From: Chloroflexota bacterium
GTDB lineage: Bacteria > Chloroflexota > Anaerolineae > Anaerolineales > Anaerolineaceae
Reading direction: 5' to 3'
Length of the DNA stretch: 64,000 nt
Assembly (NCBI GenBank): GCA_016838895.1
Contig: JAEKNU010000004.1
Span: 62,001-126,000, forward strand
In this document: positions 1 to 64,000 of the stretch, in pieces
How the letters are laid out: each line of letters opens with the position of its first letter
Position numbering within the stretch: the stretch's first letter is position 1
Position numbers and translations under genes: made by a program
The notes under the pieces: generated by a model
Seen by the model: the letters and a program-made list of their open reading frames with translations, nothing else
Databases searched by the model: none
Told to the model about the DNA's origin: nothing

Positions 1-2142
1 ATAGATCCATGGCTTAATCATCAGTCAGCTCAAATATCCATGATTGCTGGTATCCAAGATAAAAATGGGGACCTGCTTGGTGTATTGTTGGGGCGCACTG
101 ATTTAAGTTCTAATCCATATACTCAACCAGCTATTCAGGCTTTGAATGAGATCAATATAGCGGGTGGTGAAGGGATGATTGTTGATGAAAACAATCGTAT
201 TATTTATCATCCAATCTCATCTTTGGTTATGAGTGAGTATATCGGGACATTGCCGGATCAGCCTGGGTTTTCAGAAAACCTCTCTATGGATGGGACACAA
301 AGCTATGTATATTATTATCCGGTAGCTGGCCGCCCCTGGAAAGTGCTATTATCCGTACCGATTGCTCAATCACAACAAATTGCGTTGGATATCGCAATTC
401 CGTTGTTTGTCTTGATCGTCATTTTCTCAGTGGTGGTAAGCCTCTCCCTGCGCTTTGGTTTACGGTCAGTTACTTCTTCCTTGAATTTATTGGCAACTGA
501 AGCTTCAACCATTGCAGACGGTGATTTAAATTACACCCTACGCTCACACAATGAAGATGAGGTTGGAAAGTTTAGTCAATCCTTCGAACGAATGCGCATC
601 ACCCTGAAACGTCGTATCGAGGAATTGGATGGTCTATTAAAGGTGTCCGAGGGTGTCGCCCGACATATCAATGCAGAAGATTCAATAGAAAGGATTCTGG
701 AAATCGCCTTATTGCAAGGGGCAGACTCAGTTCGGATTTTATTAATTGATCAACAGGAAAATAACGAGTCAACACACAAAATAAGATCATTCTCTGCAGG
801 AGAACTGGCAAATGATTTTGCAGCCCTGGATCAGCAAATTCTGGACATGATGGCGTTAGAAGATCAGATCATTATTTCCAATACCAATCGGATGAGAAGA
901 CTAAAACTGATGCCGATGAAGCATAAACCTGGTGCGTTAATCGCGTTACCCTTGCGAATGGAAGATGCTTATTATGGCGTGCTGTGGCTCGGCTTCAAAT
1001 CTTCCAGAACATTTGATGCTGAGCAGGTTCAATTCCTGAATACTTTGAGTAATCACGCATCTATCGCGGCAGCGAACGCTTCCTTGTTTTCGCGTGCTGT
1101 TATTGGTAGACAACGTCTTGAAGCAGTACTACGTGCGACCCCAGAAGCTGTTTTGGTGATCAATGAGGATAAGAAAGTCATTTTAATGAATCCGGCAGCG
1201 CTAAAAGTAGAAGGATTAATTCAAAAAGCAGAAGTTGATTGTCCGATTGAGCAGGTAATTAAAAATCCTGAAATCAAGAAAATATTGCTTGATTCACCTG
1301 CCTCTCCATTTGATTCATCTTATGAAGTGAACATGCCCAATGGTCATTCTTACGACGTTACATTGTCTCCAGTTTGGATATCGGAGGAAATTCCGGCCGG
1401 TGTGGTTTGCATTATGCGTGATATTACAAGATACAAACAACAGGATTTAATGAAATCGGACTTTGTTGCTACCGTCAGCCATGATTTACGGGTTCCGTTA
1501 TCAATGATGCGTGGATATGCGACGATGCTGCCAATGGTTGGAGAAATCAATGAGCAACAGCGCGATTATATGGAAAAAATCCAGGCAAGTATTGAGCGCA
1601 TGATTAAATTAACGCATAATGTATTGAATGTGCAACGGATTGAATCCGGCATGGCATTGGATATCAAGGAAATTGACCCTGGAAAAATCGTCGAGATGGT
1701 TAACCAGATTCTCGCGCCACAGACTACGCAAAAGAAAATCGATTTATCTTATGAAATTAAACTGCTGCATGACAATGAACAAATACGACTGATTGAAGCA
1801 GATGCAGATTTGTTACAACAGGCGATTTATAATCTTGTAGAAAATGCAATAAAATTTTCACCCGTTAAAGGCCGCGTGCGTGTTGTATATGAGGAGCTAG
1901 ACCAGGAAGCGTTATTTAGTGTTGAGGATAATGGTATTGGCATAGCGCCTCTGGATCTGAAAGGAATCTTTGAACACCAGCCACAACGTGGAAGTTCGGA
2001 TGGAGATGAGGATAGCGGCAGTGGGTATGGCTTAAACATAGTAAAGTCAATTGCCATGCGTCACAATGGTACTGTCTGGGTTGAGAGTACACTTGGTAAG
2101 GGCAGTACATTTTACTTACGCATCCCTAGGGTACAGATATAG
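1..2142 (+). CDS. Membrane sensor histidine kinase (5' end outside window)
   Basis: Partial gene: the frame is open to base 1 with no start codon that must be used, so the N-terminus lies upstream. Visible order is the end of an extracytoplasmic Cache-like sensor domain, one membrane segment (about 380-450), HAMP (about 460-620), GAF-like (about 650-1090), PAS (about 1120-1420), HisKA and HATPase_c. The phospho-acceptor His is in the motif SHDLRVPL (codon 1480-1482). The ATP-binding site shows the N box NLVENAIKFS, DNGIGI and GYGLNIVKS. There is no receiver domain and no response regulator downstream. It should autophosphorylate in response to an external ligand, but ligand and partner cannot be read from sequence. 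Domain types are clear; boundaries are approximate. Confidence 0.93.
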   Translation: MDPWLNHQSAQISMIAGIQDKNGDLLGVLLGRTDLSSNPYTQPAIQALNEINIAGGEGMIVDENNRIIYHPISSLVMSEYIGTLPDQPGFSENLSMDGTQSYVYYYPVAGRPWKVLLSVPIAQSQQIALDIAIPLFVLIVIFSVVVSLSLRFGLRSVTSSLNLLATEASTIADGDLNYTLRSHNEDEVGKFSQSFERMRITLKRRIEELDGLLKVSEGVARHINAEDSIERILEIALLQGADSVRILLIDQQENNESTHKIRSFSAGELANDFAALDQQILDMMALEDQIIISNTNRMRRLKLMPMKHKPGALIALPLRMEDAYYGVLWLGFKSSRTFDAEQVQFLNTLSNHASIAAANASLFSRAVIGRQRLEAVLRATPEAVLVINEDKKVILMNPAALKVEGLIQKAEVDCPIEQVIKNPEIKKILLDSPASPFDSSYEVNMPNGHSYDVTLSPVWISEEIPAGVVCIMRDITRYKQQDLMKSDFVATVSHDLRVPLSMMRGYATMLPMVGEINEQQRDYMEKIQASIERMIKLTHNVLNVQRIESGMALDIKEIDPGKIVEMVNQILAPQTTQKKIDLSYEIKLLHDNEQIRLIEADADLLQQAIYNLVENAIKFSPVKGRVRVVYEELDQEALFSVEDNGIGIAPLDLKGIFEHQPQRGSSDGDEDSGSGYGLNIVKSIAMRHNGTVWVESTLGKGSTFYLRIPRVQI

Positions 2143-2218
2143 TATTATTTTATATGGATTAGAAAGAATAAAGTTGGCAGGTATAATAAATAAAGTGCCT
2201 GATTATTCTTAAAAACTG

Positions 2219-2247
2219 TTGTACTGACAAGAGTCTTGTGATATAAT
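2219..2247 (+). promoter_or_regulatory. Predicted sigma70-type promoter of rpoC
   Basis: TTGTAC (2219-2224), a 17-base spacer and a perfect TATAAT (2242-2247). Transcription would start near 2254, giving a leader of about 115 bases before the rpoC start. This suggests rpoC has its own promoter and is not merely read through from the kinase gene. Confidence 0.6.
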
Positions 2248-2293
2248 TTTCTATTGCATGTATACCATTATTGTAGTCTTGTAACGTAACGAA

Positions 2294-2326
2294 AAAGCGC
2301 ATGGGCGGAAAAAAGTCAGGCGCTTT
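2294..2326 (+). promoter_or_regulatory. Hairpin in the rpoC leader
   Basis: AAAGCGC (2294-2300) pairs with GCGCTTT (2320-2326) across a 19-base loop and is followed by a T-rich stretch, ending about 40 bases before the rpoC start. It could be a weak terminator or attenuator for transcription entering rpoC, or a simple leader hairpin. The short stem makes this tentative. Confidence 0.3.
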
Positions 2327-2367
2327 GTTTCCGTTTTACTCCAATGGTCCGGTCAGGAGGCGATTTC

Positions 2368-5300
2368 TTGGAAACGAAAGATTTAATTGCACTTAGAATT
2401 AGTTTGGCTTCACCCGAAACGATCCGAAGTTGGTCGTATGGTGAAGTGTTGAAACCAGAGACAATCAATTATCGTCGTTTACGTCCTGAAAAGGACGGCC
2501 TTTTTTGTGAAGCGATTTTTGGTCCTTCCCGCGATTGGCAGTGCTATTGTGGAAAGTACAAAAACCCTCGTTATAAAGGGATTGTCTGTGATAAATGCGG
2601 TGTGGAAGTAACACGTTCTTCTGTCAGGCGTGAACGCATGGGGCATATTGAATTGGCTGCTCCTGTTGCTCATATCTGGTACACACGTCGTATTCCATCA
2701 TATTTGGGTTTATTGTTGGATATCTCCAGAAGGAATCTGGACCGGGTACTTTATTTCGCTCAATATATTGTTACATATGTAGATGAAGATGCCCGTGAAA
2801 AAGCTCTAAAACGCCTTGACGATGATATCAATGTCACCGAACGTGATGCTGCATCAGAGATCAACTCGAAGATTCTTGAGATTAAGAAATCTCGGGATTC
2901 TCGTATTGATGAGCTGAAACAACAACGAGACGAAATGCAGACGCGTGCTGATGAACAAATTGCCCAGCGTTTGGAACCGGTTATGAAAGAAGGACAAAGC
3001 CTGGAACGTACAATCCAGGAGGATACCGGCAAATCGCAGCGCAGTGATTTGAAATTCAGTGCAGCGGATGTGGTGATTGTAAAGAAAGGTGAGGAAATCA
3101 CTTCTGCTCATCTAAGCAAAGTTCAAAAAGTTGTTAAAGAACGCCTGGAAGATATTGAAAGTGAATTCAAAGAGCAACTTCAGCGCGAGTTGGAACAGAT
3201 AGATCTCAAGAAAGAGCAATTGAAAACAGAAGCAGATGAGCAAATGGAACTGCTGCGCAATCAATTGGAAGATCAATCATCTGAAAAGCAAGATCAAAGT
3301 TCTCGCATGCGTGATGAGTTAATGGAGTTGCGTCCGTTTACTTTCCTGAGCGAAAGCCGCTATCGAGAATTGAAATCACGTTGGGGACAGGTATTTCGGG
3401 CAGATATGGGTGCAGAAGCCTTTTATGATGTACTGCGCCGTCTTGATCTCGATAAATTGTCAGAGGATCTCTGGCATGAATTAAAAACATCAAAATCTAA
3501 ACAGAAACGCAAAAAAGCGACCACCCGTTTAAAGGTGGTGGAGGATTTTCGAAAGTCCGGTAATCGACCGGAGTGGATGATTTTAACGGTACTTCCGGTA
3601 ATTCCACCGGATCTGCGACCAATGGTTCAATTGGATGGTGGCCGCTTTGCTACCTCTGATCTGAATGATTTGTATCGTCGGGTAATTAACCGTAATAATC
3701 GTCTGAAAAGATTGCTTGAGTTGGGCGCTCCTGATGTGATTGTACGTAATGAAAAACGTATGCTCCAGGAAGCCGTTGATTCTTTGATCGATAACTCCCA
3801 ACGCGGCAAGGCTTTATCCCGCCGTGGACGCCGTGAGCTGAAATCTCTCAGTGATATGCTAAAAGGTAAGAAAGGCCGTTTCCGCCGCAACCTGTTAGGT
3901 AAACGTGTGGACTATTCTGGTCGTTCAGTTATCGTTGTTGGCCCGCAATTGAAATTATTTCAATGTGGTTTACCAAAAACGATGGCGCTGGAATTATTCC
4001 GTCCATTTGTTATCTCACGTCTGGTTTCTCATAATTATGCTGCCAATGTTAAGGGTGCCCGTCGACTGATTGAACGGAATAAACCTGAAGTTTGGGAAGT
4101 ATTAGAGGAAGTTATCGGTGAACGCCCTGTACTATTGAACCGTGCACCTACCCTTCACCGTTTGGGTATTCAGGCATTTGAGCCGGTATTAATTGAAGGA
4201 AGTGCGATTCAATTGCACCCACTGGTAACAACAGCCTTCAATGCTGACTTTGATGGTGACCAGATGGCTGTTCATGTACCATTATCTGAAAAAGCCGTAT
4301 GGGAAGCTCGCAATTTGATGCTTTCGTCCAAGAATCTCTTGAAACCTGCAGATGGTGAACCAATCATCAGTCCGTCAAAAGACATGGTATTGGGTGTCTA
4401 TTATTTAACAGTGGCTGAAAACACTGAATCATCAAAAAAGGGTGAGGCCAAACAAGTTTTTGCGGATGCTGATGAGGTTGAACTCGTCTATGCTTTAGGA
4501 AATGTGACTGTTCACGATCCAATTAAGATCAGAGTAAAAACTTGGTATAAAGATTCTTTCACCCGTATGGATGAACCACAAGAAGAAATCATTGAAACGA
4601 CTGTCGGCCGTGTAATTTTCAACCGTATATTACCGCCGGAAATTCAATTCATTAATTTTCCTCTTGATAAAGGTGGCGTGAAAGACCTGGTTGCTGAGGT
4701 CTATGAAGTATGTGGACAAGCCGTTACCACAGATATTGCTGACGCAATCAAGAGCATCGGATTTGAATATGCGATGAAATCTGGTTCAACCCTGGCTGTT
4801 TCTGATATTACGATTCCGCTGGAAAAACCGGAGATTGTGAATGCTGCTCAACAGGAAGTTGAAAAAGTAAATCGTTCATGGCGGCGCGGTTTGTTAACTG
4901 AACAAGAGCGCAATGAACGTATTATTGAAATCTGGCAGCGGACGACAAAAGTTGTCGCAAGTGCCGTACGTGCCAATATGGATCCAAACGGAAACCTCTC
5001 AACAATGGCGAATTCAGGAGCAACAAAAGGTGGATTTGGTCCGATTTCACAGTTGGCTGGTATGCGCGGTTTGATGGCAGATCCATCAGGACGTATTATC
5101 AGACTGCCAATTCTCTCGAATTTCCGTGAAGGCTTGACTGCTCTTGAGTATTTCATTTCTACACATGGTGCTCGTAAAGGTTTGGCTGATACAGCGTTAC
5201 GAACAGCAGATGCTGGATACTTAACCCGTCGTCTGGTTGATGTAGCCCAAGATATTATCATTAATGAATATGATTGTGAAACATCAGAGGGTATTTGGGT

Positions 5301-6651
5301 GCGTAAAGCCGATGATGTTGCCGGTCAATCCTTCTCATCACGTTTGTATGGTCGCGTCGTTGCTGAACGAGTTGTTGATCCTAGTACAGGTGAGATTCTT
5401 GTTGAGAAAAATGGAAAATTAGACCACACTTCCGTTCGTAAAGTTGTAGACACCGAAATCGATATGGTAAAAGTGCGATCTGCGCTTACCTGTGAACTTA
5501 TTCACGGTATTTGCCAAAAATGTTATGGCATTGATCTTGGACGGGGTGATCTTGTAGACTTAGGGGCAGCTGTTGGTACTGTGGCAGCCCAGTCAATTGG
5601 TGAACCTGGTACCCAGCTTACCTTACGTACCTTCCATACTGGTGGTGTGGCAGCTGGTGGCGACATTACCACCGGTCTTCCTCGGGTTGAAGAATTGTTT
5701 GAAGCTCGTCGCGCACCAAAAGGTGAAGCGGTGGTAACCACAATTGATGGTGTAGCTAATATTATTCAATCGGACCGTTATAGTGAACAACGTACCGTAC
5801 GTGTTGAACATAGTGAAATTGTCAGTGATGAATATTCCATTCCTGAGGAATGGAATATCAGTGTCAAGGACGAACAAACCGTCTCGGTTGGGGATGAGAT
5901 TGCATCACTAGGTGAAGCTCAGGTAACGGCACAGCATACCGGTCAGGTACGCATTGAAGGCGGAAAAGTCATTGTCTCTTATGAACAGAAAGAATCAGAA
6001 GATTACGAGATTCCAACCACCGCACGTATACTAATTCGTGATGGTGAGCATGTAACCGCTGGTTTGCCACTGACAGAAGGCTCGTTAAATCCCCATACGG
6101 TGCTTCGTATCAATGGTCGTGATGCCTGTATGATGTATTTGATGACTGAAGTTCAGCAAGTTTACCGGGCCCAGGGTCAGAATATTAATGACAAGCACTT
6201 TGAAGTCATTATTCGCAAACTGATTGGACGGGTACAGGTTGTTCGTTCTGGCGATAGTCATTATCTGCCGATGGATATTGTAGATCGTCTTGAAATCAAA
6301 AATGTTAATGAAGCCTTGATTGAAGAAGGCAAACAACCGGCAAAATATGTTGAAATATTGCAAGGTGTGACCAAAGCCTCATTGAGTACTGATTCCTTCC
6401 TCTCTGCCTCATCCTTCCAGCATACCATCAAGGTATTGGCAGGTGCTGCCATTGCAGCATTGGAGGATCCGCTATATGGCTTGAAAGAAAATGTGATCAT
6501 CGGTAAGCTGATACCGGCTGGTACGGGCTTTGAACAAGGAAAATTCAGCCCAGTTGTTAAGGAAGTATTACCTTTAGTGGGCATTGAAGAAGATTCTGGC
6601 GAATCTGCGGAAGATTTTTCACCCGATTTTATGCCAAATCTGCCCGGTTAA
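2368..6651 (+). CDS. rpoC: DNA-directed RNA polymerase subunit beta'
   Basis: Catalytic beta' subunit of RNA polymerase. Start chosen at TTG 2368: a perfect AGGAGG (2355-2360) lies 7 bases upstream, and the protein then begins [16 protein letters not shown]. The in-frame ATG at 2344 has no ribosome site. Visible landmarks: the N-terminal zinc site CYCG...CDKCG, the Mg-binding NADFDGD (4240-4260), the bridge helix/trigger loop region with ANFREGL-like [12 protein letters not shown] and [21 protein letters not shown], and the second zinc site ending CQKCYG. About 1427 residues. An insertion of about 180 mostly charged, coiled-coil-like residues (2791-3333) follows the zinc-finger region. rpoB, the usual upstream neighbour, is not present here. 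Confidence 0.98.
5832..5858 (+). repeat. Perfect 12-bp inverted repeat inside rpoC
   Basis: ATATTCCATTCC (5832-5843) and GGAATGGAATAT (5847-5858) are exact inverted copies with a 3-base TGA spacer. In mRNA this would be a tight hairpin within the 3' third of rpoC. The frame reads through it, encoding SIPEEWNIS, so it is not a gene boundary. Confidence 0.85.
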
Positions 6652-6681
6652 TCACCCTGACAGCGTACGATTAATCAATTG

Positions 6682-6717
6682 AAAACCTGTAGAATTAAAT
6701 TTCTACAGGTTTTGTTT
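6682..6717 (+). terminator. Rho-independent terminator after rpoC
   Basis: Stem AAAACCTGTAGAA (6682-6694) pairs with TTCTACAGGTTTT (6701-6713) around a 6-base loop, followed by GTTT. It lies 30 bases past the rpoC stop and just before the gyrA promoter. Confidence 0.8.
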
Positions 6718-6727
6718 ATCTGTAGAG

Positions 6728-6756
6728 TTGACGCAAAACATTTTTTTCCTTATGAT
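6728..6756 (+). promoter_or_regulatory. Predicted strong sigma70-type promoter of gyrA
   Basis: TTGACG (6728-6733), exactly 17 bases, then TATGAT (6751-6756). Both boxes are one mismatch from consensus. It lies after the rpoC terminator and about 65 bases before the gyrA start, so the two genes form separate units. Confidence 0.7.
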
Positions 6757-6820
6757 AGGGATGATTCAATAGAAAAGAAAGTATCCGCAAAATTGTGGTT
6801 ATGAAGAAGAGGAGACATTA

Positions 6821-9337
6821 ATGGAAATTGGATTGGTAAAGCAAGTTGATATTGACCAAGAAATGCAGCAATCCTATCTTGATTATGCAATGAGTGTTAT
6901 CGTTTCACGCGCATTGCCGGATGCGCGTGATGGCATGAAGCCCGTACAAAGGCGAATTTTATACTCCATGTATGATATGGGAATCCGGGCGAACTCCGAT
7001 TATAAAAAATCTGCCAGAATTGTGGGGGATGTACTGGGAAAATATCATCCGCATGGTGATATGGCTGTGTATGAAGCTATGGCCCGTATGGCGCAAGAAT
7101 TTTCTGTTCGGTATCCTATGGTAGATGGGCAGGGTAACTTCGGTAGCGTTGACGGAGATCCCCCCGCGGCTATGCGTTATACCGAAGCTCGATTGAAACC
7201 ATTTGCGATTGATATACTGAATCAATTAGATCGTGATACCGTTGATTTTACGCGCAATTTTGATGATACATTAAATGAACCAGCCGTTTTACCCGCCGCA
7301 ATACCCAATATGCTGGTAAATGGTGCGTCTGGTATCGCTGTCGGTATGGCGACAAATATTCCACCTCATAACCTGAACGAAGTGATTGATGCCATCTTTT
7401 ACATGTTGGACCGCTGGGAAAAAATAGACGATATCTCTGTGGATGATTTATTGGAATTTGTTAAGGGACCTGATTTTCCAACAGGTGGAATCATTTTACA
7501 AAATGACGAAGTGATGGAAATTAATGGTGCTTACGCAACCGGACGTGGAAGAATAAAAGTTCGGGGTAGAGTACAAATTGAAGAAATTTCACGTGGTAGA
7601 GATCGCATCCTGATATCAGAGATCCCTTACCAAACCAACAAGACGACTTTGATAGAACGTATTGCCAGTTTAGCCCGAGATGGAAAAATTGAGGGTATAT
7701 CAGATTTACGCGATGAATCTGATCGGCAGGGCATGCGTATTGTGATTGAATGTACAAAGAACGCTGATACAGATAATGTCTTACGCGCACTTTATCAGAA
7801 GACACCCTTGCAATCCACGTTTGGTATTAATATGTTGGCTTTGGTCAATGGGGAGCCTAAATTACTCAGTCTGAAACAAGCTATAAAAGTCTATATTGAA
7901 CACCGCATTGAAATTATCCGCCGTCGTGCGGAATATGATCTGGAAAAAGCCAAACAGCGCGCACACATCCTTGAAGGATTGCGTATAGCAATTAGCCATT
8001 TAGATGAAATTATTGATATCATCCGAAAATCATCAGATACAGATACCGCCCGACAACGGTTAATGAAGAAGTTCAAACTTAGCCAAATACAGGCGAATGC
8101 TATTTTAGACATGCCTCTGAAGCGATTATCGGCACTGGAGCGCAAAAAAATCGAGGATGAGTACAAAGCCTTGATGAAAACAATTAAAGAGCTTCAGGCT
8201 TTGCTAAAATCGCCCAAGAAAATGCGTGCCTTGGTTAAGGAAGAATTAGCTGAAATACAAACCGTATATGGCGATCGCCGACGAACGCAAATTGTCTCTC
8301 TCAAGGCAGGGGAATCTGCTACTGAAATGTTAACAGCCTCGGACCTTACACCTGAAGAAGTTGTCTGGATCGGATTGACCGAAGACGGATTAATTGGTCG
8401 ATCATTGACGAATAAATTACCCCGGGTAAGTGGCAACAATGCGCCAATTCGCTTACTGAAATCAACTACACATCAGACCTTATTCCTGGGCGCTACAGAT
8501 GGACGGACAATGTCAATTGCTGTTGAAGCTTTGCCAACGGTAGATAGTTTCCAAACCGGTGTTCATTTCAGCAGTGTTAGTGGTTTTACTGATCGAGATG
8601 ATATAACTTGTATGGCTTCTATAAAGCAATCGAAATTACCAGAGGAGCCATTTTATATCTGTTCTGTAACACGCAAGGGCATGATTAAGAAAAGTGACAT
8701 TTCAGAGCTACCTGGGCCTGCTTCGGCACCATTCCAGTTGATGAAAATTGCATCGGATGATGAAATGGGCTGGATTTTCTTTACAAACGGGACTGATGAA
8801 ATAAATATGGTCACTACTGATGGTATGGGGATCAAGTTCAGTGAGGATGATGTACGCTCAATGGGGCTCGTCGCTGGCGGTGTAAATGGGATAAAACTGA
8901 AGAGTGAAGTGGATATCATTGTTGGTGCTGGCATTGTAAATGAAGGAGAATATGTAATTTGTGCAGCCAATGATGGGCAGCTATGGAAGATACCCACTGA
9001 TGACCTGGTACTACAGGGCAGATATGGACAAGGAACCATTATGGTCAGGTTATCGAATGACGCGAAATTAATTGGGTCTTGTATGTTATCTGACAGTGAA
9101 AGTTTCTTGGCACATTTCCATAGATTAGCCAGTAAACAATTACAGGCCAAGGCATTTTCTCAAAATAGCAGAGCCAGGATCACAAAACAATCGATACCTG
9201 TAACCAAAGGGGATTCCTTGATTGAACTCACCCAGTATGATGACTATGAAAAGTACTGGCACAAAGCATTGGCTCCTAAAAAAGGAAAAGCAAAAAAGAA
9301 GAAAAGCGCACAGTCTACATTACCAGGGATTGAATAA
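6821..9337 (+). CDS. gyrA: Type IIA topoisomerase subunit A (GyrA/ParC family)
   Basis: DNA-cleaving subunit of a gyrase or topoisomerase IV; passes one duplex through another together with a GyrB/ParE ATPase subunit. 838 residues with a GAGGAG ribosome site. The catalytic Tyr is residue 120 (codon 7178-7180) in [10 protein letters not shown]. The N-terminal breakage domain, coiled coil and C-terminal beta-pinwheel follow in normal order. The expected GyrA box (QRRGGKG-like) at the start of the pinwheel, which marks DNA-wrapping gyrases, is not found. ParC-like activity or a divergent gyrase is therefore possible. The tail is Lys-rich and ends LPGIE. No gyrB/parE is adjacent. Family certain; gyrase versus topo IV unresolved. 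Confidence 0.9.
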
Positions 9338-9340
9338 CTA

Positions 9341-9375
9341 AAAAACGAGGTGGTTAACTGACCACCTCGTTTTTT
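9341..9375. terminator. Bidirectional terminator between gyrA and the glycosidase-like gene
   Basis: AAAAACGAGGTGGT (9341-9354) pairs perfectly with ACCACCTCGTTTTT (9361-9374), 6-base loop, with A and T runs on the two sides. It can serve both gyrA (+) and the convergent minus-strand gene ending at 9390. Confidence 0.9.
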
Positions 9376-9389
9376 ATATAGCAAGTTCA

Positions 9390-10487
9390 TTAACTGATTG
9401 TAAAATAACTATAATGATAGACAATTTTTCCATTGTGTAACCCCAATGTATCATTGCCATCAATAATTTTTCCAGAGGATGATGTTGCCTGCCAGTTGAA
9501 ATGACGGGTTGTTTCATCGCCGGTTAAATTTGTCATCGTGAATTGCGCTGCGGGCATGCGGGTGACAATAAAATCAAGAAACCAATCCTGAATAGCTGGC
9601 TTACCTTGAATGGTTTTTTCAGCGGTGATATGTACTCCACGATCATGGTATAAATTTGCCAACAAGGGTGCGTTGCGAGCATTTAATCCATTGATATACT
9701 GTACAGCAATATCCCCAGGATCTGGAGCTCCTCCCCAGTCATAATTAGAAATCGCATTCCATACCGGCTTCATTATTGTGCGGCCATAATACCATTCAAA
9801 ATAATTTACGGAACTCATCCCAAGTTCCTGAGCTTTATCCATGAATTCAATTACATCTGCTGGCGTTGGTTCCCAATCTCCGGCTTTATACATTGGTCCG
9901 GTAGGCATAATGGGGCGGTAGGGTGAAATATTTTTAAATTCGTTCAATGTCCGTTCAAGTTGTGCACCCGGATTATGAGCGCCCTGCCAGTACACCTGAG
10001 GCATATTATAGTCACACTTGTTCAGAAACGTAGACCATGGTAATTCAGGATGATATGTAGGGAAACGATAGGAGCACAACGCGATTGGCGTGTTTGGCAA
10101 TCCTGAACGCAAGGCATTCATATAAGTTTCTGCTGCGGCCTGGCGGCCATCTAATTTATACTCTGCTTCAGCATCAATCACATAGCCATCCAGGTTAAAT
10201 TCCTTGGTACGTTTCACTGCTATTGCTGCTTCACCAGCGGGATTGTAGCCATATACATAATGCCATCCCCAAACACCAATTCCCTTGGCACGTAAAGCAC
10301 TGACAACATCTGGAACCAAGTCCACTCCTGTTGATTTATCAACATTGTATGGGCCGGTAGCTTCAGCGACTTTAATTAATACATAGCTGTAACCAGCATT
10401 TTTTGCTACTGTAGCAATTTGCTCGGCGTTTCCATTTTCAACTCTGGCAATTTGCCAGATCATCATGCCTTTGCCTTTAACTGCCAT
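9390..10487 (-). CDS. TIM-barrel glycosidase-like protein with C-terminal NTF2/SnoaL-like domain
   Basis: 365 residues in two parts. Residues 1-250 resemble the TIM-barrel lysozyme/glycosidase-like fold (GH25-like or DUF1906-like): alternating beta strands such as YVLIKVAE, GIGVWGWHYVYG, LDGYVIDAEAEYK, with acidic residues at strand ends. Residues 260-365 resemble an NTF2/SnoaL-like cone domain (IAVQYINGLNARNAPLLANL... HNGKIVYHYSY). No signal peptide or membrane segment is evident, so a cytoplasmic place or non-classical export is implied. GGGAG ribosome site. It starts 3 bases after the HD-domain gene stop, so the two are co-transcribed. Substrate unknown; the fold assignment is from pattern only. 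Confidence 0.65.
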   Translation of the reverse strand: MAVKGKGMMIWQIARVENGNAEQIATVAKNAGYSYVLIKVAEATGPYNVDKSTGVDLVPDVVSALRAKGIGVWGWHYVYGYNPAGEAAIAVKRTKEFNLDGYVIDAEAEYKLDGRQAAAETYMNALRSGLPNTPIALCSYRFPTYHPELPWSTFLNKCDYNMPQVYWQGAHNPGAQLERTLNEFKNISPYRPIMPTGPMYKAGDWEPTPADVIEFMDKAQELGMSSVNYFEWYYGRTIMKPVWNAISNYDWGGAPDPGDIAVQYINGLNARNAPLLANLYHDRGVHITAEKTIQGKPAIQDWFLDFIVTRMPAAQFTMTNLTGDETTRHFNWQATSSSGKIIDGNDTLGLHNGKIVYHYSYFTIS

Positions 10488-10490
10488 TGC

Positions 10491-11084
10491 TTATTCTCCC
10501 GATTGAATCATTGATTCAGCGCCTGCTAATCCAATTTCTGAGGCGATAGATTGCATAGCTGTAATAACATTCTCTACATGCTGCCACAAGTCAATACCAA
10601 ATTCTTCAGCACCCTCCTGAATTTCTTTTCGATTTGCACCTGCTGCAAAATTTAAATTTTTCCATTTTTTCTTAACTGATGAGACCGACAAATCCATCAA
10701 TGATTTACTTGGCCTAACCATTACTACTGCTGTAATTAATCCAGTAATCTCATCACAGGCAAATAATGCTTTTTCCATGATTGATACTCTACTGGTGCCT
10801 GTATAATCAGCATGCGATAATACTGCGCGGATGATATCTTCTGGCACATTGAGTTGTTTGAGAATTTCGGCCCCCTTTTGAGGATGATCTTCCATGGTTG
10901 GATGAATTTCCCAATCAAAATCATGTAATAAACCAACAATTTGCCATTTTTCGACATGTTCCGGTTCGTATTGCAAGGCATAGAATTTCATGGCGGCTTC
11001 AACTGCCAGCATATGATTGCGAAGATTCTGGTTATTTACGTATTGTTTTACGATGTTATAAGCATCATCACGTGTCATTGGCAT
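10491..11084 (-). CDS. HD-domain protein (predicted metal-dependent phosphohydrolase)
   Basis: 197 residues. HD-superfamily signature: an N-terminal His (LRNHMLAVE), the paired HD in GLLHDFDWEIHP, and a later HADYTG. Families with this arrangement (HDIG type) are metal-dependent phosphohydrolases or nucleotidases; the substrate is not deducible. A GAGGAG ribosome site precedes ATG 11084; a second ATG two codons later is possible. Middle gene of a three-gene minus-strand run with the SanA-like gene 59 bases upstream and the glycosidase-like gene 3 bases downstream. Confidence 0.8.
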   Translation of the reverse strand: MPMTRDDAYNIVKQYVNNQNLRNHMLAVEAAMKFYALQYEPEHVEKWQIVGLLHDFDWEIHPTMEDHPQKGAEILKQLNVPEDIIRAVLSHADYTGTSRVSIMEKALFACDEITGLITAVVMVRPSKSLMDLSVSSVKKKWKNLNFAAGANRKEIQEGAEEFGIDLWQHVENVITAMQSIASEIGLAGAESMIQSGE

Positions 11085-11143
11085 TCAGCCTGTCACTCCT
11101 CTACGAGATTTCATTTCTTATGTTGCAAGAAAAGTACCAAAAG

Positions 11144-11800
11144 TCAATTATCGTTTATTATAGGCTCATATTCACCCAGCACCGGCAAAGGCTGGCGGAA
11201 ATAGACATCCCAGAAGGCAGTAAACGCAGCTGGGATTTCTCGGATATTCCAATACAACATTGTGGATTTGCGATATACACGGATATCAGAAGCATAACCG
11301 ACAACATCCATGTCAAAACTTGTTGCCAGGAATATTGCCCTTGGCAGATGAAATTTTTGTGTAATCAAAATCGCTTTATCAATGCCAAAAATATATTTTG
11401 CACGGTAACATGTGTCATATGTTCGTCGACCAGCAAAATCCATGAAAATGACCTCTTCTGGTATGCCAAGCTCTATGGCATAGTTTTTCATTGCCAAAGG
11501 TTCGTTATAATCTTCAAACCGATTATCGCCACTCATTAATAAATATTGAATTTTCCCCGCTTCGTATAATTCAACACCAGCCATAACACGATCTTTTAGC
11601 ACTGCAGTTGGTCTGCCATCTTTGGTGATACCTGCGCCAAAGATAATGCCAATTTTCTTCTCAGGTAAGTTTTCAACTGGCTGAATTTTTGGGACAGCAA
11701 TTATTAATTGGATAACACGTGGCAAGCTGAATATAAATAAAGACAGTATTCCAATTGTGGAACAACCTCGGAAGATTGAAAATAGACGTTTTTTTAGCAT
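11144..11800 (-). CDS. SanA/YdcF-like membrane protein (DUF218)
   Basis: 218 residues. A short basic N-terminus and one membrane anchor (about residues 13-35) are followed by a DUF218 domain: IIFGAGITKDGRPTAVLKDR, LLMSGDN, and RRTYDTCYRAKYIFG ... ILITQKFHLPRA. E. coli SanA of this type affects envelope barrier function, but the biochemical activity of the family is not settled. AGGGAAA ribosome site. It heads the minus-strand run with the HD and glycosidase-like genes. Confidence 0.85.
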   Translation of the reverse strand: MLKKRLFSIFRGCSTIGILSLFIFSLPRVIQLIIAVPKIQPVENLPEKKIGIIFGAGITKDGRPTAVLKDRVMAGVELYEAGKIQYLLMSGDNRFEDYNEPLAMKNYAIELGIPEEVIFMDFAGRRTYDTCYRAKYIFGIDKAILITQKFHLPRAIFLATSFDMDVVGYASDIRVYRKSTMLYWNIREIPAAFTAFWDVYFRQPLPVLGEYEPIINDN

Positions 11801-11905
11801 AATGATTTTCCCTATAATTAATTCGTTTCCGATTTATTTGATGGTTCTTTTACATATTAACAAGCGTAAACGAAAAAATATTTAATGATATTCCCACTGG
11901 CATCG

Positions 11906-11914
11906 ATTATACCA
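11906..11914 (-). promoter_or_regulatory. Extended -10 promoter for the SanA-like gene
   Basis: On the minus strand this reads TGGTATAAT, an extended -10 with perfect hexamer. No convincing -35. It points left to the SanA-like gene about 105 bases away, divergent from the promoter at 11963. Confidence 0.45.
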
Positions 11915-11962
11915 GATGCATTGTAGCATTTCGTCCGCTGCACCAATATTTAAAGCTGAATC

Positions 11963-11971
11963 TGCTATAAT
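11963..11971 (+). promoter_or_regulatory. Extended -10 promoter for the uridine-kinase-like gene
   Basis: TGCTATAAT on the plus strand, ending 45 bases before the start at 12017. Extended -10 promoters need little -35 sequence, and none is obvious. The remainder of the 11801-12016 gap shows no other feature. Confidence 0.45.
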
Positions 11972-12016
11972 TACAATCCAAAATATATACCAAAACTTTA
12001 GATAGTTGGTGAAAGT

Positions 12017-13723
12017 ATGAGTGAAGTTACGAAAATCCGACCTGTGAAAGCTCGAGAAACAGTTGAGATACATCTATCAGATGGCAGGGTTTATGAAGGT
12101 CCGCGGTATGCAACTGTGGAAGCATTCTTTAAAAATCTACCAGAATGGCAGGACCCGCCTATTTTGGGAGCAGTGATTAATGGAGATTTACGCGAATTGA
12201 CCCATCAAATCAAGATGGATGCCAATGTAAAGCTTGTGACGATGGCAGATGCAGATGGAATGCGGATTTATCGGCGGTCATTAACATTTTTAGTGGAAGC
12301 AGTCTTTGAAGAGCTTTTTTCGGATGCAGCTTTATCAGTAGACCACTCCGTATCATCTGGTGGGTATTATTGTACAGTGAGCGGTTATGACAATTTAACA
12401 GAAGACGATATTAATCGAATTGAAGAACGCATGAAGGATATGGTTGCTCAGGATTTACCATTTTCACGTCGGGAGGTTCCATTAGATGAAGCCATTGAAA
12501 TCTTTTCGAAGAGAAAACAGGATGATAAAGTAAGTTTGATGAAGACAAGAGCGAAAGCGCATCTTGTACTATATAGTTTACTTGATCATCAGGATTACCA
12601 TCATGGATATATGGTGCCTTCGACAGGATATCTGAAGTGGTTTAATTTGGTGAAATTAGGGGATGGCTTTGTTTTACAATTTCCGCGACGGCATGCACCC
12701 AATGAAATTTTGCCATTACCATTTAGCCAGCGCTTACTTTCAACATTTCAACAATACGGTTCCTGGTTGGATAAAATAGGTGTGCCCAATGTTGGTGCAT
12801 TGAATGAAGCCATTCGCAAGAAACGCATTCGGGAAGTGATTTTACTTTCCGAGGCTTTACATGAGCAAAAGATCGCTGAAATTGCTACAGGGATTGCCAG
12901 AAATCCGAAACAACCTCGAATCGTTTTAATCGCAGGACCTTCATCATCCGGAAAGACAACATTTTCTCGGCGCTTATCCATTCAATTAATGGCGAATGGA
13001 CTTTACCCATTCCCTGTTGAGATGGACAATTTCTTTGTGGCACGTGATTTGACACCAAAAGATGAAAATGGAGAATTTGATTTTGAATCCATTGATGCTC
13101 TGGATCGTGAATTACTATCAGAAAAATTAAAGGCGTTAATCTCTGGCAAAAAGGTTCAATTACCGCGCTTCAATTTCCGTAGTGGGAAACCAGAGAAAGG
13201 GGACGTCGTACAATTAAGATCGGATCAAGTCATTGTTTTGGAAGGCATTCATGGTTTGAACCCCCATTTATTAAAAGAAATATCTCCTGATCAAACCTTC
13301 AGGATTTATGTCTCGGATTTGACGCAATTAAACCTGGACCGCCATAATCGAATTTCCACAACGGATACACGTCTGATTCGTCGCATTGTTCGGGATGCTC
13401 GCGAGCGCGGCTATTCAGCTCAGGATACCATCAATCGCTGGGAGTCGGTACGACGGGGTGAAAAAAGACATATTTTCCCCTATCAGGATCAGGCAGATGA
13501 AATGTTTAACTCCGCTTTGGGATATGAGCTTTCCGCTTTGAAATCATTGGCAGTGCCTATCTTGCGACAGGTACCTCATGGCACAAAGGAATTTATTGAA
13601 GCCAAACGGTTATTGACGTTATTGGAATGGTTTCTGCCCATTGATATTGATCAAATTCCGGATAATTCAATTCTGCGGGAGTTTATTGGGAACTCCATAT
13701 TAAAAGGATTACATTTTGTCTAA
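12017..13723 (+). CDS. TGS-domain uridine-kinase-like nucleoside kinase
   Basis: 568 residues. The N-terminus (1-85) looks like the TGS/ThrRS-editing type fold, residues about 90-260 match a threonyl-tRNA-synthetase second-additional-domain-like region, and the C-terminal half is a uridine kinase/phosphoribulokinase-type P-loop domain with the Walker A GPSSSGKTTF (about residues 308-317) and VLEGIHGLNP. This architecture is known as a 'nucleoside kinase' family in Clostridia, Thermotogae and Chloroflexota; its true substrate is poorly defined. Weak ribosome site GGTGAAAG. Single gene with own promoter and a bidirectional terminator. Confidence 0.85.
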   Translation: MSEVTKIRPVKARETVEIHLSDGRVYEGPRYATVEAFFKNLPEWQDPPILGAVINGDLRELTHQIKMDANVKLVTMADADGMRIYRRSLTFLVEAVFEELFSDAALSVDHSVSSGGYYCTVSGYDNLTEDDINRIEERMKDMVAQDLPFSRREVPLDEAIEIFSKRKQDDKVSLMKTRAKAHLVLYSLLDHQDYHHGYMVPSTGYLKWFNLVKLGDGFVLQFPRRHAPNEILPLPFSQRLLSTFQQYGSWLDKIGVPNVGALNEAIRKKRIREVILLSEALHEQKIAEIATGIARNPKQPRIVLIAGPSSSGKTTFSRRLSIQLMANGLYPFPVEMDNFFVARDLTPKDENGEFDFESIDALDRELLSEKLKALISGKKVQLPRFNFRSGKPEKGDVVQLRSDQVIVLEGIHGLNPHLLKEISPDQTFRIYVSDLTQLNLDRHNRISTTDTRLIRRIVRDARERGYSAQDTINRWESVRRGEKRHIFPYQDQADEMFNSALGYELSALKSLAVPILRQVPHGTKEFIEAKRLLTLLEWFLPIDIDQIPDNSILREFIGNSILKGLHFV

Positions 13724-13726
13724 AGA

Positions 13727-13757
13727 AAAAGCGGCTGGATTTCCAGCCGCTTTATTT
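13727..13757. terminator. Bidirectional terminator
   Basis: AAAGCGGCTGG (13728-13738) pairs with CCAGCCGCTTT (13743-13753), 4-base loop, with A-rich and T-rich flanks. It lies between two convergent genes. Confidence 0.9.
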
Positions 13758-14975
13758 TTATTTCATGTGTTTACGAATCGAATTACTTATTCGATGAACG
13801 CCTTCGATAATTTGTTTTGGTGTTGAATTTGAGAAATTAATACGCATGGTGTTTTTCCCGGTACCATCGACATAAAAGGATTGACCTGGAACAAAGGCAA
13901 CTTTTTGTTCAACAGCATCTTTGAACACCTTAATGGAATCGATATATTCAGGCAATTTAATCCAGAGGAATAAACCCCCATCCGGGTGTGTCCATGATAC
14001 ACCCTGCGGCATACATTCATCAAAGGCTTCCAGCATGATATTGCGACGCTCACGATACACTTCAACGATTTTTGCAATGTGTTTTTCAAGGAAGCCGTCT
14101 TTTGCAACTTCATAAGCGATGTATTGGTTAAATGTTGTAGTGTGCAAATCAGCGGCTTGTTTTGCCATGACTAATTTATCAATCACAATATCCGGAGCGA
14201 TGACCCAGGCGATGCGCAAACCAGGAGTGAGAGTTTTTGAGAAGGTACTTAGATAAATGACATTTCCATCAGAAAAATCTTTGCCTTGGCGCATTTTCTG
14301 ATCCAGAACGGTCAAGGGTGTTAGATGATCTCCTTCAAAACGCAATTGTCCGTAAGGATCATCTTCAATAATCGGTACACCATATTGATCTGCCAGTTTG
14401 ATTAATTGTTCACGGCGTTCCATTGACATGGTTACACCCATGGGGTTTTGGAAATTTGGTAAAGCATAAATCAATTTGGGACCCAAACGCAAACAACGCT
14501 CAAGATCGCTGGTATCCATGCCATTATCATCAGATTCAACCGAGATGTATTGCACGCCGTACGGATTCCAAGCCTGTAATGCACCTAAATAAGTTGGGGA
14601 TTCAACAAGAATAAAGTCACCCTGGTTAACAAAGATCATGCCAAGTAAATCCAAAGCCTGTTGTGAGCCAGAAGTAATCAACACATTGTCGGCTGAGATA
14701 TTCATACCAGGTGGGCAAAATTTTTCAGCGATTAATTGGCGAAGAGGTTGGATGCCTTCCGTTGCGCCATATTGTAAGGCTTTTTGACCATGGTTTGCTA
14801 ATACGTTCTGGGCTGCTTTTTGAAATGCTTCAATGGGGAAAATTTCAGGTGCAGGCAATCCACCGGCAAATGAGATGATATCCGGCTCTTCGGTGAGTTT
14901 TAATAACTCCCGAATCATTGAGCTTGTCATTGTTTGTGCACGTGTGGAAAATTTATAATGCCAAGGGGTTTCCAT
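13758..14975 (-). CDS. PLP-dependent aminotransferase, class I/II (LysN/MocR-like)
   Basis: About 405 residues from the chosen start METPWHYKF (ATG 14975), which has AGGAG 10 bases upstream. A longer frame runs to 15026 through a hairpin and is unlikely. Fold type I aminotransferase: ITSGSQQALDLLG, the Asn/Asp/Tyr cofactor residues in LPNFQNPMG and IIEDDPYGQLRFEG, and the Schiff-base Lys in STFSKTLTPGLR. Closest pattern is the alpha-aminoadipate/branched-chain type (LysN-like) aminotransferases, which transfer amino groups between amino acids and 2-oxo acids. The MocR-type DNA-binding head is absent. Amino-acid substrate not deducible. It follows the GlyA-GcvT gene on the same strand, separated by a hairpin. 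Confidence 0.88.
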   Translation of the reverse strand: METPWHYKFSTRAQTMTSSMIRELLKLTEEPDIISFAGGLPAPEIFPIEAFQKAAQNVLANHGQKALQYGATEGIQPLRQLIAEKFCPPGMNISADNVLITSGSQQALDLLGMIFVNQGDFILVESPTYLGALQAWNPYGVQYISVESDDNGMDTSDLERCLRLGPKLIYALPNFQNPMGVTMSMERREQLIKLADQYGVPIIEDDPYGQLRFEGDHLTPLTVLDQKMRQGKDFSDGNVIYLSTFSKTLTPGLRIAWVIAPDIVIDKLVMAKQAADLHTTTFNQYIAYEVAKDGFLEKHIAKIVEVYRERRNIMLEAFDECMPQGVSWTHPDGGLFLWIKLPEYIDSIKVFKDAVEQKVAFVPGQSFYVDGTGKNTMRINFSNSTPKQIIEGVHRISNSIRKHMK

Positions 14976-14996
14976 ATTTACTTTGTCTCCTGTGAT

Positions 14997-15028
14997 AAAT
15001 GAGTAGTGATCAGAATCACTACTCATTT
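14997..15028 (-). terminator. Hairpin between the GlyA-GcvT fusion and the aminotransferase
   Basis: AAATGAGTAGTGAT (14997-15010) and ATCACTACTCATTT (15015-15028) are perfect inverted copies with a 4-base loop. In the minus-strand transcript it lies 17 bases past the fusion gene stop. The following T run is short, so it may be a partial terminator or an mRNA-stabilising hairpin. Confidence 0.6.
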
Positions 15029-15045
15029 GATATTAACATACTTTC

Positions 15046-18000
15046 TCAGGATTTGGGAAAGCGGCTGACGATCGTTGCCGGTGTCGGAATGAGTTGCTTG
15101 TCCCCTACTTTTAATGATGCAGGGGATTTCCCGGTTTTATCCGAGGCACTCTGATAGATCAGGATCGCCGTGTTTTCCTCGGCATATTTCATTTCTACAA
15201 AGGCTTGACCGGTTAAATAACCTTCGGAATCGACAGCACAACTGGTGACTTTGCCAATTACCTGACCTTTCGTATTCAAAACAGGATCACCGAGATGTGC
15301 CATACGGACACCTTTACTGTCAAAACGGAATCGAGCAACAATGCCACTGCGTTGGCTCTCCCGGGCAAGATACGCTTCACGTCCGACGAACCAGGGTTTA
15401 TATGTTTTTACATAATATGCAAATCCGGCTTCGGCAACACCCAATCCTAATTCACCTGCCATTTCATGCCCATATAGCGGCAAACCGGCTTCTGTTCGTA
15501 AAGAATCCCGGGCACCGAGTCCACATGGTTTTAATCCCATGGGTGTGCCTGCTTCAATCAATTTATTCCATAATTCAACAGATTTCTGCGGGTGGACGAA
15601 TAATTCAAAAGCCATTCTTTCGCCAGTGTAACCTGTTCGGGAAATGATCAAGTCAATGCCACCGACTACTCCTTCGCATAATTGGGTACGGCCTAATTTC
15701 ATGATACGTTTCCTGGTAATTTCATCACAGCCCAATGCAAGCAGGATATCTCTTGATTTTGGTCCCTGTAAAGGAATATCCACGCGCATATCTGCGCCTT
15801 CTTTTGGATCACGCAAATTGCGCAGGGTTACACCACGGCCAAATGCTTTTGCATAAGGCGCTTTTTCGTCAATAAGTATATTGCCTTGCATAACACCATT
15901 TAACCAGGACCAGTCTTTATCATCATTGCCTGCGTTGACAACCACAAGATAGTTATCACTGCTGCGGCGGTAGATAATTAAGTCGTCCAATACATTGGCT
16001 TGCGGATCAAGTAAATGGGTATAGGCAGATTCGCCAACCGCTAGTTGAGATATATCATTGCCAACCACACTATCCAGGAAAGCGGATGCCTGTGAACCCT
16101 CGACCTGATAGCAGCCCATGTGCGAAGCATCAAATAGACCGGCAGCCTGCCGTGTTGCCAGATGCTCTTCAGTTACTGAGGTATACCAGACGGGCATTTC
16201 CCAGCCAGCAAAAGGAATCACTTTCGCGCCCATAGCTTTATGCGTTTCATACAGCGCTGTACGTTGCAATGGGGGATTTTCATCTTCCTGCCATGCGAAT
16301 GAAGATTTTGCGGGCAAGGAAAGTTTTTGTTGGTTGATAGAATACGGTTTCTCTGCCGACGCAGACGCAGCAGCTTCAGATATTACTAGCTCTGGTTTCT
16401 CTATCACTGAGATCGGGCCGGGGAGTTTTCGTAACAGATCATCATCAAATTTTACAAAACCATCCGACAGTGCACGCAGCCAGGTGGCAGCCAGTACGGC
16501 TTTATCAGCCGGGGTACTCAATACAAAACAGCCAGCCGCTTTGTATTTCAGAACTCCTTCAACGATGCCCATGGGTGTTTGCATAGTCGTTTGTTGTGAT
16601 GCACCAATCGTCAATGCTTCCACATCTGATGCGAAGACAGCATTGACAAACTGGTATATGCCTTTGCCATGCAGTTCATAAGCGGTATAGCCATCTTTGA
16701 TGGCCGGTTTATCATCCAAATAATAGAAATGAGGATATCCGACCTTCTGAGGTTTAATATCTGTATTGCCTTTTTCAGCCAATTTACGTACACGAATTTT
16801 TGCTTCTTCGAGCACTTTGAAATCAACTTTGGCTCGTAAAACACTTCCTTTACGGGCGGGTTGTTTATATGGAGTGGTTGCCTGTAAAACATCCGCGATG
16901 ATATTGGCAACCTCAAGCATGTCATTTTCATCCAATCCACGTTGTGTCATCCAGGGTGTGCCATAGCGTACACCGCTGGCGCGGAAAGCGCTGCGATCAC
17001 CAGGAATTGTATTACGATTTGTCACAATGCCAGCAATGTCTAAAATACGAGCTGCCATATCACCGGATAAGGTTGCTCCATCTGGTCCAACAATCGATTT
17101 GCAATCGATATTGCCTAGATGAGAATTTGTACCGCCAAATGGAATTTTAAAACCACGCGCACTTAACTGATCCGTAAGGACAGAACAATTCTTGATAATT
17201 TGGGTTTGCAATGCTTTGAATTTTTCAGTTTGTGCAAGTTTAAAAGTTAATGCATAGGCTGCAAATACCTGAACATGTGGTCCACCTTGCTCACCGGGGA
17301 ATACGGCACGGTCGATTTTCTTGGATAACATCCCATCTTGAGAAATAATAATGGCACCACGTGGTCCGCATAATGTTTTATGGGTGGTAAAGGTGATGAT
17401 ATCCGCATAACCAACAGGGGATTCGACTACACCCGCAGCAATAAGCCCTGCGATATGGGATACATCAGCCAGGACTTTTGCCCCAACTGAATCTGCAATT
17501 TCACGATAGCGCTTAAAATCAGGAATCCAGGGATATGAGGAATATCCTGCTATGATCACTTTTGGTTTATGTTCCAATGCCAAAGCCTGAATTGCATCAT
17601 AATCAATCTTTTCGGTCGTTGGATCTATTGTGTAATGAATGATGTTGTACAGTTTCCCTGAGCGATTTACCGGTGATCCATGGGAGAGATGTCCACCATG
17701 CAGCAAATCCATCCCTAAAACAGTATCACCTGGTTCGATCATGGCATGGTATGCGGCGTTATTTGCTGCTGCACCTGATAAAGCCTGAACATTGATGTAG
17801 AGTTCATCAGCGCTGACGCCATTGGACGCGAAAGCTTCCGCACAGCGCCTGCGAGCCAATGCTTCTAATACATCAGCGTATTCGACACCCTTGTAATAGC
17901 GCGGGTCGGAATAACGTCGATAATTCGCTAAGCGCATCGGATAATCCAATAACTCTTCTTCATCCATCCAGCGTGTATCTTCGTCAGGATAACCTTCCGC

Positions 18001-18171
18001 ATAAATATTTTGAAAAATGGAACTTAATGCTTCGCGTACTGCCAGCGGGGCAGAACTTTCACTGGGAATCAAAATCAGACGCCTATACTGACGTTCTGTT
18101 TCTAAATCATTTAATTGTTGAATTGCGGGATCCAATTGTTCCAGTGATCCTTCAAATAAGAAGTCTTTCAT
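15046..18171 (-). CDS. Serine hydroxymethyltransferase-aminomethyltransferase fusion (GlyA-GcvT)
   Basis: 1041 residues from ATG 18171, chosen for its AGGAG site; a frame 14 codons longer lacks one. Residues 1-440 are a PLP serine hydroxymethyltransferase (serine + THF to glycine + methylene-THF): LIPSESSAP, GGHLSHGS, and the Schiff-base Lys265 in FTTHKTLCGPRG. Residues about 645-1041 are a complete GcvT, the folate protein of glycine cleavage: GLFDASHMGCYQVEG, VLDDLIIYR, SRTGYTGE, GLGARDSLR. Between them (about 480-590) is a segment with GcvT-like spacing (FVNAVFASDVEALTIG...TPMGIVEGVL...TWLRAL) that looks like a degenerate first-domain copy, then an Ala/Ser-rich linker. Fusing the two would channel methylene-THF between serine and glycine metabolism. 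gcvP and gcvH are not nearby. Confidence 0.93.
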   Translation of the reverse strand: MKDFLFEGSLEQLDPAIQQLNDLETERQYRRLILIPSESSAPLAVREALSSIFQNIYAEGYPDEDTRWMDEEELLDYPMRLANYRRYSDPRYYKGVEYADVLEALARRRCAEAFASNGVSADELYINVQALSGAAANNAAYHAMIEPGDTVLGMDLLHGGHLSHGSPVNRSGKLYNIIHYTIDPTTEKIDYDAIQALALEHKPKVIIAGYSSYPWIPDFKRYREIADSVGAKVLADVSHIAGLIAAGVVESPVGYADIITFTTHKTLCGPRGAIIISQDGMLSKKIDRAVFPGEQGGPHVQVFAAYALTFKLAQTEKFKALQTQIIKNCSVLTDQLSARGFKIPFGGTNSHLGNIDCKSIVGPDGATLSGDMAARILDIAGIVTNRNTIPGDRSAFRASGVRYGTPWMTQRGLDENDMLEVANIIADVLQATTPYKQPARKGSVLRAKVDFKVLEEAKIRVRKLAEKGNTDIKPQKVGYPHFYYLDDKPAIKDGYTAYELHGKGIYQFVNAVFASDVEALTIGASQQTTMQTPMGIVEGVLKYKAAGCFVLSTPADKAVLAATWLRALSDGFVKFDDDLLRKLPGPISVIEKPELVISEAAASASAEKPYSINQQKLSLPAKSSFAWQEDENPPLQRTALYETHKAMGAKVIPFAGWEMPVWYTSVTEEHLATRQAAGLFDASHMGCYQVEGSQASAFLDSVVGNDISQLAVGESAYTHLLDPQANVLDDLIIYRRSSDNYLVVVNAGNDDKDWSWLNGVMQGNILIDEKAPYAKAFGRGVTLRNLRDPKEGADMRVDIPLQGPKSRDILLALGCDEITRKRIMKLGRTQLCEGVVGGIDLIISRTGYTGERMAFELFVHPQKSVELWNKLIEAGTPMGLKPCGLGARDSLRTEAGLPLYGHEMAGELGLGVAEAGFAYYVKTYKPWFVGREAYLARESQRSGIVARFRFDSKGVRMAHLGDPVLNTKGQVIGKVTSCAVDSEGYLTGQAFVEMKYAEENTAILIYQSASDKTGKSPASLKVGDKQLIPTPATIVSRFPKS

Positions 18172-18210
18172 TAGTATTCTCCTTTGCATATGAAATTCGG
18201 CAAGGGCGGA

Positions 18211-18306
18211 CACGGAATTTCACAATCTGTAATAGGATCTTTGCCCGTAGAAATATGGGCACTTGCCCGTAAATATGTATAGACAGATAAAGTGCTACGG
18301 AATTTT
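18211..18306 (-). promoter_or_regulatory. Repeat-rich leader upstream of the GlyA-GcvT gene
   Basis: The plus strand shows TTGCCCGTA at 18241-18249 and again at 18263-18271, spaced 22 bases (about two helical turns). The second copy overlaps a GGGCACTTGCCC palindrome (18257-18268). A further pair, ACGGAATTT, is at 18212-18220 and 18297-18305. The layout suggests operator sites or leader structure controlling the fusion gene. It does not resemble the glycine riboswitch consensus as I know it. No regulator identified. Confidence 0.3.
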
Positions 18307-18345
18307 AAACCTGCATAGTGATATGGTCAAGCATTGAACGAATGA

Positions 18346-19188
18346 TTAATGCCTGATCACTTTTCTTTCGATGATCCACTCATACAGGCATTCAAAAATT
18401 TTTTCTTGCTCTGGTTCATTGTGTAATTCATGGAAAAAACCCGACCAAACTTTGCATTCCTGCACATTTTTATTTCTCGCAAATGCAAGGACACCCTCAG
18501 GTGAGACGAGGATATCTTTTTCACCAATTTGTAATAAAAGTGGAATTTCTGGAAATTGGTCAGCATGATCAATGATCCAGCGTCCACGGTTAATAATCTC
18601 TGATCCGATGCGCATAGATACCCAATTATGCACCAGGGGATCAGCATTATAGTCATCAATAACTTTTTGATCTCTGGATAGACCATCAAGCGGGAGGTTA
18701 TTGTCGATCTGATATTTAGGAATAATGGCCTGCAGGATTCCTGACAGGGCAATAATTATTTTTGAGGGTGGGTTTCCGGGTATTAATCCAGGAGAGCTGG
18801 ATATAATGCCGTCTACGTAGTGGCTGTTTTCAAATCCATAATCCAATGCCAATTCTCCACCCATGCTGTGACCATATATAATAATGGGTATATCTGGATA
18901 GGCAGTATTTAAATCAGAAATGAAATGATTGGCGATATTGTGAATCGCGGCGAATGATTCTGCATGTCCGCGTATACCATCAGATTTTCCATGACCCGGA
19001 AGATCAAATGATTGAACAAGGTATTGTCGTTCGGCAAACCAGGCAGCCACATGAGCATATCTGGCACTATGTTCACCTAATCCATGTAAGATAAATATAC
19101 AACCTTTTGAGGTTTTGTCTGGTGCCCACGTTTGGAAAAAAATATTTTCCTGATTTTCACTAACCCAATATCCAGTCTCATGTTTCAT
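18346..19188 (-). CDS. Alpha/beta hydrolase, monoacylglycerol-lipase-like
   Basis: 280 residues. Serine hydrolase of the Hydrolase_4/monoglyceride-lipase type: oxyanion region HGLGEHSARYAH, the lipid-family signature DLPGHGKSDG, the nucleophile elbow GHSMGGE, a cap region, Asp in LLQIGEKDILVSPEG, and the final His in FHELHNEPE. All three catalytic residues are present. No signal peptide, so cytoplasmic. Likely cleaves a small lipid or carboxyl ester; substrate not deducible. AAAGGA ribosome site 10 bases upstream. Single gene. Confidence 0.88.
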   Translation of the reverse strand: MKHETGYWVSENQENIFFQTWAPDKTSKGCIFILHGLGEHSARYAHVAAWFAERQYLVQSFDLPGHGKSDGIRGHAESFAAIHNIANHFISDLNTAYPDIPIIIYGHSMGGELALDYGFENSHYVDGIISSSPGLIPGNPPSKIIIALSGILQAIIPKYQIDNNLPLDGLSRDQKVIDDYNADPLVHNWVSMRIGSEIINRGRWIIDHADQFPEIPLLLQIGEKDILVSPEGVLAFARNKNVQECKVWSGFFHELHNEPEQEKIFECLYEWIIERKVIRH

Positions 19189-19316
19189 GCCATCTATCCT
19201 TTCTATAATGTTTTTTCCACTATATTAGTGTAACGCATATCAATAGATGTAGAAAAATGAAAACCTTCCTGATTTTGATAGAATTCTGTAATCGTTTATA
19301 CATGATTCGTAATTCT

Positions 19317-19352
19317 TTGAAAATTGCGGTAGAGTTAACTATGTAACGTAAC
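19317..19352 (+). promoter_or_regulatory. Possible promoter/operator of the ECF sigma gene
   Basis: TTGAAA (19317-19322), 17 bases, then a poor -10 TATGTA (19340-19345), overlapping a tandem repeat GTAACGTAAC (19343-19352). The same 10-mer lies in the rpoC leader at 2281-2290. The rest of 19189-19393 holds a small inverted repeat CACTATATTAGTG (19218-19230) and nothing else recognised. Confidence 0.25.
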
Positions 19353-19393
19353 CAAATATTCAGAATTGGGTTTTCTAGATAAAGGAACGATCA

Positions 19394-19957
19394 TTGGAAC
19401 AAGAATTGACGGATAGTACTGATGCAGAGCTGATCAAACAAGCTTCCTCTGGTGATAGTGAAGCGTTTTCAGCACTTTATGCACGCTATGTAGAGCGGAT
19501 TTATAATTATGTTTATTATCGAACGAGTAATACAAATGATGCTGAAGATTTAACGGCACGTGTATTTCATCGAGCCTATAAACATATCAGTAATTATAAA
19601 GAAAAAGGATATCCATTTTCGGCCTGGTTATACCGGATTGCTCACAATCTAGTTGCCAACTGGTATCGGGATAATAAACGCAAACAGGAAATTCCACTTG
19701 ATGATTCTTTACCTCTGATTTCCAATAAAAATCACCCGGAACGATCTGTGATTCGTTTGGAAGAACGGGAATCATTAATGGAAGCCATAAAGAAATTGCC
19801 CGTTGAACGTCAGGAATTATTAATTCTAAAATTTGTAGAACCGCTGACGAATGCAGAAATAGCAATGATTATGGGTCGTAGTGAAGGTGCGATTAAAAGT
19901 TTATATCATCGTACACTGAATTCATTACGCGATTTACTGACTGAAGAAACATTTTAA
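19394..19957 (+). CDS. ECF-type RNA polymerase sigma factor
   Basis: 187 residues starting at TTG 19394 with AAAGGA upstream; there is no usable ATG nearby. Region 2 shows AFSALYARYVERIYNYVYYR, DAEDLTARVFHRAY and the promoter-melting segment FSAWLYRIAHNLVANWYR. Region 4 shows LPVERQELLILKFVEPLTNAEIA and the helix-turn-helix GRSEGAIKSLYHRTLNSLR. Only regions 2 and 4 are present, as in ECF sigma factors of extracytoplasmic signalling. The next gene, a tiny membrane protein, is a plausible inhibitor. Target promoters unknown. Confidence 0.93.
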   Translation: MEQELTDSTDAELIKQASSGDSEAFSALYARYVERIYNYVYYRTSNTNDAEDLTARVFHRAYKHISNYKEKGYPFSAWLYRIAHNLVANWYRDNKRKQEIPLDDSLPLISNKNHPERSVIRLEERESLMEAIKKLPVERQELLILKFVEPLTNAEIAMIMGRSEGAIKSLYHRTLNSLRDLLTEETF

Positions 19958-20006
19958 ATACAGTATTCATTGATTTGATTCATTATGTTAAGACAGAAGG
20001 AAAACA

Positions 20007-20267
20007 ATGGCACAAAAATCTCAAAACCCTGAATTAGAAAAAGTCTTTCGCCTGGAAGAACAATTAAGAAATTCTTATGGGCAGGTGAAGCCGGCTCCAG
20101 AATTTATTGAATCCTTGAAGCACAGCTTGATTACTCCTCCCAGAGTTATTCTTGAAAACCGTCAAAAGGGAATTGTTTTTGTAATCATGGCACTAGGTCT
20201 GGTTGGGGGCGTGATTCTATTCATGATTATTCGTGCAATTTATCGTCTGATTGCAAATGAAGAATAA
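20007..20267 (+). CDS. Small single-pass membrane protein, possible mini anti-sigma factor
   Basis: 86 residues with AGAAGGAAAAC upstream of the ATG. The N-terminal 50 residues are charged and amphipathic (ELEKVFRLEEQLRNSYGQVKPAPEFIESLKHSL), followed by one hydrophobic segment (about 54-78) and a short basic/acidic tail. It follows the ECF sigma gene by 49 bases on the same strand. Anti-sigma factors are usually coded just downstream of their sigma and cross the membrane once, and many Anaerolineae have a short PxPEFxxxL-type partner in this position. There is no zinc (HxxxCxxC) motif. Role inferred from context only. Confidence 0.6.
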   Translation: MAQKSQNPELEKVFRLEEQLRNSYGQVKPAPEFIESLKHSLITPPRVILENRQKGIVFVIMALGLVGGVILFMIIRAIYRLIANEE

Positions 20268-20525
20268 TTACAGTGGGATGTTTAACTTTTCGGCAATTTG
20301 CTGATTTGAGGGTTCTACAAGAAAACTGCCATCAGGAAAGACAATGGTAGGGACACTGCGATTACCATTATTCAATGACTTAACAATATTTTCACCTTCA
20401 CCATCATCATCAATATTAATATTGTCAAATGGTATATTCTTGCGTTTCAAATAGAAAAAGGATCTGCGGCAATCGCCGCACCACGTTGTTCCATAGAATT
20501 TTATCTTTGAATTCTCTTGTGTCAT
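20268..20525 (-). CDS. Glutaredoxin-like/mycoredoxin-type thiol oxidoreductase
   Basis: 85 residues. Thioredoxin-fold reductase with the active site WCGDCRRS, the cis-Pro in SVPTIVFPDG, and the GG-equivalent loop LVEPSNQQ. The CxxC with Trp before it resembles NrdH/mycoredoxin (Mrx1-like) proteins, which reduce protein disulfides or mixed disulfides with a low-molecular thiol. Its stop codon abuts the stop of the small membrane gene on the other strand with no gap and no terminator. Confidence 0.85.
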   Translation of the reverse strand: MTQENSKIKFYGTTWCGDCRRSFFYLKRKNIPFDNINIDDDGEGENIVKSLNNGNRSVPTIVFPDGSFLVEPSNQQIAEKLNIPL

Positions 20526-20554
20526 GCATTCCTCTTATTAATCATTTAGGAATA

Positions 20555-20944
20555 TTAATTTTCAATCCATTTTCCAATCAAAAAATATTGAAAGGGTCTT
20601 GCTGCCGCTGTTTCTACTGCTGCGTAAATGCTATATGCCATCGCTGCGATAGGAATCAAAGTAAGAATTGATGCAAAAGGAATCAAACAAATTCCAATAA
20701 TGATGATTGAAAGGATTGAGGTGACAATCCAGGCAATAACAGCCAGAATACCAGCAAAGATTACTGAGATCAATTGAAAGATAAATGATTGCATTGCCTG
20801 ATTGGCTACATATTTTGATTTATCCCGGTAGGAGAAATAAATCACAATGGCGACAACGGGGCCAAGTACACCAGTAACCAGATTTAATAGATTGCTCAGA
20901 TGTGCGATCATTGCCCATGTACTTTCATTTTTTGTGATAGTCAT
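20555..20944 (-). CDS. DUF4870/Tic20-like small membrane protein
   Basis: 129 residues from ATG 20944 (AGGAAG 7 bases upstream); a TTG two codons earlier is also open. Four hydrophobic segments with the family pattern STWAMIAHLSNLL near the start and KSKYVANQAMQSFIFQL (the QA motif after the first pair of helices). Membership of the DUF4870/Tic20-like family is clear, but the function is not established in bacteria. Next to a second, shorter member on the same strand. Confidence 0.8.
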   Translation of the reverse strand: MTITKNESTWAMIAHLSNLLNLVTGVLGPVVAIVIYFSYRDKSKYVANQAMQSFIFQLISVIFAGILAVIAWIVTSILSIIIIGICLIPFASILTLIPIAAMAYSIYAAVETAAARPFQYFLIGKWIEN

Positions 20945-20983
20945 ACCCAAACTTCCTTGATCAATTCTGGATTGTATGCATTA

Positions 20984-21304
20984 CTATTCCAACCAGCCTT
21001 GTTTTTCGATGAATTCATATATAAATGGAATCTGGAATGTTTCCCCTTGATAAGCCTTGAAAGCTGAATAGAGTAAACCAAGCCAGAGAATGGCACCACA
21101 ACCAAGGGTGATAAGGGTTATAAAAACATACAGGATGCCAATGGTTAATGCCTGCATCAGATGGGCTTTAACAAATGGTATATCCTTTTGATCATCTAAT
21201 AACATGATAAGCAGAGGAGCGATAGGTGAGAATGCGTAAGCTGCTGCTGCCCAAATGCGATCTTCATCCGGTATGCCATTGAAATCTTCTTCTTGATCAA
21301 ACAT
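20984..21304 (-). CDS. Second DUF4870-like small membrane protein
   Basis: 106 residues with GGAGG before the start. It opens with an acidic stretch (FDQEEDFNGIPDEDR), then the DUF4870 pattern RIWAAAAYAFSPIAPLLIML, DIPFVKAHLMQAL and two further hydrophobic helices, ending in the amphipathic YSAFKAYQGETF. It lies 39 bases upstream of its paralogue. The two probably arose by duplication and form an operon; function unknown. Confidence 0.75.
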   Translation of the reverse strand: MFDQEEDFNGIPDEDRIWAAAAYAFSPIAPLLIMLLDDQKDIPFVKAHLMQALTIGILYVFITLITLGCGAILWLGLLYSAFKAYQGETFQIPFIYEFIEKQGWLE

Positions 21305-21392
21305 AATACCTCCGATGCAAATTCTTGCCTAAATTATAATGGAAAAGCAAAAAAATAGGCGATATACATTCGTGGGTCACAAAAACAAATTG

Positions 21393-21401
21393 TGTTAAAA
21401 T
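21393..21401 (+). promoter_or_regulatory. Extended -10 promoter placing fmt on a leaderless mRNA
   Basis: TGTTAAAAT, with the hexamer TAAAAT at 21396-21401, ends 7 bases before the fmt ATG (21409). Transcription would begin at or next to the start codon. No ribosome binding site exists in the remaining 7 bases. Confidence 0.55.
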
Positions 21402-21408
21402 CAAGCTT

Positions 21409-22323
21409 ATGAGTCGTCGATGTGTATTTATGGGTTCTCCGGATTTTTCACTGCCAGTGCTTTCAGCATTAGCAGAAAACTATACAATATGTGGTGTATT
21501 CACCCAACCTGATCGTCCGGCTGGCAGGGGTATGAAATTAACGGCTCCTCCGGTAAAAATCCTGGCGAATTCACTTGGTATTACCGTTTATCAGCCTGAG
21601 AAATTAAAAGATGATGGAAATTATGAGCTACTCAAAAAGCTCGATCCGGATTTCATTGTTGTGGCGGCTTATGGGCAAATCTTGAGGACGAATATATTAA
21701 CCTTACCAAAATTTGGCTGTATTAATGTGCATGCCTCCTTACTTCCCCGTTGGCGGGGTGCTTCTCCTATTCAGGCGGCCATTGCTGCTGGAGATAAAAA
21801 AACAGGCATTACGATTATGAAGATGGATATCGGCATGGATACAGGCGATATCATTGCTCAAAAGGAAATAAATATCTCAGCGGCACATACCGGGGGAACA
21901 TTGTTTGATGAACTCGCTCAACTTGGCGCTGATTTTTTAATCGAGACCTTACCCAAATATTTGTCCGGTACTTTGATTCCTTCTACTCAACCTGATGAAG
22001 GCATTACTTCTGCGTCATTAATTCACAAACAGGATGGAAAACTCGATTTAGTCACTTGCAGCGCAGTTGAAATTGAACGCAAAGTGAGGGCATTCAATCC
22101 ATGGCCTGGCACCTATTTGGAATGGAATGATATTCGATTAAAAGTTATCGAAGCCGATGTTATTGATGATGCGTCATCCAAACCGGAAAAGCGCATTGAA
22201 TCAGATGGCTGGCCGATGATTGGAACGAAATCAGGCTGGTTAAGATTAATTTCCGTGCAACCAGCTGGAAAGAAAAAGATAGATGGAAAGCAATTTTTAA
22301 ATGGTGCCAGAGGTTGGCTTTAA
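21409..22323 (+). CDS. fmt: Methionyl-tRNA formyltransferase
   Basis: 304 residues. Transfers a formyl group from 10-formyl-THF to Met-tRNA(fMet) for translation initiation. Formyltransferase core: FMGSPDFSLPVLSAL, the active-site loop CINVHASLLPRWRGASPIQAAI with Asn, His, and Asp in the later MKMDIGMDTGDI. C-terminal domain (about 205-304) with FNPWPGTYLEW as in E. coli Fmt. No ribosome site precedes ATG 21409; the promoter position suggests a leaderless message. panE follows 52 bases downstream. Confidence 0.97.
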   Translation: MSRRCVFMGSPDFSLPVLSALAENYTICGVFTQPDRPAGRGMKLTAPPVKILANSLGITVYQPEKLKDDGNYELLKKLDPDFIVVAAYGQILRTNILTLPKFGCINVHASLLPRWRGASPIQAAIAAGDKKTGITIMKMDIGMDTGDIIAQKEINISAAHTGGTLFDELAQLGADFLIETLPKYLSGTLIPSTQPDEGITSASLIHKQDGKLDLVTCSAVEIERKVRAFNPWPGTYLEWNDIRLKVIEADVIDDASSKPEKRIESDGWPMIGTKSGWLRLISVQPAGKKKIDGKQFLNGARGWL

Positions 22324-22375
22324 TAACCTCCAATTGTGTGGAATAACATCTTACAGATAAAGGTAATAAACAACG

Positions 22376-23437
22376 ATGAGTGAACAAACTTTTCCGCAGC
22401 TCCGCGTATTATGCTTTGGTGCAGGTGCGATAGGTTCATATATTGGGGGATCGCTAACATTGGCTGGTCATTGTGTCGTCTTTCTTGAAAGACCCGAAAT
22501 GGCTGAATATTTTTCTAAGCAGGGATTAAGTATCGATGCTCACGGACAGAAAAATGAGATTGCAGATCTTCAAGTTGTGGGAAGTATTGATGAGGCTTTG
22601 ACGAAAGGTCCATATGATGTTGCTATTCTAGCAGTTAAATCATATGATACTGCAGGTTTGTTAACAACGTTGAAACCTTATGCAGCAGCTTTGCCCGCTG
22701 TGGTTTGTTTTCAAAATGGGGTTGAAAATGAACAAAAAATTGCAGAAGTATTAGGCATGCCAAAAGTAATTTATGGTAGCGTGACAACCGCTGTAGGAAA
22801 ACCGCAGCCATGTGAGATTCAGGTTGAAAAATTACGCGGCATGGGCGTTTCATCAAACCATAGTATTACCCCGGCACTTGTCAGCGCATTAAATTCTGCG
22901 AATTTAAAAGCTGCTCAGATTTTTCATGCAGATGGTATGAAATGGTCAAAAATGTTGACCAACATCATGTCCAATGCTACTTCAGCAATTTTGCAAATGC
23001 CTCCGGGAGATGTGTTTGCGCATCCGGGATTATATCATCTGGAAGTAAAACAAATCCGTGAAGCATTGGCGGTGATGAAACATGCCAATATCCCACTGGT
23101 CGATTTACCAGGTGTACCTGTAAAATTATTGATGGGTGTGATGAAGAATTTGCCGGAAATGATAAGCCGACCGATTGTAGCAGGCAGCGTAGGCAAAGGC
23201 AGAGGGGACAAAATGCCCTCATTTTATATCGATCTGGCAGCAGGCCGGCCCAATAGTGAAGTGAATTACTTGAACGGCGCGATTGTGCGCTATGGAGAAC
23301 GATATAACGTTCCTGTACCTGTAAATAGGGCATTGAATCGAATCCTGACTGAAATTGTTGAAGGGAAAAGAAACTGGCAGGATTACGACCACAAACCGGA
23401 AAAATTATTAGGAGAAATCAAAGCAGCAACGATCTGA
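22376..23437 (+). CDS. panE: Ketopantoate reductase family protein
   Basis: 353 residues. NADPH-dependent 2-dehydropantoate 2-reductase of pantothenate synthesis, or a paralogue. Rossmann motif VLCFGAGAIGSYIGG at the N-terminus, the family motif VICFQNGVEN-like VVCFQNGVENE, the catalytic Lys in MKWSKMLTNIMSNA, and a helical C-terminal domain with conserved SxxxD-like KMPSFYIDLAAGRPNSEVNYLNGAIV. Length is slightly above the usual 300-320. No other pan genes nearby, so substrate assignment is by family only. AAAGGT upstream of ATG. Confidence 0.85.
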   Translation: MSEQTFPQLRVLCFGAGAIGSYIGGSLTLAGHCVVFLERPEMAEYFSKQGLSIDAHGQKNEIADLQVVGSIDEALTKGPYDVAILAVKSYDTAGLLTTLKPYAAALPAVVCFQNGVENEQKIAEVLGMPKVIYGSVTTAVGKPQPCEIQVEKLRGMGVSSNHSITPALVSALNSANLKAAQIFHADGMKWSKMLTNIMSNATSAILQMPPGDVFAHPGLYHLEVKQIREALAVMKHANIPLVDLPGVPVKLLMGVMKNLPEMISRPIVAGSVGKGRGDKMPSFYIDLAAGRPNSEVNYLNGAIVRYGERYNVPVPVNRALNRILTEIVEGKRNWQDYDHKPEKLLGEIKAATI

Positions 23438-23455
23438 GCAATCAGATCGTTTTTT
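23428..23455 (+). terminator. Terminator overlapping the panE stop codon
   Basis: AACGATCTGA (23428-23437) pairs with TCAGATCGTT (23442-23451) across GCAA, then TTTT. The 5' arm contains the last panE codons and the TGA stop. Confidence 0.85.
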
Positions 23456-23503
23456 GACTGGTTTGTGGATTTATTGGGTCCGTTATTACTCAAACGAAAA
23501 AAA

Positions 23504-26080
23504 CTATGAATCTTTATAACGCGATTTCCATTCGAATAATTGGTTAATGGCATCCAATGGGGTCAGGGCATTAATATCCAGTGCTTTTAATTCATCCAGG
23601 AGTGGATTTGTTTCAGGGAATAATTTCATTTGTTGTGTTGATACACCCAGCGGGGTGGCCTTGATGACTGTTCCGGAGGAAGATTCAAGATCAGAGAGAA
23701 TGGTATTTGCACGTTCAATGACCTGTGCCGGCATACCTGCTAATTGGGCAACATGAATACCATATGATTTATCTGCTGATCCTGGGATGATTTTATGCAG
23801 GAAAATTACCGTTCCATCCCCCTCAGTGACTGCAACATTGAAATTTCGTACGGCAGGCAAGAGTTCACTTAACTGAGTAAGTTCATGATAGTGAGTAGCA
23901 AATAATGTGCGCGCACGTAAACGGGGATGATTATGGATGTATTCAATAACAGACCAGGCGATTGACAAACCATCGTAGGTTGAGGTCCCGCGGCCGATTT
24001 CATCAAGGATCAGCAGGCTGCTATTGGTGGCGTGGTTGAGAATATTTGCGGTTTCAACCATTTCGACCATGAAGGTGGATTGCCCGGCATGAATCTCATC
24101 CTGAGCACCGATGCGGGTGAAAATACGATCGACAAGGCCAATTTTGGCGCTTCTGGCGGGCACAAAGCTGCCCATTTGAGCCATAAGAACTATGATGGCA
24201 ACCTGGCGTAAAAACGTGCTTTTTCCGCTCATATTAGGGCCGGTGATGATGCGAATGGATTCTTCGTCTGCGAAAATTGTATCGTTGGGAACATAGCGAT
24301 TTTGCTGCTGCAGTACTTCGACAACCGGATGGCGACCGTCCTGTATCAGCAGTTCAGTACCCTCAACCAGCTGCGGTCGAATAAAGTCGTTATGCACGGC
24401 GGTTTCAGCCAGCGAGGATATCGCATCCAAATGCGCAATAATTCTGGCCGATTTTAGGATTCTCTCGGCAGCGGCGGAGATAGTTTTGCAAATCTGTTTA
24501 AAGAGGCGCTGCTCAATTTCATGAATACGTTCTTCCGCATTTAAAACGGTTGTCTCGTATTCTTTCATTTCCGGGGTGATATATCGTTCCGCATTTACCA
24601 GGGTTTGTTTGCGGATATAATTTTCCGGGGCGTTATCAACCTGTCCTTTGGAGATCTCAATATAATAACCAAAGACTTTGTTGTAGCCCACTTTGAGTGT
24701 TTTTATACCGGTTCGCTCGCGCTCAACGGCTTCCAACGCGGCGATCCATTGGCGGGCGTATTTGGATGAATTGATGATCTGATCCAATTCATCGGAATAC
24801 CCGGGATTAATAATGCCGGTATTTTGTAATGATGCAGGTGGATCATCCGCAATTGATTGATCAAGCAAGTCAACTGTATCCGAGCAGGGATCGAGTTGAG
24901 AAAACAACTTATCCAGGATAGGTGATGTATTGGTAAATTCATTTTTTATGGAGGGAATAAATTTCAGGTTACTGCGCAGCGTAGCCAGATCCTTGGGGTT
25001 GGCATGTTCAGAGATAACTCGATTTATCAATCGTTCAAGGTCGCTGAATTGTTTGAAGTGTTCTCGTAATTCACTACGCTGTATGCCATGCTCAACAAAA
25101 TACTCTACGGCATCCTGGCGTTGATTGATTCGATCGATATCTAACAGGGGTTTGCTGACCCACTGCCTTAACAATCGTTTACCCATAGGTGAAACCGTCT
25201 GATCCAGAATATATAACAGTGAACCTCTGGCCTGTCCATCGCGCATTGTTTCGGTAAGCTCCAGGTTTCTGCGCGTAGTTGAATCCAACATCATGAATTC
25301 ATGGGTATGGTAAACCGAAATTGAGTTGAGTAGTTGTAAGGCGTTGGCTTGTGTCTCTTCCAGATACTGTAATAAAACACCTGCTGTACGGATGGCCAGA
25401 TTTTGATTTTTTAAGCCAAAGCCATCCAGGGTGGCAACCTGAAAATGTGACTTTAGTTTTTCCAGGTTTCTATTTAAATCAAAGCGCCATTCGGGCAGGG
25501 GACTGACATTGATTTTATATTCTGGTAATAACGGTTGCATCACATCAGGATGAATGACTTCTGCTGGGTGCAAACGCATCAGCTCAGCGCGTATCTGATT
25601 GTGAATATCCTCGCCGATAAATTGCGTGGCTGCGAATTCGCCGGTGGTAATATCGAGATAGGCAATACTGCCCGTATTTTCATCTACCAGCATGGCAGCC
25701 AGATAGTTGTTTTGCTCATTTTTCAGCAGCCCAGGTTCAACAATCGTGCCTGGTGTTACAACCCGCACAACTTTGCGATTAAATAATCCATTAACTGGTT
25801 GATCCCCGATTTGTTCGCAAATCGCTACATGATACCCTTTATCAATTAATCTTGATAAGTAATTTTGGATTGCATGATGGGGAATGCCAGCCATAGGAAC
25901 TTTAACCCCTTTGGCTACATTTCGACCAGTGAGCACCAAATCTAATTCCCGCGAGATTGTTTTGGCATCATCGTCAAATGCTTCGTAAAAATCCCCCAGA
26001 CGGAAAAATACAATTGTCTCAGGGTATTGCTTTTTTATATCCAGATATTGCCTGCGTATAGGTGTTACATTGTCTGTCAT
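23504..26080 (-). CDS. mutS: DNA mismatch repair protein MutS
   Basis: 858 residues. Recognises mismatches in newly made DNA. The N-terminal mismatch-reading motif is present (FFRLGDFYEAFDDDA, with the Phe-x-Glu wedge), so this is MutS1 rather than MutS2. Connector, lever and clamp domains follow, then the ATPase with GPNMSGKSTF, the signature STFMVEMVETANIL, LLILDEIGRGTST and ATHYHEL. Weak ribosome site AGGGTAACCT before ATG 26080. Transcribed alone, divergent from the aldo/keto reductase gene. mutL is not in the window. Confidence 0.97.
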   Translation of the reverse strand: MTDNVTPIRRQYLDIKKQYPETIVFFRLGDFYEAFDDDAKTISRELDLVLTGRNVAKGVKVPMAGIPHHAIQNYLSRLIDKGYHVAICEQIGDQPVNGLFNRKVVRVVTPGTIVEPGLLKNEQNNYLAAMLVDENTGSIAYLDITTGEFAATQFIGEDIHNQIRAELMRLHPAEVIHPDVMQPLLPEYKINVSPLPEWRFDLNRNLEKLKSHFQVATLDGFGLKNQNLAIRTAGVLLQYLEETQANALQLLNSISVYHTHEFMMLDSTTRRNLELTETMRDGQARGSLLYILDQTVSPMGKRLLRQWVSKPLLDIDRINQRQDAVEYFVEHGIQRSELREHFKQFSDLERLINRVISEHANPKDLATLRSNLKFIPSIKNEFTNTSPILDKLFSQLDPCSDTVDLLDQSIADDPPASLQNTGIINPGYSDELDQIINSSKYARQWIAALEAVERERTGIKTLKVGYNKVFGYYIEISKGQVDNAPENYIRKQTLVNAERYITPEMKEYETTVLNAEERIHEIEQRLFKQICKTISAAAERILKSARIIAHLDAISSLAETAVHNDFIRPQLVEGTELLIQDGRHPVVEVLQQQNRYVPNDTIFADEESIRIITGPNMSGKSTFLRQVAIIVLMAQMGSFVPARSAKIGLVDRIFTRIGAQDEIHAGQSTFMVEMVETANILNHATNSSLLILDEIGRGTSTYDGLSIAWSVIEYIHNHPRLRARTLFATHYHELTQLSELLPAVRNFNVAVTEGDGTVIFLHKIIPGSADKSYGIHVAQLAGMPAQVIERANTILSDLESSSGTVIKATPLGVSTQQMKLFPETNPLLDELKALDINALTPLDAINQLFEWKSRYKDS

Positions 26081-26201
26081 AGGTTACCCTGATTTTGCCA
26101 AAATTTGTTGGTTAATCTTACCTCATTTTCAATTGGAAGAAAATCGGAAATGAGTTGAAGAGATCTTAATTCAGAATTAATGAGTCAAGTTAGTTCTCCT
26201 G

Positions 26202-26207
26202 TATAAT
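26202..26207 (+). promoter_or_regulatory. -10 box of the aldo/keto reductase gene
   Basis: Perfect TATAAT 27 bases before the ATG at 26235; the -35 is not clear. The rest of the 154-base gap to mutS shows no strong feature. Confidence 0.4.
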
Positions 26208-26234
26208 ACCCATAACAAAACAGGAGAATAATCA

Positions 26235-27158
26235 ATGGCTGATCTACGCTTGAATGAGATGAAATTAGGTATCGGAACCTGGTCATGGGGGGATACGTTA
26301 TATTGGGGATATGGAAAGGGTTATCAGGAAGAGGATTTAAAACGTGTTTTTCATTATTGTCTGGAGAAGGGTATTACATTTTTCGATACTGCTGAAATCT
26401 ACGGTCAGGGACGTTCAGAAACCTTTCTGGGAAAATTCAGTCAAGGGATTAATCAGTCCTTGTATATAGCATCGAAATTCATGCCTTTTCCCTGGCGATT
26501 AAACAATAAACAACTGGATCGTGCGTTGGAGAAGTCATTACAACGGTTACAGCGAGATGCGCTGCAGTTATATCAAATTCATATGCCGTTACCACCCTTA
26601 TCGGTAGAATCATGGATGGAAGCCATGATTCGCGTACATGAAGCAGGATTGATAGAGCAGATTGGTGTATCTAATTACTCAGTAGAGAAGATGCAAAAAG
26701 CGCAAGCTGTATTATTACGCGAAGGAATTGGACTGGCTACCAATCAGGTTGAATATCATTTGCTGAATCGGCGTATTGAGAAAAATGGTTTGATGGTAGC
26801 AGCAAAGGACTCCGGAATTCGGATTATTGCCTACAGCCCTCTGGCAATGGGTGTGCTAAGCGGCAAATATAACGAAGAGACCCCCCCCTCAGGATTTCGA
26901 GGCCGCAAATATAATCGTCAGTTTTTGCATCAAATTAAGCCATTGCTTTTAGAAATGGGACGCATCGGGGTCAAGTATGACGGCAAATCGATCGCTCAGG
27001 TAGCCATCAATTGGGTGATTGCCAAAGGTGCCATTCCGATTCCTGGTGTAAAAAATCTGGAACAGGCACAACAGAATATTGAAGCAGCCAATTGGACATT
27101 AAGTGATTCGGATATCGCCATCCTGGATGCGTTGAGCGACAAAGTATTAGAACAATAA
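26235..27158 (+). CDS. Aldo/keto reductase
   Basis: 307 residues; NAD(P)H-dependent reductase of aldehydes and ketones, (beta/alpha)8 barrel. Catalytic tetrad visible: Asp in FFDTAEIYGQG with its Tyr, Lys in IASKFMPFP, His in YQIHMPLP. Cofactor-binding motifs IGVSNYSVE, ATNQVEYHLLNR, IIAYSPLAMGVLSG and the C-terminal IPIPGVKNLEQAQQN. Ribosome site CAGGAG. A run of eight C bases at 26881-26888 is read in frame and does not break the gene. Natural substrate not deducible. Confidence 0.93.
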   Translation: MADLRLNEMKLGIGTWSWGDTLYWGYGKGYQEEDLKRVFHYCLEKGITFFDTAEIYGQGRSETFLGKFSQGINQSLYIASKFMPFPWRLNNKQLDRALEKSLQRLQRDALQLYQIHMPLPPLSVESWMEAMIRVHEAGLIEQIGVSNYSVEKMQKAQAVLLREGIGLATNQVEYHLLNRRIEKNGLMVAAKDSGIRIIAYSPLAMGVLSGKYNEETPPSGFRGRKYNRQFLHQIKPLLLEMGRIGVKYDGKSIAQVAINWVIAKGAIPIPGVKNLEQAQQNIEAANWTLSDSDIAILDALSDKVLEQ

Positions 27159-27218
27159 ACATGCAACCAACTGCTATGATTTGCGTATATCAATATAGTG
27201 AAATAAAAGGAGATCATT

Positions 27219-27413
27219 ATGAGCGGACCTTCGCATCGTTTAAGAAGATCGAGAAGAGATAGAGTATTGTTAGGTGTTTGTGGTGGATTAGGGGAGTTTT
27301 TTGGAATTCCAACTTTCTGGTTCCGGCTGGCGTTTTTCATATTATTTATACCAGGTGGTTTACCCGGTGTGGTTCCATATTTTATTATGTGGCTGATTAT
27401 TCCGAGCGAATAA
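27219..27413 (+). CDS. PspC-domain small membrane protein
   Basis: 64 residues. A basic N-terminus (HRLRRSRRDRVLLG) leads into the PspC signature GVCGGLGEFFGIP, then FWFRLAFFILFIPGG and a second hydrophobic stretch PYFIMWLIIPSE. PspC-type proteins take part in envelope stress responses in proteobacteria; in this lineage they are mostly uncharacterised. Good AAGGAG site 7 bases before ATG. Single small gene. Confidence 0.9.
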   Translation: MSGPSHRLRRSRRDRVLLGVCGGLGEFFGIPTFWFRLAFFILFIPGGLPGVVPYFIMWLIIPSE

Positions 27414-27430
27414 AAATACCCATATTCAAC

Positions 27431-27460
27431 ATGAGGATGATTTGTTATAATCATCCTCAT
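27431..27460 (+). promoter_or_regulatory. 12-bp perfect inverted repeat around a -10 box and start codon
   Basis: ATGAGGATGATT (27431-27442) and AATCATCCTCAT (27449-27460) are exact inverted copies around TGTTAT. The extended -10 TGTTATAAT (27443-27451) straddles the right arm, and the gene's ATG (27459-27461) begins in its last bases. This is the expected form of an operator where a bound dimer would block RNA polymerase; it could instead form a hairpin that hides the start codon. Confidence 0.6.
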
Positions 27461-28016
27461 GGAAAATAAAGAAATTGCAACTTTACCGTTTCACGTTATA
27501 AATGAATTTATGGTTTCTCCATACCGCTTAGGTATTCTTTCCCAAGTATTTGAACAACAAAAGAATATTTCAACTTCTCATAGCAAGGGCATACACAATA
27601 TTATTAAATCAAGCCTGAAAGTACCCGGCTTTAGAAATGCAGCATTGGCACCACTGCCAATAAAAGTTAAGCACGCTGAGCAGATTTTTGAAAAAAATCC
27701 TGAATTCGCAAAGCATATTCTTGCCGGTTGGTATGAGATTAATCCTGAGTTGGCAAAAATTGTATTTTCGTTTCTTGAATCAAGGGAATGGAAATTATTG
27801 CCATTGAAACTTGACCGAAGCAATTTACCGGGTATATTACCAACCTGGCCAGAGAAAGAAGATTTTGAAACATTGACCACGGCATTTGTGGAAGCCTACC
27901 CCGAATATACTGATAAGACAGATGATGTGACATTAATGATCGTCTGGATCAGCAATCGGTTGCCGATTGAGATGAAAAATCCGATGGAATGGGAGTATGT
28001 AGACGCAGCAAAATAA
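27459..28016 (+). CDS. Unrecognised protein, 185 residues
   Basis: I do not recognise this protein. It is soluble-looking, has no signal peptide and no evident nucleotide or metal motif. It has a helical first half (NIISHSKGIHNIIKSSLKVPG-type basic segment; LPIKVKHAEQIFEKNPEFAKHILAGWYEINPELAKIVFSFL simplified as alternating charged helices) and a second half with TWPEKEDFETLTTAFVEAYPEYTDKTDD-like acidic sequence and the end NPMEWEYVD. Coding is supported by an intact frame, its own promoter and a terminator right after the stop. No ribosome site; the -10 box lies 7 bases before ATG, suggesting a leaderless message. Possibly autoregulated through the palindrome at its start. Confidence 0.75.
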   Translation: MENKEIATLPFHVINEFMVSPYRLGILSQVFEQQKNISTSHSKGIHNIIKSSLKVPGFRNAALAPLPIKVKHAEQIFEKNPEFAKHILAGWYEINPELAKIVFSFLESREWKLLPLKLDRSNLPGILPTWPEKEDFETLTTAFVEAYPEYTDKTDDVTLMIVWISNRLPIEMKNPMEWEYVDAAK

Positions 28017-28039
28017 AAAACTGGCTCAGCCAGTTTTTT
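28014..28039. terminator. Bidirectional terminator
   Basis: An A-rich arm plus CTGGC pairs with GCCAG plus a T-run around a 3-base loop (28015-28037). It lies between the convergent 185-residue gene and scpA. Confidence 0.85.
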
Positions 28040-28825
28040 TTATTCATCAAATTCAATTTCAATACTTTCTGCAGTTTCCAAGCTGCCGCTTTTTTCAAGA
28101 TCAATATCTCCGAATATCGAAAGCTGTTGAGCCTGCAGAATATGGCGTTTAACTAATTCAAGCACCGCAAGAAATGAGACAACGGTTTCAACACGATTTT
28201 TGGAATCTAGCAACGATCGAAATGTAAATTTATTCTGATATTTGAAGCGTTCCATAATAGTACTGATGCGATCACGAATGGTAATGCGCGGGATATTAAC
28301 AACCGTATTGAGACTTTTCAAATCGGGTTTATTTAGAAATACTCGTTTGGCTGCCTCGATCAAATCTTCTAATCCGACATTTGATAAGTCAAATTTTACA
28401 TCGATCTGAATGGGTGGGGGCGCGACACGCAAATAAGTTCTGTAATTGTTTTGCTGATACGTACTTAAATGTTCCGCAATCTGTTTATAGCGTCGATACA
28501 AAATTAATTGACGTTCAAGTGCCTCAGCAGGGTCTTCTTCATCACCACTCATATCCACCAGGGTCGGTTTTGGAAGTAATGCAGCCGCCTTAATCTGAAT
28601 AAGCCTTGCTGCAATAACCAGAAATGCAGATACCTTTGCAGGATCTCGTTCTTCCAGTTTATGCATATATGCAAGGTATTGGTCTGTTACCTGGGCCAAT
28701 GAAAGTCGCGTAATATCCAACTCTGCATGCTCAATTAACTCCAGAAGTAAATCAAGCGGACCTTCGTAGACATTGGTGTTGACCAGATAATCATCAGATT
28801 GGTGTTCGGCAATTTTGAGGCTCAC
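28040..28825 (-). CDS. scpA: Segregation and condensation protein A
   Basis: Kleisin that links the SMC heads. 261 residues from GTG 28825. A longer frame to ATG 28867 exists, but it contains the gene's own TATAAT, so I chose the GTG, which sits 7 bases after the -10. ScpA signatures: NVYEGPLDLLLELIEHAELDIT, VTDQYLAYM, FLVIAARLIQIKAAALLP at the N-terminus, and the C-terminal winged helix with VVSFLAVLELVKRHILQAQQ. smc lies 2 kb away on the other strand; scpB is not in the window. Confidence 0.95.
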   Translation of the reverse strand: MSLKIAEHQSDDYLVNTNVYEGPLDLLLELIEHAELDITRLSLAQVTDQYLAYMHKLEERDPAKVSAFLVIAARLIQIKAAALLPKPTLVDMSGDEEDPAEALERQLILYRRYKQIAEHLSTYQQNNYRTYLRVAPPPIQIDVKFDLSNVGLEDLIEAAKRVFLNKPDLKSLNTVVNIPRITIRDRISTIMERFKYQNKFTFRSLLDSKNRVETVVSFLAVLELVKRHILQAQQLSIFGDIDLEKSGSLETAESIEIEFDE

Positions 28826-28832
28826 GGGGCAA

Positions 28833-28841
28833 ATTATAACA
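28833..28841 (-). promoter_or_regulatory. Extended -10 promoter placing scpA on a leaderless mRNA
   Basis: The minus strand reads TGTTATAAT, ending 7 bases before the GTG start of scpA at 28825. There is no room for a ribosome binding site. Confidence 0.6.
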
Positions 28842-28934
28842 GAGATATGTCTTTCTGTAATACGCATTCATTTTGTGTCAAAAGGGTGTGATATCTTGTA
28901 AAATTAACCTTGATGATAATAATTAAGGAGAAAC

Positions 28935-30023
28935 ATGCCAAAGATTTGTTGCACATGTTGTGGAGCCGAATACCCTGAGTCAGGTTTACCGCATGTTTGC
29001 ATTAAATGTGGCGGCATATTTGATTATGATCGTCCTTTTCAAATACAGCGATCTGATCTGGAAAAACATGATTCAACATTATGGCAGTATCAAAAAAGCT
29101 TTGGGCCAACTTATGATTTGCCTCCAATCAGTTTAGGTGAAGGAAATACACCATTACTGTTGCGTTCTTTTGCTGGTGAACAATTGGCCTTCAAGATGGA
29201 AAGCTGCAATCCAACAGGTTCGTACAAAGATCGTGGCACCACGGTATTAATGACAGAAATTGCATCGCGCGGTATTCCATTTGTAGTGGAAGATTCATCT
29301 GGCAATGCTGGAGCTTCTCTGGCAACATATTGTTCATGGGCAGGTATTGACTGCAAGATTTTTGTTCCGGAATCTGCCAGTGGCAATAAATTAAATCAGA
29401 TCTCCAGATCCAATGCGTATGTACAAATGATTCCTGGACCACGTAATAATGCGACAATAGCCGTTGAGGAAGCAGTAAGGAATTTACCAGCAATTTATGC
29501 AAGCCATGCCCTGCAGCCTTTTTTATTACCTGGTATCGCTACCATTGCATATGAATTGTTTTCAACGTTCGGGCAAGCCCCTGGGACAGTAATCATACCT
29601 GTTGGACATGGTGGGCTGTTTCTTGGTATAATGCGAGGGTTTGATGCACTTTACCAGCAAAAGATCATATCGAAGATGCCCTTGTTTATTGGTGTACAGG
29701 CCAAGGGTTATCATTCTTTTGTATCGCATTTTGATGATCAAAAAAATAATGATACGAAGAATAGTATAGATTCAATCGCTGAAGGTGTACGCATTTCAAT
29801 ACCGTCACGTTATCAGCAAATCATACGTATGTGTGAGACGATAGACTGTGAATTTGTGGCTTGCAATAATGATGAATTGTATACAGCTATTAATGAATGT
29901 TGGAAAATGGGGTTGTATGTTGAAATAACATCAGCACTTGTATGGGCCGCTTTTCGAAAAAATAACAGGAAATATCCAGGGCCAATCGTTTTCATTATGA
30001 CAGGTTCTGGGCTAAAATATTAA
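28935..30023 (+). CDS. thrC: Threonine synthase
   Basis: 362 residues. PLP enzyme converting O-phosphohomoserine to threonine. An N-terminal zinc ribbon (CCTCCGAEYP...CIKCGG) is followed by the fold type II core: SLGEGNTPLL, the Schiff-base Lys in NPTGSYKDRGT, EDSSGNAGASLATYC and the phosphate-binding glycine loop HGGLF. This zinc-ribbon form is common in archaea and deep bacterial lines. AAGGAG site 7 bases before ATG. A threonine synthase-like paralogue with other substrate cannot be excluded. rnc follows 94 bases on. Confidence 0.9.
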   Translation: MPKICCTCCGAEYPESGLPHVCIKCGGIFDYDRPFQIQRSDLEKHDSTLWQYQKSFGPTYDLPPISLGEGNTPLLLRSFAGEQLAFKMESCNPTGSYKDRGTTVLMTEIASRGIPFVVEDSSGNAGASLATYCSWAGIDCKIFVPESASGNKLNQISRSNAYVQMIPGPRNNATIAVEEAVRNLPAIYASHALQPFLLPGIATIAYELFSTFGQAPGTVIIPVGHGGLFLGIMRGFDALYQQKIISKMPLFIGVQAKGYHSFVSHFDDQKNNDTKNSIDSIAEGVRISIPSRYQQIIRMCETIDCEFVACNNDELYTAINECWKMGLYVEITSALVWAAFRKNNRKYPGPIVFIMTGSGLKY

Positions 30024-30117
30024 TAAACCATTTTGGAACTGATGGATCGCCAGCTACTGAATTTTAACGACTTGCTTGAGTGGTTTGCGCCCCCTGAGTT
30101 CCGGGGAGAATATTTGT

Positions 30118-30837
30118 ATGCGTCATCGAGACCCAATACCGGAGATCGAAACTCCGCAAAAGCTTGCGAAACGTCTAAATTTAGCATTTGCAGATTTACT
30201 TTTACTCAGCAGAGCATTAACTCATCGATCATATCTAAATGAGCATCCAGAAGCATTAGAAGATAATGAGCGCCTTGAATTTTTGGGCGACGCAGTGCTT
30301 GATTTTATTGTAGGTGCCTGGTTATATAATCGTTATCCTGAAATGCCAGAGGGTGATCTAACCCGTATGCGCTCAGCATTGGTGTATACCGAGCAACTAG
30401 CTGAATTTGCCCGCAAAATCAAGTTAGGCCATGCGATGCGTCTTGGCAAAGGTGAGTCCTATGGCGGTGGCAGGGAACGTTCTGCTTTGTTATGTGATAC
30501 TTTTGAAGCCGTCATTGGTGCGCTGTATTTAGATTCAGGTATTGATGCTGTGATAGAATTTATCTCCCCGTTATTGAATGAAAGTGCGGAAGATATTTTA
30601 ATCAATCATAAAACTGAAGATCCGAAATCAAGTTTTCAAGAATGGGCACAGGCACAAGGATATTCAACACCACAGTATGTGACAAAGAAAGCCACGGGAC
30701 CTGATCATTCAAAAACTTTTGATGTTGATGTAATTGTCAACAGCAAGATATACGGAAATGGATGTGGTCCCAGTAAACAAGCTGCCACCAAGGCTGCTGC
30801 AATAGACGCATTGAAGAAACTTTCCTTATTGGATTAA
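30118..30837 (+). CDS. rnc: Ribonuclease III
   Basis: 239 residues from ATG 30118, which has GGGGAGA upstream; an earlier ATG at 30076 in the same frame lacks a site. Cleaves double-stranded RNA in rRNA and mRNA maturation. Signature NERLEFLGDAVLDFIV with the metal-binding Glu and Asp, then DTFEAVIGALYLDSG, and a C-terminal double-stranded RNA-binding domain (about 165-235) with KSSFQEWAQAQGYSTPQY and SKQAATKAAAIDAL. smc begins 37 bases later, the common rnc-smc pairing. Confidence 0.97.
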   Translation: MRHRDPIPEIETPQKLAKRLNLAFADLLLLSRALTHRSYLNEHPEALEDNERLEFLGDAVLDFIVGAWLYNRYPEMPEGDLTRMRSALVYTEQLAEFARKIKLGHAMRLGKGESYGGGRERSALLCDTFEAVIGALYLDSGIDAVIEFISPLLNESAEDILINHKTEDPKSSFQEWAQAQGYSTPQYVTKKATGPDHSKTFDVDVIVNSKIYGNGCGPSKQAATKAAAIDALKKLSLLD

Positions 30838-30874
30838 TGAACGTCAATACTACATTTTACAGGAATGATTTTGC

Positions 30875-33800
30875 ATGGAATCAAAGCTTAAATCATTAGA
30901 ATTACACGGCTATAAAACTTTTGCAAATCGAACACCATTTGATTATCCGGTGCCGATTACTGCAATTGTTGGTCCGAATGGATCGGGAAAATCAAATATT
31001 GCAGATTCCATACGCTGGGTATTAGGGGAACAATCCTATTCCACGTTACGTGGGCGAAAAACCGAGGATATGATATTTACTGGTTCGGAGCAACGTCCTC
31101 GTGCAAGTATGGCTTCTGCAACGATTACTTTTAATAATGATGATAATTGGTTGCCTATTGATTACGCTGAAGTTTCTGTCACGCGTAGGGCGTATCGTGA
31201 TGGCCAGAATGAGTATTTATTAAATGGCCAGAAAGTACGCTTGCGCGATATTTCAGAAATGCTGGCAAAATCAGGTCTGGCTGAAAGAACATACACCATG
31301 ATTGGCCAGGGTGTGGTTGATGCCGCACTGGGTTTAAAGCCAGAAGAAAGGCGAAAATTCTTTGAAGAAGCTGCCGGGATTGGGTTATATCGTTCCCGGC
31401 GGGATGAATCATTAAACCGCCTTGAAGCAACTCGACGTGATCTGATTCGTGTCGAAGATATCCTTAATGAATTGTCACCGCGATTGAAAAGTCTGGAACG
31501 CCAGGCCAAAAAGGCTGAAGAATATGTTCATATCAAGGCTGATTTACAGGTACTTTTGCGTGATTGGTATGGATTTCATTGGCATAAAAAGCAGAAGCAA
31601 ATACAGAGTGTACGCGAAGTCCTCAAACAGCAAGAAAGCCAATTGGATTTAGAAAAATCCAAGCAATTCTCTGTTGAAGAAGCTTATAATGCTCAACGTG
31701 AAAAATTAAAAGAGCTGCGTAATCAATTGAATGAGTGGCATGCAGAATCAGCCAGCTATCATCAGGAACGCGAAAAACTAAGTCGGAATTTGGCGGTCCT
31801 TGAAGAAAGAATGCGTGCACTGGTCAATCAACAACAAAGTCTTGAGGCAGATCAGGTGCGCGTTGAAGAAGAACAAAAGATTACTAAAGAGAAAATTAAT
31901 TCGGCAGATCAGGATTATGAACATTTGCTTCAGGAATATGATGAAGCAAAACTTCAGGCAGAAAATTATCGAAAACAATACGATGAGCTGATTCAGAAAC
32001 GTGATGCAGCTGAAAACGAGATGCGTGAAACCCGCAAATTGCTTGTACAAAAAGAAACCCAAGAAGTTCAGTTGAATGCGCGCATTAATGAAATTCAAAC
32101 GCGATATGAAGCCTATATAAAGTCCAATGAACAGGCACTTGCTACATTATCTTCTGAGGAAAAAGCAGTAGATGATTTGGAGAAAAATTTTCAGCGTGTA
32201 GAAAAGGAAATATCTGAAAAGGAAACAGTGCTGGCTGAGTTGCAAGATGAAAAAAATGCTCACAAACAAAAAGTTGAAGACTTAGAACATGGACGAAAAC
32301 AAGCCGAGAAAAATTTATCCCAACTGGAAGCTGATTTAGCAAAATTATCCGCGCAACATGAAGTACTGAATCAGGCGGAGCAGTCCTTTAGCGGGTTGAA
32401 TCAGGGAGCACAATTTTTATTGCAATCGGCAAAACAGGGGCATGTGCATGGCTCATTGCAGGCACTCAGTCATGTCATGGAAGTTCCGGAAAAAGTAGAA
32501 CTGGCTGTTGCGGCTGTTTTAGGCGAAACAGTGGATGGTGTGTTGGTTGAAGATTCCTCTAAGCTGGAAGGCATTCTTAAACTATTAGCCAGTGGACAAA
32601 ATGGAAAAGCGGTTCTATTACTGGCCGCAAACAAGCATACAGGCAAAAAACAATTAACAAAGCAGCCAGGCGTGATCGGCTGGCTGCTGGATCAAATAAA
32701 GGTGCCTGATAGCTTTGTACAACAAGTAGAGCAAGTATTGGGTGATGTTATTCTGGTAGAGGATCACAACATAGCCCGAGAGATGGTAAAAAACATATCA
32801 TCTGAGCAAATTGTTGTTACTTTAAGAGGTGAAGTTTTTACACCGAAAGGCATTGTTATTGCTGGTAAAGACGGTAAAGCTCATGCAATTGGTAGGACGC
32901 GAAAGAAAAAAGAACTTCTTGAAAAAAACAAACAAATGCAAAAATTGATTGATTCAAGCAAAAGCATCTTAAATCAATTGCATAAAGATGTTGAAAGTAA
33001 AAATTTAAACGGGATCGACATTCAAAACCGATATGATTCAATTTCAGGTGAATTTCAAAAACTGCGTGGCACTTATCAGGATGTAAAAATTCAATTGGAA
33101 AAAGCTCGTCAACGGCTTGAATGGCAGCAAAAGCAAATTCAGCAAAATGAGAACCAGATCAAGTCAGCTGAAAACAATATTAGCTCAACCAAGGAAGAGC
33201 TAGTAATAGTACAAAAAGAAATTGAAAAATACCGTTTGGCTGTACGGGAAAAAGGCCAGCAGCTGGGTGCATTTTCGTTAGATGAATTACAGGCACAACT
33301 AAATCACTGGAAAACCAATGCAGCAGTAGCGGAACAAGTTGTACGGGAAGCAAAAAACAGAAAAACAGAAGTAGAACAACGTTATCAGGATTCAATACGT
33401 CGTATTGGTGATTATGAAGCTCGCTTGCAGGAATTGAAAGATATGCTGGAAGCTTTGCAGGAAGAACAACAGGAAAACCGTACTCAAGAAAAAGCACTTA
33501 ATCAATCCATAACACAGATCAGACAAAAGATCGATCCCGCTGAAACATTGTTGCAACAAATTGAGAATGAAAATACAGCATACCAGGATAAATTCACTAC
33601 GGTTCAGCAGACCGTCTCTATGGCAGAACGTCATTTTACGCAAGCACAATTGGAATATAGTCGGCAGAAAGATGGACTGGAATCGTTAAGGCGCAAAATC
33701 GAGGATGACTTTGGGTTGGTTAATTTTGAGTATCAACCTGATGTATCCGGTCCAACACCATTGCCCTATGAAGAGATTGTCGAACAATTACCGGTGATTG

Positions 33801-34474
33801 TTGAACTCAGTCCGGATATTGATGATAGCATCAATAGGCTTCGTGGCATGCTGCGCCGTTTGGGTGCGGTTAATCCGGAAGCAATGAGTGAATTTAACTC
33901 GATCAGCGAACGATTTGAATTCCTTACCCAGCAAGTAGACGACCTTCAGAAAGCGGATAGCGATTTGCGTCAAGTTGTTGCTGAATTAGATGAATTAATG
34001 ATTAAAGAATTTAAGATGACCTTTGATGCAGTAGCAATTGAATTTAAACAAATCTTCACTAAATTATTTGGCGGTGGATCAGCAAAGTTGGTGTTGCTGG
34101 ATGAAAATGATACAGAGTCAGGGGTTGATATTGAAGCACGCTTACCTGGACGTCGTGAACAAGGATTGTCCCTATTATCTGGTGGAGAACGTAGTTTAAC
34201 TGCTGTAGCATTGATATTCTCATTACTAAAAATATCACCACCACCATTCTGCGTACTGGATGAAGTAGATGCAGCACTGGATGAAGCCAATGTCGGGCGT
34301 TTTTGTGATTTGCTAAAGGAATTGAGTGAGAAAACACAGTTTATTGTTATTACACATAATCGTAATACGGTTCAAACAGCGGATGTGATATACGGGGTTA
34401 CAATGGGCAGAGATTCTGCCAGTCAGGTGATCAGCCTGAAGCTTGAAGACATAACGGAAGATATGGTGAAATAA
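30875..34474 (+). CDS. smc: Chromosome segregation ATPase SMC
   Basis: 1199 residues. Full SMC: head half with GPNGSGKSNIADSIRWVLGE (Walker A), a long coiled coil, the hinge (about 500-680, VHGSLQALSHVMEVPEKVELAVAAVLG), the returning coiled coil, and the second head half with the ABC signature LLSGGERSLTAVAL, Walker B FCVLDEVDAALDEANV and the switch His in VITHNRNT. With ScpA (28040-28825) it forms the condensin-like ring that organises the chromosome. Ribosome site CAGGAA. Ends at a strong terminator. Confidence 0.98.
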   Translation: MESKLKSLELHGYKTFANRTPFDYPVPITAIVGPNGSGKSNIADSIRWVLGEQSYSTLRGRKTEDMIFTGSEQRPRASMASATITFNNDDNWLPIDYAEVSVTRRAYRDGQNEYLLNGQKVRLRDISEMLAKSGLAERTYTMIGQGVVDAALGLKPEERRKFFEEAAGIGLYRSRRDESLNRLEATRRDLIRVEDILNELSPRLKSLERQAKKAEEYVHIKADLQVLLRDWYGFHWHKKQKQIQSVREVLKQQESQLDLEKSKQFSVEEAYNAQREKLKELRNQLNEWHAESASYHQEREKLSRNLAVLEERMRALVNQQQSLEADQVRVEEEQKITKEKINSADQDYEHLLQEYDEAKLQAENYRKQYDELIQKRDAAENEMRETRKLLVQKETQEVQLNARINEIQTRYEAYIKSNEQALATLSSEEKAVDDLEKNFQRVEKEISEKETVLAELQDEKNAHKQKVEDLEHGRKQAEKNLSQLEADLAKLSAQHEVLNQAEQSFSGLNQGAQFLLQSAKQGHVHGSLQALSHVMEVPEKVELAVAAVLGETVDGVLVEDSSKLEGILKLLASGQNGKAVLLLAANKHTGKKQLTKQPGVIGWLLDQIKVPDSFVQQVEQVLGDVILVEDHNIAREMVKNISSEQIVVTLRGEVFTPKGIVIAGKDGKAHAIGRTRKKKELLEKNKQMQKLIDSSKSILNQLHKDVESKNLNGIDIQNRYDSISGEFQKLRGTYQDVKIQLEKARQRLEWQQKQIQQNENQIKSAENNISSTKEELVIVQKEIEKYRLAVREKGQQLGAFSLDELQAQLNHWKTNAAVAEQVVREAKNRKTEVEQRYQDSIRRIGDYEARLQELKDMLEALQEEQQENRTQEKALNQSITQIRQKIDPAETLLQQIENENTAYQDKFTTVQQTVSMAERHFTQAQLEYSRQKDGLESLRRKIEDDFGLVNFEYQPDVSGPTPLPYEEIVEQLPVIVELSPDIDDSINRLRGMLRRLGAVNPEAMSEFNSISERFEFLTQQVDDLQKADSDLRQVVAELDELMIKEFKMTFDAVAIEFKQIFTKLFGGGSAKLVLLDENDTESGVDIEARLPGRREQGLSLLSGGERSLTAVALIFSLLKISPPPFCVLDEVDAALDEANVGRFCDLLKELSEKTQFIVITHNRNTVQTADVIYGVTMGRDSASQVISLKLEDITEDMVK

Positions 34475-34504
34475 AAAAAAGAGCTCCGATCGGAGCTCTT
34501 TTTA
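34475..34504. terminator. Bidirectional terminator after smc
   Basis: AAAAAGAGCTCC (34476-34487) pairs with GGAGCTCTTTTT (34492-34503) around GATC, with A and T runs on both sides. It can end smc (+) and the convergent PpiC gene (-). Confidence 0.9.
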
Positions 34505-34525
34505 TAAGTTAAATTTTCTAAAATT

Positions 34526-35869
34526 CTATGAACCTGGATTGAATAATGAATCAGGAATTTCATCCATTGTAATTGTGATATCGGTAGGATTAAATTCAAT
34601 CCAATTATCGTTCTTCTTGATATCAGCGGATTCTTTGATGTCTGCTAACCATGAGGCATATGCACCGGAAAGAATACTCTGATATTGATTTTCCGAGACA
34701 GAGCGATCCTCTTCACCCAGTTTCTGGATAATGTGAAATCCAAAATCAGTTTCAACAGGTTCGCTAATTTCTCCAACAGATAGTTCATCGAAAACAGCGG
34801 TCTCAAATGCGTCAACCATCACACCGCGTGGGAACCAACCTAAATCACCACCGGTTGTGTTGTTGCCTGGATCAATGGAGACTTCAGCTGCGATAGTTGC
34901 AAAATCATCCTCACCAGAGAGTAAACGCTGATGGATAACATCTGCAGCCGTTTTATCAGCGACGAGGATATGACGGGCCCAGACCTGAGTTTGAAGTGGT
35001 TTTACGTCTTTGGTTACTTCAGCCAGTACCTTTCCGCGTAAAATCTCCTGACGCACAAGCGTGCGGAAGAAATCCTCACCAATGTTGTAAGTTGATAAGG
35101 TGTTCATGAATTCCTGATACTGTGATTGGAACCCTTCATACGTGTATTCTGTAGGTGTTGGCTGAGGTGTTGGGTTTTCTGTGGGTTCAACTTCAGTTTC
35201 TTCCGTTGGTTCAAGGGTTGCTTCCAATGCAGGTGTGGCTGTTGCATCAGCTTCAGTATCAATAAGAGTAGCGGTTGGCGTAAGCGTTACCAGGGTCAAC
35301 TGTTCTTCAGACAATGTAGTTGTTGGCATCATCGTAGGGAAAGGTGTTGCCGTGGCTTCTTCCTGAACATTGTATTGAAAAAGTTTTTCAATGCGAGCAT
35401 CAATTTCAGCTTCTGAGACACTGATACCCATTACTTCAGCTTGTTGCTCCATCAAGACAGTATCAATCATGCCGTCAATAATTTGCTCGCCGAAGATTGT
35501 AGCGTTTTCAGGTATCAATTGTGAAATTAATTGCTGCATATCACTGGCGAATGATCCAGCCAGGGACATGTCCTCACCAAATAATTGAAAAATATATAAA
35601 TCGTAGTTATATTGTTCTTTCATCTGGTAGCGTGAATATGTTGCCAGGTCAACAAAATCATCAATTGAGATTTTGTCTTTATTTACAGTTGCAACTGGTT
35701 TCATCTTGGGGATAACTGTTTGGGATAAAACGCCATAAGCAATAACGAGCAGGGCTACGACTACGACCACTATTGCCCCGATAATTAGTTTTTTTTGTTG
35801 TTCAACGTCTTTTCTGTTTTTTACAACAACTTTTTTTGAAACATAATTGGTTTCTTCTTTTTTAGCCAT
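34526..35869 (-). CDS. Membrane-anchored PpiC-type peptidyl-prolyl isomerase (PrsA/SurA-like)
   Basis: 447 residues from ATG 35869 (GAGGA upstream). Extracytoplasmic foldase: a basic cytoplasmic head, one membrane anchor (about 30-50), a SurA/PrsA-like helical chaperone domain, and a parvulin domain (about 295-395) with WARHILVADKTAADVI, GGDLGWFPRGVMVDAFE and FGFHIIQKL. An insertion of about 70 residues rich in Thr, Pro, Glu and Ala (about 171-241) interrupts the chaperone domain. It helps secreted proteins fold after export. It follows rpsR across a terminator hairpin and may share that transcript by read-through. Confidence 0.92.
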   Translation of the reverse strand: MAKKEETNYVSKKVVVKNRKDVEQQKKLIIGAIVVVVVALLVIAYGVLSQTVIPKMKPVATVNKDKISIDDFVDLATYSRYQMKEQYNYDLYIFQLFGEDMSLAGSFASDMQQLISQLIPENATIFGEQIIDGMIDTVLMEQQAEVMGISVSEAEIDARIEKLFQYNVQEEATATPFPTMMPTTTLSEEQLTLVTLTPTATLIDTEADATATPALEATLEPTEETEVEPTENPTPQPTPTEYTYEGFQSQYQEFMNTLSTYNIGEDFFRTLVRQEILRGKVLAEVTKDVKPLQTQVWARHILVADKTAADVIHQRLLSGEDDFATIAAEVSIDPGNNTTGGDLGWFPRGVMVDAFETAVFDELSVGEISEPVETDFGFHIIQKLGEEDRSVSENQYQSILSGAYASWLADIKESADIKKNDNWIEFNPTDITITMDEIPDSLFNPGS

Positions 35870-35890
35870 GAATGAATCCTCACAATGATG

Positions 35891-35925
35891 TGAAAAAGGC
35901 ATGGAGTCGTTTTGCTCCATGCCTT
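35891..35925 (-). terminator. Terminator after rpsR (minus strand)
   Basis: AAGGCATGGAG (35896-35906) pairs with CTCCATGCCTT (35915-35925), 8-base loop. On the minus strand it ends in a T run. It separates rpsF-ssb-rpsR from the ppiC gene, whose start is only 22 bases further on. Confidence 0.8.
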
Positions 35926-35944
35926 ATTAGGTTATTTCGTGCTA

Positions 35945-36238
35945 TTACTGATGTCTTAGTGCGTCATTTAATGATTCGCCAGTGAAAGGCAACAAGGCGA
36001 TCTGACGGGAGCGTTTGATCGCTGATGCGAGCGTTCGTTGATGCTTGGCACAGGTACCAGTTTGACGCCGCGGGCGAATGTTCCCATCTTCTGTTATGAA
36101 TCTACGCAACATGTCTACTTCTTTATAATTGATGACAATATTTTTATCAGCGCAGAATTGACAAATTTTTGGTCTTGAAACATAACGGCGGCCACCACCA
36201 TAACTTCGTTTTGAATCGTTTTGATAAGTATCACTCAT
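35945..36238 (-). CDS. rpsR: 30S ribosomal protein bS18
   Basis: 97 residues from ATG 36238 (GGAG upstream); an ATG six codons earlier is less likely. Binds the small subunit platform with bS6. Core [43 protein letters not shown]. It carries the zinc-binding cysteine pattern (CQFC near the N-terminus plus CAKH), the ancestral 'C+' form. Last gene of rpsF-ssb-rpsR, the classical order; rplI, often next, is absent. Confidence 0.97.
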
Positions 36239-36258
36239 AATAAACTCCGTATCCATTT

Positions 36259-36657
36259 TTACATGGAATATTCATTTTCATCATTATCCGATTGGACATT
36301 TTCGATAAACTGGCTAGAATCTCGCCGACTGCCAAGCATCATCATTTCATTTGCAACAATTTCAACAGAAATGTGTCTTACTTTGTCAGAATCTTCCCAA
36401 CGACGGGTTTGCAAACGACCTTCGATATAGACTTGTTGTCCTTTGGTGAGATGTTGCTTGCATATTTCAGCCAGCGCTCCCCAAGTGACAATGTTGAACC
36501 ATTCGGTTTCCGTATGCTTCTCACCATCATTCGAGTTCCAACTACGACTTGTTGCGACTGAATAGGTTGTAACTGGACGGCCGGATGGGGTATACCGCAT
36601 TTCTGGATCACGTCCCAGATTACCAATGATCATTACTTTGTTCAGGCCTCGACTCAT
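36259..36657 (-). CDS. ssb: Single-stranded DNA-binding protein
   Basis: 132 residues. OB-fold DNA-binding domain complete: [54 protein letters not shown]. Covers single-stranded DNA in replication and repair. The C-terminal tail is short and ends DENEYSM, without the usual acidic tip ending in Ile/Leu-Pro-Phe that docks partner enzymes such as RecJ and PriA. Between rpsF and rpsR in one operon. Confidence 0.96.
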
Positions 36658-36702
36658 ACCACTCTCCTAACCAAGAAAGACAGCAAAGCGAATTATCTGG
36701 TG

Positions 36703-36987
36703 TTATTCAATAACAGAAATCATACTCCGCATTACTGGTTCAACGAATCGGAAATTGTTAGTTAATTCATTTGTTGCTGTGGGGGGCATGGTACTGGTAA
36801 TCATTACGTAATTACCATCGCGAACTTTCTGAATTTCATAAGCCATTCGCTTTTTGCCCCACATGTCTGTTTTATCAACAGTTCCACCTGCAGCGGTGAT
36901 CCAACCGTTGACTTTTTCAAGAACTTCATTAACTACGCTCTCTTCCAAGTCTGGTTGGAAAATCATTATTATCTCGTATGTACGCAT
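36703..36987 (-). CDS. rpsF: 30S ribosomal protein bS6
   Basis: 94 residues from ATG 36987, with a perfect AAGGAGG nine bases upstream; an in-frame ATG seven codons earlier is upstream of that site and is rejected. bS6 signature MRTYEIIMIFQPDLEE, WGKKRMAYEIQKVRDGNYVMI, and EPVMRSMI. Partner of bS18 on the 30S platform. First gene of rpsF-ssb-rpsR. Confidence 0.97.
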   Translation of the reverse strand: MRTYEIIMIFQPDLEESVVNEVLEKVNGWITAAGGTVDKTDMWGKKRMAYEIQKVRDGNYVMITSTMPPTATNELTNNFRFVEPVMRSMISVIE

Positions 36988-37014
36988 AAAAGGGATCCTC
37001 CTTCCCATGGTGTT

Positions 37015-37043
37015 GCATTCGTATTTATGTCAAAACCGAATGC
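37015..37043 (-). promoter_or_regulatory. Leader hairpin before rpsF, candidate bS6:bS18 binding site
   Basis: GCATTCG (37015-37021) pairs with CGAATGC (37037-37043), 15-base loop, ending 28 bases before the rpsF start. A second small stem GCAGC/GCTGC lies just upstream. In many bacteria bS6:bS18 binds a hairpin in its own mRNA leader. Here the position fits, but I cannot confirm the conserved internal bulge. Confidence 0.3.
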
Positions 37044-37136
37044 GGAAAGGCAGCTTAATAAATTTGCTGCTTTAACTTGTACAAGTTTAGCACATAGCCG
37101 GGTATATGACTAGGCTGAGTAAATTTTAGTTGACAA

Positions 37137-39470
37137 TTATAAAAATAAAATCTGTTCAATCGTTTGGGAAAGAATATTTATCTGAATTGACTGATAGTAA
37201 TTTCGAAATGCATTTGTTTCAGATATTTGGTTAATGAGGTCCTTTTTTATGGCGCTAATGAGATGCTTGTCTTCTTTACCTGGTATTGCAGCGTGTATTT
37301 CATTGTTTTTATTCGCATTGATGCTGAAATAACCTTGTGCCTGTAATAAATTTAAAATGGTTTGAATTGTACTCTTAGAGGCACCAGTAAATGATTCAAG
37401 TGTTGTAAAAGAAAGGTTGCCATTTTTATTAGTGATAGCATATTTGATCAAGCCAATACATCGCGAGATCAAGTCATCGGATTTATGGCAGGAGATGGGT
37501 AGAGAACAAATCGTAACCATTGTTGGTTGAACAATATAAATAACTTCATATAAAATATTAAACGAGCCTGGAATCGTAGCAATGAGCAGGTTTTTTGCAG
37601 GGGATAATGCTGCTCGGGTAGTAAGTAAATTTGCGTAAAGGTCAGTACCTTCGCCCCAGGCAGTGCAATCAGGCTGTTCCAGAAAGGTTGTTAACCAATT
37701 CTGGCCAAGGGGTAAACGTCGCCTATCGATAATCTGCAATTTTTTTGGCGGTAATGCTACAACAGATTCAGTGTGAAGCCTGAAATCTAATAGCGTACAT
37801 TGTATTGTGATTTGCCCCCGAAAACTGCTTGGTCTGGCGTGATATAGCATATCGATGGGTTGATCTTTGGGTAATAATGTTTGATCACCATTCCACCAGA
37901 ATATTGTACATGGATTACCGTGATGATCTTCACATTCTAATTTTAAATGTTGTTTCTCTTTCGAAAGAGAAATAACCTGATTGATGCTGACCTGTTTGGT
38001 TAAAAAGACGGGTGCAGGATTGTCCGGTCCAAATGGAGAGAATAGATCAATTTTTTCAAATGCTTCAAGGGTTAACATGGAAAATTTGATCTCATGGTTA
38101 ACGTAAGTTTTGGCCGTAATGTCAATGCCGGCAGTAATGGTATTAATAAATTTTGAAATACCCTTGCGAAAGGCACTCAGGTTTTCCTGTGCCAATGACA
38201 ATCCGGCAGCCATGGCATGCCCGCCAAATTCATCCAGTAAAGATTCCTGTGAAGCAATAGCATCCGTAATATTAATACCCTCAATGGAGCGAGCCGAACC
38301 GCGTGCGTTTTCGCCGACCGGAACAGTGAGGACAATTGTCGGTTTATGGTAGCGTTCAGTGAGTTGGCTGGCAACAAGCCCATTAATCCCTGCCGGCCAG
38401 GATGGATGATGCAGTACCAGTACTGGATCGTGTAATAATGATGGATCACGTTGCAGGATTTCGTCTGCCGCTTTGAATACATTGTTACTTAATTGTTTAC
38501 GTTGTAAATTCAAGCCATCCAATCGGCTGGCAGTAATGCGGATTTCAGTGGCATCCTGGCTCAGAAAAAATGGCACAATCGCGTTGGCATCCCCTAATCT
38601 GCCAAGGGCATTCATGCGCGGTGCAATTTGGAAGCCGATATGTTCTTCCTGAAGCATTTCTGGCGCAATTTCAGCCAACTTAAGCAACTCTGCCAAAGCT
38701 GGTCGTGGATTAGTTTGAATCACGGCTAAACCCTGGCGAACGATTCGTCTGTTTTCGAGCGTTAAAGGGACTAGATCCGCTACGGTACCAATGGCTGCCA
38801 GATCAATAAACAGCTCTTTTTTTTCAGGGAATCCCATTTCGATAAACAGGGCTTCAATGAATTTGTAGGCGCAGCCTGCGCCACATAAATTATGCAAATT
38901 GTGCTCTTCAGGGAGTAATTGACCGGATACAACAGCGATAGCCTCAGGCAATTGGTCAGCAGGGGTGTGATGATCGGTAATGATAAAATCTACGCCGGCT
39001 TTTTTACAGGCCAGAGCGGCATCGAATTCGCGAATACCTGTATCACAGGTGATTAGTAGTTTGATTTCCTGGTCAAATAACTTTTGTAGATTTGGTAAAT
39101 TAATACCATGTGATTCTGGTCCACGCACGGGAATATGGAAAATAACATTGGCTCCTAATTCCTGTAAACCACCTACCAGAATCGTTGTTGAGGTCTGTCC
39201 ATCAGCATCAAAATCCCCCCAGATGGCGATTAATTCCTGGTTCTGAATGGCCCTGGCTGTTCTTGTGATGGCTTTATCAATATCTGGTAATTCACTGGGT
39301 GAAGTGCTTTTGTTAAGAGAGGATTGGTACTGCTGCAAATCATCTATCGACTGAATCCCATAATGAGAATAGATGGCAGCTACTAATTGATTGCCATCGG
39401 CCAGATCGAGCACTTGTTCTGTAGGTGTTTGTGCGATAGGGAGCATCCATTCTGTTTTTGGAAACATCAA
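37137..39470 (-). CDS. recJ: Single-stranded-DNA exonuclease RecJ
   Basis: 777 residues. 5'-3' exonuclease on single-stranded DNA. DHH-superfamily motifs: I GDFDADGQTST, II LLITCDTGIREFDAAL, III IITDHHTPADQLP, IV LAAIGTVADLVPL, then the DHHA1 part with HPSWPAGINGLVASQL, NARGSARS and GGHAMAAGL. All metal ligands are present. An OB-like region and a C-terminal extension of about 200 residues follow, including a stretch (FTTLESFTGASKSTIQTILNLLQAQGYF, shortened here) that looks like a winged helix. Its ATG overlaps the stop of the upstream nuclease gene by 4 bases. Last gene of the five-gene recombination set. Confidence 0.95.
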   Translation of the reverse strand: MMFPKTEWMLPIAQTPTEQVLDLADGNQLVAAIYSHYGIQSIDDLQQYQSSLNKSTSPSELPDIDKAITRTARAIQNQELIAIWGDFDADGQTSTTILVGGLQELGANVIFHIPVRGPESHGINLPNLQKLFDQEIKLLITCDTGIREFDAALACKKAGVDFIITDHHTPADQLPEAIAVVSGQLLPEEHNLHNLCGAGCAYKFIEALFIEMGFPEKKELFIDLAAIGTVADLVPLTLENRRIVRQGLAVIQTNPRPALAELLKLAEIAPEMLQEEHIGFQIAPRMNALGRLGDANAIVPFFLSQDATEIRITASRLDGLNLQRKQLSNNVFKAADEILQRDPSLLHDPVLVLHHPSWPAGINGLVASQLTERYHKPTIVLTVPVGENARGSARSIEGINITDAIASQESLLDEFGGHAMAAGLSLAQENLSAFRKGISKFINTITAGIDITAKTYVNHEIKFSMLTLEAFEKIDLFSPFGPDNPAPVFLTKQVSINQVISLSKEKQHLKLECEDHHGNPCTIFWWNGDQTLLPKDQPIDMLYHARPSSFRGQITIQCTLLDFRLHTESVVALPPKKLQIIDRRRLPLGQNWLTTFLEQPDCTAWGEGTDLYANLLTTRAALSPAKNLLIATIPGSFNILYEVIYIVQPTMVTICSLPISCHKSDDLISRCIGLIKYAITNKNGNLSFTTLESFTGASKSTIQTILNLLQAQGYFSINANKNNEIHAAIPGKEDKHLISAIKKDLINQISETNAFRNYYQSIQINILSQTIEQILFL

Positions 39471-40303
39471 AATGCAATCTCCTCTATCTGATCAATGTCC
39501 AGTTCCTGTAAAAAGTTATCCAATAATTGTTCAGCGTCTTCTTCCTGGATATCATTATAATCACCGGCAGTGCTACCACGTGCACACAGGGATCTGTAAA
39601 CACAGTAAATGCAATTTTTATCTTGTTCCGTCAGATAGAATTCACCGGGCTTTTTTGCTACAATTTCTGCCATTAATTCCTTCAGAAAAAGTTGATCTTC
39701 GTCATATTTTGATTTACTGTAGGAAAATTGAATCTCTTGATTTGGAAATTCAGGAAACCAATACATCATACTGATCTGATCAGCTTGTAGTGGCGTATTG
39801 TTATTCAGCCCAGCGCCAAAGGTTGCTAACATATAGGGATACAAGCGACTTTGAATTTTATTTTGCATAGTTTGTGCTTTTGGTAAATGCAAGCCAGTTT
39901 TCCAATCATAAATGATCCATTGCTGATCTTTAACACGAAGAGCATCAATTTTAGAAAGGATTGAAAATTCATCCAAATATCCAGCCAGGGTATGCTCAAA
40001 GGCAATAAACTCTTTTCTGATTTGATCGTCAAATGTTTGCAGAAAATTGTTCCACCACTGCAGCATACTTGTGTTTTGTATCAGGTCACTGATATTTTGT
40101 GAGGGAATACCCAGGAAACATTGATTAACATATTGATGGAATAATATGCCATTTCGCATATGTTCTTCCTGTTCCTGAACCGGCTGCGAAGGTAGAGCCG
40201 GCCACTGACATTGCTGAATAGCTTTTAATTCAAAACGTCGTTCACAGGTCAAATAGTCCTGAAGATTGCTGGCTGTAAAATGAAAATCAACTGATAATTT
40301 CAT
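39467..40303 (-). CDS. RecB-family PD-(D/E)XK nuclease with predicted 4Fe-4S cluster
   Basis: 278 residues; stand-alone nuclease of the AddB C-terminal/Cas4 type. Fe-S ligands fit the AddB pattern: Cys20 near the start and Cys231-x2-Cys234-x5-Cys240 at the end. Nuclease residues: His in NGILFHQYV, Asp in LSKIDALR, the DxK of IIYDWKTG, and the RecB-family QxxxY in QSRLYPYM. In AddAB this domain is fused to a helicase-like subunit; here it is a separate protein. Its start overlaps the helicase gene by 17 bases and its stop overlaps recJ by 4, so it is translationally coupled to both. Confidence 0.88.
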   Translation of the reverse strand: MKLSVDFHFTASNLQDYLTCERRFELKAIQQCQWPALPSQPVQEQEEHMRNGILFHQYVNQCFLGIPSQNISDLIQNTSMLQWWNNFLQTFDDQIRKEFIAFEHTLAGYLDEFSILSKIDALRVKDQQWIIYDWKTGLHLPKAQTMQNKIQSRLYPYMLATFGAGLNNNTPLQADQISMMYWFPEFPNQEIQFSYSKSKYDEDQLFLKELMAEIVAKKPGEFYLTEQDKNCIYCVYRSLCARGSTAGDYNDIQEEDAEQLLDNFLQELDIDQIEEIAF

Positions 40304-42527
40304 TTTTCTGCTCCCTGATAAATTCCTGCAAGGCTACAAAGGGAAAGGCAGGTTGGCAATCCCCGTTACGACCTGTATTCCAGGTAAGGATCAATTCCCT
40401 TTTTGCACGAGTAATACCCACATAAAGCAATCGCAAACGTTCTGCTGAATAGTCGATACGTGCTTGTTCTGTAGCCGTACCCAGGGGCAAGTAAAGATCC
40501 TGCGTGTTTCCTGCAGCCAATGCCTTAAGTTGAGTAACAGCTTCTACTGGTAAATTCAAATGATCCTTAACAAAATATTTTTCAGAAATGTATTTATCGT
40601 ATGGTTGGGCGGATGGAAAATCGTAGTTATTGACTCCTACCATATATACACGGTCCCATTCCAGTCCTTTGGCTTTATGCATGGTGGAGACAATCACTTT
40701 GCCTTTGTAGTCATCTGGATCGAAACCAGTATCTTCATCACTATATCCATCAAATTTGCGTTTTGATTTGGCAATATTGCTTAATTCTTCGGAAAATTGA
40801 GGCATCTCCCAATCGGGGTTATTGCGTTGTAATGTTTCCAAAAAAACTGCAAAGTGATGTGACAATGCCAGATCGGCAGGTTTATGAAAGATTTCTTGTG
40901 ATATGGTCAGAATAATTTGATCTACCGGCAAAATTGTAGCCTGCAGCCAGCGCTGAATTAAAGATCGTAATTGATGCAGTAAAGCATCAAGCAATTGTTT
41001 GACTTCTTCATCATCCGTTTTTAATTTATCCTGCAATAATTCAAAGTCGGCCGATAAAAATCCATCAATGGATTTATAAAAGCGAATTAATTTGATGAAA
41101 TCATTCTTTTTGATACGTTCATCGTCCAATAAATATGGAAATAACAAACTAATGCATTCCAGTAGTTTTCCGAAATTTAACGGTTCAATAAGGAAATCCA
41201 AAATTGCAGCTAGTACAGCAGCCGTTTTACGGGTGGTCTTGCTGGTTTTCAGCATTTCGACGGCTTCGATCCCTTCGACATTTAATTGCTCAACAATGGA
41301 TGAGCCCCTCATATTTTGGGTGACCAATACGGCAGCGGTTTTATCAGGGTTTTCAGGCAGCCAACGCTTTAGCGAGCGGGTAATTGTTTTTAACTCGTTT
41401 TCTGAATTGAAATCTTTATCATAGAGGATAATATTATCTGGTTGATTTGACGGGTTGGGTTGTGGATCACCACGGGGTGTGGGTTCAATATAAGGTTCGG
41501 ATAATGCGTTTCGCAAGGCCTGCACCGGATGATGTTGTGTTGTCCATTGAATAAGATGATTAGCCAGATTAATAATGCTGCGTGCAGAACGGCCTGAATT
41601 CGGCAAATCCCAACCCAGTACATCAGGCTCTTTCATGAAATCCAATAAATAGCGTGGATTGGCTGTAGTGAAGGTTTCATAAATTGCCTGATTTGGATCA
41701 CCGACGCGTACCCAGTTATTACGCGTTCCGCATAAGGAGCGTAATATCTTTTCCTGCAGCAGGCTGCTGTCCTGGGCTTCGTCTTCCAGAATGTATGGCC
41801 AACGAAATTGCAACTGTTCCAGAAAAAGTGGATCCATATGGATGGCACGCATTGCCAGACGGATAAGATCATCAAAATCGATGGCACTGCGATAACGAAG
41901 CGCCTGTTGATAATCAGCATAGATATCAAAGCCCAATTGAATCAGAGGCAATGGAATCGAAATGGCTTCCATTTTGTCGCGCAATTGATTAGGCGACAGA
42001 TCCAGGTCTTTGGCTGTACTGATAAAGTCACTGGCGATTGTGTTGATATTTTTAGGCCATTGATCGGTTTGAATTTTACGATTGTTGAGATCAATATCCT
42101 CACTTGTGAAATCAATCAAAAATTCGGGGTGCTGTTTCATCCATACCATGGCCGCCCCTTCTTTGATGCGTGTCGCTTCAACTTCATCAATGATTTGAAA
42201 ATGCTCGGATAAACCAGCCAAATCAGGACGTTCGCGCACAATTTCATGTGCCAGACTGTGCAAAGTACGGACGCGATAGCCATATCCGGGCAGTAAGCCG
42301 CTATCTTTGATAAATCCCTCAATACGGGTGGAGAAGTTATCCACCGCGGAACGAACCAAGGTGACGATTAAAACTTCCTGTCCCTCCTTCAGGCAATCTT
42401 CTTTGATCAAACTGGCTGCCAAATAGGAGAGGGTTTGCGTTTTTCCACTCCCGGGAACTGCCGCGATCCCCATTTTACCTTTACGAAATGAGACGACTTT
42501 TTGTTGTTTTGGACGAGGAGTAAACAT
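40287..42527 (-). CDS. UvrD/AddA-like superfamily 1 DNA helicase
   Basis: 746 residues; ATP-driven 3'-5' DNA helicase. Motif I AVPGSGKTQTLS (Lys29), Q-motif residue in TPRPKQQKVV, motif II YILEDEAQDSSLL, motif III WVRVGDPNQAIYETF, motif IV region LPNSGRSARSIINLA, motif V VIVSTMHKAKGLEWDRV and motif VI RLLYVGITRAKREL are all intact. There is no nuclease domain at the C-terminus, unlike AddA or AdnA/B; the nuclease is the next gene. It starts 1 base after the AddB-like gene stop. Together with that gene it resembles the motor pair of an AddAB/RecBCD-type enzyme. Confidence 0.9.
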   Translation of the reverse strand: MFTPRPKQQKVVSFRKGKMGIAAVPGSGKTQTLSYLAASLIKEDCLKEGQEVLIVTLVRSAVDNFSTRIEGFIKDSGLLPGYGYRVRTLHSLAHEIVRERPDLAGLSEHFQIIDEVEATRIKEGAAMVWMKQHPEFLIDFTSEDIDLNNRKIQTDQWPKNINTIASDFISTAKDLDLSPNQLRDKMEAISIPLPLIQLGFDIYADYQQALRYRSAIDFDDLIRLAMRAIHMDPLFLEQLQFRWPYILEDEAQDSSLLQEKILRSLCGTRNNWVRVGDPNQAIYETFTTANPRYLLDFMKEPDVLGWDLPNSGRSARSIINLANHLIQWTTQHHPVQALRNALSEPYIEPTPRGDPQPNPSNQPDNIILYDKDFNSENELKTITRSLKRWLPENPDKTAAVLVTQNMRGSSIVEQLNVEGIEAVEMLKTSKTTRKTAAVLAAILDFLIEPLNFGKLLECISLLFPYLLDDERIKKNDFIKLIRFYKSIDGFLSADFELLQDKLKTDDEEVKQLLDALLHQLRSLIQRWLQATILPVDQIILTISQEIFHKPADLALSHHFAVFLETLQRNNPDWEMPQFSEELSNIAKSKRKFDGYSDEDTGFDPDDYKGKVIVSTMHKAKGLEWDRVYMVGVNNYDFPSAQPYDKYISEKYFVKDHLNLPVEAVTQLKALAAGNTQDLYLPLGTATEQARIDYSAERLRLLYVGITRAKRELILTWNTGRNGDCQPAFPFVALQEFIREQKNEIIS

Positions 42528-42528
42528 A

Positions 42529-44634
42529 TTATTTCATCTCCTCAGCAGCAGCACGAAAGATATCCTGCAGAATGGCTAACATAGGCCCCTTGATTTCCTG
42601 ACCCTGTTCATTCATTCTGGCAATACAAAAATAGACTTTTTGGCTGCATTTCAACAATAAACCATTAATGATGCGATACAGCATTTGGGTCTGATGTTGT
42701 TGTTCATCCAGTTGGGTCCAGGGTTTGTTCATTGGCCAATTGGGAGATAGAACATATGGATGGGTCAGGGGTTGATACAGCCGTTCTGACCAGGCCGGGT
42801 TTCCAGGATCCAACCAAAATTGAATTTTGGATTGATATCCTCCGGATAGATAAGTATATGCTGGCAGCAACAAGATCTGTTGCTGCTCGGTATTGATCTC
42901 TTCGTATGAGGAGGCAGCCAGAATACCGCGTTCAACCATTTCAACATAGGCTTTGCCAACCTGGGCAGGATCATCAGCGAATAAATTTTGGTTAACCCAA
43001 CGGAAGTTTTTGATGGATGTCATCAGGCGAGCCAAAACCGTTGAACTATTAAAATCATCATGCAGGGAATATCCTGGTTGAGAAAGTAATTCGCCAAATA
43101 ATTTACCAACAAAGCTATCCAGGAATAAAGGTTCATTTTGCTGGTAGGTCTCCAGCCAGTCTCTCAATGCTTCTACCCGCTCACCGACCTGATAGGTAAT
43201 TAATTCTTGTATATCGGGTTTGATGGCTGAGAATGGGTTCAGAATATTTTTATAAGGGTTGTAGATGATTCTTGAGAGACGGTCTGCAGTGAGTAGATTA
43301 TTGTCGGTCAGGGTTTGCATAAAGGCTACCCTTATAGCATGCTGCGTAACCGGCAATTGCCATTGCGGATGGGCAAGTCTGGCATAAGTCAGCATCATGC
43401 GTGCAGCAGGCTCATCTTTCAGGCTGCGGGAAGGGCGATGGGTCGTTAATGAATACCCTTTTGATTCAAGGCGATTTGCCAATGAAAAAAACAGGGCATC
43501 CGAAACAAAGGGAGAGAGAATTGCAATTTCACCTGGTTGAATATCGTTATTTTTAATCTGATCAACAATTGTGTCGGTAATCCAATCCAGCATCTGCGGG
43601 ATAAACTTATGGATGGATACATCATAGCCGGATCGAAGCAAATCCATTGAATATGATTTTGGTAACTGCATTTTGTTCTGACGATGTTCAATCAATTGAT
43701 GGATGGCTTTGATGGGTTCTTCCTGCTGCAGTGTGGATGAAAAATGGAATTGATTAGGGCAATCTGATTTTAAATCTCCGGCATGAATGGGGTCGGCTCC
43801 CATGAATAAACGAAATCCGCCACTGAGATCATGAACCAAAATGCACGAATCAAATGCAGGCAACCATTCCTGGACAATCTTGTGAATAACTGGTGGATCC
43901 TCCTCCAGGTTATCATAAATCAGATGCGTATATTGTTGCGTAAGATAATCCCGACATAAGGAGTGCTGCCATAGAAAATGTGCAAATATCTCCATTTGCA
44001 GGGAGTAGTCCAATAAATGATTTTCAAAACAATACGCTCTGAATTTTTCAGCACACTGTTGTGCATCCTTATATACATTGATTTGGCTCTCTTCGCCAAC
44101 CCAGGCGTTAATTAAACGCTGTGTGATTTCATCCAATGATAGGCCTGATAACGCAGATTTATTCAGGTTATCCAGTATCTGGCTGTATAAACGATTGCGA
44201 TCAATGGTTATGGAAGAAAAGAATCCCTCATCCAATAATGGATCAACAATTTGAGATAGAAAATATTGGGCAGTTTCAAGCGTCAGGAAAGTAGGTTGTT
44301 TGCCCGGTTTTGCAAATGGATAGGCAGCCTGAAAAATCGGCCAGAATAGCTGGCACATTCTGCGTGCGATACCACCCATAGTGATGCTTGTTACACCAGC
44401 AGGATTTTGTCCTGCTTGCAGGATGGCTTGCTGATAAGGTTTTGTACTGCTGCGTTGAGGACCCAGAATAAGAATTCTTTCGGCAATAACACCTTGATTA
44501 ATCCATTGCTGCAAACGAAGAGAAGCCGCAGTAGTCTTTCCACTTGAGGCATTGCCACAAATATATATTTTTGATGGTTCAGGCAGCGTTAGTACTTCTT
44601 CCTGTTCATGTAAAATAGAGGTGGGCAATTGCAA
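42529..44634 (-). CDS. AddB-like helicase-family protein, probably without motor activity
   Basis: 701 residues from TTG 44634 (GGAG 8 bases upstream). Divergent UvrD-like fold. Walker A is clear (CGNASSGKTTAAS, Lys33), and a Walker B-like LIYDNLEEDPPV and motif III-like GGFRLFMGADP follow. Later helicase motifs are hard to see. Residues about 360-450 (IAILSPFVSDALFFSLANRL, DEPAARMMLTYARLAHP) match the second RecA-like half of AddB/RecC-type subunits. No Fe-S cysteines and no nuclease domain. Likely the partner subunit of the helicase encoded next, as AddB is to AddA. It could bind ATP, but activity is doubtful. Gap of 1 base to the helicase gene. Confidence 0.72.
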   Translation of the reverse strand: MQLPTSILHEQEEVLTLPEPSKIYICGNASSGKTTAASLRLQQWINQGVIAERILILGPQRSSTKPYQQAILQAGQNPAGVTSITMGGIARRMCQLFWPIFQAAYPFAKPGKQPTFLTLETAQYFLSQIVDPLLDEGFFSSITIDRNRLYSQILDNLNKSALSGLSLDEITQRLINAWVGEESQINVYKDAQQCAEKFRAYCFENHLLDYSLQMEIFAHFLWQHSLCRDYLTQQYTHLIYDNLEEDPPVIHKIVQEWLPAFDSCILVHDLSGGFRLFMGADPIHAGDLKSDCPNQFHFSSTLQQEEPIKAIHQLIEHRQNKMQLPKSYSMDLLRSGYDVSIHKFIPQMLDWITDTIVDQIKNNDIQPGEIAILSPFVSDALFFSLANRLESKGYSLTTHRPSRSLKDEPAARMMLTYARLAHPQWQLPVTQHAIRVAFMQTLTDNNLLTADRLSRIIYNPYKNILNPFSAIKPDIQELITYQVGERVEALRDWLETYQQNEPLFLDSFVGKLFGELLSQPGYSLHDDFNSSTVLARLMTSIKNFRWVNQNLFADDPAQVGKAYVEMVERGILAASSYEEINTEQQQILLLPAYTYLSGGYQSKIQFWLDPGNPAWSERLYQPLTHPYVLSPNWPMNKPWTQLDEQQHQTQMLYRIINGLLLKCSQKVYFCIARMNEQGQEIKGPMLAILQDIFRAAAEEMK

Positions 44635-44658
44635 AATGAGGCTCCAGATTAAGAAAGC

Positions 44659-45264
44659 TTACTTGATATCTTTGGTTGGTGGTATTTTGTAATTCGCCAT
44701 ACAAAGATGTACTGCCCTGGCAAGCCGCGTATCATCAATTGCACGGTGAGAATTTGGAATGTTTATCTTGCAGGTTTTTCCGGCTTGTTCCAAGCGAAAA
44801 TAGCGGTAACCTTTTCTTCTTGCATCCCATTGACCGATGAATTGCGCAAATAATTTCATGATGCAGAAATCCTGGAAATTTTCTTTCCAGGGCAATTGAT
44901 AGTGCATGTGTGTGCGTTGAATCATGCGCATATCAAATTCGGCATTGTAAGCGCCAATGAGTTTGCCCACTAAAACACTACGTATGGTGGGCCAAAGAAC
45001 CGGCCAGGTAGGTGCAGTATTTACCATATCATTGGAAATACCATGGATTTTGGTTGCATCGGCTGGAATAGGCTTTAAGGGCTTTACCAGACTATCCAAT
45101 AAGGTCTCGCCACTGTGATCTAATATCGTAATTTCAACAATTTCAGAGCTGCTATCCAACCCGGTTGTTTCAGTGTCTAGATAAACCGGTTGTTGGGACA
45201 GGTATTCTTTGGCAAATGCTACTGCTTGTGCTCGGCGCTGCAATTCATTCTGTGGTGAGAACAT
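44659..45264 (-). CDS. DnaQ-like 3'-5' exonuclease (DEDDh)
   Basis: 201 residues. Epsilon-type exonuclease: ExoI YLDTETTGLD (Asp30, Glu32), a conserved KIHGISNDMV segment, ExoII GAYNAEFDMRM, ExoIII NSHRAIDDTRLAR with the catalytic His and Asp. Degrades DNA or RNA from the 3' end. It is not beside a polymerase gene; it precedes the AddB-like gene by 24 bases, suggesting a role in end processing. Weak ribosome site AGGA. 11 bases separate it from the lipoprotein gene upstream. Confidence 0.92.
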   Translation of the reverse strand: MFSPQNELQRRAQAVAFAKEYLSQQPVYLDTETTGLDSSSEIVEITILDHSGETLLDSLVKPLKPIPADATKIHGISNDMVNTAPTWPVLWPTIRSVLVGKLIGAYNAEFDMRMIQRTHMHYQLPWKENFQDFCIMKLFAQFIGQWDARRKGYRYFRLEQAGKTCKINIPNSHRAIDDTRLARAVHLCMANYKIPPTKDIK

Positions 45265-45275
45265 AATATCTTATC

Positions 45276-46136
45276 CTATGGCAATGTCCAGTATGCAATA
45301 TTGTCCATCTTCATCGTGAAACCTGGGGTATTCACAGCAGCGATGAATGCACCGAAAGTCCCATTACTGTAATCGGAGTGGGTAACAGTCTGCATTTCTT
45401 CACCATTGACTGAGAGTGTGATCTGATCGCCAACGGCTTTTACGCCTAATACATTTTGGGCATTCGCTCCAGTATGAATATTTCCATTTGGTGTCCAGGG
45501 GATGATCGTGACGAATTTGGTGCCGTTGAACATGGTCAGACTATATTGGCCACTACAATTTACGCCATAAAAATAACCTTGTACATAGTCCGGCGAACGA
45601 AACACCATGCCATAGCGGTCAGCATTATTGCAAGTGGGAAGATCGATTTTACTTTCCATATAAAAATTGCTGATTTTATTGTAATGCAAAGACCAACCAT
45701 GCCAGGTGACAGCTTGCAACGAGGTCAACACCAAAGCACCGTCCGTGATATTGATGTTTGTGTATTCGTCATCATCCAGATACCAGCTTTTTGCGACATT
45801 GAAATCTTCCTTCCAGGTCGGCGTACCTAAATTCGATACAACATCAGTTGACGTGGCGGTAATGGTTGTTGTTTCGGTAGGTGTTGGCTCAGCTGCCTCT
45901 TCTGTAGCAGTGGGTGCGGCAGCAGTTTGTTCTGCCGATTGCTGTTGAAAGGCGATCATGGTTGAGGCAACCAAAGTACCAACGATATCCATGGTGGGTT
46001 CTGCCTCAACAATCACCACAATTGGTGTTTGCGTTGCCTGATTTGCTGATGCTGGTGTGGAAGTTGGCAAGCTACATGCATTAAGAATCAATGGTAACCA
46101 TAAAAACAAAACAATCAATTTTAATTTCTTCTTCAT
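45276..46136 (-). CDS. Lipoprotein with concanavalin/LamG-like domain
   Basis: 286 residues from ATG 46136 (GGGAGAAG upstream). Signal peptide with lipobox: KKKLKLIVLFLWLPLILNAC, Cys as acylation site. A low-complexity Ala/Thr/Pro/Glu linker (about 25-100) leads to a beta-rich C-terminal domain (about 115-286) with WKEDFNVAKSWYLDDDEY, GYFYGVNCSGQYSL, GVKAVGDQITLSVNG and NTPGFTMKMDNIAYW, a pattern typical of jelly-roll (LamG/DUF1080-like) carbohydrate-binding folds. Probably surface-exposed. No link to DNA repair is evident despite the 11-base gap to dnaQ. Confidence 0.82.
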   Translation of the reverse strand: MKKKLKLIVLFLWLPLILNACSLPTSTPASANQATQTPIVVIVEAEPTMDIVGTLVASTMIAFQQQSAEQTAAAPTATEEAAEPTPTETTTITATSTDVVSNLGTPTWKEDFNVAKSWYLDDDEYTNINITDGALVLTSLQAVTWHGWSLHYNKISNFYMESKIDLPTCNNADRYGMVFRSPDYVQGYFYGVNCSGQYSLTMFNGTKFVTIIPWTPNGNIHTGANAQNVLGVKAVGDQITLSVNGEEMQTVTHSDYSNGTFGAFIAAVNTPGFTMKMDNIAYWTLP

Positions 46137-46252
46137 ATCACTTCTCCCAACCAATTTTCCCTAATTATAGACGAAAATGAAGTGATAATTGTAAACTCAT
46201 TGAAAATGGTCATCTATATTAAACCTCCTTAGTACATCGCTTTGGTATCATG

Positions 46253-46258
46253 TATAAT
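46253..46258 (+). promoter_or_regulatory. -10 box of the Baseplate_J-like gene
   Basis: Perfect TATAAT 13 bases before ATG 46272. The -35 is weak. No ribosome site fits in the short remaining leader, so the message is nearly leaderless. Confidence 0.4.
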
Positions 46259-46271
46259 TCGAGTGTATCTC

Positions 46272-47762
46272 ATGAAAACAACAATAATAACGATAACTGA
46301 CGCAGACGACATATATTCAATTCAAGATAAACTTACCTGGAATAAATCAGGCCGAGTGTTATTGAAGTTGGTAGGAAACAATCCGTTATTTCTTTCAAAA
46401 AAGGAAATGGCGTTATTGTTGCGTTCATCAAAAAATTCCGGTGCACAAATCGGACTAGTTAGCCAATCGAGAGCGATTAAAAATGCGGCCAAGCGCTCAG
46501 GTATTCCGGTATTTGTCTCTCAACAGGAGGCCATGCAGAAAGGCTGGGCTGAACGTATTGATTCAACATTAATCATTAATGATGAGAAACGTTTAGCTAA
46601 CCTCAAGACAATACATCAATATGAACGTAAAAAAGAAAAAGAGTTATCTATTGTTTTACGTTTGAGTATTTTCTTAGTGGCAGTATTTGCAGTGATCAGC
46701 TTGGTGGCATTTTTTATTCCATCCGCAAAAGTGACTTTGCATGTCAATGTCGAACAGCAGGTCGCCGATATACCAATTCAAGGGGAAGCATCACTGATAA
46801 CAATTGATTTGTCAGGTACGATACCCATTCAGGTAAAGCAATTGGAATTATCTTTAAGTGATCAAAGCAATTGCTCTGGTACAAGTGAAGTTCCAGTGAG
46901 TAAAGCCAGTGGAAATGTTTTGATACAAAATCTGACTGACGATGAATTAATCGTTCCTGCCCATACGATTTTCTCGTCAAGCAGTACGCCGGATATTCGC
47001 TTTGAGTCCATTGAGGAAGCTGTTTTAACCGCCGGTGTAAACGAGACAATACAAATTGAGATTGCAGCCTTGAAACCTGGCATTGATGGCAATGTTGCAG
47101 AGGAAACCATTGATGCAGTTGAGGGGGCTCTCGGTTTGTTTGTTACGGTGACAAATATGGAGGAATTTAGCGGTGGTGAAAATTTAAAATCGGGAACACC
47201 GACAACCACAGATCTGTTTACATTGCGCAGGCAAATCAAATCAAAATTCAATGCTTTAGCGGCTGAACAATTTGCTGCTGAAGCTCTTTCGAATGAGATA
47301 TTTGTTCCCGGCTCCATCAACATTATTGAAATCAGGGATGAACGAATCGAACCGGAAATTGGACAACCTTCCGAGGTATTAAATATTTCACAGGATGTGT
47401 TGATTGAGGGATGGTTTATCAATAAAGGGCATATCAAGCAGATATTGACAACTGTCATGGATATTCAACTTGAGCCCAATGAGCAAGCTTTGGATGATGT
47501 GATTGAATATGATATGGATGCGATCCCGCGAATAACCGATGATGAATTTATCTGGATGTTTCCTGCAAGGCGTTCCATTGTTCAGGCGGTTGATATTGAC
47601 ACAATAAACAGGGAGCTGGTTGGAAAACCAATCAATGAGGCAATGAAAATCATTAAGGATGAAGGTTTTTCATCAGCACAACTTGAGATTAAAATTTTCC
47701 CATCCTGGTGGCAGCGTATGCCATTTCTGGAAAATAATATTGAGGTTCAGATCATTGAATAA
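46272..47762 (+). CDS. Membrane-anchored Baseplate_J-like protein
   Basis: 496 residues from ATG 46272, chosen because it follows the -10 box; an ATG ten codons earlier lies inside the promoter. A cytoplasmic N-terminal domain (1-125; VLLKLVGNNPLFLSKKEMALLL, GAQIGLVSQSRAIKNAAKRSG) precedes one membrane segment (about 137-160) and an extracytoplasmic Baseplate_J-like domain (about 165-300). A C-terminal part ends in a PASTA-like LVGKPINEAMKIIKDEGF. Such proteins occur in Chloroflexota and Patescibacteria without phage baseplates; function unknown. It overlaps ruvX by 8 bases and heads an operon with ruvX and mltG, suggesting an envelope role. Confidence 0.75.
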   Translation: MKTTIITITDADDIYSIQDKLTWNKSGRVLLKLVGNNPLFLSKKEMALLLRSSKNSGAQIGLVSQSRAIKNAAKRSGIPVFVSQQEAMQKGWAERIDSTLIINDEKRLANLKTIHQYERKKEKELSIVLRLSIFLVAVFAVISLVAFFIPSAKVTLHVNVEQQVADIPIQGEASLITIDLSGTIPIQVKQLELSLSDQSNCSGTSEVPVSKASGNVLIQNLTDDELIVPAHTIFSSSSTPDIRFESIEEAVLTAGVNETIQIEIAALKPGIDGNVAEETIDAVEGALGLFVTVTNMEEFSGGENLKSGTPTTTDLFTLRRQIKSKFNALAAEQFAAEALSNEIFVPGSINIIEIRDERIEPEIGQPSEVLNISQDVLIEGWFINKGHIKQILTTVMDIQLEPNEQALDDVIEYDMDAIPRITDDEFIWMFPARRSIVQAVDIDTINRELVGKPINEAMKIIKDEGFSSAQLEIKIFPSWWQRMPFLENNIEVQIIE

Positions 47763-48201
47763 TCGTATTTTGGGTATTGATCCTGGTGATAAACGTATTG
47801 GGCTTGCGATCAGTGATGAAACAGGTACAATTGCGAACCCACTCAGTGTATTACAGCATATTTCACGAGCTGAAAATGCACGTCGTATTGTGGGGATTGT
47901 GCATGACCTAGATGCAGCAAGCATTGTCATTGGACGTACATTGAATGAAGATGGAGAAGTTTCTTTTCAAGGAAGAAAATCTGAAAGGTTGAAGCAGGCG
48001 ATTTTAGATATCACAGAAATCCCTGTTGATTTCTGGAATGAAGATTTTTCAACCAATCAGGCACTAGAGAGCCGGCAGAGGATGGGTGTTAAGAAAAAGA
48101 AACGCAAAGGCCATTTAGATGAGATAGCAGCCACAATTATCCTACAGGGATATCTGGATTATAAAAAGGCTAACCAAACTGAAAACAAAGTGGAATCATA
48201 A
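47755..48201 (+). CDS. ruvX: Putative Holliday junction resolvase RuvX/YqgF
   Basis: 148 residues from TTG 47755, with GAGG 9 bases upstream; the open frame extends further into the previous gene but lacks a start signal. RNase H-like fold: RILGIDPGDKRIGLAISDE, VIGRTLNEDGE, and the C-terminal Asp in HLDEIAATIILQGYL. The family acts in 16S rRNA 5'-end maturation and/or junction resolution. Stop and mltG start share a base (TAATG), so the two are translationally coupled. Confidence 0.94.
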   Translation: MNNRILGIDPGDKRIGLAISDETGTIANPLSVLQHISRAENARRIVGIVHDLDAASIVIGRTLNEDGEVSFQGRKSERLKQAILDITEIPVDFWNEDFSTNQALESRQRMGVKKKKRKGHLDEIAATIILQGYLDYKKANQTENKVES

Positions 48202-49319
48202 TGAATAATCCTCTAGCAAAAATTTTACTAACATTTTCAATTATCTGTTTACTGATGGCTGGTGTGTTATTGTCAGTTTATTTCATGTTCCAAAATGTAG
48301 AAAAAACATTTGGTCCTGCTGATGACTTCATTTCAGATCAGCAAAGAATTCTGCTGTCTTTCCGCTTATTTTTTGAAAAAGAATCCCTATTTGAAGAAAG
48401 AACCTTAACTACAGAAGTAGGAGTCTTTAACATCGGCTATGGTGAATCTGTGGCTTCTGTGGCTGACAGATTGGCTCAATTGGGGTTTATTGGTAACGAA
48501 CAAGCGTTTTTGCATTATATGCAATACAAAGGCCTGGACAAATCGGTACAGGCTGGAGAGTATAAAATTCCCCAAACACTGAGTGATGTACAACTCGCAA
48601 ATTTCCTTCAGGATGCCACACCTACGGATGCGATCATCAATGTATTGGCCGGCTGGCGCATTGAGGAAATTGCCGCCTCATTACCCAACACAGGGGTTGA
48701 ATTCGAGGCACTGGAATTTGCTTTATTGGCAAAGAATCCGCAAGACTATCAGATTCCATTTGGCATTGAAGCCAATTCATTGGAAGGATTTCTGCTGCCA
48801 GGCAGATATCGTATCGCCAGAGATAGTTCAGCCAATGATTTGATAGTATTGTTAACCGCTGAATTTGAAAAAGCATTATCTGGCGACATAAAAAAGCAAA
48901 TCGAACAAAACGGCATATCTTTATACGAGGGAATGATTCTGGCTTCAATGATTGAACGTGAAGCTATTAATGATGAAGAAATGCCGATGATTGCGTCGGT
49001 TTTTTATAATCGAATAGAACAGGGCATGAAATTTGAAAGTGATCCGACCATTCAATATGCCATTGGAAAAACAGATGCTGGAAACTGGTGGAAAAACCCG
49101 CTCTCAGCCGCCGACTTGCAATTTGTTTCGTTGTATAATACTTATCTGGAAGAAGGATTACCACCAACGCCGATATGTAATCCGAGTCTGGCTGCGTTGA
49201 AAGCTGCAGCAAATCCAGCGGAGAGCCCTTATTATTATTTTATGGCAAAATGCGACGGCAGTGGTTGGCATAATTTTTCCGAGACTTTTGATCAGCATGT
49301 ACAAAATTTATGTAATTAG
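48201..49319 (+). CDS. mltG: Endolytic murein transglycosylase MltG
   Basis: 372 residues. Cleaves nascent peptidoglycan strands. N-terminal membrane anchor (about 8-30), a LysM-like region (FNIGYGESVASVADRLAQLG), and the YceG catalytic core: ILASMIEREAINDEEMPMIASVFYNRI with the catalytic Glu, GMKFESDPTIQYAIGK, YNTYLEEGLPPTPICNPSLAAL, and FMAKCDGSGWHNFSETF at the end. Operon with Baseplate_J-like and ruvX upstream; ppgK follows 11 bases downstream. Confidence 0.96.
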   Translation: MNNPLAKILLTFSIICLLMAGVLLSVYFMFQNVEKTFGPADDFISDQQRILLSFRLFFEKESLFEERTLTTEVGVFNIGYGESVASVADRLAQLGFIGNEQAFLHYMQYKGLDKSVQAGEYKIPQTLSDVQLANFLQDATPTDAIINVLAGWRIEEIAASLPNTGVEFEALEFALLAKNPQDYQIPFGIEANSLEGFLLPGRYRIARDSSANDLIVLLTAEFEKALSGDIKKQIEQNGISLYEGMILASMIEREAINDEEMPMIASVFYNRIEQGMKFESDPTIQYAIGKTDAGNWWKNPLSAADLQFVSLYNTYLEEGLPPTPICNPSLAALKAAANPAESPYYYFMAKCDGSGWHNFSETFDQHVQNLCN

Positions 49320-49330
49320 AGGATCCTTGA

Positions 49331-50089
49331 ATGAAATCAGAAATTATCCTAGGTATTGATATTGGAGGATCAAGCATCAAAGCAGCTCCCATTGATGTCT
49401 CCAACGCTGAAATTGTAGAGCCTTTTCAAATTGTAAATTTGCCTGAAAAACCAGGCCCGGATGATGTTCGTGACGCGATCATGAAAGCCATGGAACTTTT
49501 TAATTGGAAAGATGGAAAAATTGGCTGTACATTTCCTGGCGTTATTCAAAATAAAACGATTCTTACCACTGCCAATGTGGATGTTCGCTGGCAGGGTGTA
49601 AATCTTGAATCATTTATTGAGGAATTCAGCGGCTGCCAATGTGCGGCACTAAACGACGCTGATGCAGCAGGTGTGGCTGAAATGGCGTTTGGTGTTGGTC
49701 AGGCATATAAAGAACAAGGCATTGTCTTATTGCTGACATTGGGCACGGGTATCGGCTCTGCTGTTTTTGTAAACGGTAATTTGCTGAAAAACACTGAATT
49801 TGGACATATGGAAGTCATGGGTATGGATGCAGAAACCTATGCCAGTGCTGCAGTAAAAACGCGCGAGAATTTAAGCTATGAAGCATGGGCTGGCCGATTG
49901 CAAACAATCCTCGAAGCCTATGAAGGCTTGATTTATCCTGACTTAATTATTCTGGGTGGTGGTATCAGCAAAGATATTATTGAATACGAACATTTCTTGC
50001 ATGTTAAGGCAAAAATTATTCCAGCCAAGTATCAGAATCAGGCAGGTTTGGTTGGTGCAGCTTTATATGCTGGTGAACAAATAAAATAA
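49331..50089 (+). CDS. ppgK: Polyphosphate glucokinase
   Basis: 252 residues. ROK-family sugar kinase that phosphorylates glucose with polyphosphate and/or ATP. Motifs: LGIDIGGSSIKAAPID (phosphate 1), CTFPGVI, LNDADAAGVAEMAFG, LLLTLGTGIGSAVFVNG, and the Asp/His region EFGHMEV. The spacing and the GIDIGGSSIK start are typical of polyphosphate glucokinases in Actinobacteria and Chloroflexota. AGAGGA ribosome site. It feeds glucose-6-phosphate and is 3 kb from the glycogen genes. Confidence 0.9.
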   Translation: MKSEIILGIDIGGSSIKAAPIDVSNAEIVEPFQIVNLPEKPGPDDVRDAIMKAMELFNWKDGKIGCTFPGVIQNKTILTTANVDVRWQGVNLESFIEEFSGCQCAALNDADAAGVAEMAFGVGQAYKEQGIVLLLTLGTGIGSAVFVNGNLLKNTEFGHMEVMGMDAETYASAAVKTRENLSYEAWAGRLQTILEAYEGLIYPDLIILGGGISKDIIEYEHFLHVKAKIIPAKYQNQAGLVGAALYAGEQIK

Positions 50090-50098
50090 CCTGAATAA

Positions 50099-51541
50099 TT
50101 AGAATATACCGCCATTGGTTAATGCGCTAATATTCTTGAGCGCATTTTGAATTTCTTGCTCTGTAACAGGACTTCCATCGGTAACGTTGAGTAAATCTCC
50201 GGTGGAAACATGTTCCAGGGCTATTATTTTAACTGATTGATCTTTTTGAACGGCTTCTTTTACCAAACTAGCCCCGGCAGCGTAGCCAATTAATGGATTT
50301 AATGCAGTGATAACGATGGCATTCTTCTCCAACCAGAAACTCGTTTTTTGTGTGTTGGCTTGAATTCCTACAACACACTTCTCCGTGAAAGCCTGAATAG
50401 AACCGATCATGACCTGCATCATTTCAAATAAATTATGTGCAATAATGGGCATCATTACATTTAATTCAAGTTGACCAGCTTGGGAAGCCATGGCAATGGT
50501 TGCGTCACAGCCGATCACATGGAACATCGCCATATTCAACATTTCTGCCAAAACTGGGTTTACTTTACCCGGCATGATACTGGATCCTGGTTGCACTGCG
50601 GGCAAGCGGATTTCATCCAAACCGGTTGATGGGCCAGATGAAAGCAGACGGATGTCATTGGCAATTCTGCTAAGGGTAAGCGCCAAAACCCGCATCGCTC
50701 CGGAAAAATGCGCCATATCTGCCATGGATTGCATACTTTCGAAAAGATTATCTGAAGGGTACACAGGTAATGAAGTGAATTGCTTAATCTCGGATACCAT
50801 ACGTTGATGGTATTCTGGATGCGCATTTAGACCTGAACCGGTAGCTGTTCCACCGATACCCAGGCGCCCCAATCGTTGTGTGCTGAATTTTAGTTGCTCC
50901 AAATCCCTAGAAATAGCAGTTGCGTATGCGCCAAATTCCTGACCTAAACGCACTGGCACTGCATCCTGTAAATGTGTTCTGCCGGATTTAACCACACCAT
51001 CAAATTCCAGGGCTTTTTGATTTATAGCCTGTGCAAGATGATCGATCGCAGTGAACAGTTCCTCGCTGCGCCATAAACATCCCAGGCGGATTGCTGTGGG
51101 AATGACATCATTGGTAGATTGTGCCATATTGACATGATCATTCGGATGGACCAAATATTCACCCAATTTTCCGCCAAGCAATTGTGTCGCTCGATTCGCC
51201 AACACTTCATTTGTATTCATGTTATGACTGGTTCCAGCACCGGCTTGAAATGGGTCTACAACAAAAAATTCCTGCCATTGGCCTGCCAGTATTTCATCGG
51301 CTGCCTTTTGGATTGCGTGGGCCGTTTCTTCAGGTAGCAAGCCCAATTGCTGATTAACAACTGCGGCAGAACGTTTAATAACAACCATGGACCAGATAAA
51401 TGCCTTCCAGGGCTTTAATCCGGATATAGGGAAATTATGTACGGCACGCTGTGTTTGTGCGCCATACAAAGCATTTTCGGGTACTTCAACAAACCCTAAT
51501 GAGTCTTTCTCTGAGCGGGTTGCAGGTGAATAATCTGGCAT
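50099..51541 (-). CDS. Class II fumarase/aspartase-family lyase
   Basis: 480 residues from ATG 51541, with GGAGG upstream; a 16-codon longer frame is unlikely. Signature GSSIMPGKVNPV, active-site segment AGTSHNMNTNEVLANRA, HPNDHVNMAQSTNDVIPTAIR and SGRTHLQDAVPV. The MPGKVNP loop and YGAQTQRAVHNFPI favour fumarate hydratase (fumarate to malate), but AGTSHNMN and STND are also aspartase-like, so the reaction is not certain. It starts 47 bases after the ferredoxin gene on the same strand. Confidence 0.9.
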   Translation of the reverse strand: MPDYSPATRSEKDSLGFVEVPENALYGAQTQRAVHNFPISGLKPWKAFIWSMVVIKRSAAVVNQQLGLLPEETAHAIQKAADEILAGQWQEFFVVDPFQAGAGTSHNMNTNEVLANRATQLLGGKLGEYLVHPNDHVNMAQSTNDVIPTAIRLGCLWRSEELFTAIDHLAQAINQKALEFDGVVKSGRTHLQDAVPVRLGQEFGAYATAISRDLEQLKFSTQRLGRLGIGGTATGSGLNAHPEYHQRMVSEIKQFTSLPVYPSDNLFESMQSMADMAHFSGAMRVLALTLSRIANDIRLLSSGPSTGLDEIRLPAVQPGSSIMPGKVNPVLAEMLNMAMFHVIGCDATIAMASQAGQLELNVMMPIIAHNLFEMMQVMIGSIQAFTEKCVVGIQANTQKTSFWLEKNAIVITALNPLIGYAAGASLVKEAVQKDQSVKIIALEHVSTGDLLNVTDGSPVTEQEIQNALKNISALTNGGIF

Positions 51542-51588
51542 GTGACCTCCGGGATTAAAGTAAAGAAGCCGTTTGGTTTCTTTACTCA

Positions 51589-52002
51589 TTATTCATACAT
51601 GGCTTCGTAGCCGGGACCCTCTGAAAAGTATTTTGCATTCAACTCAGTATCCGGTGTAAAGTCGATTATTTCACCTTCTATTAATCCTCGGGTTGCGTTT
51701 AGAACGATTGGATTATTATCAACATCAATACCTTCGAATATTTCATCATAGCCAGGTGTGTCTTCTGGTTTTATGAGGCGTTCGTGTCCTTCGGCTACGA
51801 AATCATCGGGCACTTCGGCAAGTGGGAAAATTGCACCAACCGGACATTCGGGAATGCAGGCGCCACAATCAATACAGGTTTCGGGGTCGATATAAAATAA
51901 AGGCCATTCGCTTTGTGGATGACCGGGAACGATACAATCTACCGGGCAGACGGAAACACAACCGCCGTCGCGCATACATAAGCTGGTAATTACGTGTGTC
52001 AT
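51589..52002 (-). CDS. Ferredoxin with two Fe-S clusters (7Fe/8Fe type)
   Basis: 137 residues from ATG 52002, with GGAGGG 6 bases upstream; the open frame runs further upstream but without start signals. First cluster region CMRDGGCVSVCPVDCI, second CIDCGACIPECPVGAI. The arrangement is that of seven- or eight-iron bacterial ferredoxins with an extended acidic C-terminus (about 70 residues). Electron carrier; partner unknown. Precedes the fumarase-family gene. Confidence 0.92.
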   Translation of the reverse strand: MTHVITSLCMRDGGCVSVCPVDCIVPGHPQSEWPLFYIDPETCIDCGACIPECPVGAIFPLAEVPDDFVAEGHERLIKPEDTPGYDEIFEGIDVDNNPIVLNATRGLIEGEIIDFTPDTELNAKYFSEGPGYEAMYE

Positions 52003-52110
52003 AAAGCCCTCCATTATGTGATATCCGATGGCTAGAAACGATCGGCAATTTATAGTTGTTTCAATATAGGCAACATATAGATATCGAGTACTATTAATGA
52101 TGCAATGGTT

Positions 52111-52119
52111 TGTTATAAT
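52111..52119 (+). promoter_or_regulatory. Extended -10 promoter of the EamA transporter gene
   Basis: TGTTATAAT, the same extended -10 as at 27443 and 28833, but with a leader of about 90 bases here. The 52003-52214 gap holds no other clear feature. Confidence 0.45.
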
Positions 52120-52214
52120 CGATTTTACTGAATTAGTCAAAATTGGTAAAACAACAATTTCAATTTGGCAATAGTTGTCTACTCATTTCAGAATTATATA
52201 AGTTGAAGGTTCAC

Positions 52215-53129
52215 TTGTCAATTAATACATCTGCTGATACAACGAAACAAGGTTCACCCTATCTGGCTTTGGGATTTGCACTATTGGCTGTTTCCTCTTC
52301 AGCGATCCTGATTCGTTTTGCTCAGCGTGACGCGAATTCACTGGTCATCGCTGCGTATCGGTTGTTATTTGCTACATTAATCCTGGCTGGTCCTGCGATT
52401 CTTAAATCACGTGAGGAAATCAGCTCTTTGAAGAAAAACCAATGGCTATTGATTATGTTATCCGGTTTTTTCCTGGCCATTCATTTTGGTAGTTGGATTT
52501 CTTCGTTGGCATATACATCGATCGCCAGTTCAGTGGTTATTGTTACTTCATCTCCGTTATGGGTAGCGATCTTCAGTACGATATTGTTGAAAGAGCGCAT
52601 TCCGCATACCGTTCGTTGGGGGATGGGTGTGGCTATGATTGGCGCATTACTTGTTGGTAGTGCTCAATTGTTCCTGACAAATGTCAACTTGTTCGGGATG
52701 AACTCCTCATTATGGGGTCAATTTCTGGCGCTTGTAGGCGCAATTTTTGTGGCAGGTTATTTGATAATTGGCAGGCATCTTCGGGGCAGTATTACTTTGT
52801 TGCCATATACCTTTCTGGTTTACGGATTTGCAGCAATTTTCCTGTTTGGTTTTGTATTGTTGCTAGGATTGCCAGTTAGTGGATACAAACCACAAATCTG
52901 GGGATTGTTTCTGCTTATGGCGATTTTTCCGCAATTGATTGGACACTCAACATATAATTGGGCATTGAAATATATCTCTGCAGTCGTGGTATCTATTGTT
53001 GCCTTGGGAGAGCCTATTGGGGCAACGTTGTTGGGCTTTATACTCTTAAACGAATCACCCCACATCATGGAGATCATTGGTGGGGTGATAATAATATTAG
53101 GTATTTTCATTGCTTCCAGAAAGCAATAA
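52215..53129 (+). CDS. EamA/DMT-family transporter
   Basis: 304 residues from TTG 52215 (GAAGG upstream); a TTG 24 codons earlier is also open but lacks a site. Ten hydrophobic segments in two EamA repeats: PYLALGFALLAVSSSAILIRF, VIVTSSPLWVAIFSTILLKE in the first half, and PQLIGHSTYNWALKYISAVV, ALGEPIGATLLGFILLNE in the second. Drug/metabolite transporter superfamily; exports or imports small metabolites, substrate unknown. Ends 5 bases before the convergent malQ gene. Confidence 0.92.
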   Translation: MSINTSADTTKQGSPYLALGFALLAVSSSAILIRFAQRDANSLVIAAYRLLFATLILAGPAILKSREEISSLKKNQWLLIMLSGFFLAIHFGSWISSLAYTSIASSVVIVTSSPLWVAIFSTILLKERIPHTVRWGMGVAMIGALLVGSAQLFLTNVNLFGMNSSLWGQFLALVGAIFVAGYLIIGRHLRGSITLLPYTFLVYGFAAIFLFGFVLLLGLPVSGYKPQIWGLFLLMAIFPQLIGHSTYNWALKYISAVVVSIVALGEPIGATLLGFILLNESPHIMEIIGGVIIILGIFIASRKQ

Positions 53130-53134
53130 ATTCG

Positions 53135-54640
53135 TTATTTGATATTTTCCCGTTGAAATTCTTTGTTAATCTCTTTGACAAAACCAAGGATTGGATCAAT
53201 TTGCTGCCAGTTGCGTAATTTCCAGCGCCAATTTGTTCCGCCAACAGTACCGGGCAGATTCATACGGGCTGTGTTATCCAACTGTAAGAAATCCTGTAAT
53301 GGCGAAATGGTCAATGAGGCTTCTGAAGACCACAGCGAACGGATACATTGGTGTACGAGATCAGCGGATTCTTCAATATCCAAATACGACAGCACTTGCT
53401 GTTTGACTTCCTCGGACTGCAATTTGTACCAACCCAGAGTTGTTTCATTGTCATGGGTACCAGTATACGCCACACAATTTTCAATATAGGTGCTGGGTTT
53501 ATGAATGTTTTCTTCCATCACGCCAAATCCAAACTGGAAAATGCGCATCCCCGGTAAATGATAAGCATCGCGAAGTTCAATCACATCCGGGGTGATCACA
53601 CCCAAATCTTCGGCAATGAAAGGTAAATTTCCCAGGTTGTCATTAATTGTCTGTAACAATTGCATGCCAGGAGCAGGAATCCATTGACCATTTTCGGCAG
53701 TGTGATAAATGGATGGTATGGCATAATAAGCAGCTAAACCCCGGAAATGATCGAGACGGATCACATCCATGTATTTTAGTGCATGACTAACACGTTTTAC
53801 CCACCAATTAAAATCCTGATCTGCCAGAATATCCCAACGGTAAACCGGATTTCCCCAACGCTGACCGGTAGCTGAAAAATAATCCGGGGGTACGCCAGCC
53901 ACAAAGGCTGGAATATTGTCCTGATTTAACTGAAAGTGATCTGGGGCACTCCATACGTCGGCGCTATCAAAAGCGACATAGAGGGGGATATCCCCGATAA
54001 GCTCAATGTTTTTTTCTTTGGCATATTGGCAGGTGCGTAAACATTGTTGGTGAAAAATAAATTGAATATACTCGTGATATTCAATCTCATCAGCCAATTC
54101 TATTTTTGTCTGCGCCAGGGCATCAGCAGCTCGAAATCGATATTCATGAGGCCACATATGCCAGGGATGCCCATTAAAACGATTTTTCAAGGCCATGAAA
54201 AGACAGTATTCATCCAACCAAAAAGCGTTCTCATTAGAAAAAGCTGCTTTTTGGGAAAGGAATGTCTTGTCGTTTTTCTTTTTGAGACGTTGGAAAAGGT
54301 CGCGTAATTTGGGTTCTTTCCATTTATTTAATTCAAAAAATTGTACTAAATCCGTTTCTACTACATAAGGAGGTGTGATTTCTTTTTTTGTAAAAATACC
54401 GCTTTCTACAAAATCATGCAATGAGATTAGCATTGGGTTTCCAGCAAATGCCGAGAAAACCTGATATGGAGAGTCACCGAATCCAGTGGGACCGAGTGGA
54501 AGCATTTGCCAGTAACGACATTTCAGCTCATCCAATATATCAATCCAATGACGGGATGCTTCTCCTAAATTGCCTATGCCATCCGTTGCAGGTAAACTGG
54601 ATACATGACACAAAATACCACTATTACGGTTAAAGTTCAT
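53135..54640 (-). CDS. malQ: 4-alpha-glucanotransferase (amylomaltase)
   Basis: 501 residues from ATG 54640 (MNFNRNSGILCHV). GH77 enzyme that transfers glucan segments in maltodextrin and glycogen metabolism. Motifs: RNSGILCHVSSLP, YWQMLPLGPTGFGDSPYQ, IGDIPLYVAFDSADVW, IRLDHFRGLAAYY (nucleophile Asp), FIAEDLGVITPDV (acid/base Glu) and YTGTHDNETTLGW. The start overlaps the end of glgC by 11 bases. Last gene of glgA-glgC-malQ. Confidence 0.96.
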   Translation of the reverse strand: MNFNRNSGILCHVSSLPATDGIGNLGEASRHWIDILDELKCRYWQMLPLGPTGFGDSPYQVFSAFAGNPMLISLHDFVESGIFTKKEITPPYVVETDLVQFFELNKWKEPKLRDLFQRLKKKNDKTFLSQKAAFSNENAFWLDEYCLFMALKNRFNGHPWHMWPHEYRFRAADALAQTKIELADEIEYHEYIQFIFHQQCLRTCQYAKEKNIELIGDIPLYVAFDSADVWSAPDHFQLNQDNIPAFVAGVPPDYFSATGQRWGNPVYRWDILADQDFNWWVKRVSHALKYMDVIRLDHFRGLAAYYAIPSIYHTAENGQWIPAPGMQLLQTINDNLGNLPFIAEDLGVITPDVIELRDAYHLPGMRIFQFGFGVMEENIHKPSTYIENCVAYTGTHDNETTLGWYKLQSEEVKQQVLSYLDIEESADLVHQCIRSLWSSEASLTISPLQDFLQLDNTARMNLPGTVGGTNWRWKLRNWQQIDPILGFVKEINKEFQRENIK

Positions 54641-55886
54641 TCGGCTGTCTTTTGGTTTCAAGAAGTTCTCCAGACTGAATAATGTTTGTAGCGAAATCAA
54701 ACGGATTTACATCTGTGCCAATCATTGCGCCAGCTTCAATCGTGGCACCATCGGGAATAACGGATCCCTTTCCTACCATACTGATCAATAATTTGTTTTT
54801 TATCATACTACCGACACGTGCTTTTTCAGAGACGATGACCTTTTTATCAAGAATGGCTCGTTCCACGATTGCGCCTTGGTTGATGACACCATCTGTAAGA
54901 ATAATGGCATCACGTATCACAGCATTGCTTTTTACCCGAACACCAGGGGATAATATGGAATGAATCACTTTCGCTCCATCTTCAATAATGCAGCCGTCAC
55001 TGATCAGACTGTTGCTTACTTCTGCATTATTCTCAATATAGGCAGGCGGACGCTCCTCAGTACGGGTATGAATAATCCAGGAACGATCATGCAAATTCAA
55101 AGCTGGCGGATGATTTAATAAATCCATTTGAGCCTGCCAGTAGGAATTAATCGTTCCAACATCTACCCAATATCCATTATAGGGGTAGGCGTAAATATTG
55201 AATTTAGATTCAATTAATTTTGGTAAAATATCTTTCCCAAAATCGTGGCTGGAATTCTCATCTAAATGATCTTCCCATAAGGCATCATTAAGAATATTTG
55301 TATTAAATAGATAAACTCCCATATTGGCATTTGTCCCATCGGGATATTTGGGTTTCTCATCAAAAGAGGTGATACGTTGCTCGTCATCAATTTGCATGAT
55401 ACCAAATCTGGATGCGTCTTCACGAGTTACCTGGATGGTTGCTATCGTAAGATCAGCTTCTTTTTCCATATGGAAACGAAGCATGGCTTCATAGTCCATT
55501 GTATAAACATGATCGCCGGATAAAATCAAAACGGTTTCAGGGTTATTGTGTTTTATAAAGGAAAAATTCTGTTGAACCGCATCGGCTGTGCCATTAAACC
55601 AACCCGATGTTGGTGCTTTATAGGGCGTATAAATACGGATGCCACCGGTGAAATCACGATTTAAATCCCATGGACCACCTGCGCCCAGATGTTCTATAAG
55701 GGAATGAGGACGGTATTGAGCAATGATCATCACATCAAAGATGTTTGAATTTACACAGTTAGAGAGGGTGAAATCAATAATGCGATATTTTCCAGCAAAA
55801 GTGACTGCTGGTTTTGTGCGCTTTGCAGTTAATACCCCTAAACGCGTTCCTTCTCCGCCTGCCAGAATGACTGCTCGTGTTTTCAT
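54630..55886 (-). CDS. glgC: Glucose-1-phosphate adenylyltransferase (ADP-glucose synthase)
   Basis: 418 residues. Makes ADP-glucose for glycogen synthesis. N-terminal nucleotidyltransferase: VILAGGEGTRLGVLTAKRTKPAV, FAGKYRIIDFTLSNCVNS, the product-binding VLILSGDHVYTMDY, and DEKPKYP. A left-handed beta-helix hexapeptide domain follows from about residue 290. Its start overlaps the end of glgA by 4 bases (ATGA) and its end overlaps malQ. Confidence 0.97.
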   Translation of the reverse strand: MKTRAVILAGGEGTRLGVLTAKRTKPAVTFAGKYRIIDFTLSNCVNSNIFDVMIIAQYRPHSLIEHLGAGGPWDLNRDFTGGIRIYTPYKAPTSGWFNGTADAVQQNFSFIKHNNPETVLILSGDHVYTMDYEAMLRFHMEKEADLTIATIQVTREDASRFGIMQIDDEQRITSFDEKPKYPDGTNANMGVYLFNTNILNDALWEDHLDENSSHDFGKDILPKLIESKFNIYAYPYNGYWVDVGTINSYWQAQMDLLNHPPALNLHDRSWIIHTRTEERPPAYIENNAEVSNSLISDGCIIEDGAKVIHSILSPGVRVKSNAVIRDAIILTDGVINQGAIVERAILDKKVIVSEKARVGSMIKNKLLISMVGKGSVIPDGATIEAGAMIGTDVNPFDFATNIIQSGELLETKRQPNEL

Positions 55887-57349
55887 GAATGTCTCTCCAA
55901 TAGTTTGAGGTACATTGCTTTATATCGTTCTGCTGAACGATGCCAGGAAAAATCTTTTCGCATAGCATCAATTTGCATCTGTCGCCATTTTCCAGGGTTG
56001 TCTTGATAGACATGCATTGCCAAAGCGATACTTTTACTACAATCATTTGCTTTTGCCGCAGTAAAGAGAAAACCATCAGGGTTTTCTGTTGAAGAATAAT
56101 CTTTGATGGTGTCTTTCAAGCCACCTGTGGCAGTTGCCACAGCCAGGCAACCATATCGCATAGCAAACATCTGTGACAAACCGCAAGGTTCATAGCGTGA
56201 GGGCATGATAATCATATCGCCACCTGCGTAGAGCTTGTGAGCGAGTTCATTGCTGAATTCGGCTAAGCCGACTATTTTTTCAGGCACTTTATTTGCCAAT
56301 GTACGAATGGCTTTTTCCAGCGCTGGATCACCTGTACCCAGAATGATACAGCGCCAATCCTGATCAAGCAACATGTTCAAACTGTCGAGCAATACATCAG
56401 CCCCTTTTTGCCCTGTCAGACGTCCGACCCAGATTAGCAATGGTGTTTTGTTCGATGTACCTGGAAAGTATTTGTCAAACAGAGCTTTTTTGTTGACCAT
56501 GCGCTGATCCAGATTATCAATCGTGTAGTTCTGAGCAAGAAAATGATCAGAAGCAGGATCCCATTCAGTTTGATCAATGCCATTCAGAATTCCGGCAACC
56601 TTGGTCGCCTTTTTCTGCAGGTAGGTATGCAAACCACAACCAAACTCGGGTGTCAATAATTCTTGCGCGTAGCCATTGGATACTGTTAGAATCTGATCCG
56701 CACGACTGATACCCATTGGTAAAGGCAGATCGCGTGCCCATTTTGGCAAGGATAGATTTCTAGATGGTCGGAATCCGAATTTGCGTAATATTTTTCGATT
56801 GGCATTGCCCATATAGGGTAAATTATGAATAGATAGTATTGTTGAAAAGGGTGATTTGCGATTTTTCTTGAAAGCGATTGTTTTTGTTTGATAAACTGCC
56901 AGCGCAGTGTGCCAATCATTGGCGTGATATAAATCTGGCAGGAAATTTATTGTGTCACAAAATGAATGAATCGCCTTTGAAAAAAGACAATACTTAATTA
57001 AATCAACTTGTAAATTGTCTGTATAAGGTGGGGTACTTGAAAGCGATGGACTTTTCAGAAAATATACAGGTAAGGCGGCATTCTGATCCTGAAATACTTC
57101 AATGATTTCATGGGTATTGGCGTATTCCACTACAAGCTCATCGAGCTTTTTAATATTTGTATTGCTCGTATTCATGTTCTTATGAAACGGCATTACCATA
57201 CGAATATCAAAAAACGCTGAATAAAGGTCAGCCAGAATTGGTGGCAGGGACCCTGATACATCTCCCAATCCACCGACTTTACTGTATGGGCTGGATTCCG
57301 CCGTCAGATACAATATTTTTTTCAGACCATTGTCACCAGTAAACGACAT
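55883..57349 (-). CDS. glgA: Glycogen synthase (GT5)
   Basis: 488 residues. Adds glucose from ADP-glucose to glycogen. KVGGLGDV in the N-terminal domain (SSPYSKVGGLGDVSGSLPPIL), FHANDWHTALA-like LYHANDWHTALAVYQ, IHNLPYMG, VGRLTGQKGADVL, and the C-terminal catalytic MPSRYEPCGLSQMFAMRYG. Starts 8 bases after the amidohydrolase-CYTH gene; overlaps glgC by 4. Confidence 0.97.
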   Translation of the reverse strand: MSFTGDNGLKKILYLTAESSPYSKVGGLGDVSGSLPPILADLYSAFFDIRMVMPFHKNMNTSNTNIKKLDELVVEYANTHEIIEVFQDQNAALPVYFLKSPSLSSTPPYTDNLQVDLIKYCLFSKAIHSFCDTINFLPDLYHANDWHTALAVYQTKTIAFKKNRKSPFSTILSIHNLPYMGNANRKILRKFGFRPSRNLSLPKWARDLPLPMGISRADQILTVSNGYAQELLTPEFGCGLHTYLQKKATKVAGILNGIDQTEWDPASDHFLAQNYTIDNLDQRMVNKKALFDKYFPGTSNKTPLLIWVGRLTGQKGADVLLDSLNMLLDQDWRCIILGTGDPALEKAIRTLANKVPEKIVGLAEFSNELAHKLYAGGDMIIMPSRYEPCGLSQMFAMRYGCLAVATATGGLKDTIKDYSSTENPDGFLFTAAKANDCSKSIALAMHVYQDNPGKWRQMQIDAMRKDFSWHRSAERYKAMYLKLLERHS

Positions 57350-57357
57350 AAATCGAC

Positions 57358-59331
57358 TTACCTTTTTTCAACAATTTCAATGTAATCATCGGTGATGATA
57401 TGCTCAATTGAGGCACCAAGCAATTCTAATAGTGCCGGGATCATTTCTGCTTTTACGTCGGCATCACTTCTGGACCAGGTGCGACTTTTTATTTCAAGGA
57501 AGTAACCCAGATCGGGTTTTTCAATTGTATCAATATTGATGAAGAATTCGGTATCCTGAAATTTGATCAAGAATCGTAAACGATCTTTTTCAATTTCAAC
57601 TTCCTGTGCAGGTTTGAAATATTCACGATAGAAGCGTAGTGATTGTGAAGCAGGGGCTAAATATCTACTTCGAGACAGTAACGCTTTATCGCCGAATTGA
57701 TATTCGCGTGAGACACCGATATGTGTAAGGCGGGACCGAACTTGGGTGACTTTGCCTTTATCTCCAACAAAATGATCTTCCCGATAGCGTAATTTACCTT
57801 GTGATGGATTTTCAAAATAGAAATAAGTATCATATTCACGATAATGTCGTTCACGAAGAATCTCTAATTCGGGGCTATTGATTGCCTTTACAATTGGGGC
57901 TGGATTTGTAATACATACTTTGGTTTGTACTTCAAAGGATTCAGCTTCTGAGGCACCGCCAATGGCAATCAATTTAGATAATACTGATTGTTCACGCTCA
58001 ATCAGGAAAGTATCAATTTCTTTGGCAAGTTTATTGGCATCTTTCAGCAAACTTTTTTCATCCAATGTTTGCAGCTCTTTCTCCAAGAAAACCCATTTTC
58101 CATTAATCATGACGTCGGTAACATCAGTGGATTTTGCAGCATAAACAATTTGGGCATACACAGAATCAGGATCTCTTTGGAAACGGGGTGAATTATGGAC
58201 AGGTGAAACATCAATAATAATCAGATCGGCTTTTTTACCAGGCTCCAGTGAACCAATCTGCTCCTGCAAATGTACGGCTTTTGCTCCCACGGTGGTAGCC
58301 AGGGCAAGTACGTCACGTGCAGGAAGTGAAGTCGGATCACCTGTACTCACTTTTGATAAGAAAGAAGCCAGCCGAATTTCCTCAAACATATCCAAATCGT
58401 TATTTGAAGCAGGACCATCTGTGCCAATGCCTACATTGACACCTAACTCGAGCATACGCTGTACCTGTGCAATCCCTGAGGCCAATTTCATATTTGAGGA
58501 GGGATTGTGAGCAATGCCTGCATTAGCGTGACTCAAACTGCGCATTTCACCCTCATCAATATGGACGCAATGCGCAGCAATTAATTTTGTATCCAACAAG
58601 GTTTGTTTTTTCACATAAGGTACAACAGGCATACCAATATTTTTACGCATTTCTTCAACTTCAGTGGCAGTTTCAGATATATGGATATGCAATGGAACAT
58701 CAAATTCTCTGGCTAAGGCTGCGGAAGCTTGCAGAATTTCATCGGTACAAGTATATGGTGCATGTGGGGCGATCGCCGGTGTGATTAGCGGATGATTTTT
58801 CCACTTCTCAATAAACTTTCTGGCATAGGCCAAACCTTCTTCATAAGATGCAGAATCGGGTGTTGGGAATTTTAATATGGATTCACCACATATTGCTCGC
58901 ATTCCGGCTTTTACAGTTGCCTCGGCGACATCATCTTCAAAATAATACATATCAGCAAAGGTGGTGATACCACTTTTTATCATTTCTGCACATGCCAATA
59001 ATGTGCCCAATTGTACAAATTCGGGTGTAACATATTCGCGTTCAACTGGCATCATATAGCCTAAGAGCCATACATCAAGTCGCAGATCATCGGCCAAGCC
59101 CCGTAATAGTGTCATGGGGACATGGGTATGTGCATTGACAAAACCCGGCATGAGTACTTTTTCATTACAATCGATAATTGAATCTGCTGAAAACTTCTCT
59201 AAAATTTCTTTTTCTTCACCCACAGCCAGAATTTCATCCTTCTTAATTGCAATTGCACCAGGATAAAAAGTTTGGAATGATTCGTCCATGGATAAGATAC
59301 ATGCATTTTTTAATAATATATCTGCTTTCAT
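57358..59331 (-). CDS. MTA/SAH-deaminase-like amidohydrolase fused to a CYTH domain
   Basis: 657 residues. Residues 1-435 are a full metal-dependent amidohydrolase of the MtaD/TrzA type, with metal ligands His68/His70 (VNAHTHVPM), His217 with Glu220 (IHISETATEVEE), His254 (AAHCVHID) and Asp305 (GIGTDGPASN). Relatives deaminate 5'-methylthioadenosine, S-adenosylhomocysteine or similar purines. Residues about 460-657 are a CYTH/triphosphate-tunnel domain: EVQTK (467-471) where EXEXK is usual, YDTYFYFENP, LRYRED, and DTIEKPDLGYFLEIKSR where the family usually has a second acidic residue at the Lys. The fusion is unusual. Two changed positions may make the CYTH part a binding module. Gene lies between cinA (26 bases) and glgA (8 bases). 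Confidence 0.9.
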   Translation of the reverse strand: MKADILLKNACILSMDESFQTFYPGAIAIKKDEILAVGEEKEILEKFSADSIIDCNEKVLMPGFVNAHTHVPMTLLRGLADDLRLDVWLLGYMMPVEREYVTPEFVQLGTLLACAEMIKSGITTFADMYYFEDDVAEATVKAGMRAICGESILKFPTPDSASYEEGLAYARKFIEKWKNHPLITPAIAPHAPYTCTDEILQASAALAREFDVPLHIHISETATEVEEMRKNIGMPVVPYVKKQTLLDTKLIAAHCVHIDEGEMRSLSHANAGIAHNPSSNMKLASGIAQVQRMLELGVNVGIGTDGPASNNDLDMFEEIRLASFLSKVSTGDPTSLPARDVLALATTVGAKAVHLQEQIGSLEPGKKADLIIIDVSPVHNSPRFQRDPDSVYAQIVYAAKSTDVTDVMINGKWVFLEKELQTLDEKSLLKDANKLAKEIDTFLIEREQSVLSKLIAIGGASEAESFEVQTKVCITNPAPIVKAINSPELEILRERHYREYDTYFYFENPSQGKLRYREDHFVGDKGKVTQVRSRLTHIGVSREYQFGDKALLSRSRYLAPASQSLRFYREYFKPAQEVEIEKDRLRFLIKFQDTEFFINIDTIEKPDLGYFLEIKSRTWSRSDADVKAEMIPALLELLGASIEHIITDDYIEIVEKR

Positions 59332-59357
59332 ATGCCTTCCTTGTTAGTGGCTATCAA

Positions 59358-60497
59358 TTATGATTTTAGAATTGAGCGTATATATCCTAATTCATAGTGA
59401 TAAACCCATTGAGGAAAATCCTCTTTTGGACCCATAAAACTACGCAAAATTGGGGTTTCATGTGCAAAATCAGAATTATATATGAGTAATATCATTTTAT
59501 CAATTTTATGAAAAACCGCAAAAGCGATTTTTTTTGTGCTCTCTAAGGAGTTGAATTTTACCATTTCTTTGACAAAATCATCTTCATTCTCTATCCTATT
59601 TTCAGGCATAATATGACATTGGGGAGAAGATAAATTGAATAGTTCGGGTATTTGGTGGTTAAAAGGATAGATCGTGTAAATTTGGTCTTGGTTGTTGAAT
59701 AATGCTTCAACAACTTGGTGGAGGGTTTCACCATCTTCTGCAAAAATGTAGTCGGATAAACGTTCATGAATGATGCTTTTAAATTCAGAAATACTGGCCT
59801 CAGCGGATTCTTTCGATAATGACTTTGCAGTGATCCGGATATCGATTTGCCCGGCGTGGGCAGAGATACCTACCGTGGGATTATTGGATTTCTCTAATTC
59901 GGAAATTTCTTGATCGACCAGTGATTCACCAATGCCAATAAGATGAATTGTTTTTGTCATTATGGTGGCTTTTTCCGGAAAGGATTGCTCAATAAGTTTC
60001 TTGAGATGATTCACAAACAAGTATTCCATCTCTTTCGGTACACCAGGCAGGCTGGCTGTGAGTTGATTATTTTGATAGATATAAAATGCTGGTGCGGATC
60101 CGACTGCATTATTTATAACCTTTGCATTTTCTGGTAAATATGCCTGACGCTTGTTGTTTTCTGAGGCGACACGATTATTATCGAGGAAACGTCGTTTAAT
60201 ATGTTCCCATAATTCGGGGTGAAAGATTAATGGCACATGGTAAGCTTTCGCAATTGCACTTCGGGTTGGGTCATCAATGGTTGGTCCTAACCCGCCGGTG
60301 GTGATTACGATATCAGCGCGCTGATGTGCTTCACGAACCAATTCAGCAATACGATCTTCGTTATCACCGATTACAGTCGTGCGATACAAATCAATACCCA
60401 AATTGCGTAATTGATTTGCAAGAAAGTACGTATTTGTATCCAGCGTGACGCCCAGCAATAATTCTGTACCAATTGCGATGATTTCTGCTTTTGCCAT
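59358..60497 (-). CDS. cinA: CinA-family protein with degenerate C-terminal domain
   Basis: 379 residues from ATG 60497 (GAGGAA upstream). N-terminal molybdopterin-binding-like domain: AEIIAIGTELLLGVTLDTNTYFL, VITTGGLGPTIDDPT, LPGVPKEME, then the middle CinA domain (about 165-250). CinA proteins hydrolyse ADP-ribose-type nucleotides (N-terminal part) and deamidate NMN (C-terminal PncC part). Here the C-terminal 120 residues lack the PncC motif with the catalytic Ser (AESCTGG-like) but keep a recognisable end. NMN deamidase activity is probably lost. First gene of the run to malQ. Confidence 0.88.
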   Translation of the reverse strand: MAKAEIIAIGTELLLGVTLDTNTYFLANQLRNLGIDLYRTTVIGDNEDRIAELVREAHQRADIVITTGGLGPTIDDPTRSAIAKAYHVPLIFHPELWEHIKRRFLDNNRVASENNKRQAYLPENAKVINNAVGSAPAFYIYQNNQLTASLPGVPKEMEYLFVNHLKKLIEQSFPEKATIMTKTIHLIGIGESLVDQEISELEKSNNPTVGISAHAGQIDIRITAKSLSKESAEASISEFKSIIHERLSDYIFAEDGETLHQVVEALFNNQDQIYTIYPFNHQIPELFNLSSPQCHIMPENRIENEDDFVKEMVKFNSLESTKKIAFAVFHKIDKMILLIYNSDFAHETPILRSFMGPKEDFPQWVYHYELGYIRSILKS

Positions 60498-60631
60498 TTG
60501 TTGATTCCTCATCTGTTTTGGGATACATAAGTGTTTTGATGAACTATGAATAAATCGCCTTGCAAAAACATGATTGAACGGTTATCCTTTTTGAAGGATT
60601 TTAAGAATATCACAATTCTGGACTGAAATGT

Positions 60632-60988
60632 ATGTGGAATCAAAAGATTGGTAAATTGGGTGAACAATTGGCAGTTAACTTTCTCAAAGAAGCTGGAATT
60701 GAAATCGTTGCAAGAAATTTTCGCAATGATTATGGTGAGGTAGATATTATCGGTTTGGATAAATCAGATATGGTTTTCTTTGAAGTTAAAACACGTTGTA
60801 CAGATGCTTTTGGATACCCTGAGCTGGCAATAACAGATCGCAAATTATCAAGGATGATAAATAGTGCGATGGATTATATACAAGCTTTTGAGCAAACTGT
60901 TGATTGGCGAATTGATGTGATTGCTATAAATCTAAATAAGGAAAAAAAGACCAGCCAGATCGAATGGATTAAAAATGTTACCGAGTAA
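60632..60988 (+). CDS. yraN: YraN/UPF0102-family putative endonuclease
   Basis: 118 residues. Restriction-endonuclease-like fold: GKLGEQLAVNFLKEAGIEIVARNFRNDYGEVDIIGLD (shown in parts), with Glu-x-Asp and VFFEVKTRCTDAFG supplying the D-ExK metal site. Function of the family is not established; a nuclease role is inferred. No clear ribosome site. Its end overlaps miaA by 14 bases. Confidence 0.92.
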   Translation: MWNQKIGKLGEQLAVNFLKEAGIEIVARNFRNDYGEVDIIGLDKSDMVFFEVKTRCTDAFGYPELAITDRKLSRMINSAMDYIQAFEQTVDWRIDVIAINLNKEKKTSQIEWIKNVTE

Positions 60989-61925
60989 TATAACAAAACC
61001 ATTAATTGTAATTCTAGGTCCGACAGGTGTTGGAAAAACTGAATTTTCCTTGCGGTTTGCTGAACATATCAATGGTGAAATTATTTCGGCAGATTCCCGT
61101 TTATTTTACAGAGGTATGGATATTGGTACAGCGAAACCCACTGAAAAGGAAATGGAACGTGTAGTGCATCATTTGATTGATGTATGTAATCCGGATGAAA
61201 ACTGGAGCCTGGCATTATATCAGGAAGCTGTTAATAATATCGTATGTGAGATACATAACAGAACTCATGTACCAATCTTGGTTGGTGGGACTGGTCAGTA
61301 TATTAAGGCGATTGTGGATGGTTGGGATTTACCGGCCCAGGAGCCAGATGATCATCTTCGTGAAATACTGGAGGAAATTGCCAAAGAAAAGGGCAAGCAA
61401 GCGATTTATAAAATCCTCACGCGAATGGATCCACAGACACTGACATATGTAGAGTATCAGAATACACGACGCGTGGTGAGGGCTTTGGAAGTCATTATGC
61501 GTACTGGCAAGCCATTCTCTGATTTAAGGCAAACAAGATTTGTTCCATATCAAATATTTCAAATTGGCATTAAAAGGGATCGAAAAACACTGTATGAGCG
61601 TATTGACCAGCGCATTGAACATATGTTTGTTGATGGATTTGTAGAAGAAGTAAAAGCTTTGATTGATCAAGGCTATGGAAAACAAGTTCCGGCATTGTCG
61701 GCGATAGGCTATCGTGAAGTCTCAGCTTATTTGGCAGGTGAAATAAGTATGGAAGAAGCGCTGACATTGATGAAGCGCTACACCAGACAATATGTACGCA
61801 GACAGGCGAATTGGTTTAAGGAAACGGATCCATCCATTCATTGGTTTGATGCAGAAAAAATCACAACAAAAATGGTTATGGAAGTGATTGGCGAAGAGAA
61901 AAATTGGATATTACCTAAAAAATAA
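60975..61925 (+). CDS. miaA: tRNA dimethylallyltransferase
   Basis: 316 residues. Adds a dimethylallyl group to A37 of tRNAs reading UNN codons. P-loop ILGPTGVGKTEFSL, the substrate motif SADSRLFYRGMDIGTAKP, LVGGTGQYIKAIVDGW, RRVVRALEVIMRTGKP and YTRQYVRRQANWFK. Overlaps yraN by 14 bases and ends in a strong terminator. Confidence 0.97.
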   Translation: MLPSNITKPLIVILGPTGVGKTEFSLRFAEHINGEIISADSRLFYRGMDIGTAKPTEKEMERVVHHLIDVCNPDENWSLALYQEAVNNIVCEIHNRTHVPILVGGTGQYIKAIVDGWDLPAQEPDDHLREILEEIAKEKGKQAIYKILTRMDPQTLTYVEYQNTRRVVRALEVIMRTGKPFSDLRQTRFVPYQIFQIGIKRDRKTLYERIDQRIEHMFVDGFVEEVKALIDQGYGKQVPALSAIGYREVSAYLAGEISMEEALTLMKRYTRQYVRRQANWFKETDPSIHWFDAEKITTKMVMEVIGEEKNWILPKK

Positions 61926-61957
61926 AAAGCCGAGAAAATATTTTCTCGGCTTTTTTT
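61924..61957. terminator. Bidirectional terminator between miaA and ftsH
   Basis: AAAAAGCCGAGAAAA (61924-61938) pairs with TTTTCTCGGCTTTTT (61941-61955), with a T run on the plus strand and an A/T-rich partner for the minus strand. It overlaps the miaA stop codon. Confidence 0.9.
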
Positions 61958-61964
61958 ATCAGAT

Positions 61965-63830
61965 TTAGGCATCCGCTAACAATTGCGGTGTACCACTGGA
62001 TTTTGGAATGGGGGGTGGGAAGATTGCTTCAAACTCTTCACGGTTGATTGTTTCAACTTCCAATAGTTTTTGTGCAACAGCTTCCAATTTATCCCGGTAC
62101 TTTGTGAGAATCTCTTTAGTCTGCTCATACGCTTCATTTACGATACGTTTCACTTCCTGGTCAATACGATTGGCAATTTCCTCTGAGTAATCACGTTGTT
62201 CAGAGATTTCACGGCCAAGAAAAACCAGTTCTTCTTTCTTGCCATATACCATGGGGCCCATGATATCACTCATGCCCAAACGAGTGACCATTTCACGAGC
62301 AATCATGGTTACACGTTCAATATCATTAGAGGCACCGGCTGTGATGTCATCAAAGACCATCTCTTCGGCAACACGGCCACCCAAAAGGCCCACAATTTCT
62401 GCTAGTAGTTTCTTGCGGGACATCATGGTGCGATCATAATCAGGCAAGGACAGGGTATATCCTGCGGCCATACCGCGTGCAATGATGGAAACTTTATGAA
62501 CAGGATTGGCATGAGGGATGGCATTCAGTACAATGGCATGCCCGGCTTCGTGATACGCAACAATCCGTTTTTCTTCTTCACTAATGAGTCGGCTTTTTCG
62601 TTCAGGACCAGCAATGACACGTTCAATTGATTCCTGGAAATCGGATTGTTCGATTGTTTTTTTGTTATGACGAGCAGCTAGAATCGCTGCTTCATTTACC
62701 AAATTTTCAATGTCTGCGCCAACAAAACCTGGTGTACCACGTGCAAGGATAGCTAAATCAACAGCTGCACTAATGGGTTTCCCTTTGACATGCACTTTCA
62801 GGATTGCTTCACGACCTTTGACATCCGGACGGTCTAAAACGACGCGACGGTCAAAACGGCCTGGACGTAATAACGCAGGATCAAGAATATCAGGTCGGTT
62901 CGTGGCAGCAATGATGATGATATTGGTATCTGTGTCAAAACCGTCCATTTCAACGAGCATCTGATTCAAGGTTTGTTCCCGCTCATCGTGACTACCGCCT
63001 AATCCAGCACCACGCTGACGGCCAACTGCATCAATTTCATCAACAAAAACGATACAAGGAGATTGGCGTTTTGCCTGATCGAAAAGATCGCGAACCCGGC
63101 TGGCACCCACACCAACAAACATTTCTACAAATTCAGAACCAGATATGGAGAAGAATGGAACACCTGCTTCACCTGATACCGCTTTGGCAAGTAATGTTTT
63201 GCCAGTACCAGGAGGGCCAACTAACAAGACACCTTTAGGAATTCTGGCACCCAGAGCAATAAATTTCTCCGGTTCACGAAGAAATTCAACGATTTCCATT
63301 AATTCATCTTTTGATTCCTCAACACCGGCAACATCATCGAATGTTACTGTGGGTTGATCGCCAGAAAACATTTTTGCGCGCGATTTGCCAAAAGACATGG
63401 CTGCATTATTGTTCCCTTGTGCCTGTCGAAAAAAGATAAAGAAGAGCACGCCCATAAAAGCGAAAGGTAGAATCATTAGAAAAGCATTAAAAATACCGAT
63501 CCAGACACTCTGTGGCTTTACCCGGATATCAATTGCATTACCAGAAAGTTTATCAGAGGATACACCAAATTGAGTTAATTGTTCAATTAAAGAGGTTTCG
63601 GTTTCTTTGCGCGAAGTCCGTTCAGTCCCACCTTCTTTATAAATAATGGTTAATTCATCTTCATTTGCGATCGTGATCTTCGATACATCTCCAGCCTGAA
63701 TATCTGTTGCCAGTTGATTTATGGAAATGACCTTATCTTCACCGTTGCGAGCATAGCTGCCAAGTGCAAGGGCTATTATCACGATAATAATGATAGCATA
63801 TAACAAATACGATTGATTCTTTGAATTCAA
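61965..63830 (-). CDS. ftsH: ATP-dependent zinc metalloprotease FtsH
   Basis: 621 residues from TTG 63830, with GGGAGG 6 bases upstream; an earlier in-frame TTG at 63857 lacks a site. Two membrane segments (about 8-25 and 118-140) flank an extracytoplasmic domain. AAA ATPase: [33 protein letters not shown], the second region of homology [20 protein letters not shown]. Zinc protease motif [11 protein letters not shown] with the third ligand in the later [15 protein letters not shown]. Degrades membrane and regulatory proteins. Convergent with miaA. Confidence 0.97.
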
Positions 63831-63879
63831 ATCATCCTCCCAGGAGAGTATTACCAAATCACTAACTATAATTAATGAA

Positions 63880-63888
63880 ATTATACCA
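63880..63888 (-). promoter_or_regulatory. Extended -10 promoter of ftsH
   Basis: The minus strand reads TGGTATAAT, about 50 bases before the ftsH TTG start. No good -35. The remaining bases to 64000 are AT-rich and hold no further recognised feature. Confidence 0.45.
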
Positions 63889-64000
63889 ATCTATGATATA
63901 CAAGACCAGCAAATCATTGATATAGTAGATGATATTAAGATATTTCTTACAAAATTCAAGAAAAAATAGATGCTTTACCCATTTTGTAGTAATTCTGTAC

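Follow-up and report, generated by a model that had tools for sequence, protein, structure and literature searches.

A minus-strand cluster of five genes in the genome of a Chloroflexota bacterium raises the question of whether its products act jointly on broken DNA ends. The cluster lies in the window, a 64,000-nucleotide stretch of contig JAEKNU010000004.1. It is interpreted here as a modular (split) AddAB-type DNA-end-processing machine that uses a second RecJ protein, RecJ2, as its second nuclease, a reading with a probability of roughly 0.6.

Gene layout and the four-protein core

The cluster starts with the gene for a DnaQ-like DEDDh exonuclease (44659–45264; 201 residues; RNase_T match). 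It continues through an AddB-like SF1 helicase-like subunit (ADDBL; 42529–44634; 701 residues), an AddA/UvrD-type SF1A helicase (HEL; 40287–42527; 746 residues) and a stand-alone AddB-type PD-(D/E)XK nuclease (NUC; 39467–40303; 278 residues) to RecJ2 (37137–39470; 777 residues). The intergenic gaps are 24, 1, -17 and -4 bp, and the ORF calls agree with the first-pass annotation in strand, coordinates and spacing. A scan for promoters and terminators yielded no signals above chance level. Housekeeping genes lie beside the cluster in the window.

The first-pass annotation had counted the DnaQ-like exonuclease as part of the set. This linkage holds in the window and is restricted to close relatives; the gene is found upstream at only 9 of 127 loci and is absent from the cassette that Salinibacter ruber M8 carries on plasmid pSR56, which rules it out as a core part. 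The DnaQ-like exonuclease is probably a local, accessory addition. A putative lipoprotein gene (45276–46154) lies on the same strand 11 bp upstream of the DnaQ gene, occurs upstream in close relatives too, and is probably co-transcribed with the cluster while standing outside the machine. The core unit consists of four proteins, ADDBL, HEL, NUC and the long RecJ (RecJ2).

Domains and motifs of the core proteins

HEL matches the N- and C-terminal UvrD domains and lacks a PDDEXK match in profile searches, as expected from its initial description as a full SF1 helicase without a nuclease. All helicase motifs are present, and the GKT, DExQD and GDxxQ motifs are invariant in an alignment of 21 HEL homologues. 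HEL aligns with AddA minus its nuclease in hhalign (E 2e-41), and its nearest sequence in PDB searches is PcrA. Judged by sequence, HEL is predicted to be an active SF1A motor equivalent to the helicase part of AddA.

ADDBL yields a weak UvrD-like match (E 1.7e-4) with neither an NCBIfam nor a PDDEXK match in profile searches. It has the fold of an SF1A helicase, with the highest TM-scores (0.66–0.68) to AdnB. The Walker A motif GK[T/S] is found in 34 of 35 aligned rows, the remaining row being a 5'-truncated ORF. Motif II is altered from DExx to DNxEE, also in 34 of 35 rows, and one row has E for the first D. ADDBL is similar to the N-terminal half of AddB (E 5e-12) and equally similar to HEL (E 6.5e-12). 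It therefore displays the AddB-like N-terminal helicase-like region, Walker A and degenerate motif II of an AddAB enzyme, and its earlier description as AddB-like with a Walker A motif and weak later motifs stands.

NUC matches PDDEXK_1 in profile searches. The catalytic residues H56, D120, D133 and K135 are conserved in 15 homologues, as are the cysteines at positions 20, 231, 234 and 240 (C240 in 14), which had been recognized at the outset as AddB-like Fe-S cysteines of a stand-alone RecB-type nuclease. In hhalign comparisons, NUC matches the C-terminal nuclease of AddB with the Fe-S cysteines aligned (E 7e-11) and the nuclease of AddA more weakly (E 8.5e-5); its top match is the nuclease region of AdnA. 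NUC thus qualifies in sequence as a putative AddB-type nuclease with four Fe-S cysteines. Taken with the matches of HEL to AddA and of ADDBL to the other half of AddB, this alignment supports the original view of an AddAB-like system split into parts.

RecJ2 matches the RecJ family TIGR00644 above its cut-off (482 versus 397 bits) over residues 27–560, so that ~200 further residues follow. The DHH/DHHA1/OB core with intact catalytic motifs is shared with the family, whereas the ~200-residue C-terminal extension, the signature TCDTG where the housekeeping enzyme has TVDCG and the phylogenetic position differ. The long RecJs, including the pSR56 copy, form one separate clade (support 100/99), which is also recovered from the shared core columns alone (SH-aLRT 99) and excludes both E. 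coli RecJ and the RecJ that relatives carry as a single copy. Because this clade is separate and another RecJ is encoded in the same genome, RecJ2 is not the housekeeping RecJ. Two RecJs were found in 20 of the 22 genomes checked that carry ADDBL, HEL and NUC (the trio), and one short RecJ in each of four genomes without the trio; RecJ2 is absent from the trio genomes G359 and G067. The long extension had been noticed at first pass; what changes is that RecJ2 is now a dedicated paralogue belonging to the unit.

Co-occurrence, spread and coexistence with AddAB

Among 199 genomes of the class Anaerolineae, ADDBL is present in 109, HEL in 107, NUC in 101 and all three in 94, and each pair co-occurs with a Fisher p < 1e-36 (uncorrected for kinship). 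In eight mixed families, the three genes are present or lost jointly. ADDBL was found in 10 of 10 sampled genomes of the window's family, and all sampled members of a second family also carry the set; no NUC was found in the genomes of genus g45 that have ADDBL and HEL. ADDBL, HEL, NUC and RecJ2 are consecutive at 36 loci, some of them redundant, with median distances of ~8, -10 and 10 bp between the homologous regions. Scattered placement in relatives, named at first pass as evidence against a joint machine, is observed in part of the class, yet the dispersed genes are co-retained.

This dispersal would suit four independent repair proteins, namely a UvrD-like helicase, a Cas4-like nuclease, a RecJ paralogue and a helicase-like protein, that work in a common pathway, for example gap or fork repair, and form no AddAB-like complex, as would the proximity of HEL to PcrA and an operon type from some Clostridiales, in which a UvrD-like gene adjoins an unfused Cas4-like (pfam12705) nuclease gene with a supposed repair role (PMC5704561; Hudaiberdiev 2017). 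Such independence is rather improbable given the tightly joint presence and absence of ADDBL, HEL and NUC, the overlapping or abutting genes where they are linked, and the correspondence of NUC and ADDBL to one half of AddB each. The Clostridiales pairs resemble the cluster in placing a UvrD-like helicase gene beside an unfused nuclease gene but differ in that no AddB-like protein or RecJ is reported for them.

Within the window's family, 11 of 61 members have AddAB; of the 94 trio genomes, 38 do. The window's own genome bin holds a canonical AddAB on contig C64, with intact AddA (1117 residues) and AddB (1032 residues), and sole-enzyme status is therefore unsupported for this genome. Given this coexistence, the trio is not simply a replacement, and mutual exclusion is likewise unsupported (ADDBL and AddAB independent, p = 0.07). 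A scenario in which the C64 enzyme does the actual break processing in this genome, with the set in the window as a redundant relic, is nevertheless very improbable: every catalytic motif of the set is intact, and AddAB is infrequent in the family compared with ADDBL. C64 also differs in GC content (44.8 versus 41.5%) and tetranucleotide usage (0.857 versus 0.93–0.96 for most own stretches, with 0.837 for the own-bin contig C3) in a bin with 5.7% contamination, and its AddAB is possibly a contaminant. The first-pass annotation had stated that a complete AddAB elsewhere in the genome would refute its proposal; one does occur in the bin, while many relatives lack it. In a scan for ORFs that join UvrD and PDDEXK, 17 of 20 trio genomes contained no such fused AddAB/AdnAB/RecB-type protein. 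The remaining three encode a lone AddA-like protein (G089) or AddAB (G000 and G027).

Outside the class, no full-length ADDBL was found in a search of the phylum Chloroflexota, whose matches were limited to fragments of Walker A or generic UvrD type, and the best 80 of 340 loci in a genome scan are all titled Chloroflexota or its subgroups. In another phylum, pSR56 carries ADDBL, HEL, NUC and RecJ2 in identical order, accompanied by a small gene and a regulator of the XRE/ImmA type; this location would be compatible with a defense function or one tied to plasmids. No homologue of the set was found in phages or viral contigs, which speaks against a phage origin.

RecBCD and AddAB enzymes serve both break repair and defense against foreign DNA, so that a repair role and a barrier role overlap. 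A set that acts mainly as a barrier against phage ends, plasmids or transforming DNA, rather than in chromosomal break repair, is unlikely. The complete plasmid cassette beside its regulator and the coexistence of the trio with AddAB favor it, as does a set in Synechococcus elongatus, likened by description only, in which loss of UvrD, RecJcy (a lineage-specific RecJ paralogue), a Cas4-like nuclease, a PD-(D/E)XK protein, Argonaute and a sigma factor increases foreign-plasmid maintenance and natural transformation (PMC10653904). In both sets a PD-(D/E)XK nuclease stands beside a helicase and an additional RecJ, but in S. elongatus, where these contribute to one phenotype, Argonaute takes part and no AddB-like component is named. 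The barrier role is opposed by carriage in all sampled members of two families, the housekeeping surroundings and the lack of homologues among phages and viral contigs. PADLOC matched no named defense system, returning only generic UvrD (GajB) and DEDDh models; no GajA, the OLD-nuclease partner of GajB in Gabija, is among the five proteins.

Relation to known enzymes and proposed activity

The proposed split AddAB-type machine shares with Bacillus-type AddAB one SF1A motor, an AddB-like subunit that keeps Walker A but has a degenerate motif II, and an AddB-type Fe-S nuclease. In AddAB, a nuclease is fused to both helicase-type subunits, whereas here the nuclease is a separate protein, neither HEL nor ADDBL contains PDDEXK and a RecJ paralogue travels along. 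Actinobacterial AdnAB provides the best fold match for ADDBL and the top match for NUC but consists of two helicase-nuclease fusion subunits. RecBCD likewise pairs a motor with a helicase-like partner that is inactive and has one nuclease site of the RecB family; unlike here, its nuclease is fused to the RecB motor, and the cluster itself contains no RecD-like gene.

We infer a physical complex as well as the polarity and cellular role of the set. HEL, as the motor resembling AddA, would unwind broken ends with 3'->5' polarity, and ADDBL would bind ATP, probably without unwinding, and grip or scan the 3' strand. Cleavage of the 5' strand would fall to NUC, acting as a subunit of its own; the strand assignment of AddAB nucleases follows PMC4824097. 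RecJ2 would be the 5'->3' exonuclease dedicated to the set and would lengthen the resected tract, leaving a 3' tail for RecA. Since the AddA-type nuclease for the 3' strand is missing, 3' overhangs would be expected without prior destruction of that strand, and the predicted consequence is a machine without a 3'-strand nuclease. In close relatives, the DnaQ-like 3'->5' exonuclease may provide this missing activity.

At slightly less than even odds, the set represents a fourth bacterial class of double-strand break helicase-nuclease beside RecBCD, AddAB and AdnAB, with four components, a separable nuclease and a dedicated RecJ paralogue, the sole such enzyme in many Anaerolineae and a cassette transferable between phyla. 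No report of this set was found in the open-access literature. According to a 2019 survey (PMC6452273), 88% of sequenced bacteria have RecBCD, AddAB or AdnAB, a figure that leaves some lineages without a known enzyme; the set offers a specific candidate across much of a large class of environmental bacteria. It divides among separate proteins the activities fused in textbook enzymes (motor, strand-scanning helper, Fe-S nuclease and 5' exonuclease), which would allow individual resection steps to be toggled in vitro. The second RecJ lineage provides an easy marker for further cases.

Composition of the gene set

The window carries five minus-strand genes with spacings of 24, 1, -17 and -4 bases, located as in the first-pass annotation. 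Pfam and NCBIfam likewise support the protein kinds proposed there: a DEDDh exonuclease (DnaQ), a weakly UvrD-like protein (ADDBL, AddB-like), a UvrD helicase without a nuclease (HEL, AddA-like), a PDDEXK_1 nuclease (NUC) and a RecJ (RecJ2, a long paralogue). ADDBL, HEL and NUC are termed the trio, which together with RecJ2 makes up the set. A putative lipoprotein gene with a weak PF06439 (3-keto-disaccharide hydrolase) match (45276-46154, minus strand) lies immediately upstream of DnaQ, an adjacency kept in close relatives. Elsewhere in the window, a 1055-aa protein (15046-18213, minus strand) combines serine hydroxymethyltransferase (PF00464) and aminomethyltransferase (GCV_T, PF01571) on a single chain, and a 506-aa protein with a Baseplate_J-like domain (PF04865) is encoded at 46242-47762 (plus strand) as a neighbour of RuvX and MltG, with no obvious phage around it.

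HEL retains all of the SF1 motifs checked in 21 homologues. In profile comparisons, it aligns with AddA over 656 columns (E 2e-41), and its C-terminal end coincides with the start point of the AddA nuclease. ADDBL is modelled as a complete SF1A helicase fold (pLDDT 91), with TM scores of 0.66-0.68 to AdnB and about 0.6 to AddB and UvrD. Walker A is kept in 34 of 35 ADDBL sequences. At motif II, DNxEE replaces DExx in ADDBL, whereas canonical AddBs of the same class, Anaerolineae, show DGF. Because AddB recognises Chi through an N-terminal region that is a helicase in inactivated form (PMC4824097), ADDBL should, by analogy, bind ATP without unwinding.

NUC (278 aa) is conserved across the class, and its class homologues keep the RecB-family catalytic residues H56, D120, D133 and K135 and the four cysteines C20, C231, C234 and C240. 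Profile comparison matches NUC to the C-terminal nuclease of AddB (E 7e-11), with the cysteines also aligned; the AddA nuclease matches weakly (E 8.5e-5). The structures nearest to the NUC model (pLDDT 85) are the nuclease region of AdnA, human EXO5 and Cas4-type proteins. ADDBL and HEL were found without NUC in three species belonging to a single genus (g45), which suggests that the nuclease was lost or replaced there.

Co-inheritance and gene order

In an even sample of 199 class genomes, ADDBL is found in 109 (one spurious weak match removed), HEL in 107 and NUC, by strong matches, in 101. The full trio is present in 94 genomes and at least one part in 113; many part-set genomes are fragmented drafts. 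Co-occurrence is pronounced (Fisher p < 1e-36 over the 199 genomes, a statistic that ignores relatedness). A fairer reading is by family, available for 186 genomes in 53 families: trio parts occur in every sampled genome of 25 families, in none of 20 and in some of 8, and the trio genes are jointly present or absent in all eight mixed families. In the window's own family, ADDBL is present in 10/10 sampled genomes.

Among 127 partly redundant loci, ADDBL-HEL-NUC-RecJ2 are consecutive in 36, ADDBL-HEL-NUC in 17 and ADDBL-HEL in 16, of which 8 stop at a contig edge; ADDBL lacks a directly following HEL in 58. The homologous regions of the four genes, in order, are separated by medians of 8, -10 and 10 bases. 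DnaQ is a local addition to the set, since it lies upstream in just 9 of the 127 loci (within 60 bases in 7); the same lipoprotein gene usually precedes it.

RecJ2 and the plasmid cassette

A RecJ-family search covered 26 genomes. Of the 22 with the trio, 20 encode a short RecJ (about 565-680 aa; C9:123162-124757 in the window's genome) together with a long one (about 760-811 aa), and all four trio-free genomes encode the short form only. The exceptions, G359 and G067, have the trio and a single short RecJ and may reveal how the trio acts without RecJ2. In a tree of 47 RecJs, all long forms, including a plasmid copy described below, fall on one side of a branch (support 100/99), and E. coli RecJ groups with the short forms. 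The split recurs on 558 shared core columns (SH-aLRT 99) and is therefore not caused by the C-terminal extension. The DHH and GGH motifs of long RecJs are intact, and TCDTG, in place of the TVDCG or TVDNG of short forms, is diagnostic for them. In one genome (G164), NUC is followed by the long RecJ although ADDBL and HEL sit on a different contig.

A plasmid protein search matched ADDBL, HEL and NUC each to one record only, pSR56 of Salinibacter ruber M8 (Rhodothermota). Its four genes, annotated as hypothetical protein, ATP-dependent helicase, PD-(D/E)XK nuclease and RecJ, follow the same order with identities of 35, 39, 30 and 33% over nearly full length, and the gene preceding ADDBL is not DnaQ. 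No other single observation speaks as strongly for joint function and for RecJ2 membership as this four-part cassette in a distant phylum. Full-length ADDBL was not found in other classes of Chloroflexota in a phylum search, nor was ADDBL found in the phages and viral contigs searched. Ahead of the cassette, positions 8059-9928 of pSR56 carry two genes that look like a toxin-antitoxin pair: one encodes an XRE regulator whose metalloprotease-like part resembles ImmA/IrrE by eye, the other a 202-aa product.

RecBCD-type enzymes serve in both repair and the restriction of foreign DNA, and action against foreign DNA is the main rival reading of the set. The plasmid location favours it, as does a cyanobacterial screen in which proteins of similar types (UvrD, a RecJ paralogue, a PD-(D/E)XK protein and a Cas4-like nuclease), with Argonaute, limit a foreign plasmid (PMC10653904).

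Working mode and canonical AddAB

The set is not placed in AddAB, AdnAB or RecB because their defining fusion is missing, and no paper describing it was found in the open-access literature. A looser pathway, in which the proteins form no complex, is possible, and a Clostridiales operon with unfused UvrD and Cas4-like proteins is known (PMC5704561). The set's working mode is probably AddAB-like. AddAB divides the cutting between its subunits, with the nuclease of AddA acting on the 3' strand and that of AddB on the 5' strand (PMC4824097). The set retains an AddB-type nuclease and lacks an AddA-type one; on this basis, it is predicted to resect DNA while leaving the 3' strand intact. RecJ2 would act as a further 5' nuclease; where close relatives carry the DnaQ-like 3'->5' exonuclease, that enzyme might restore 3'-strand trimming.

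Canonical AddAB occurs in 62 of the 199 class genomes, and its distribution is independent of that of the trio (p = 0.07); within the window's family, 11 of 61 members have it. A scan of 20 trio genomes for PF12705 as well as PF00580 revealed no UvrD-PDDEXK fusion protein in 17. The other three are G089, where an AddA-like protein of 1215 aa stands alone, and G027 and the window's bin, G000, where AddAB is present. In G359 (one contig, 99% complete), PcrA and HEL are the sole UvrD-type matches over threshold. No AddAB/AdnAB/RecB-like machinery other than the set was detected in the fusion-free trio genomes, in a scan confined to PF12705 and PF00580 matches.

The first-pass annotation had counted a complete canonical AddAB elsewhere in the genome against its proposal of a split end-resection machine. 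The bin does contain an intact pair on contig C64 (AddA 1117 aa, AddB 1032 aa), which speaks in part against that proposal. C64 is possibly a contaminant, since its composition is somewhat unlike the rest of the bin and bin contamination is 5.7%. A GmrSD_N (PF03235) protein (C64, 6815-8947, minus strand) adjoins this AddAB, and its surroundings are possibly a defence or mobile region.

Follow-up and report, generated by a model that had tools for sequence, protein, structure and literature searches.

Chloroflexota encode an amidohydrolase fused to a CYTH domain with altered metal-site motifs, a candidate phosphate sensor on a nucleoside deaminase

CYTH (triphosphate-tunnel) domains occur in every domain of life, and the physiological role of most of them is unknown (PMC8233210). 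In the archaeal enzyme SaTTM one metal ion (metal 1) is held by E7 and E135 and a second (metal 2) by E5, E7 and E137, while the phosphates are bound by R56, R58, K69, K110 and R112, and water by D38xY40 (PMC8233210). Mutation of the metal-binding acids strongly reduces hydrolysis in AtTTM3 and ygiF, and yeast Vtc4p has metal site 1 only (PMC4641920). Two-domain proteins are also described: AtTTM1 and AtTTM2 (7z67), of a type known from plants and Amoebozoa, join a kinase-type domain to a tunnel that lacks ExExK and ExE, keeps RxR and DxY, and is still active on pyrophosphate (PMC8233210). In other proteins the CYTH part is likewise one module of a larger chain, fused to CHAD, HD hydrolase, exopolyphosphatase or nucleotidyl kinase domains, and no amidohydrolase is among the fusion partners listed in the passages of PMC8233210 that were consulted.

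The protein described here resembles AtTTM1 and AtTTM2 in having two domains and a tunnel that departs from ExExK and ExE with RxR and DxY retained, but its partner domain is an amidohydrolase rather than a kinase. It is encoded in a window of 64,000 nucleotides (contig JAEKNU010000004.1, positions 62,001 to 126,000) from an Anaerolineaceae member of the Chloroflexota, and consists of the following parts:

57358-59331, minus strand: open reading frame of the fused gene, ATG start, 657 aa, one intact frame
58012-59331, minus strand: amidohydrolase domain, residues 1-440, MtaD/SAH/adenosine deaminase-like (from Pfam, NCBIfam, solved relatives, Foldseek and conservation)
57949-58011, minus strand: linker helix, residues 441-461 (from the structure model and conservation)
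57361-57948, minus strand: CYTH / triphosphate-tunnel domain, residues 462-657 (from relatives' profile matches, the model and fold matches)
57919-57933, minus strand: altered ExExK, E467-V-Q469-T-K471, second Glu replaced by Gln (from the sequence, 130/130 alignment rows and profile mapping)
57487-57495, minus strand: altered ExE, E613-I-K615, second Glu replaced by Lys (from the sequence, 130/130 alignment rows and profile mapping)

Literature searches, in which the few papers returned were judged unrelated from their listings, gave no description of a CYTH domain, of altered active site or otherwise, paired with an amidohydrolase or deaminase, in agreement with the initial annotation, which knew of none.

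The fusion of the two domains in one gene is confirmed. Residues 59-414 match PF01979 (Amidohydro_1) at 9e-79. The C-terminal part of the host protein itself gives no Pfam match even at E 10; the corresponding parts of 34 out of 81 relatives match PF01928 (CYTH) when E values up to 1 are allowed, the best at 6.2e-7, and nine fused proteins lie above the Pfam curated cut-off for this family in whole-genome scans. A sequence search of the PDB with the CYTH profile gave no match. The structure model of the CYTH domain, built with 81 sequences (mean pLDDT 87.8), is an eight-stranded tunnel barrel whose top Foldseek matches are CYTH, TTM and class IV adenylyl cyclase structures, and the model of the full-length protein has a mean pLDDT of 90.6. 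With VIA-align 2 the domain superimposes on archaeal PH1819 (2een; Z 17.6, 169 residues, 2.5 A) and SaTTM (7ns9; Z 16.6, 167 residues, 2.2 A), which share its barrel fold, and on the class IV adenylyl cyclase CyaB (3n0z; Z 16.4). The view taken from the sequence at the outset, that an amidohydrolase is joined in frame to a CYTH domain, is thus borne out by Pfam, by the relatives' PF01928 matches and by a confident fold model.

That the join is a product of sequencing or assembly was weighed as well, since the two halves of one near relative (G450, L190:1695-3675) overlap in different frames at the junction, between cinA-like and glgA-like genes; this may be a sequencing frame error or a genuine split. 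The same architecture recurs in one frame in well above 100 genomes, each assembled separately, which rules out a sequencing-error join and leaves an artefact with a negligible probability. In a species-wide scan that yielded 577 related stretches, the full-length fusion was encoded in each of the best 80 loci kept for analysis, all of them titled Chloroflexota or lineages within Chloroflexota. The CYTH part occurs in 89 of 400 Chloroflexota genomes, extending to families beyond the host's own class, with 90 matches in total. Open frames of at least 657 aa contain 88 of these (50 of the 90 were inspected over their full length, the others by frame length alone); the remaining two (G387 and G142) run off the end of a contig and have their missing half on a different one, and two of the 90 carry one in-frame stop. 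One genome of the host's class (G304) has two copies of the fused gene, on contigs C53 and C121 (L114 and L115), and the other 88 positive genomes have one each. Among 101 near relatives, 91 gave a full-length match, two a partial one (G486 and G443), one the two-frame arrangement noted above, and for seven none was listed. A plasmid search with the CYTH part gave no match.

The fused deaminases share a single origin. In a tree that took 33 of the 130 aligned fused rows as input they form one clade (support 100/99) beside four unfused deaminases from methylthioadenosine (MTA) operons, separate from the deaminase of the host's own MTA operon. No close unfused relative was seen in nine genomes without the fused gene (G176, G088, G128, G208, G276, G017, G011, G053 and G073), since the best amidohydrolase match in them is 31-40% identical.

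The closest solved relatives of the N-terminal half are MTA, SAH and adenosine deaminases, with 4f0r at 2e-93; Foldseek matched 3lnp and 4f0r at 37-39% identity and 1.5-1.6 A. The structures 4f0r, 4gbd and TM0936 (1p1m) share its amidohydrolase fold (1.5-3.3 A rmsd, 33-39% identity) and its metal and catalytic residues, but have no CYTH part. H68, H70, H217, E220, H254 and D305 are invariant in 130/130 rows, and E97 and H190 likewise in the aligned fused rows; we take all eight to be metal-binding, catalytic or nucleoside-contact positions of the TM0936 type. The best NCBIfam models for the fused protein are of the MtaD/N-ethylammeline-chlorohydrolase-like kind, and it stays below the equivalog cut-off of each (NF012037, 322.9 against 779 bits; NF005557, 372.5 against 522; NF006549, 462.1 against 540). 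The deaminase half is predicted to act on 6-aminopurine nucleosides, with adenosine, MTA, SAH and 5'-deoxyadenosine as candidates.

The host genome also encodes a separate, unfused deaminase of 438 aa, 34-35% identical to the fused one, which lies beside genes matching MTA phosphorylase and methylthioribose-1-phosphate isomerase (MtnA-like) models. This unfused MtaD sits in an MTA-salvage operon, which makes the fused protein a second paralogue; no neighbour indicating such an operon was found among the neighbour clusters of the fused gene. The host's AhcY scores above its cut-off, and with the MTA-operon deaminase and AhcY present, MTA and SAH are probably already served by dedicated enzymes. 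The likeness to MtaD and SAH deaminases proposed from the sequence therefore stands on Pfam and solved relatives, whereas an MtaD role is doubtful, given the separate deaminase that adjoins the phosphorylase and isomerase genes. Labelling the fused proteins simply as N-ethylammeline chlorohydrolase or MtaD would call for caution. The salvage cluster was seen in the host (L169/L175, contig C5) and at two other loci (L191 and L193), and comprises an MTAP-like gene, a membrane protein of 277-282 aa, the unfused deaminase and an MtnA-like gene, some of these names being given by eye; at the two other loci an extra gene resembling short-chain dehydrogenases lies in between.

It could be that the true substrate of the fused deaminase is phosphorylated and that the tunnel holds what this deaminase converts or releases, for example a nucleotide derivative, by its phosphate tail. 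The two halves are strictly co-inherited (Mantel r 0.88, reached in 0 of 999 permutations, a value that shared descent alone also gives), and MTA already has its unfused enzyme in the host, but the relatives of known structure, 4f0r and 4gbd, are nucleoside deaminases, and we consider such anchoring quite unlikely. The residues of the tunnel were compared with those of SaTTM on the basis of profile alignment to Chloroflexota CYTH proteins (probability 95-97%) and motif order.

The metal 1 positions E7 and E135 correspond to Q469 and E613, and the metal 2 positions E5, E7 and E137 to E467, Q469 and K615. At the phosphate positions stand R515, R517, I538, K582 and R584, and DxY is D501xY503. The fused domain thus keeps the equivalents of E5, DxY, RxR, K110xR112 and E135 of SaTTM, but has Gln for E7, Lys for E137, an aliphatic residue, Thr or Met for K69, and a deaminase as partner. 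The triphosphatase motif ExExK reads E-x-Q-x-K and the TTM metal motif ExE reads E-x-K in 130/130 aligned fused rows, an alignment that contains near-copies (at least one identical pair; an hhalign filter kept 101). RxR (R515/R517), KxR (K582/R584) and DxY (D501/Y503) are likewise kept in 130/130 rows, and the invariant positions of the domain include E467, Q469, K471, D501, Y503, R515, R517, K582, R584, R586, N599, D601, E613 and K615. The lysine of LTxK (K69 of SaTTM and ygiF) is lost, position 538 being I, L, V, T or M across the 130 rows. For comparison, CYTH proteins from 30 stretches, 28 of them readable in frame, have the second Glu of ExExK in 28/28 and the first in 25/28. The signature EVQTK at residues 467-471 and the lysine in place of the late acidic residue (K615), both read from the sequence at the start, are accordingly present in the translation, and their altered residues, Q469 and K615, are the same in 130/130 rows.

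Of the invariant CYTH residues, 16 out of 17 share parity and so lie on one strand face; of 20000 random placements, 75 did as well. Such one-face conservation is expected of a selected tunnel interior rather than of a decayed domain. It also bears on the idea that the barrel is a scaffold that mediates oligomerisation or contacts to other proteins and binds no small ligand, like Med18/Med20 of the Mediator, which have the same fold: Mediator subunits are among the fold matches (7emf_R, Z 13.3), but the conserved positions are chiefly charged residues of one strand face and not of the surface, and a purely structural barrel seems to us improbable. Since the basic, anion-binding interior is kept and the second metal site is lost, the domain is predicted to bind its ligand without two-metal hydrolysis, and it would retain phosphate-anion binding in the absence of the hydrolytic second site. 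The initial annotation had suggested that the tunnel may bind rather than cleave, and the residues that are altered in 130/130 rows, which map to the catalytic second metal site, lend this support at the level of sequence.

The main rival to a sensing tunnel is a bifunctional enzyme, in which the CYTH half would still catalyse a reaction, relying on metal site 1 alone or on altered chemistry. E613 (the metal-1 glutamate), R515 (the equivalent of ygiF R56, of the catalytic type), DxY and KxR are all invariant, and precedents exist in the pyrophosphatase-like AtTTM1/2 (PMC8233210) and in the transfer reaction of Vtc4p (PMC4641920). As AtTTM1/2 act without the motifs and Vtc4p has only the first metal site, loss of the motifs should not by itself be taken as proof of inactivity. 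On the other hand, the metal-2 residues E7 and E137 and the lysine K69 are all replaced, and mutations of such acids strongly cut hydrolysis in AtTTM3 and ygiF (PMC4641920). The HF motif of class IV adenylyl cyclases, expected four residues ahead of ExExK, is not found at 461-462, position 462 being E, Q, R or L, and the W/YxRxR of thiamine triphosphatases is absent in 121/130 rows (nine rows have W or Y at position 513, where the host protein has K). CyaB shares the fold and, like the fused domain, lacks the second Glu of ExE (PMC8233210), but the fused domain differs from it by the absence of HF, by Lys in place of Ala, and by retention of the first Arg of RxR. A one-metal or altered enzyme is possible and, in our judgement, somewhat unlikely.

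The reading we put first, tentatively and at slightly less than an even chance, is that a non-hydrolytic, ligand-sensing tunnel tunes a nucleoside deaminase. The deaminase half would act on a 6-aminopurine nucleoside, the C-terminal CYTH tunnel would bind a ligand that carries a triphosphate or polyphosphate and would not cleave it by two-metal hydrolysis, and the ligand-binding state would be passed to the deaminase via the conserved linker helix, in which F442, E447 and K453 are invariant in the family alignment. In a more specific and rather doubtful variant, the former triphosphatase tunnel would bind a phosphate compound and tune a deaminase that clears adenosine-type by-products of the same metabolism; the candidate ligand would be tripolyphosphate from the synthesis of S-adenosylmethionine or adenosylcobalamin. 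A literature search on tripolyphosphate together with by-products of S-adenosylmethionine, judged from its listing, returned nothing useful. To our knowledge no CYTH domain is known as an allosteric ligand sensor, and this one, if the proposal is true, would be the first shown to act in this way, and a widespread one in a bacterial phylum. A CYTH domain with two fixed metal-site changes, strictly selected in many Chloroflexota, is here tied to an enzyme that is easy to assay, so the question of a tunnel as phosphate sensor can be tested directly through deaminase kinetics.

The genes around the fused gene in the window are as follows:

59358-60512, minus strand: CinA-like gene, directly upstream (COG1058 part matched, residues 7-277)
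55883-57349, minus strand: glgA, downstream, with an 8-base gap (57350-57357) from the fused gene to its start codon
49331-50089, plus strand: polyphosphate-glucose phosphotransferase (NF045942 above cut-off), about 7.3 kb from the fused gene

The coordinates agree with the earlier reading of the fused gene as lying 8 bases before glgA with polyphosphate glucokinase nearby, and the same stretch also holds glgC and malQ. Control of glycogen or polyphosphate storage was suggested by these neighbours. Across 97 of 100 loci with the gene called (L008, L035 and L057 were dropped by the ORF filter), glgA is downstream in at least 26 (median gap 19) and in 0/20 distant loci, and a polyphosphate glucokinase homologue is within reach in 11/97. 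These counts rule out a glycogen operon link as a general rule, the storage connection proposed at first is not upheld, and a role in storage control is very improbable. The commonest neighbour is the CinA-like gene, directly upstream in at least 64/97 loci (median gap 31) and in 0/20 distant loci; like that for glgA this count is a lower bound, because some loci are short contigs. A CinA link as mechanism was set aside, being strong in close relatives and absent from the 20 distant loci; in the window, profile searches did not match the NMN deamidase half of the CinA-like gene. As the neighbours differ between close and distant loci, with no gene common enough to both, no pathway is named from context. 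After the fused gene, four of the 20 distant loci (L127, L129, L130 and L131) carry a gene that by eye resembles CoaE (dephospho-CoA kinase), with a median of 16 bases in between.
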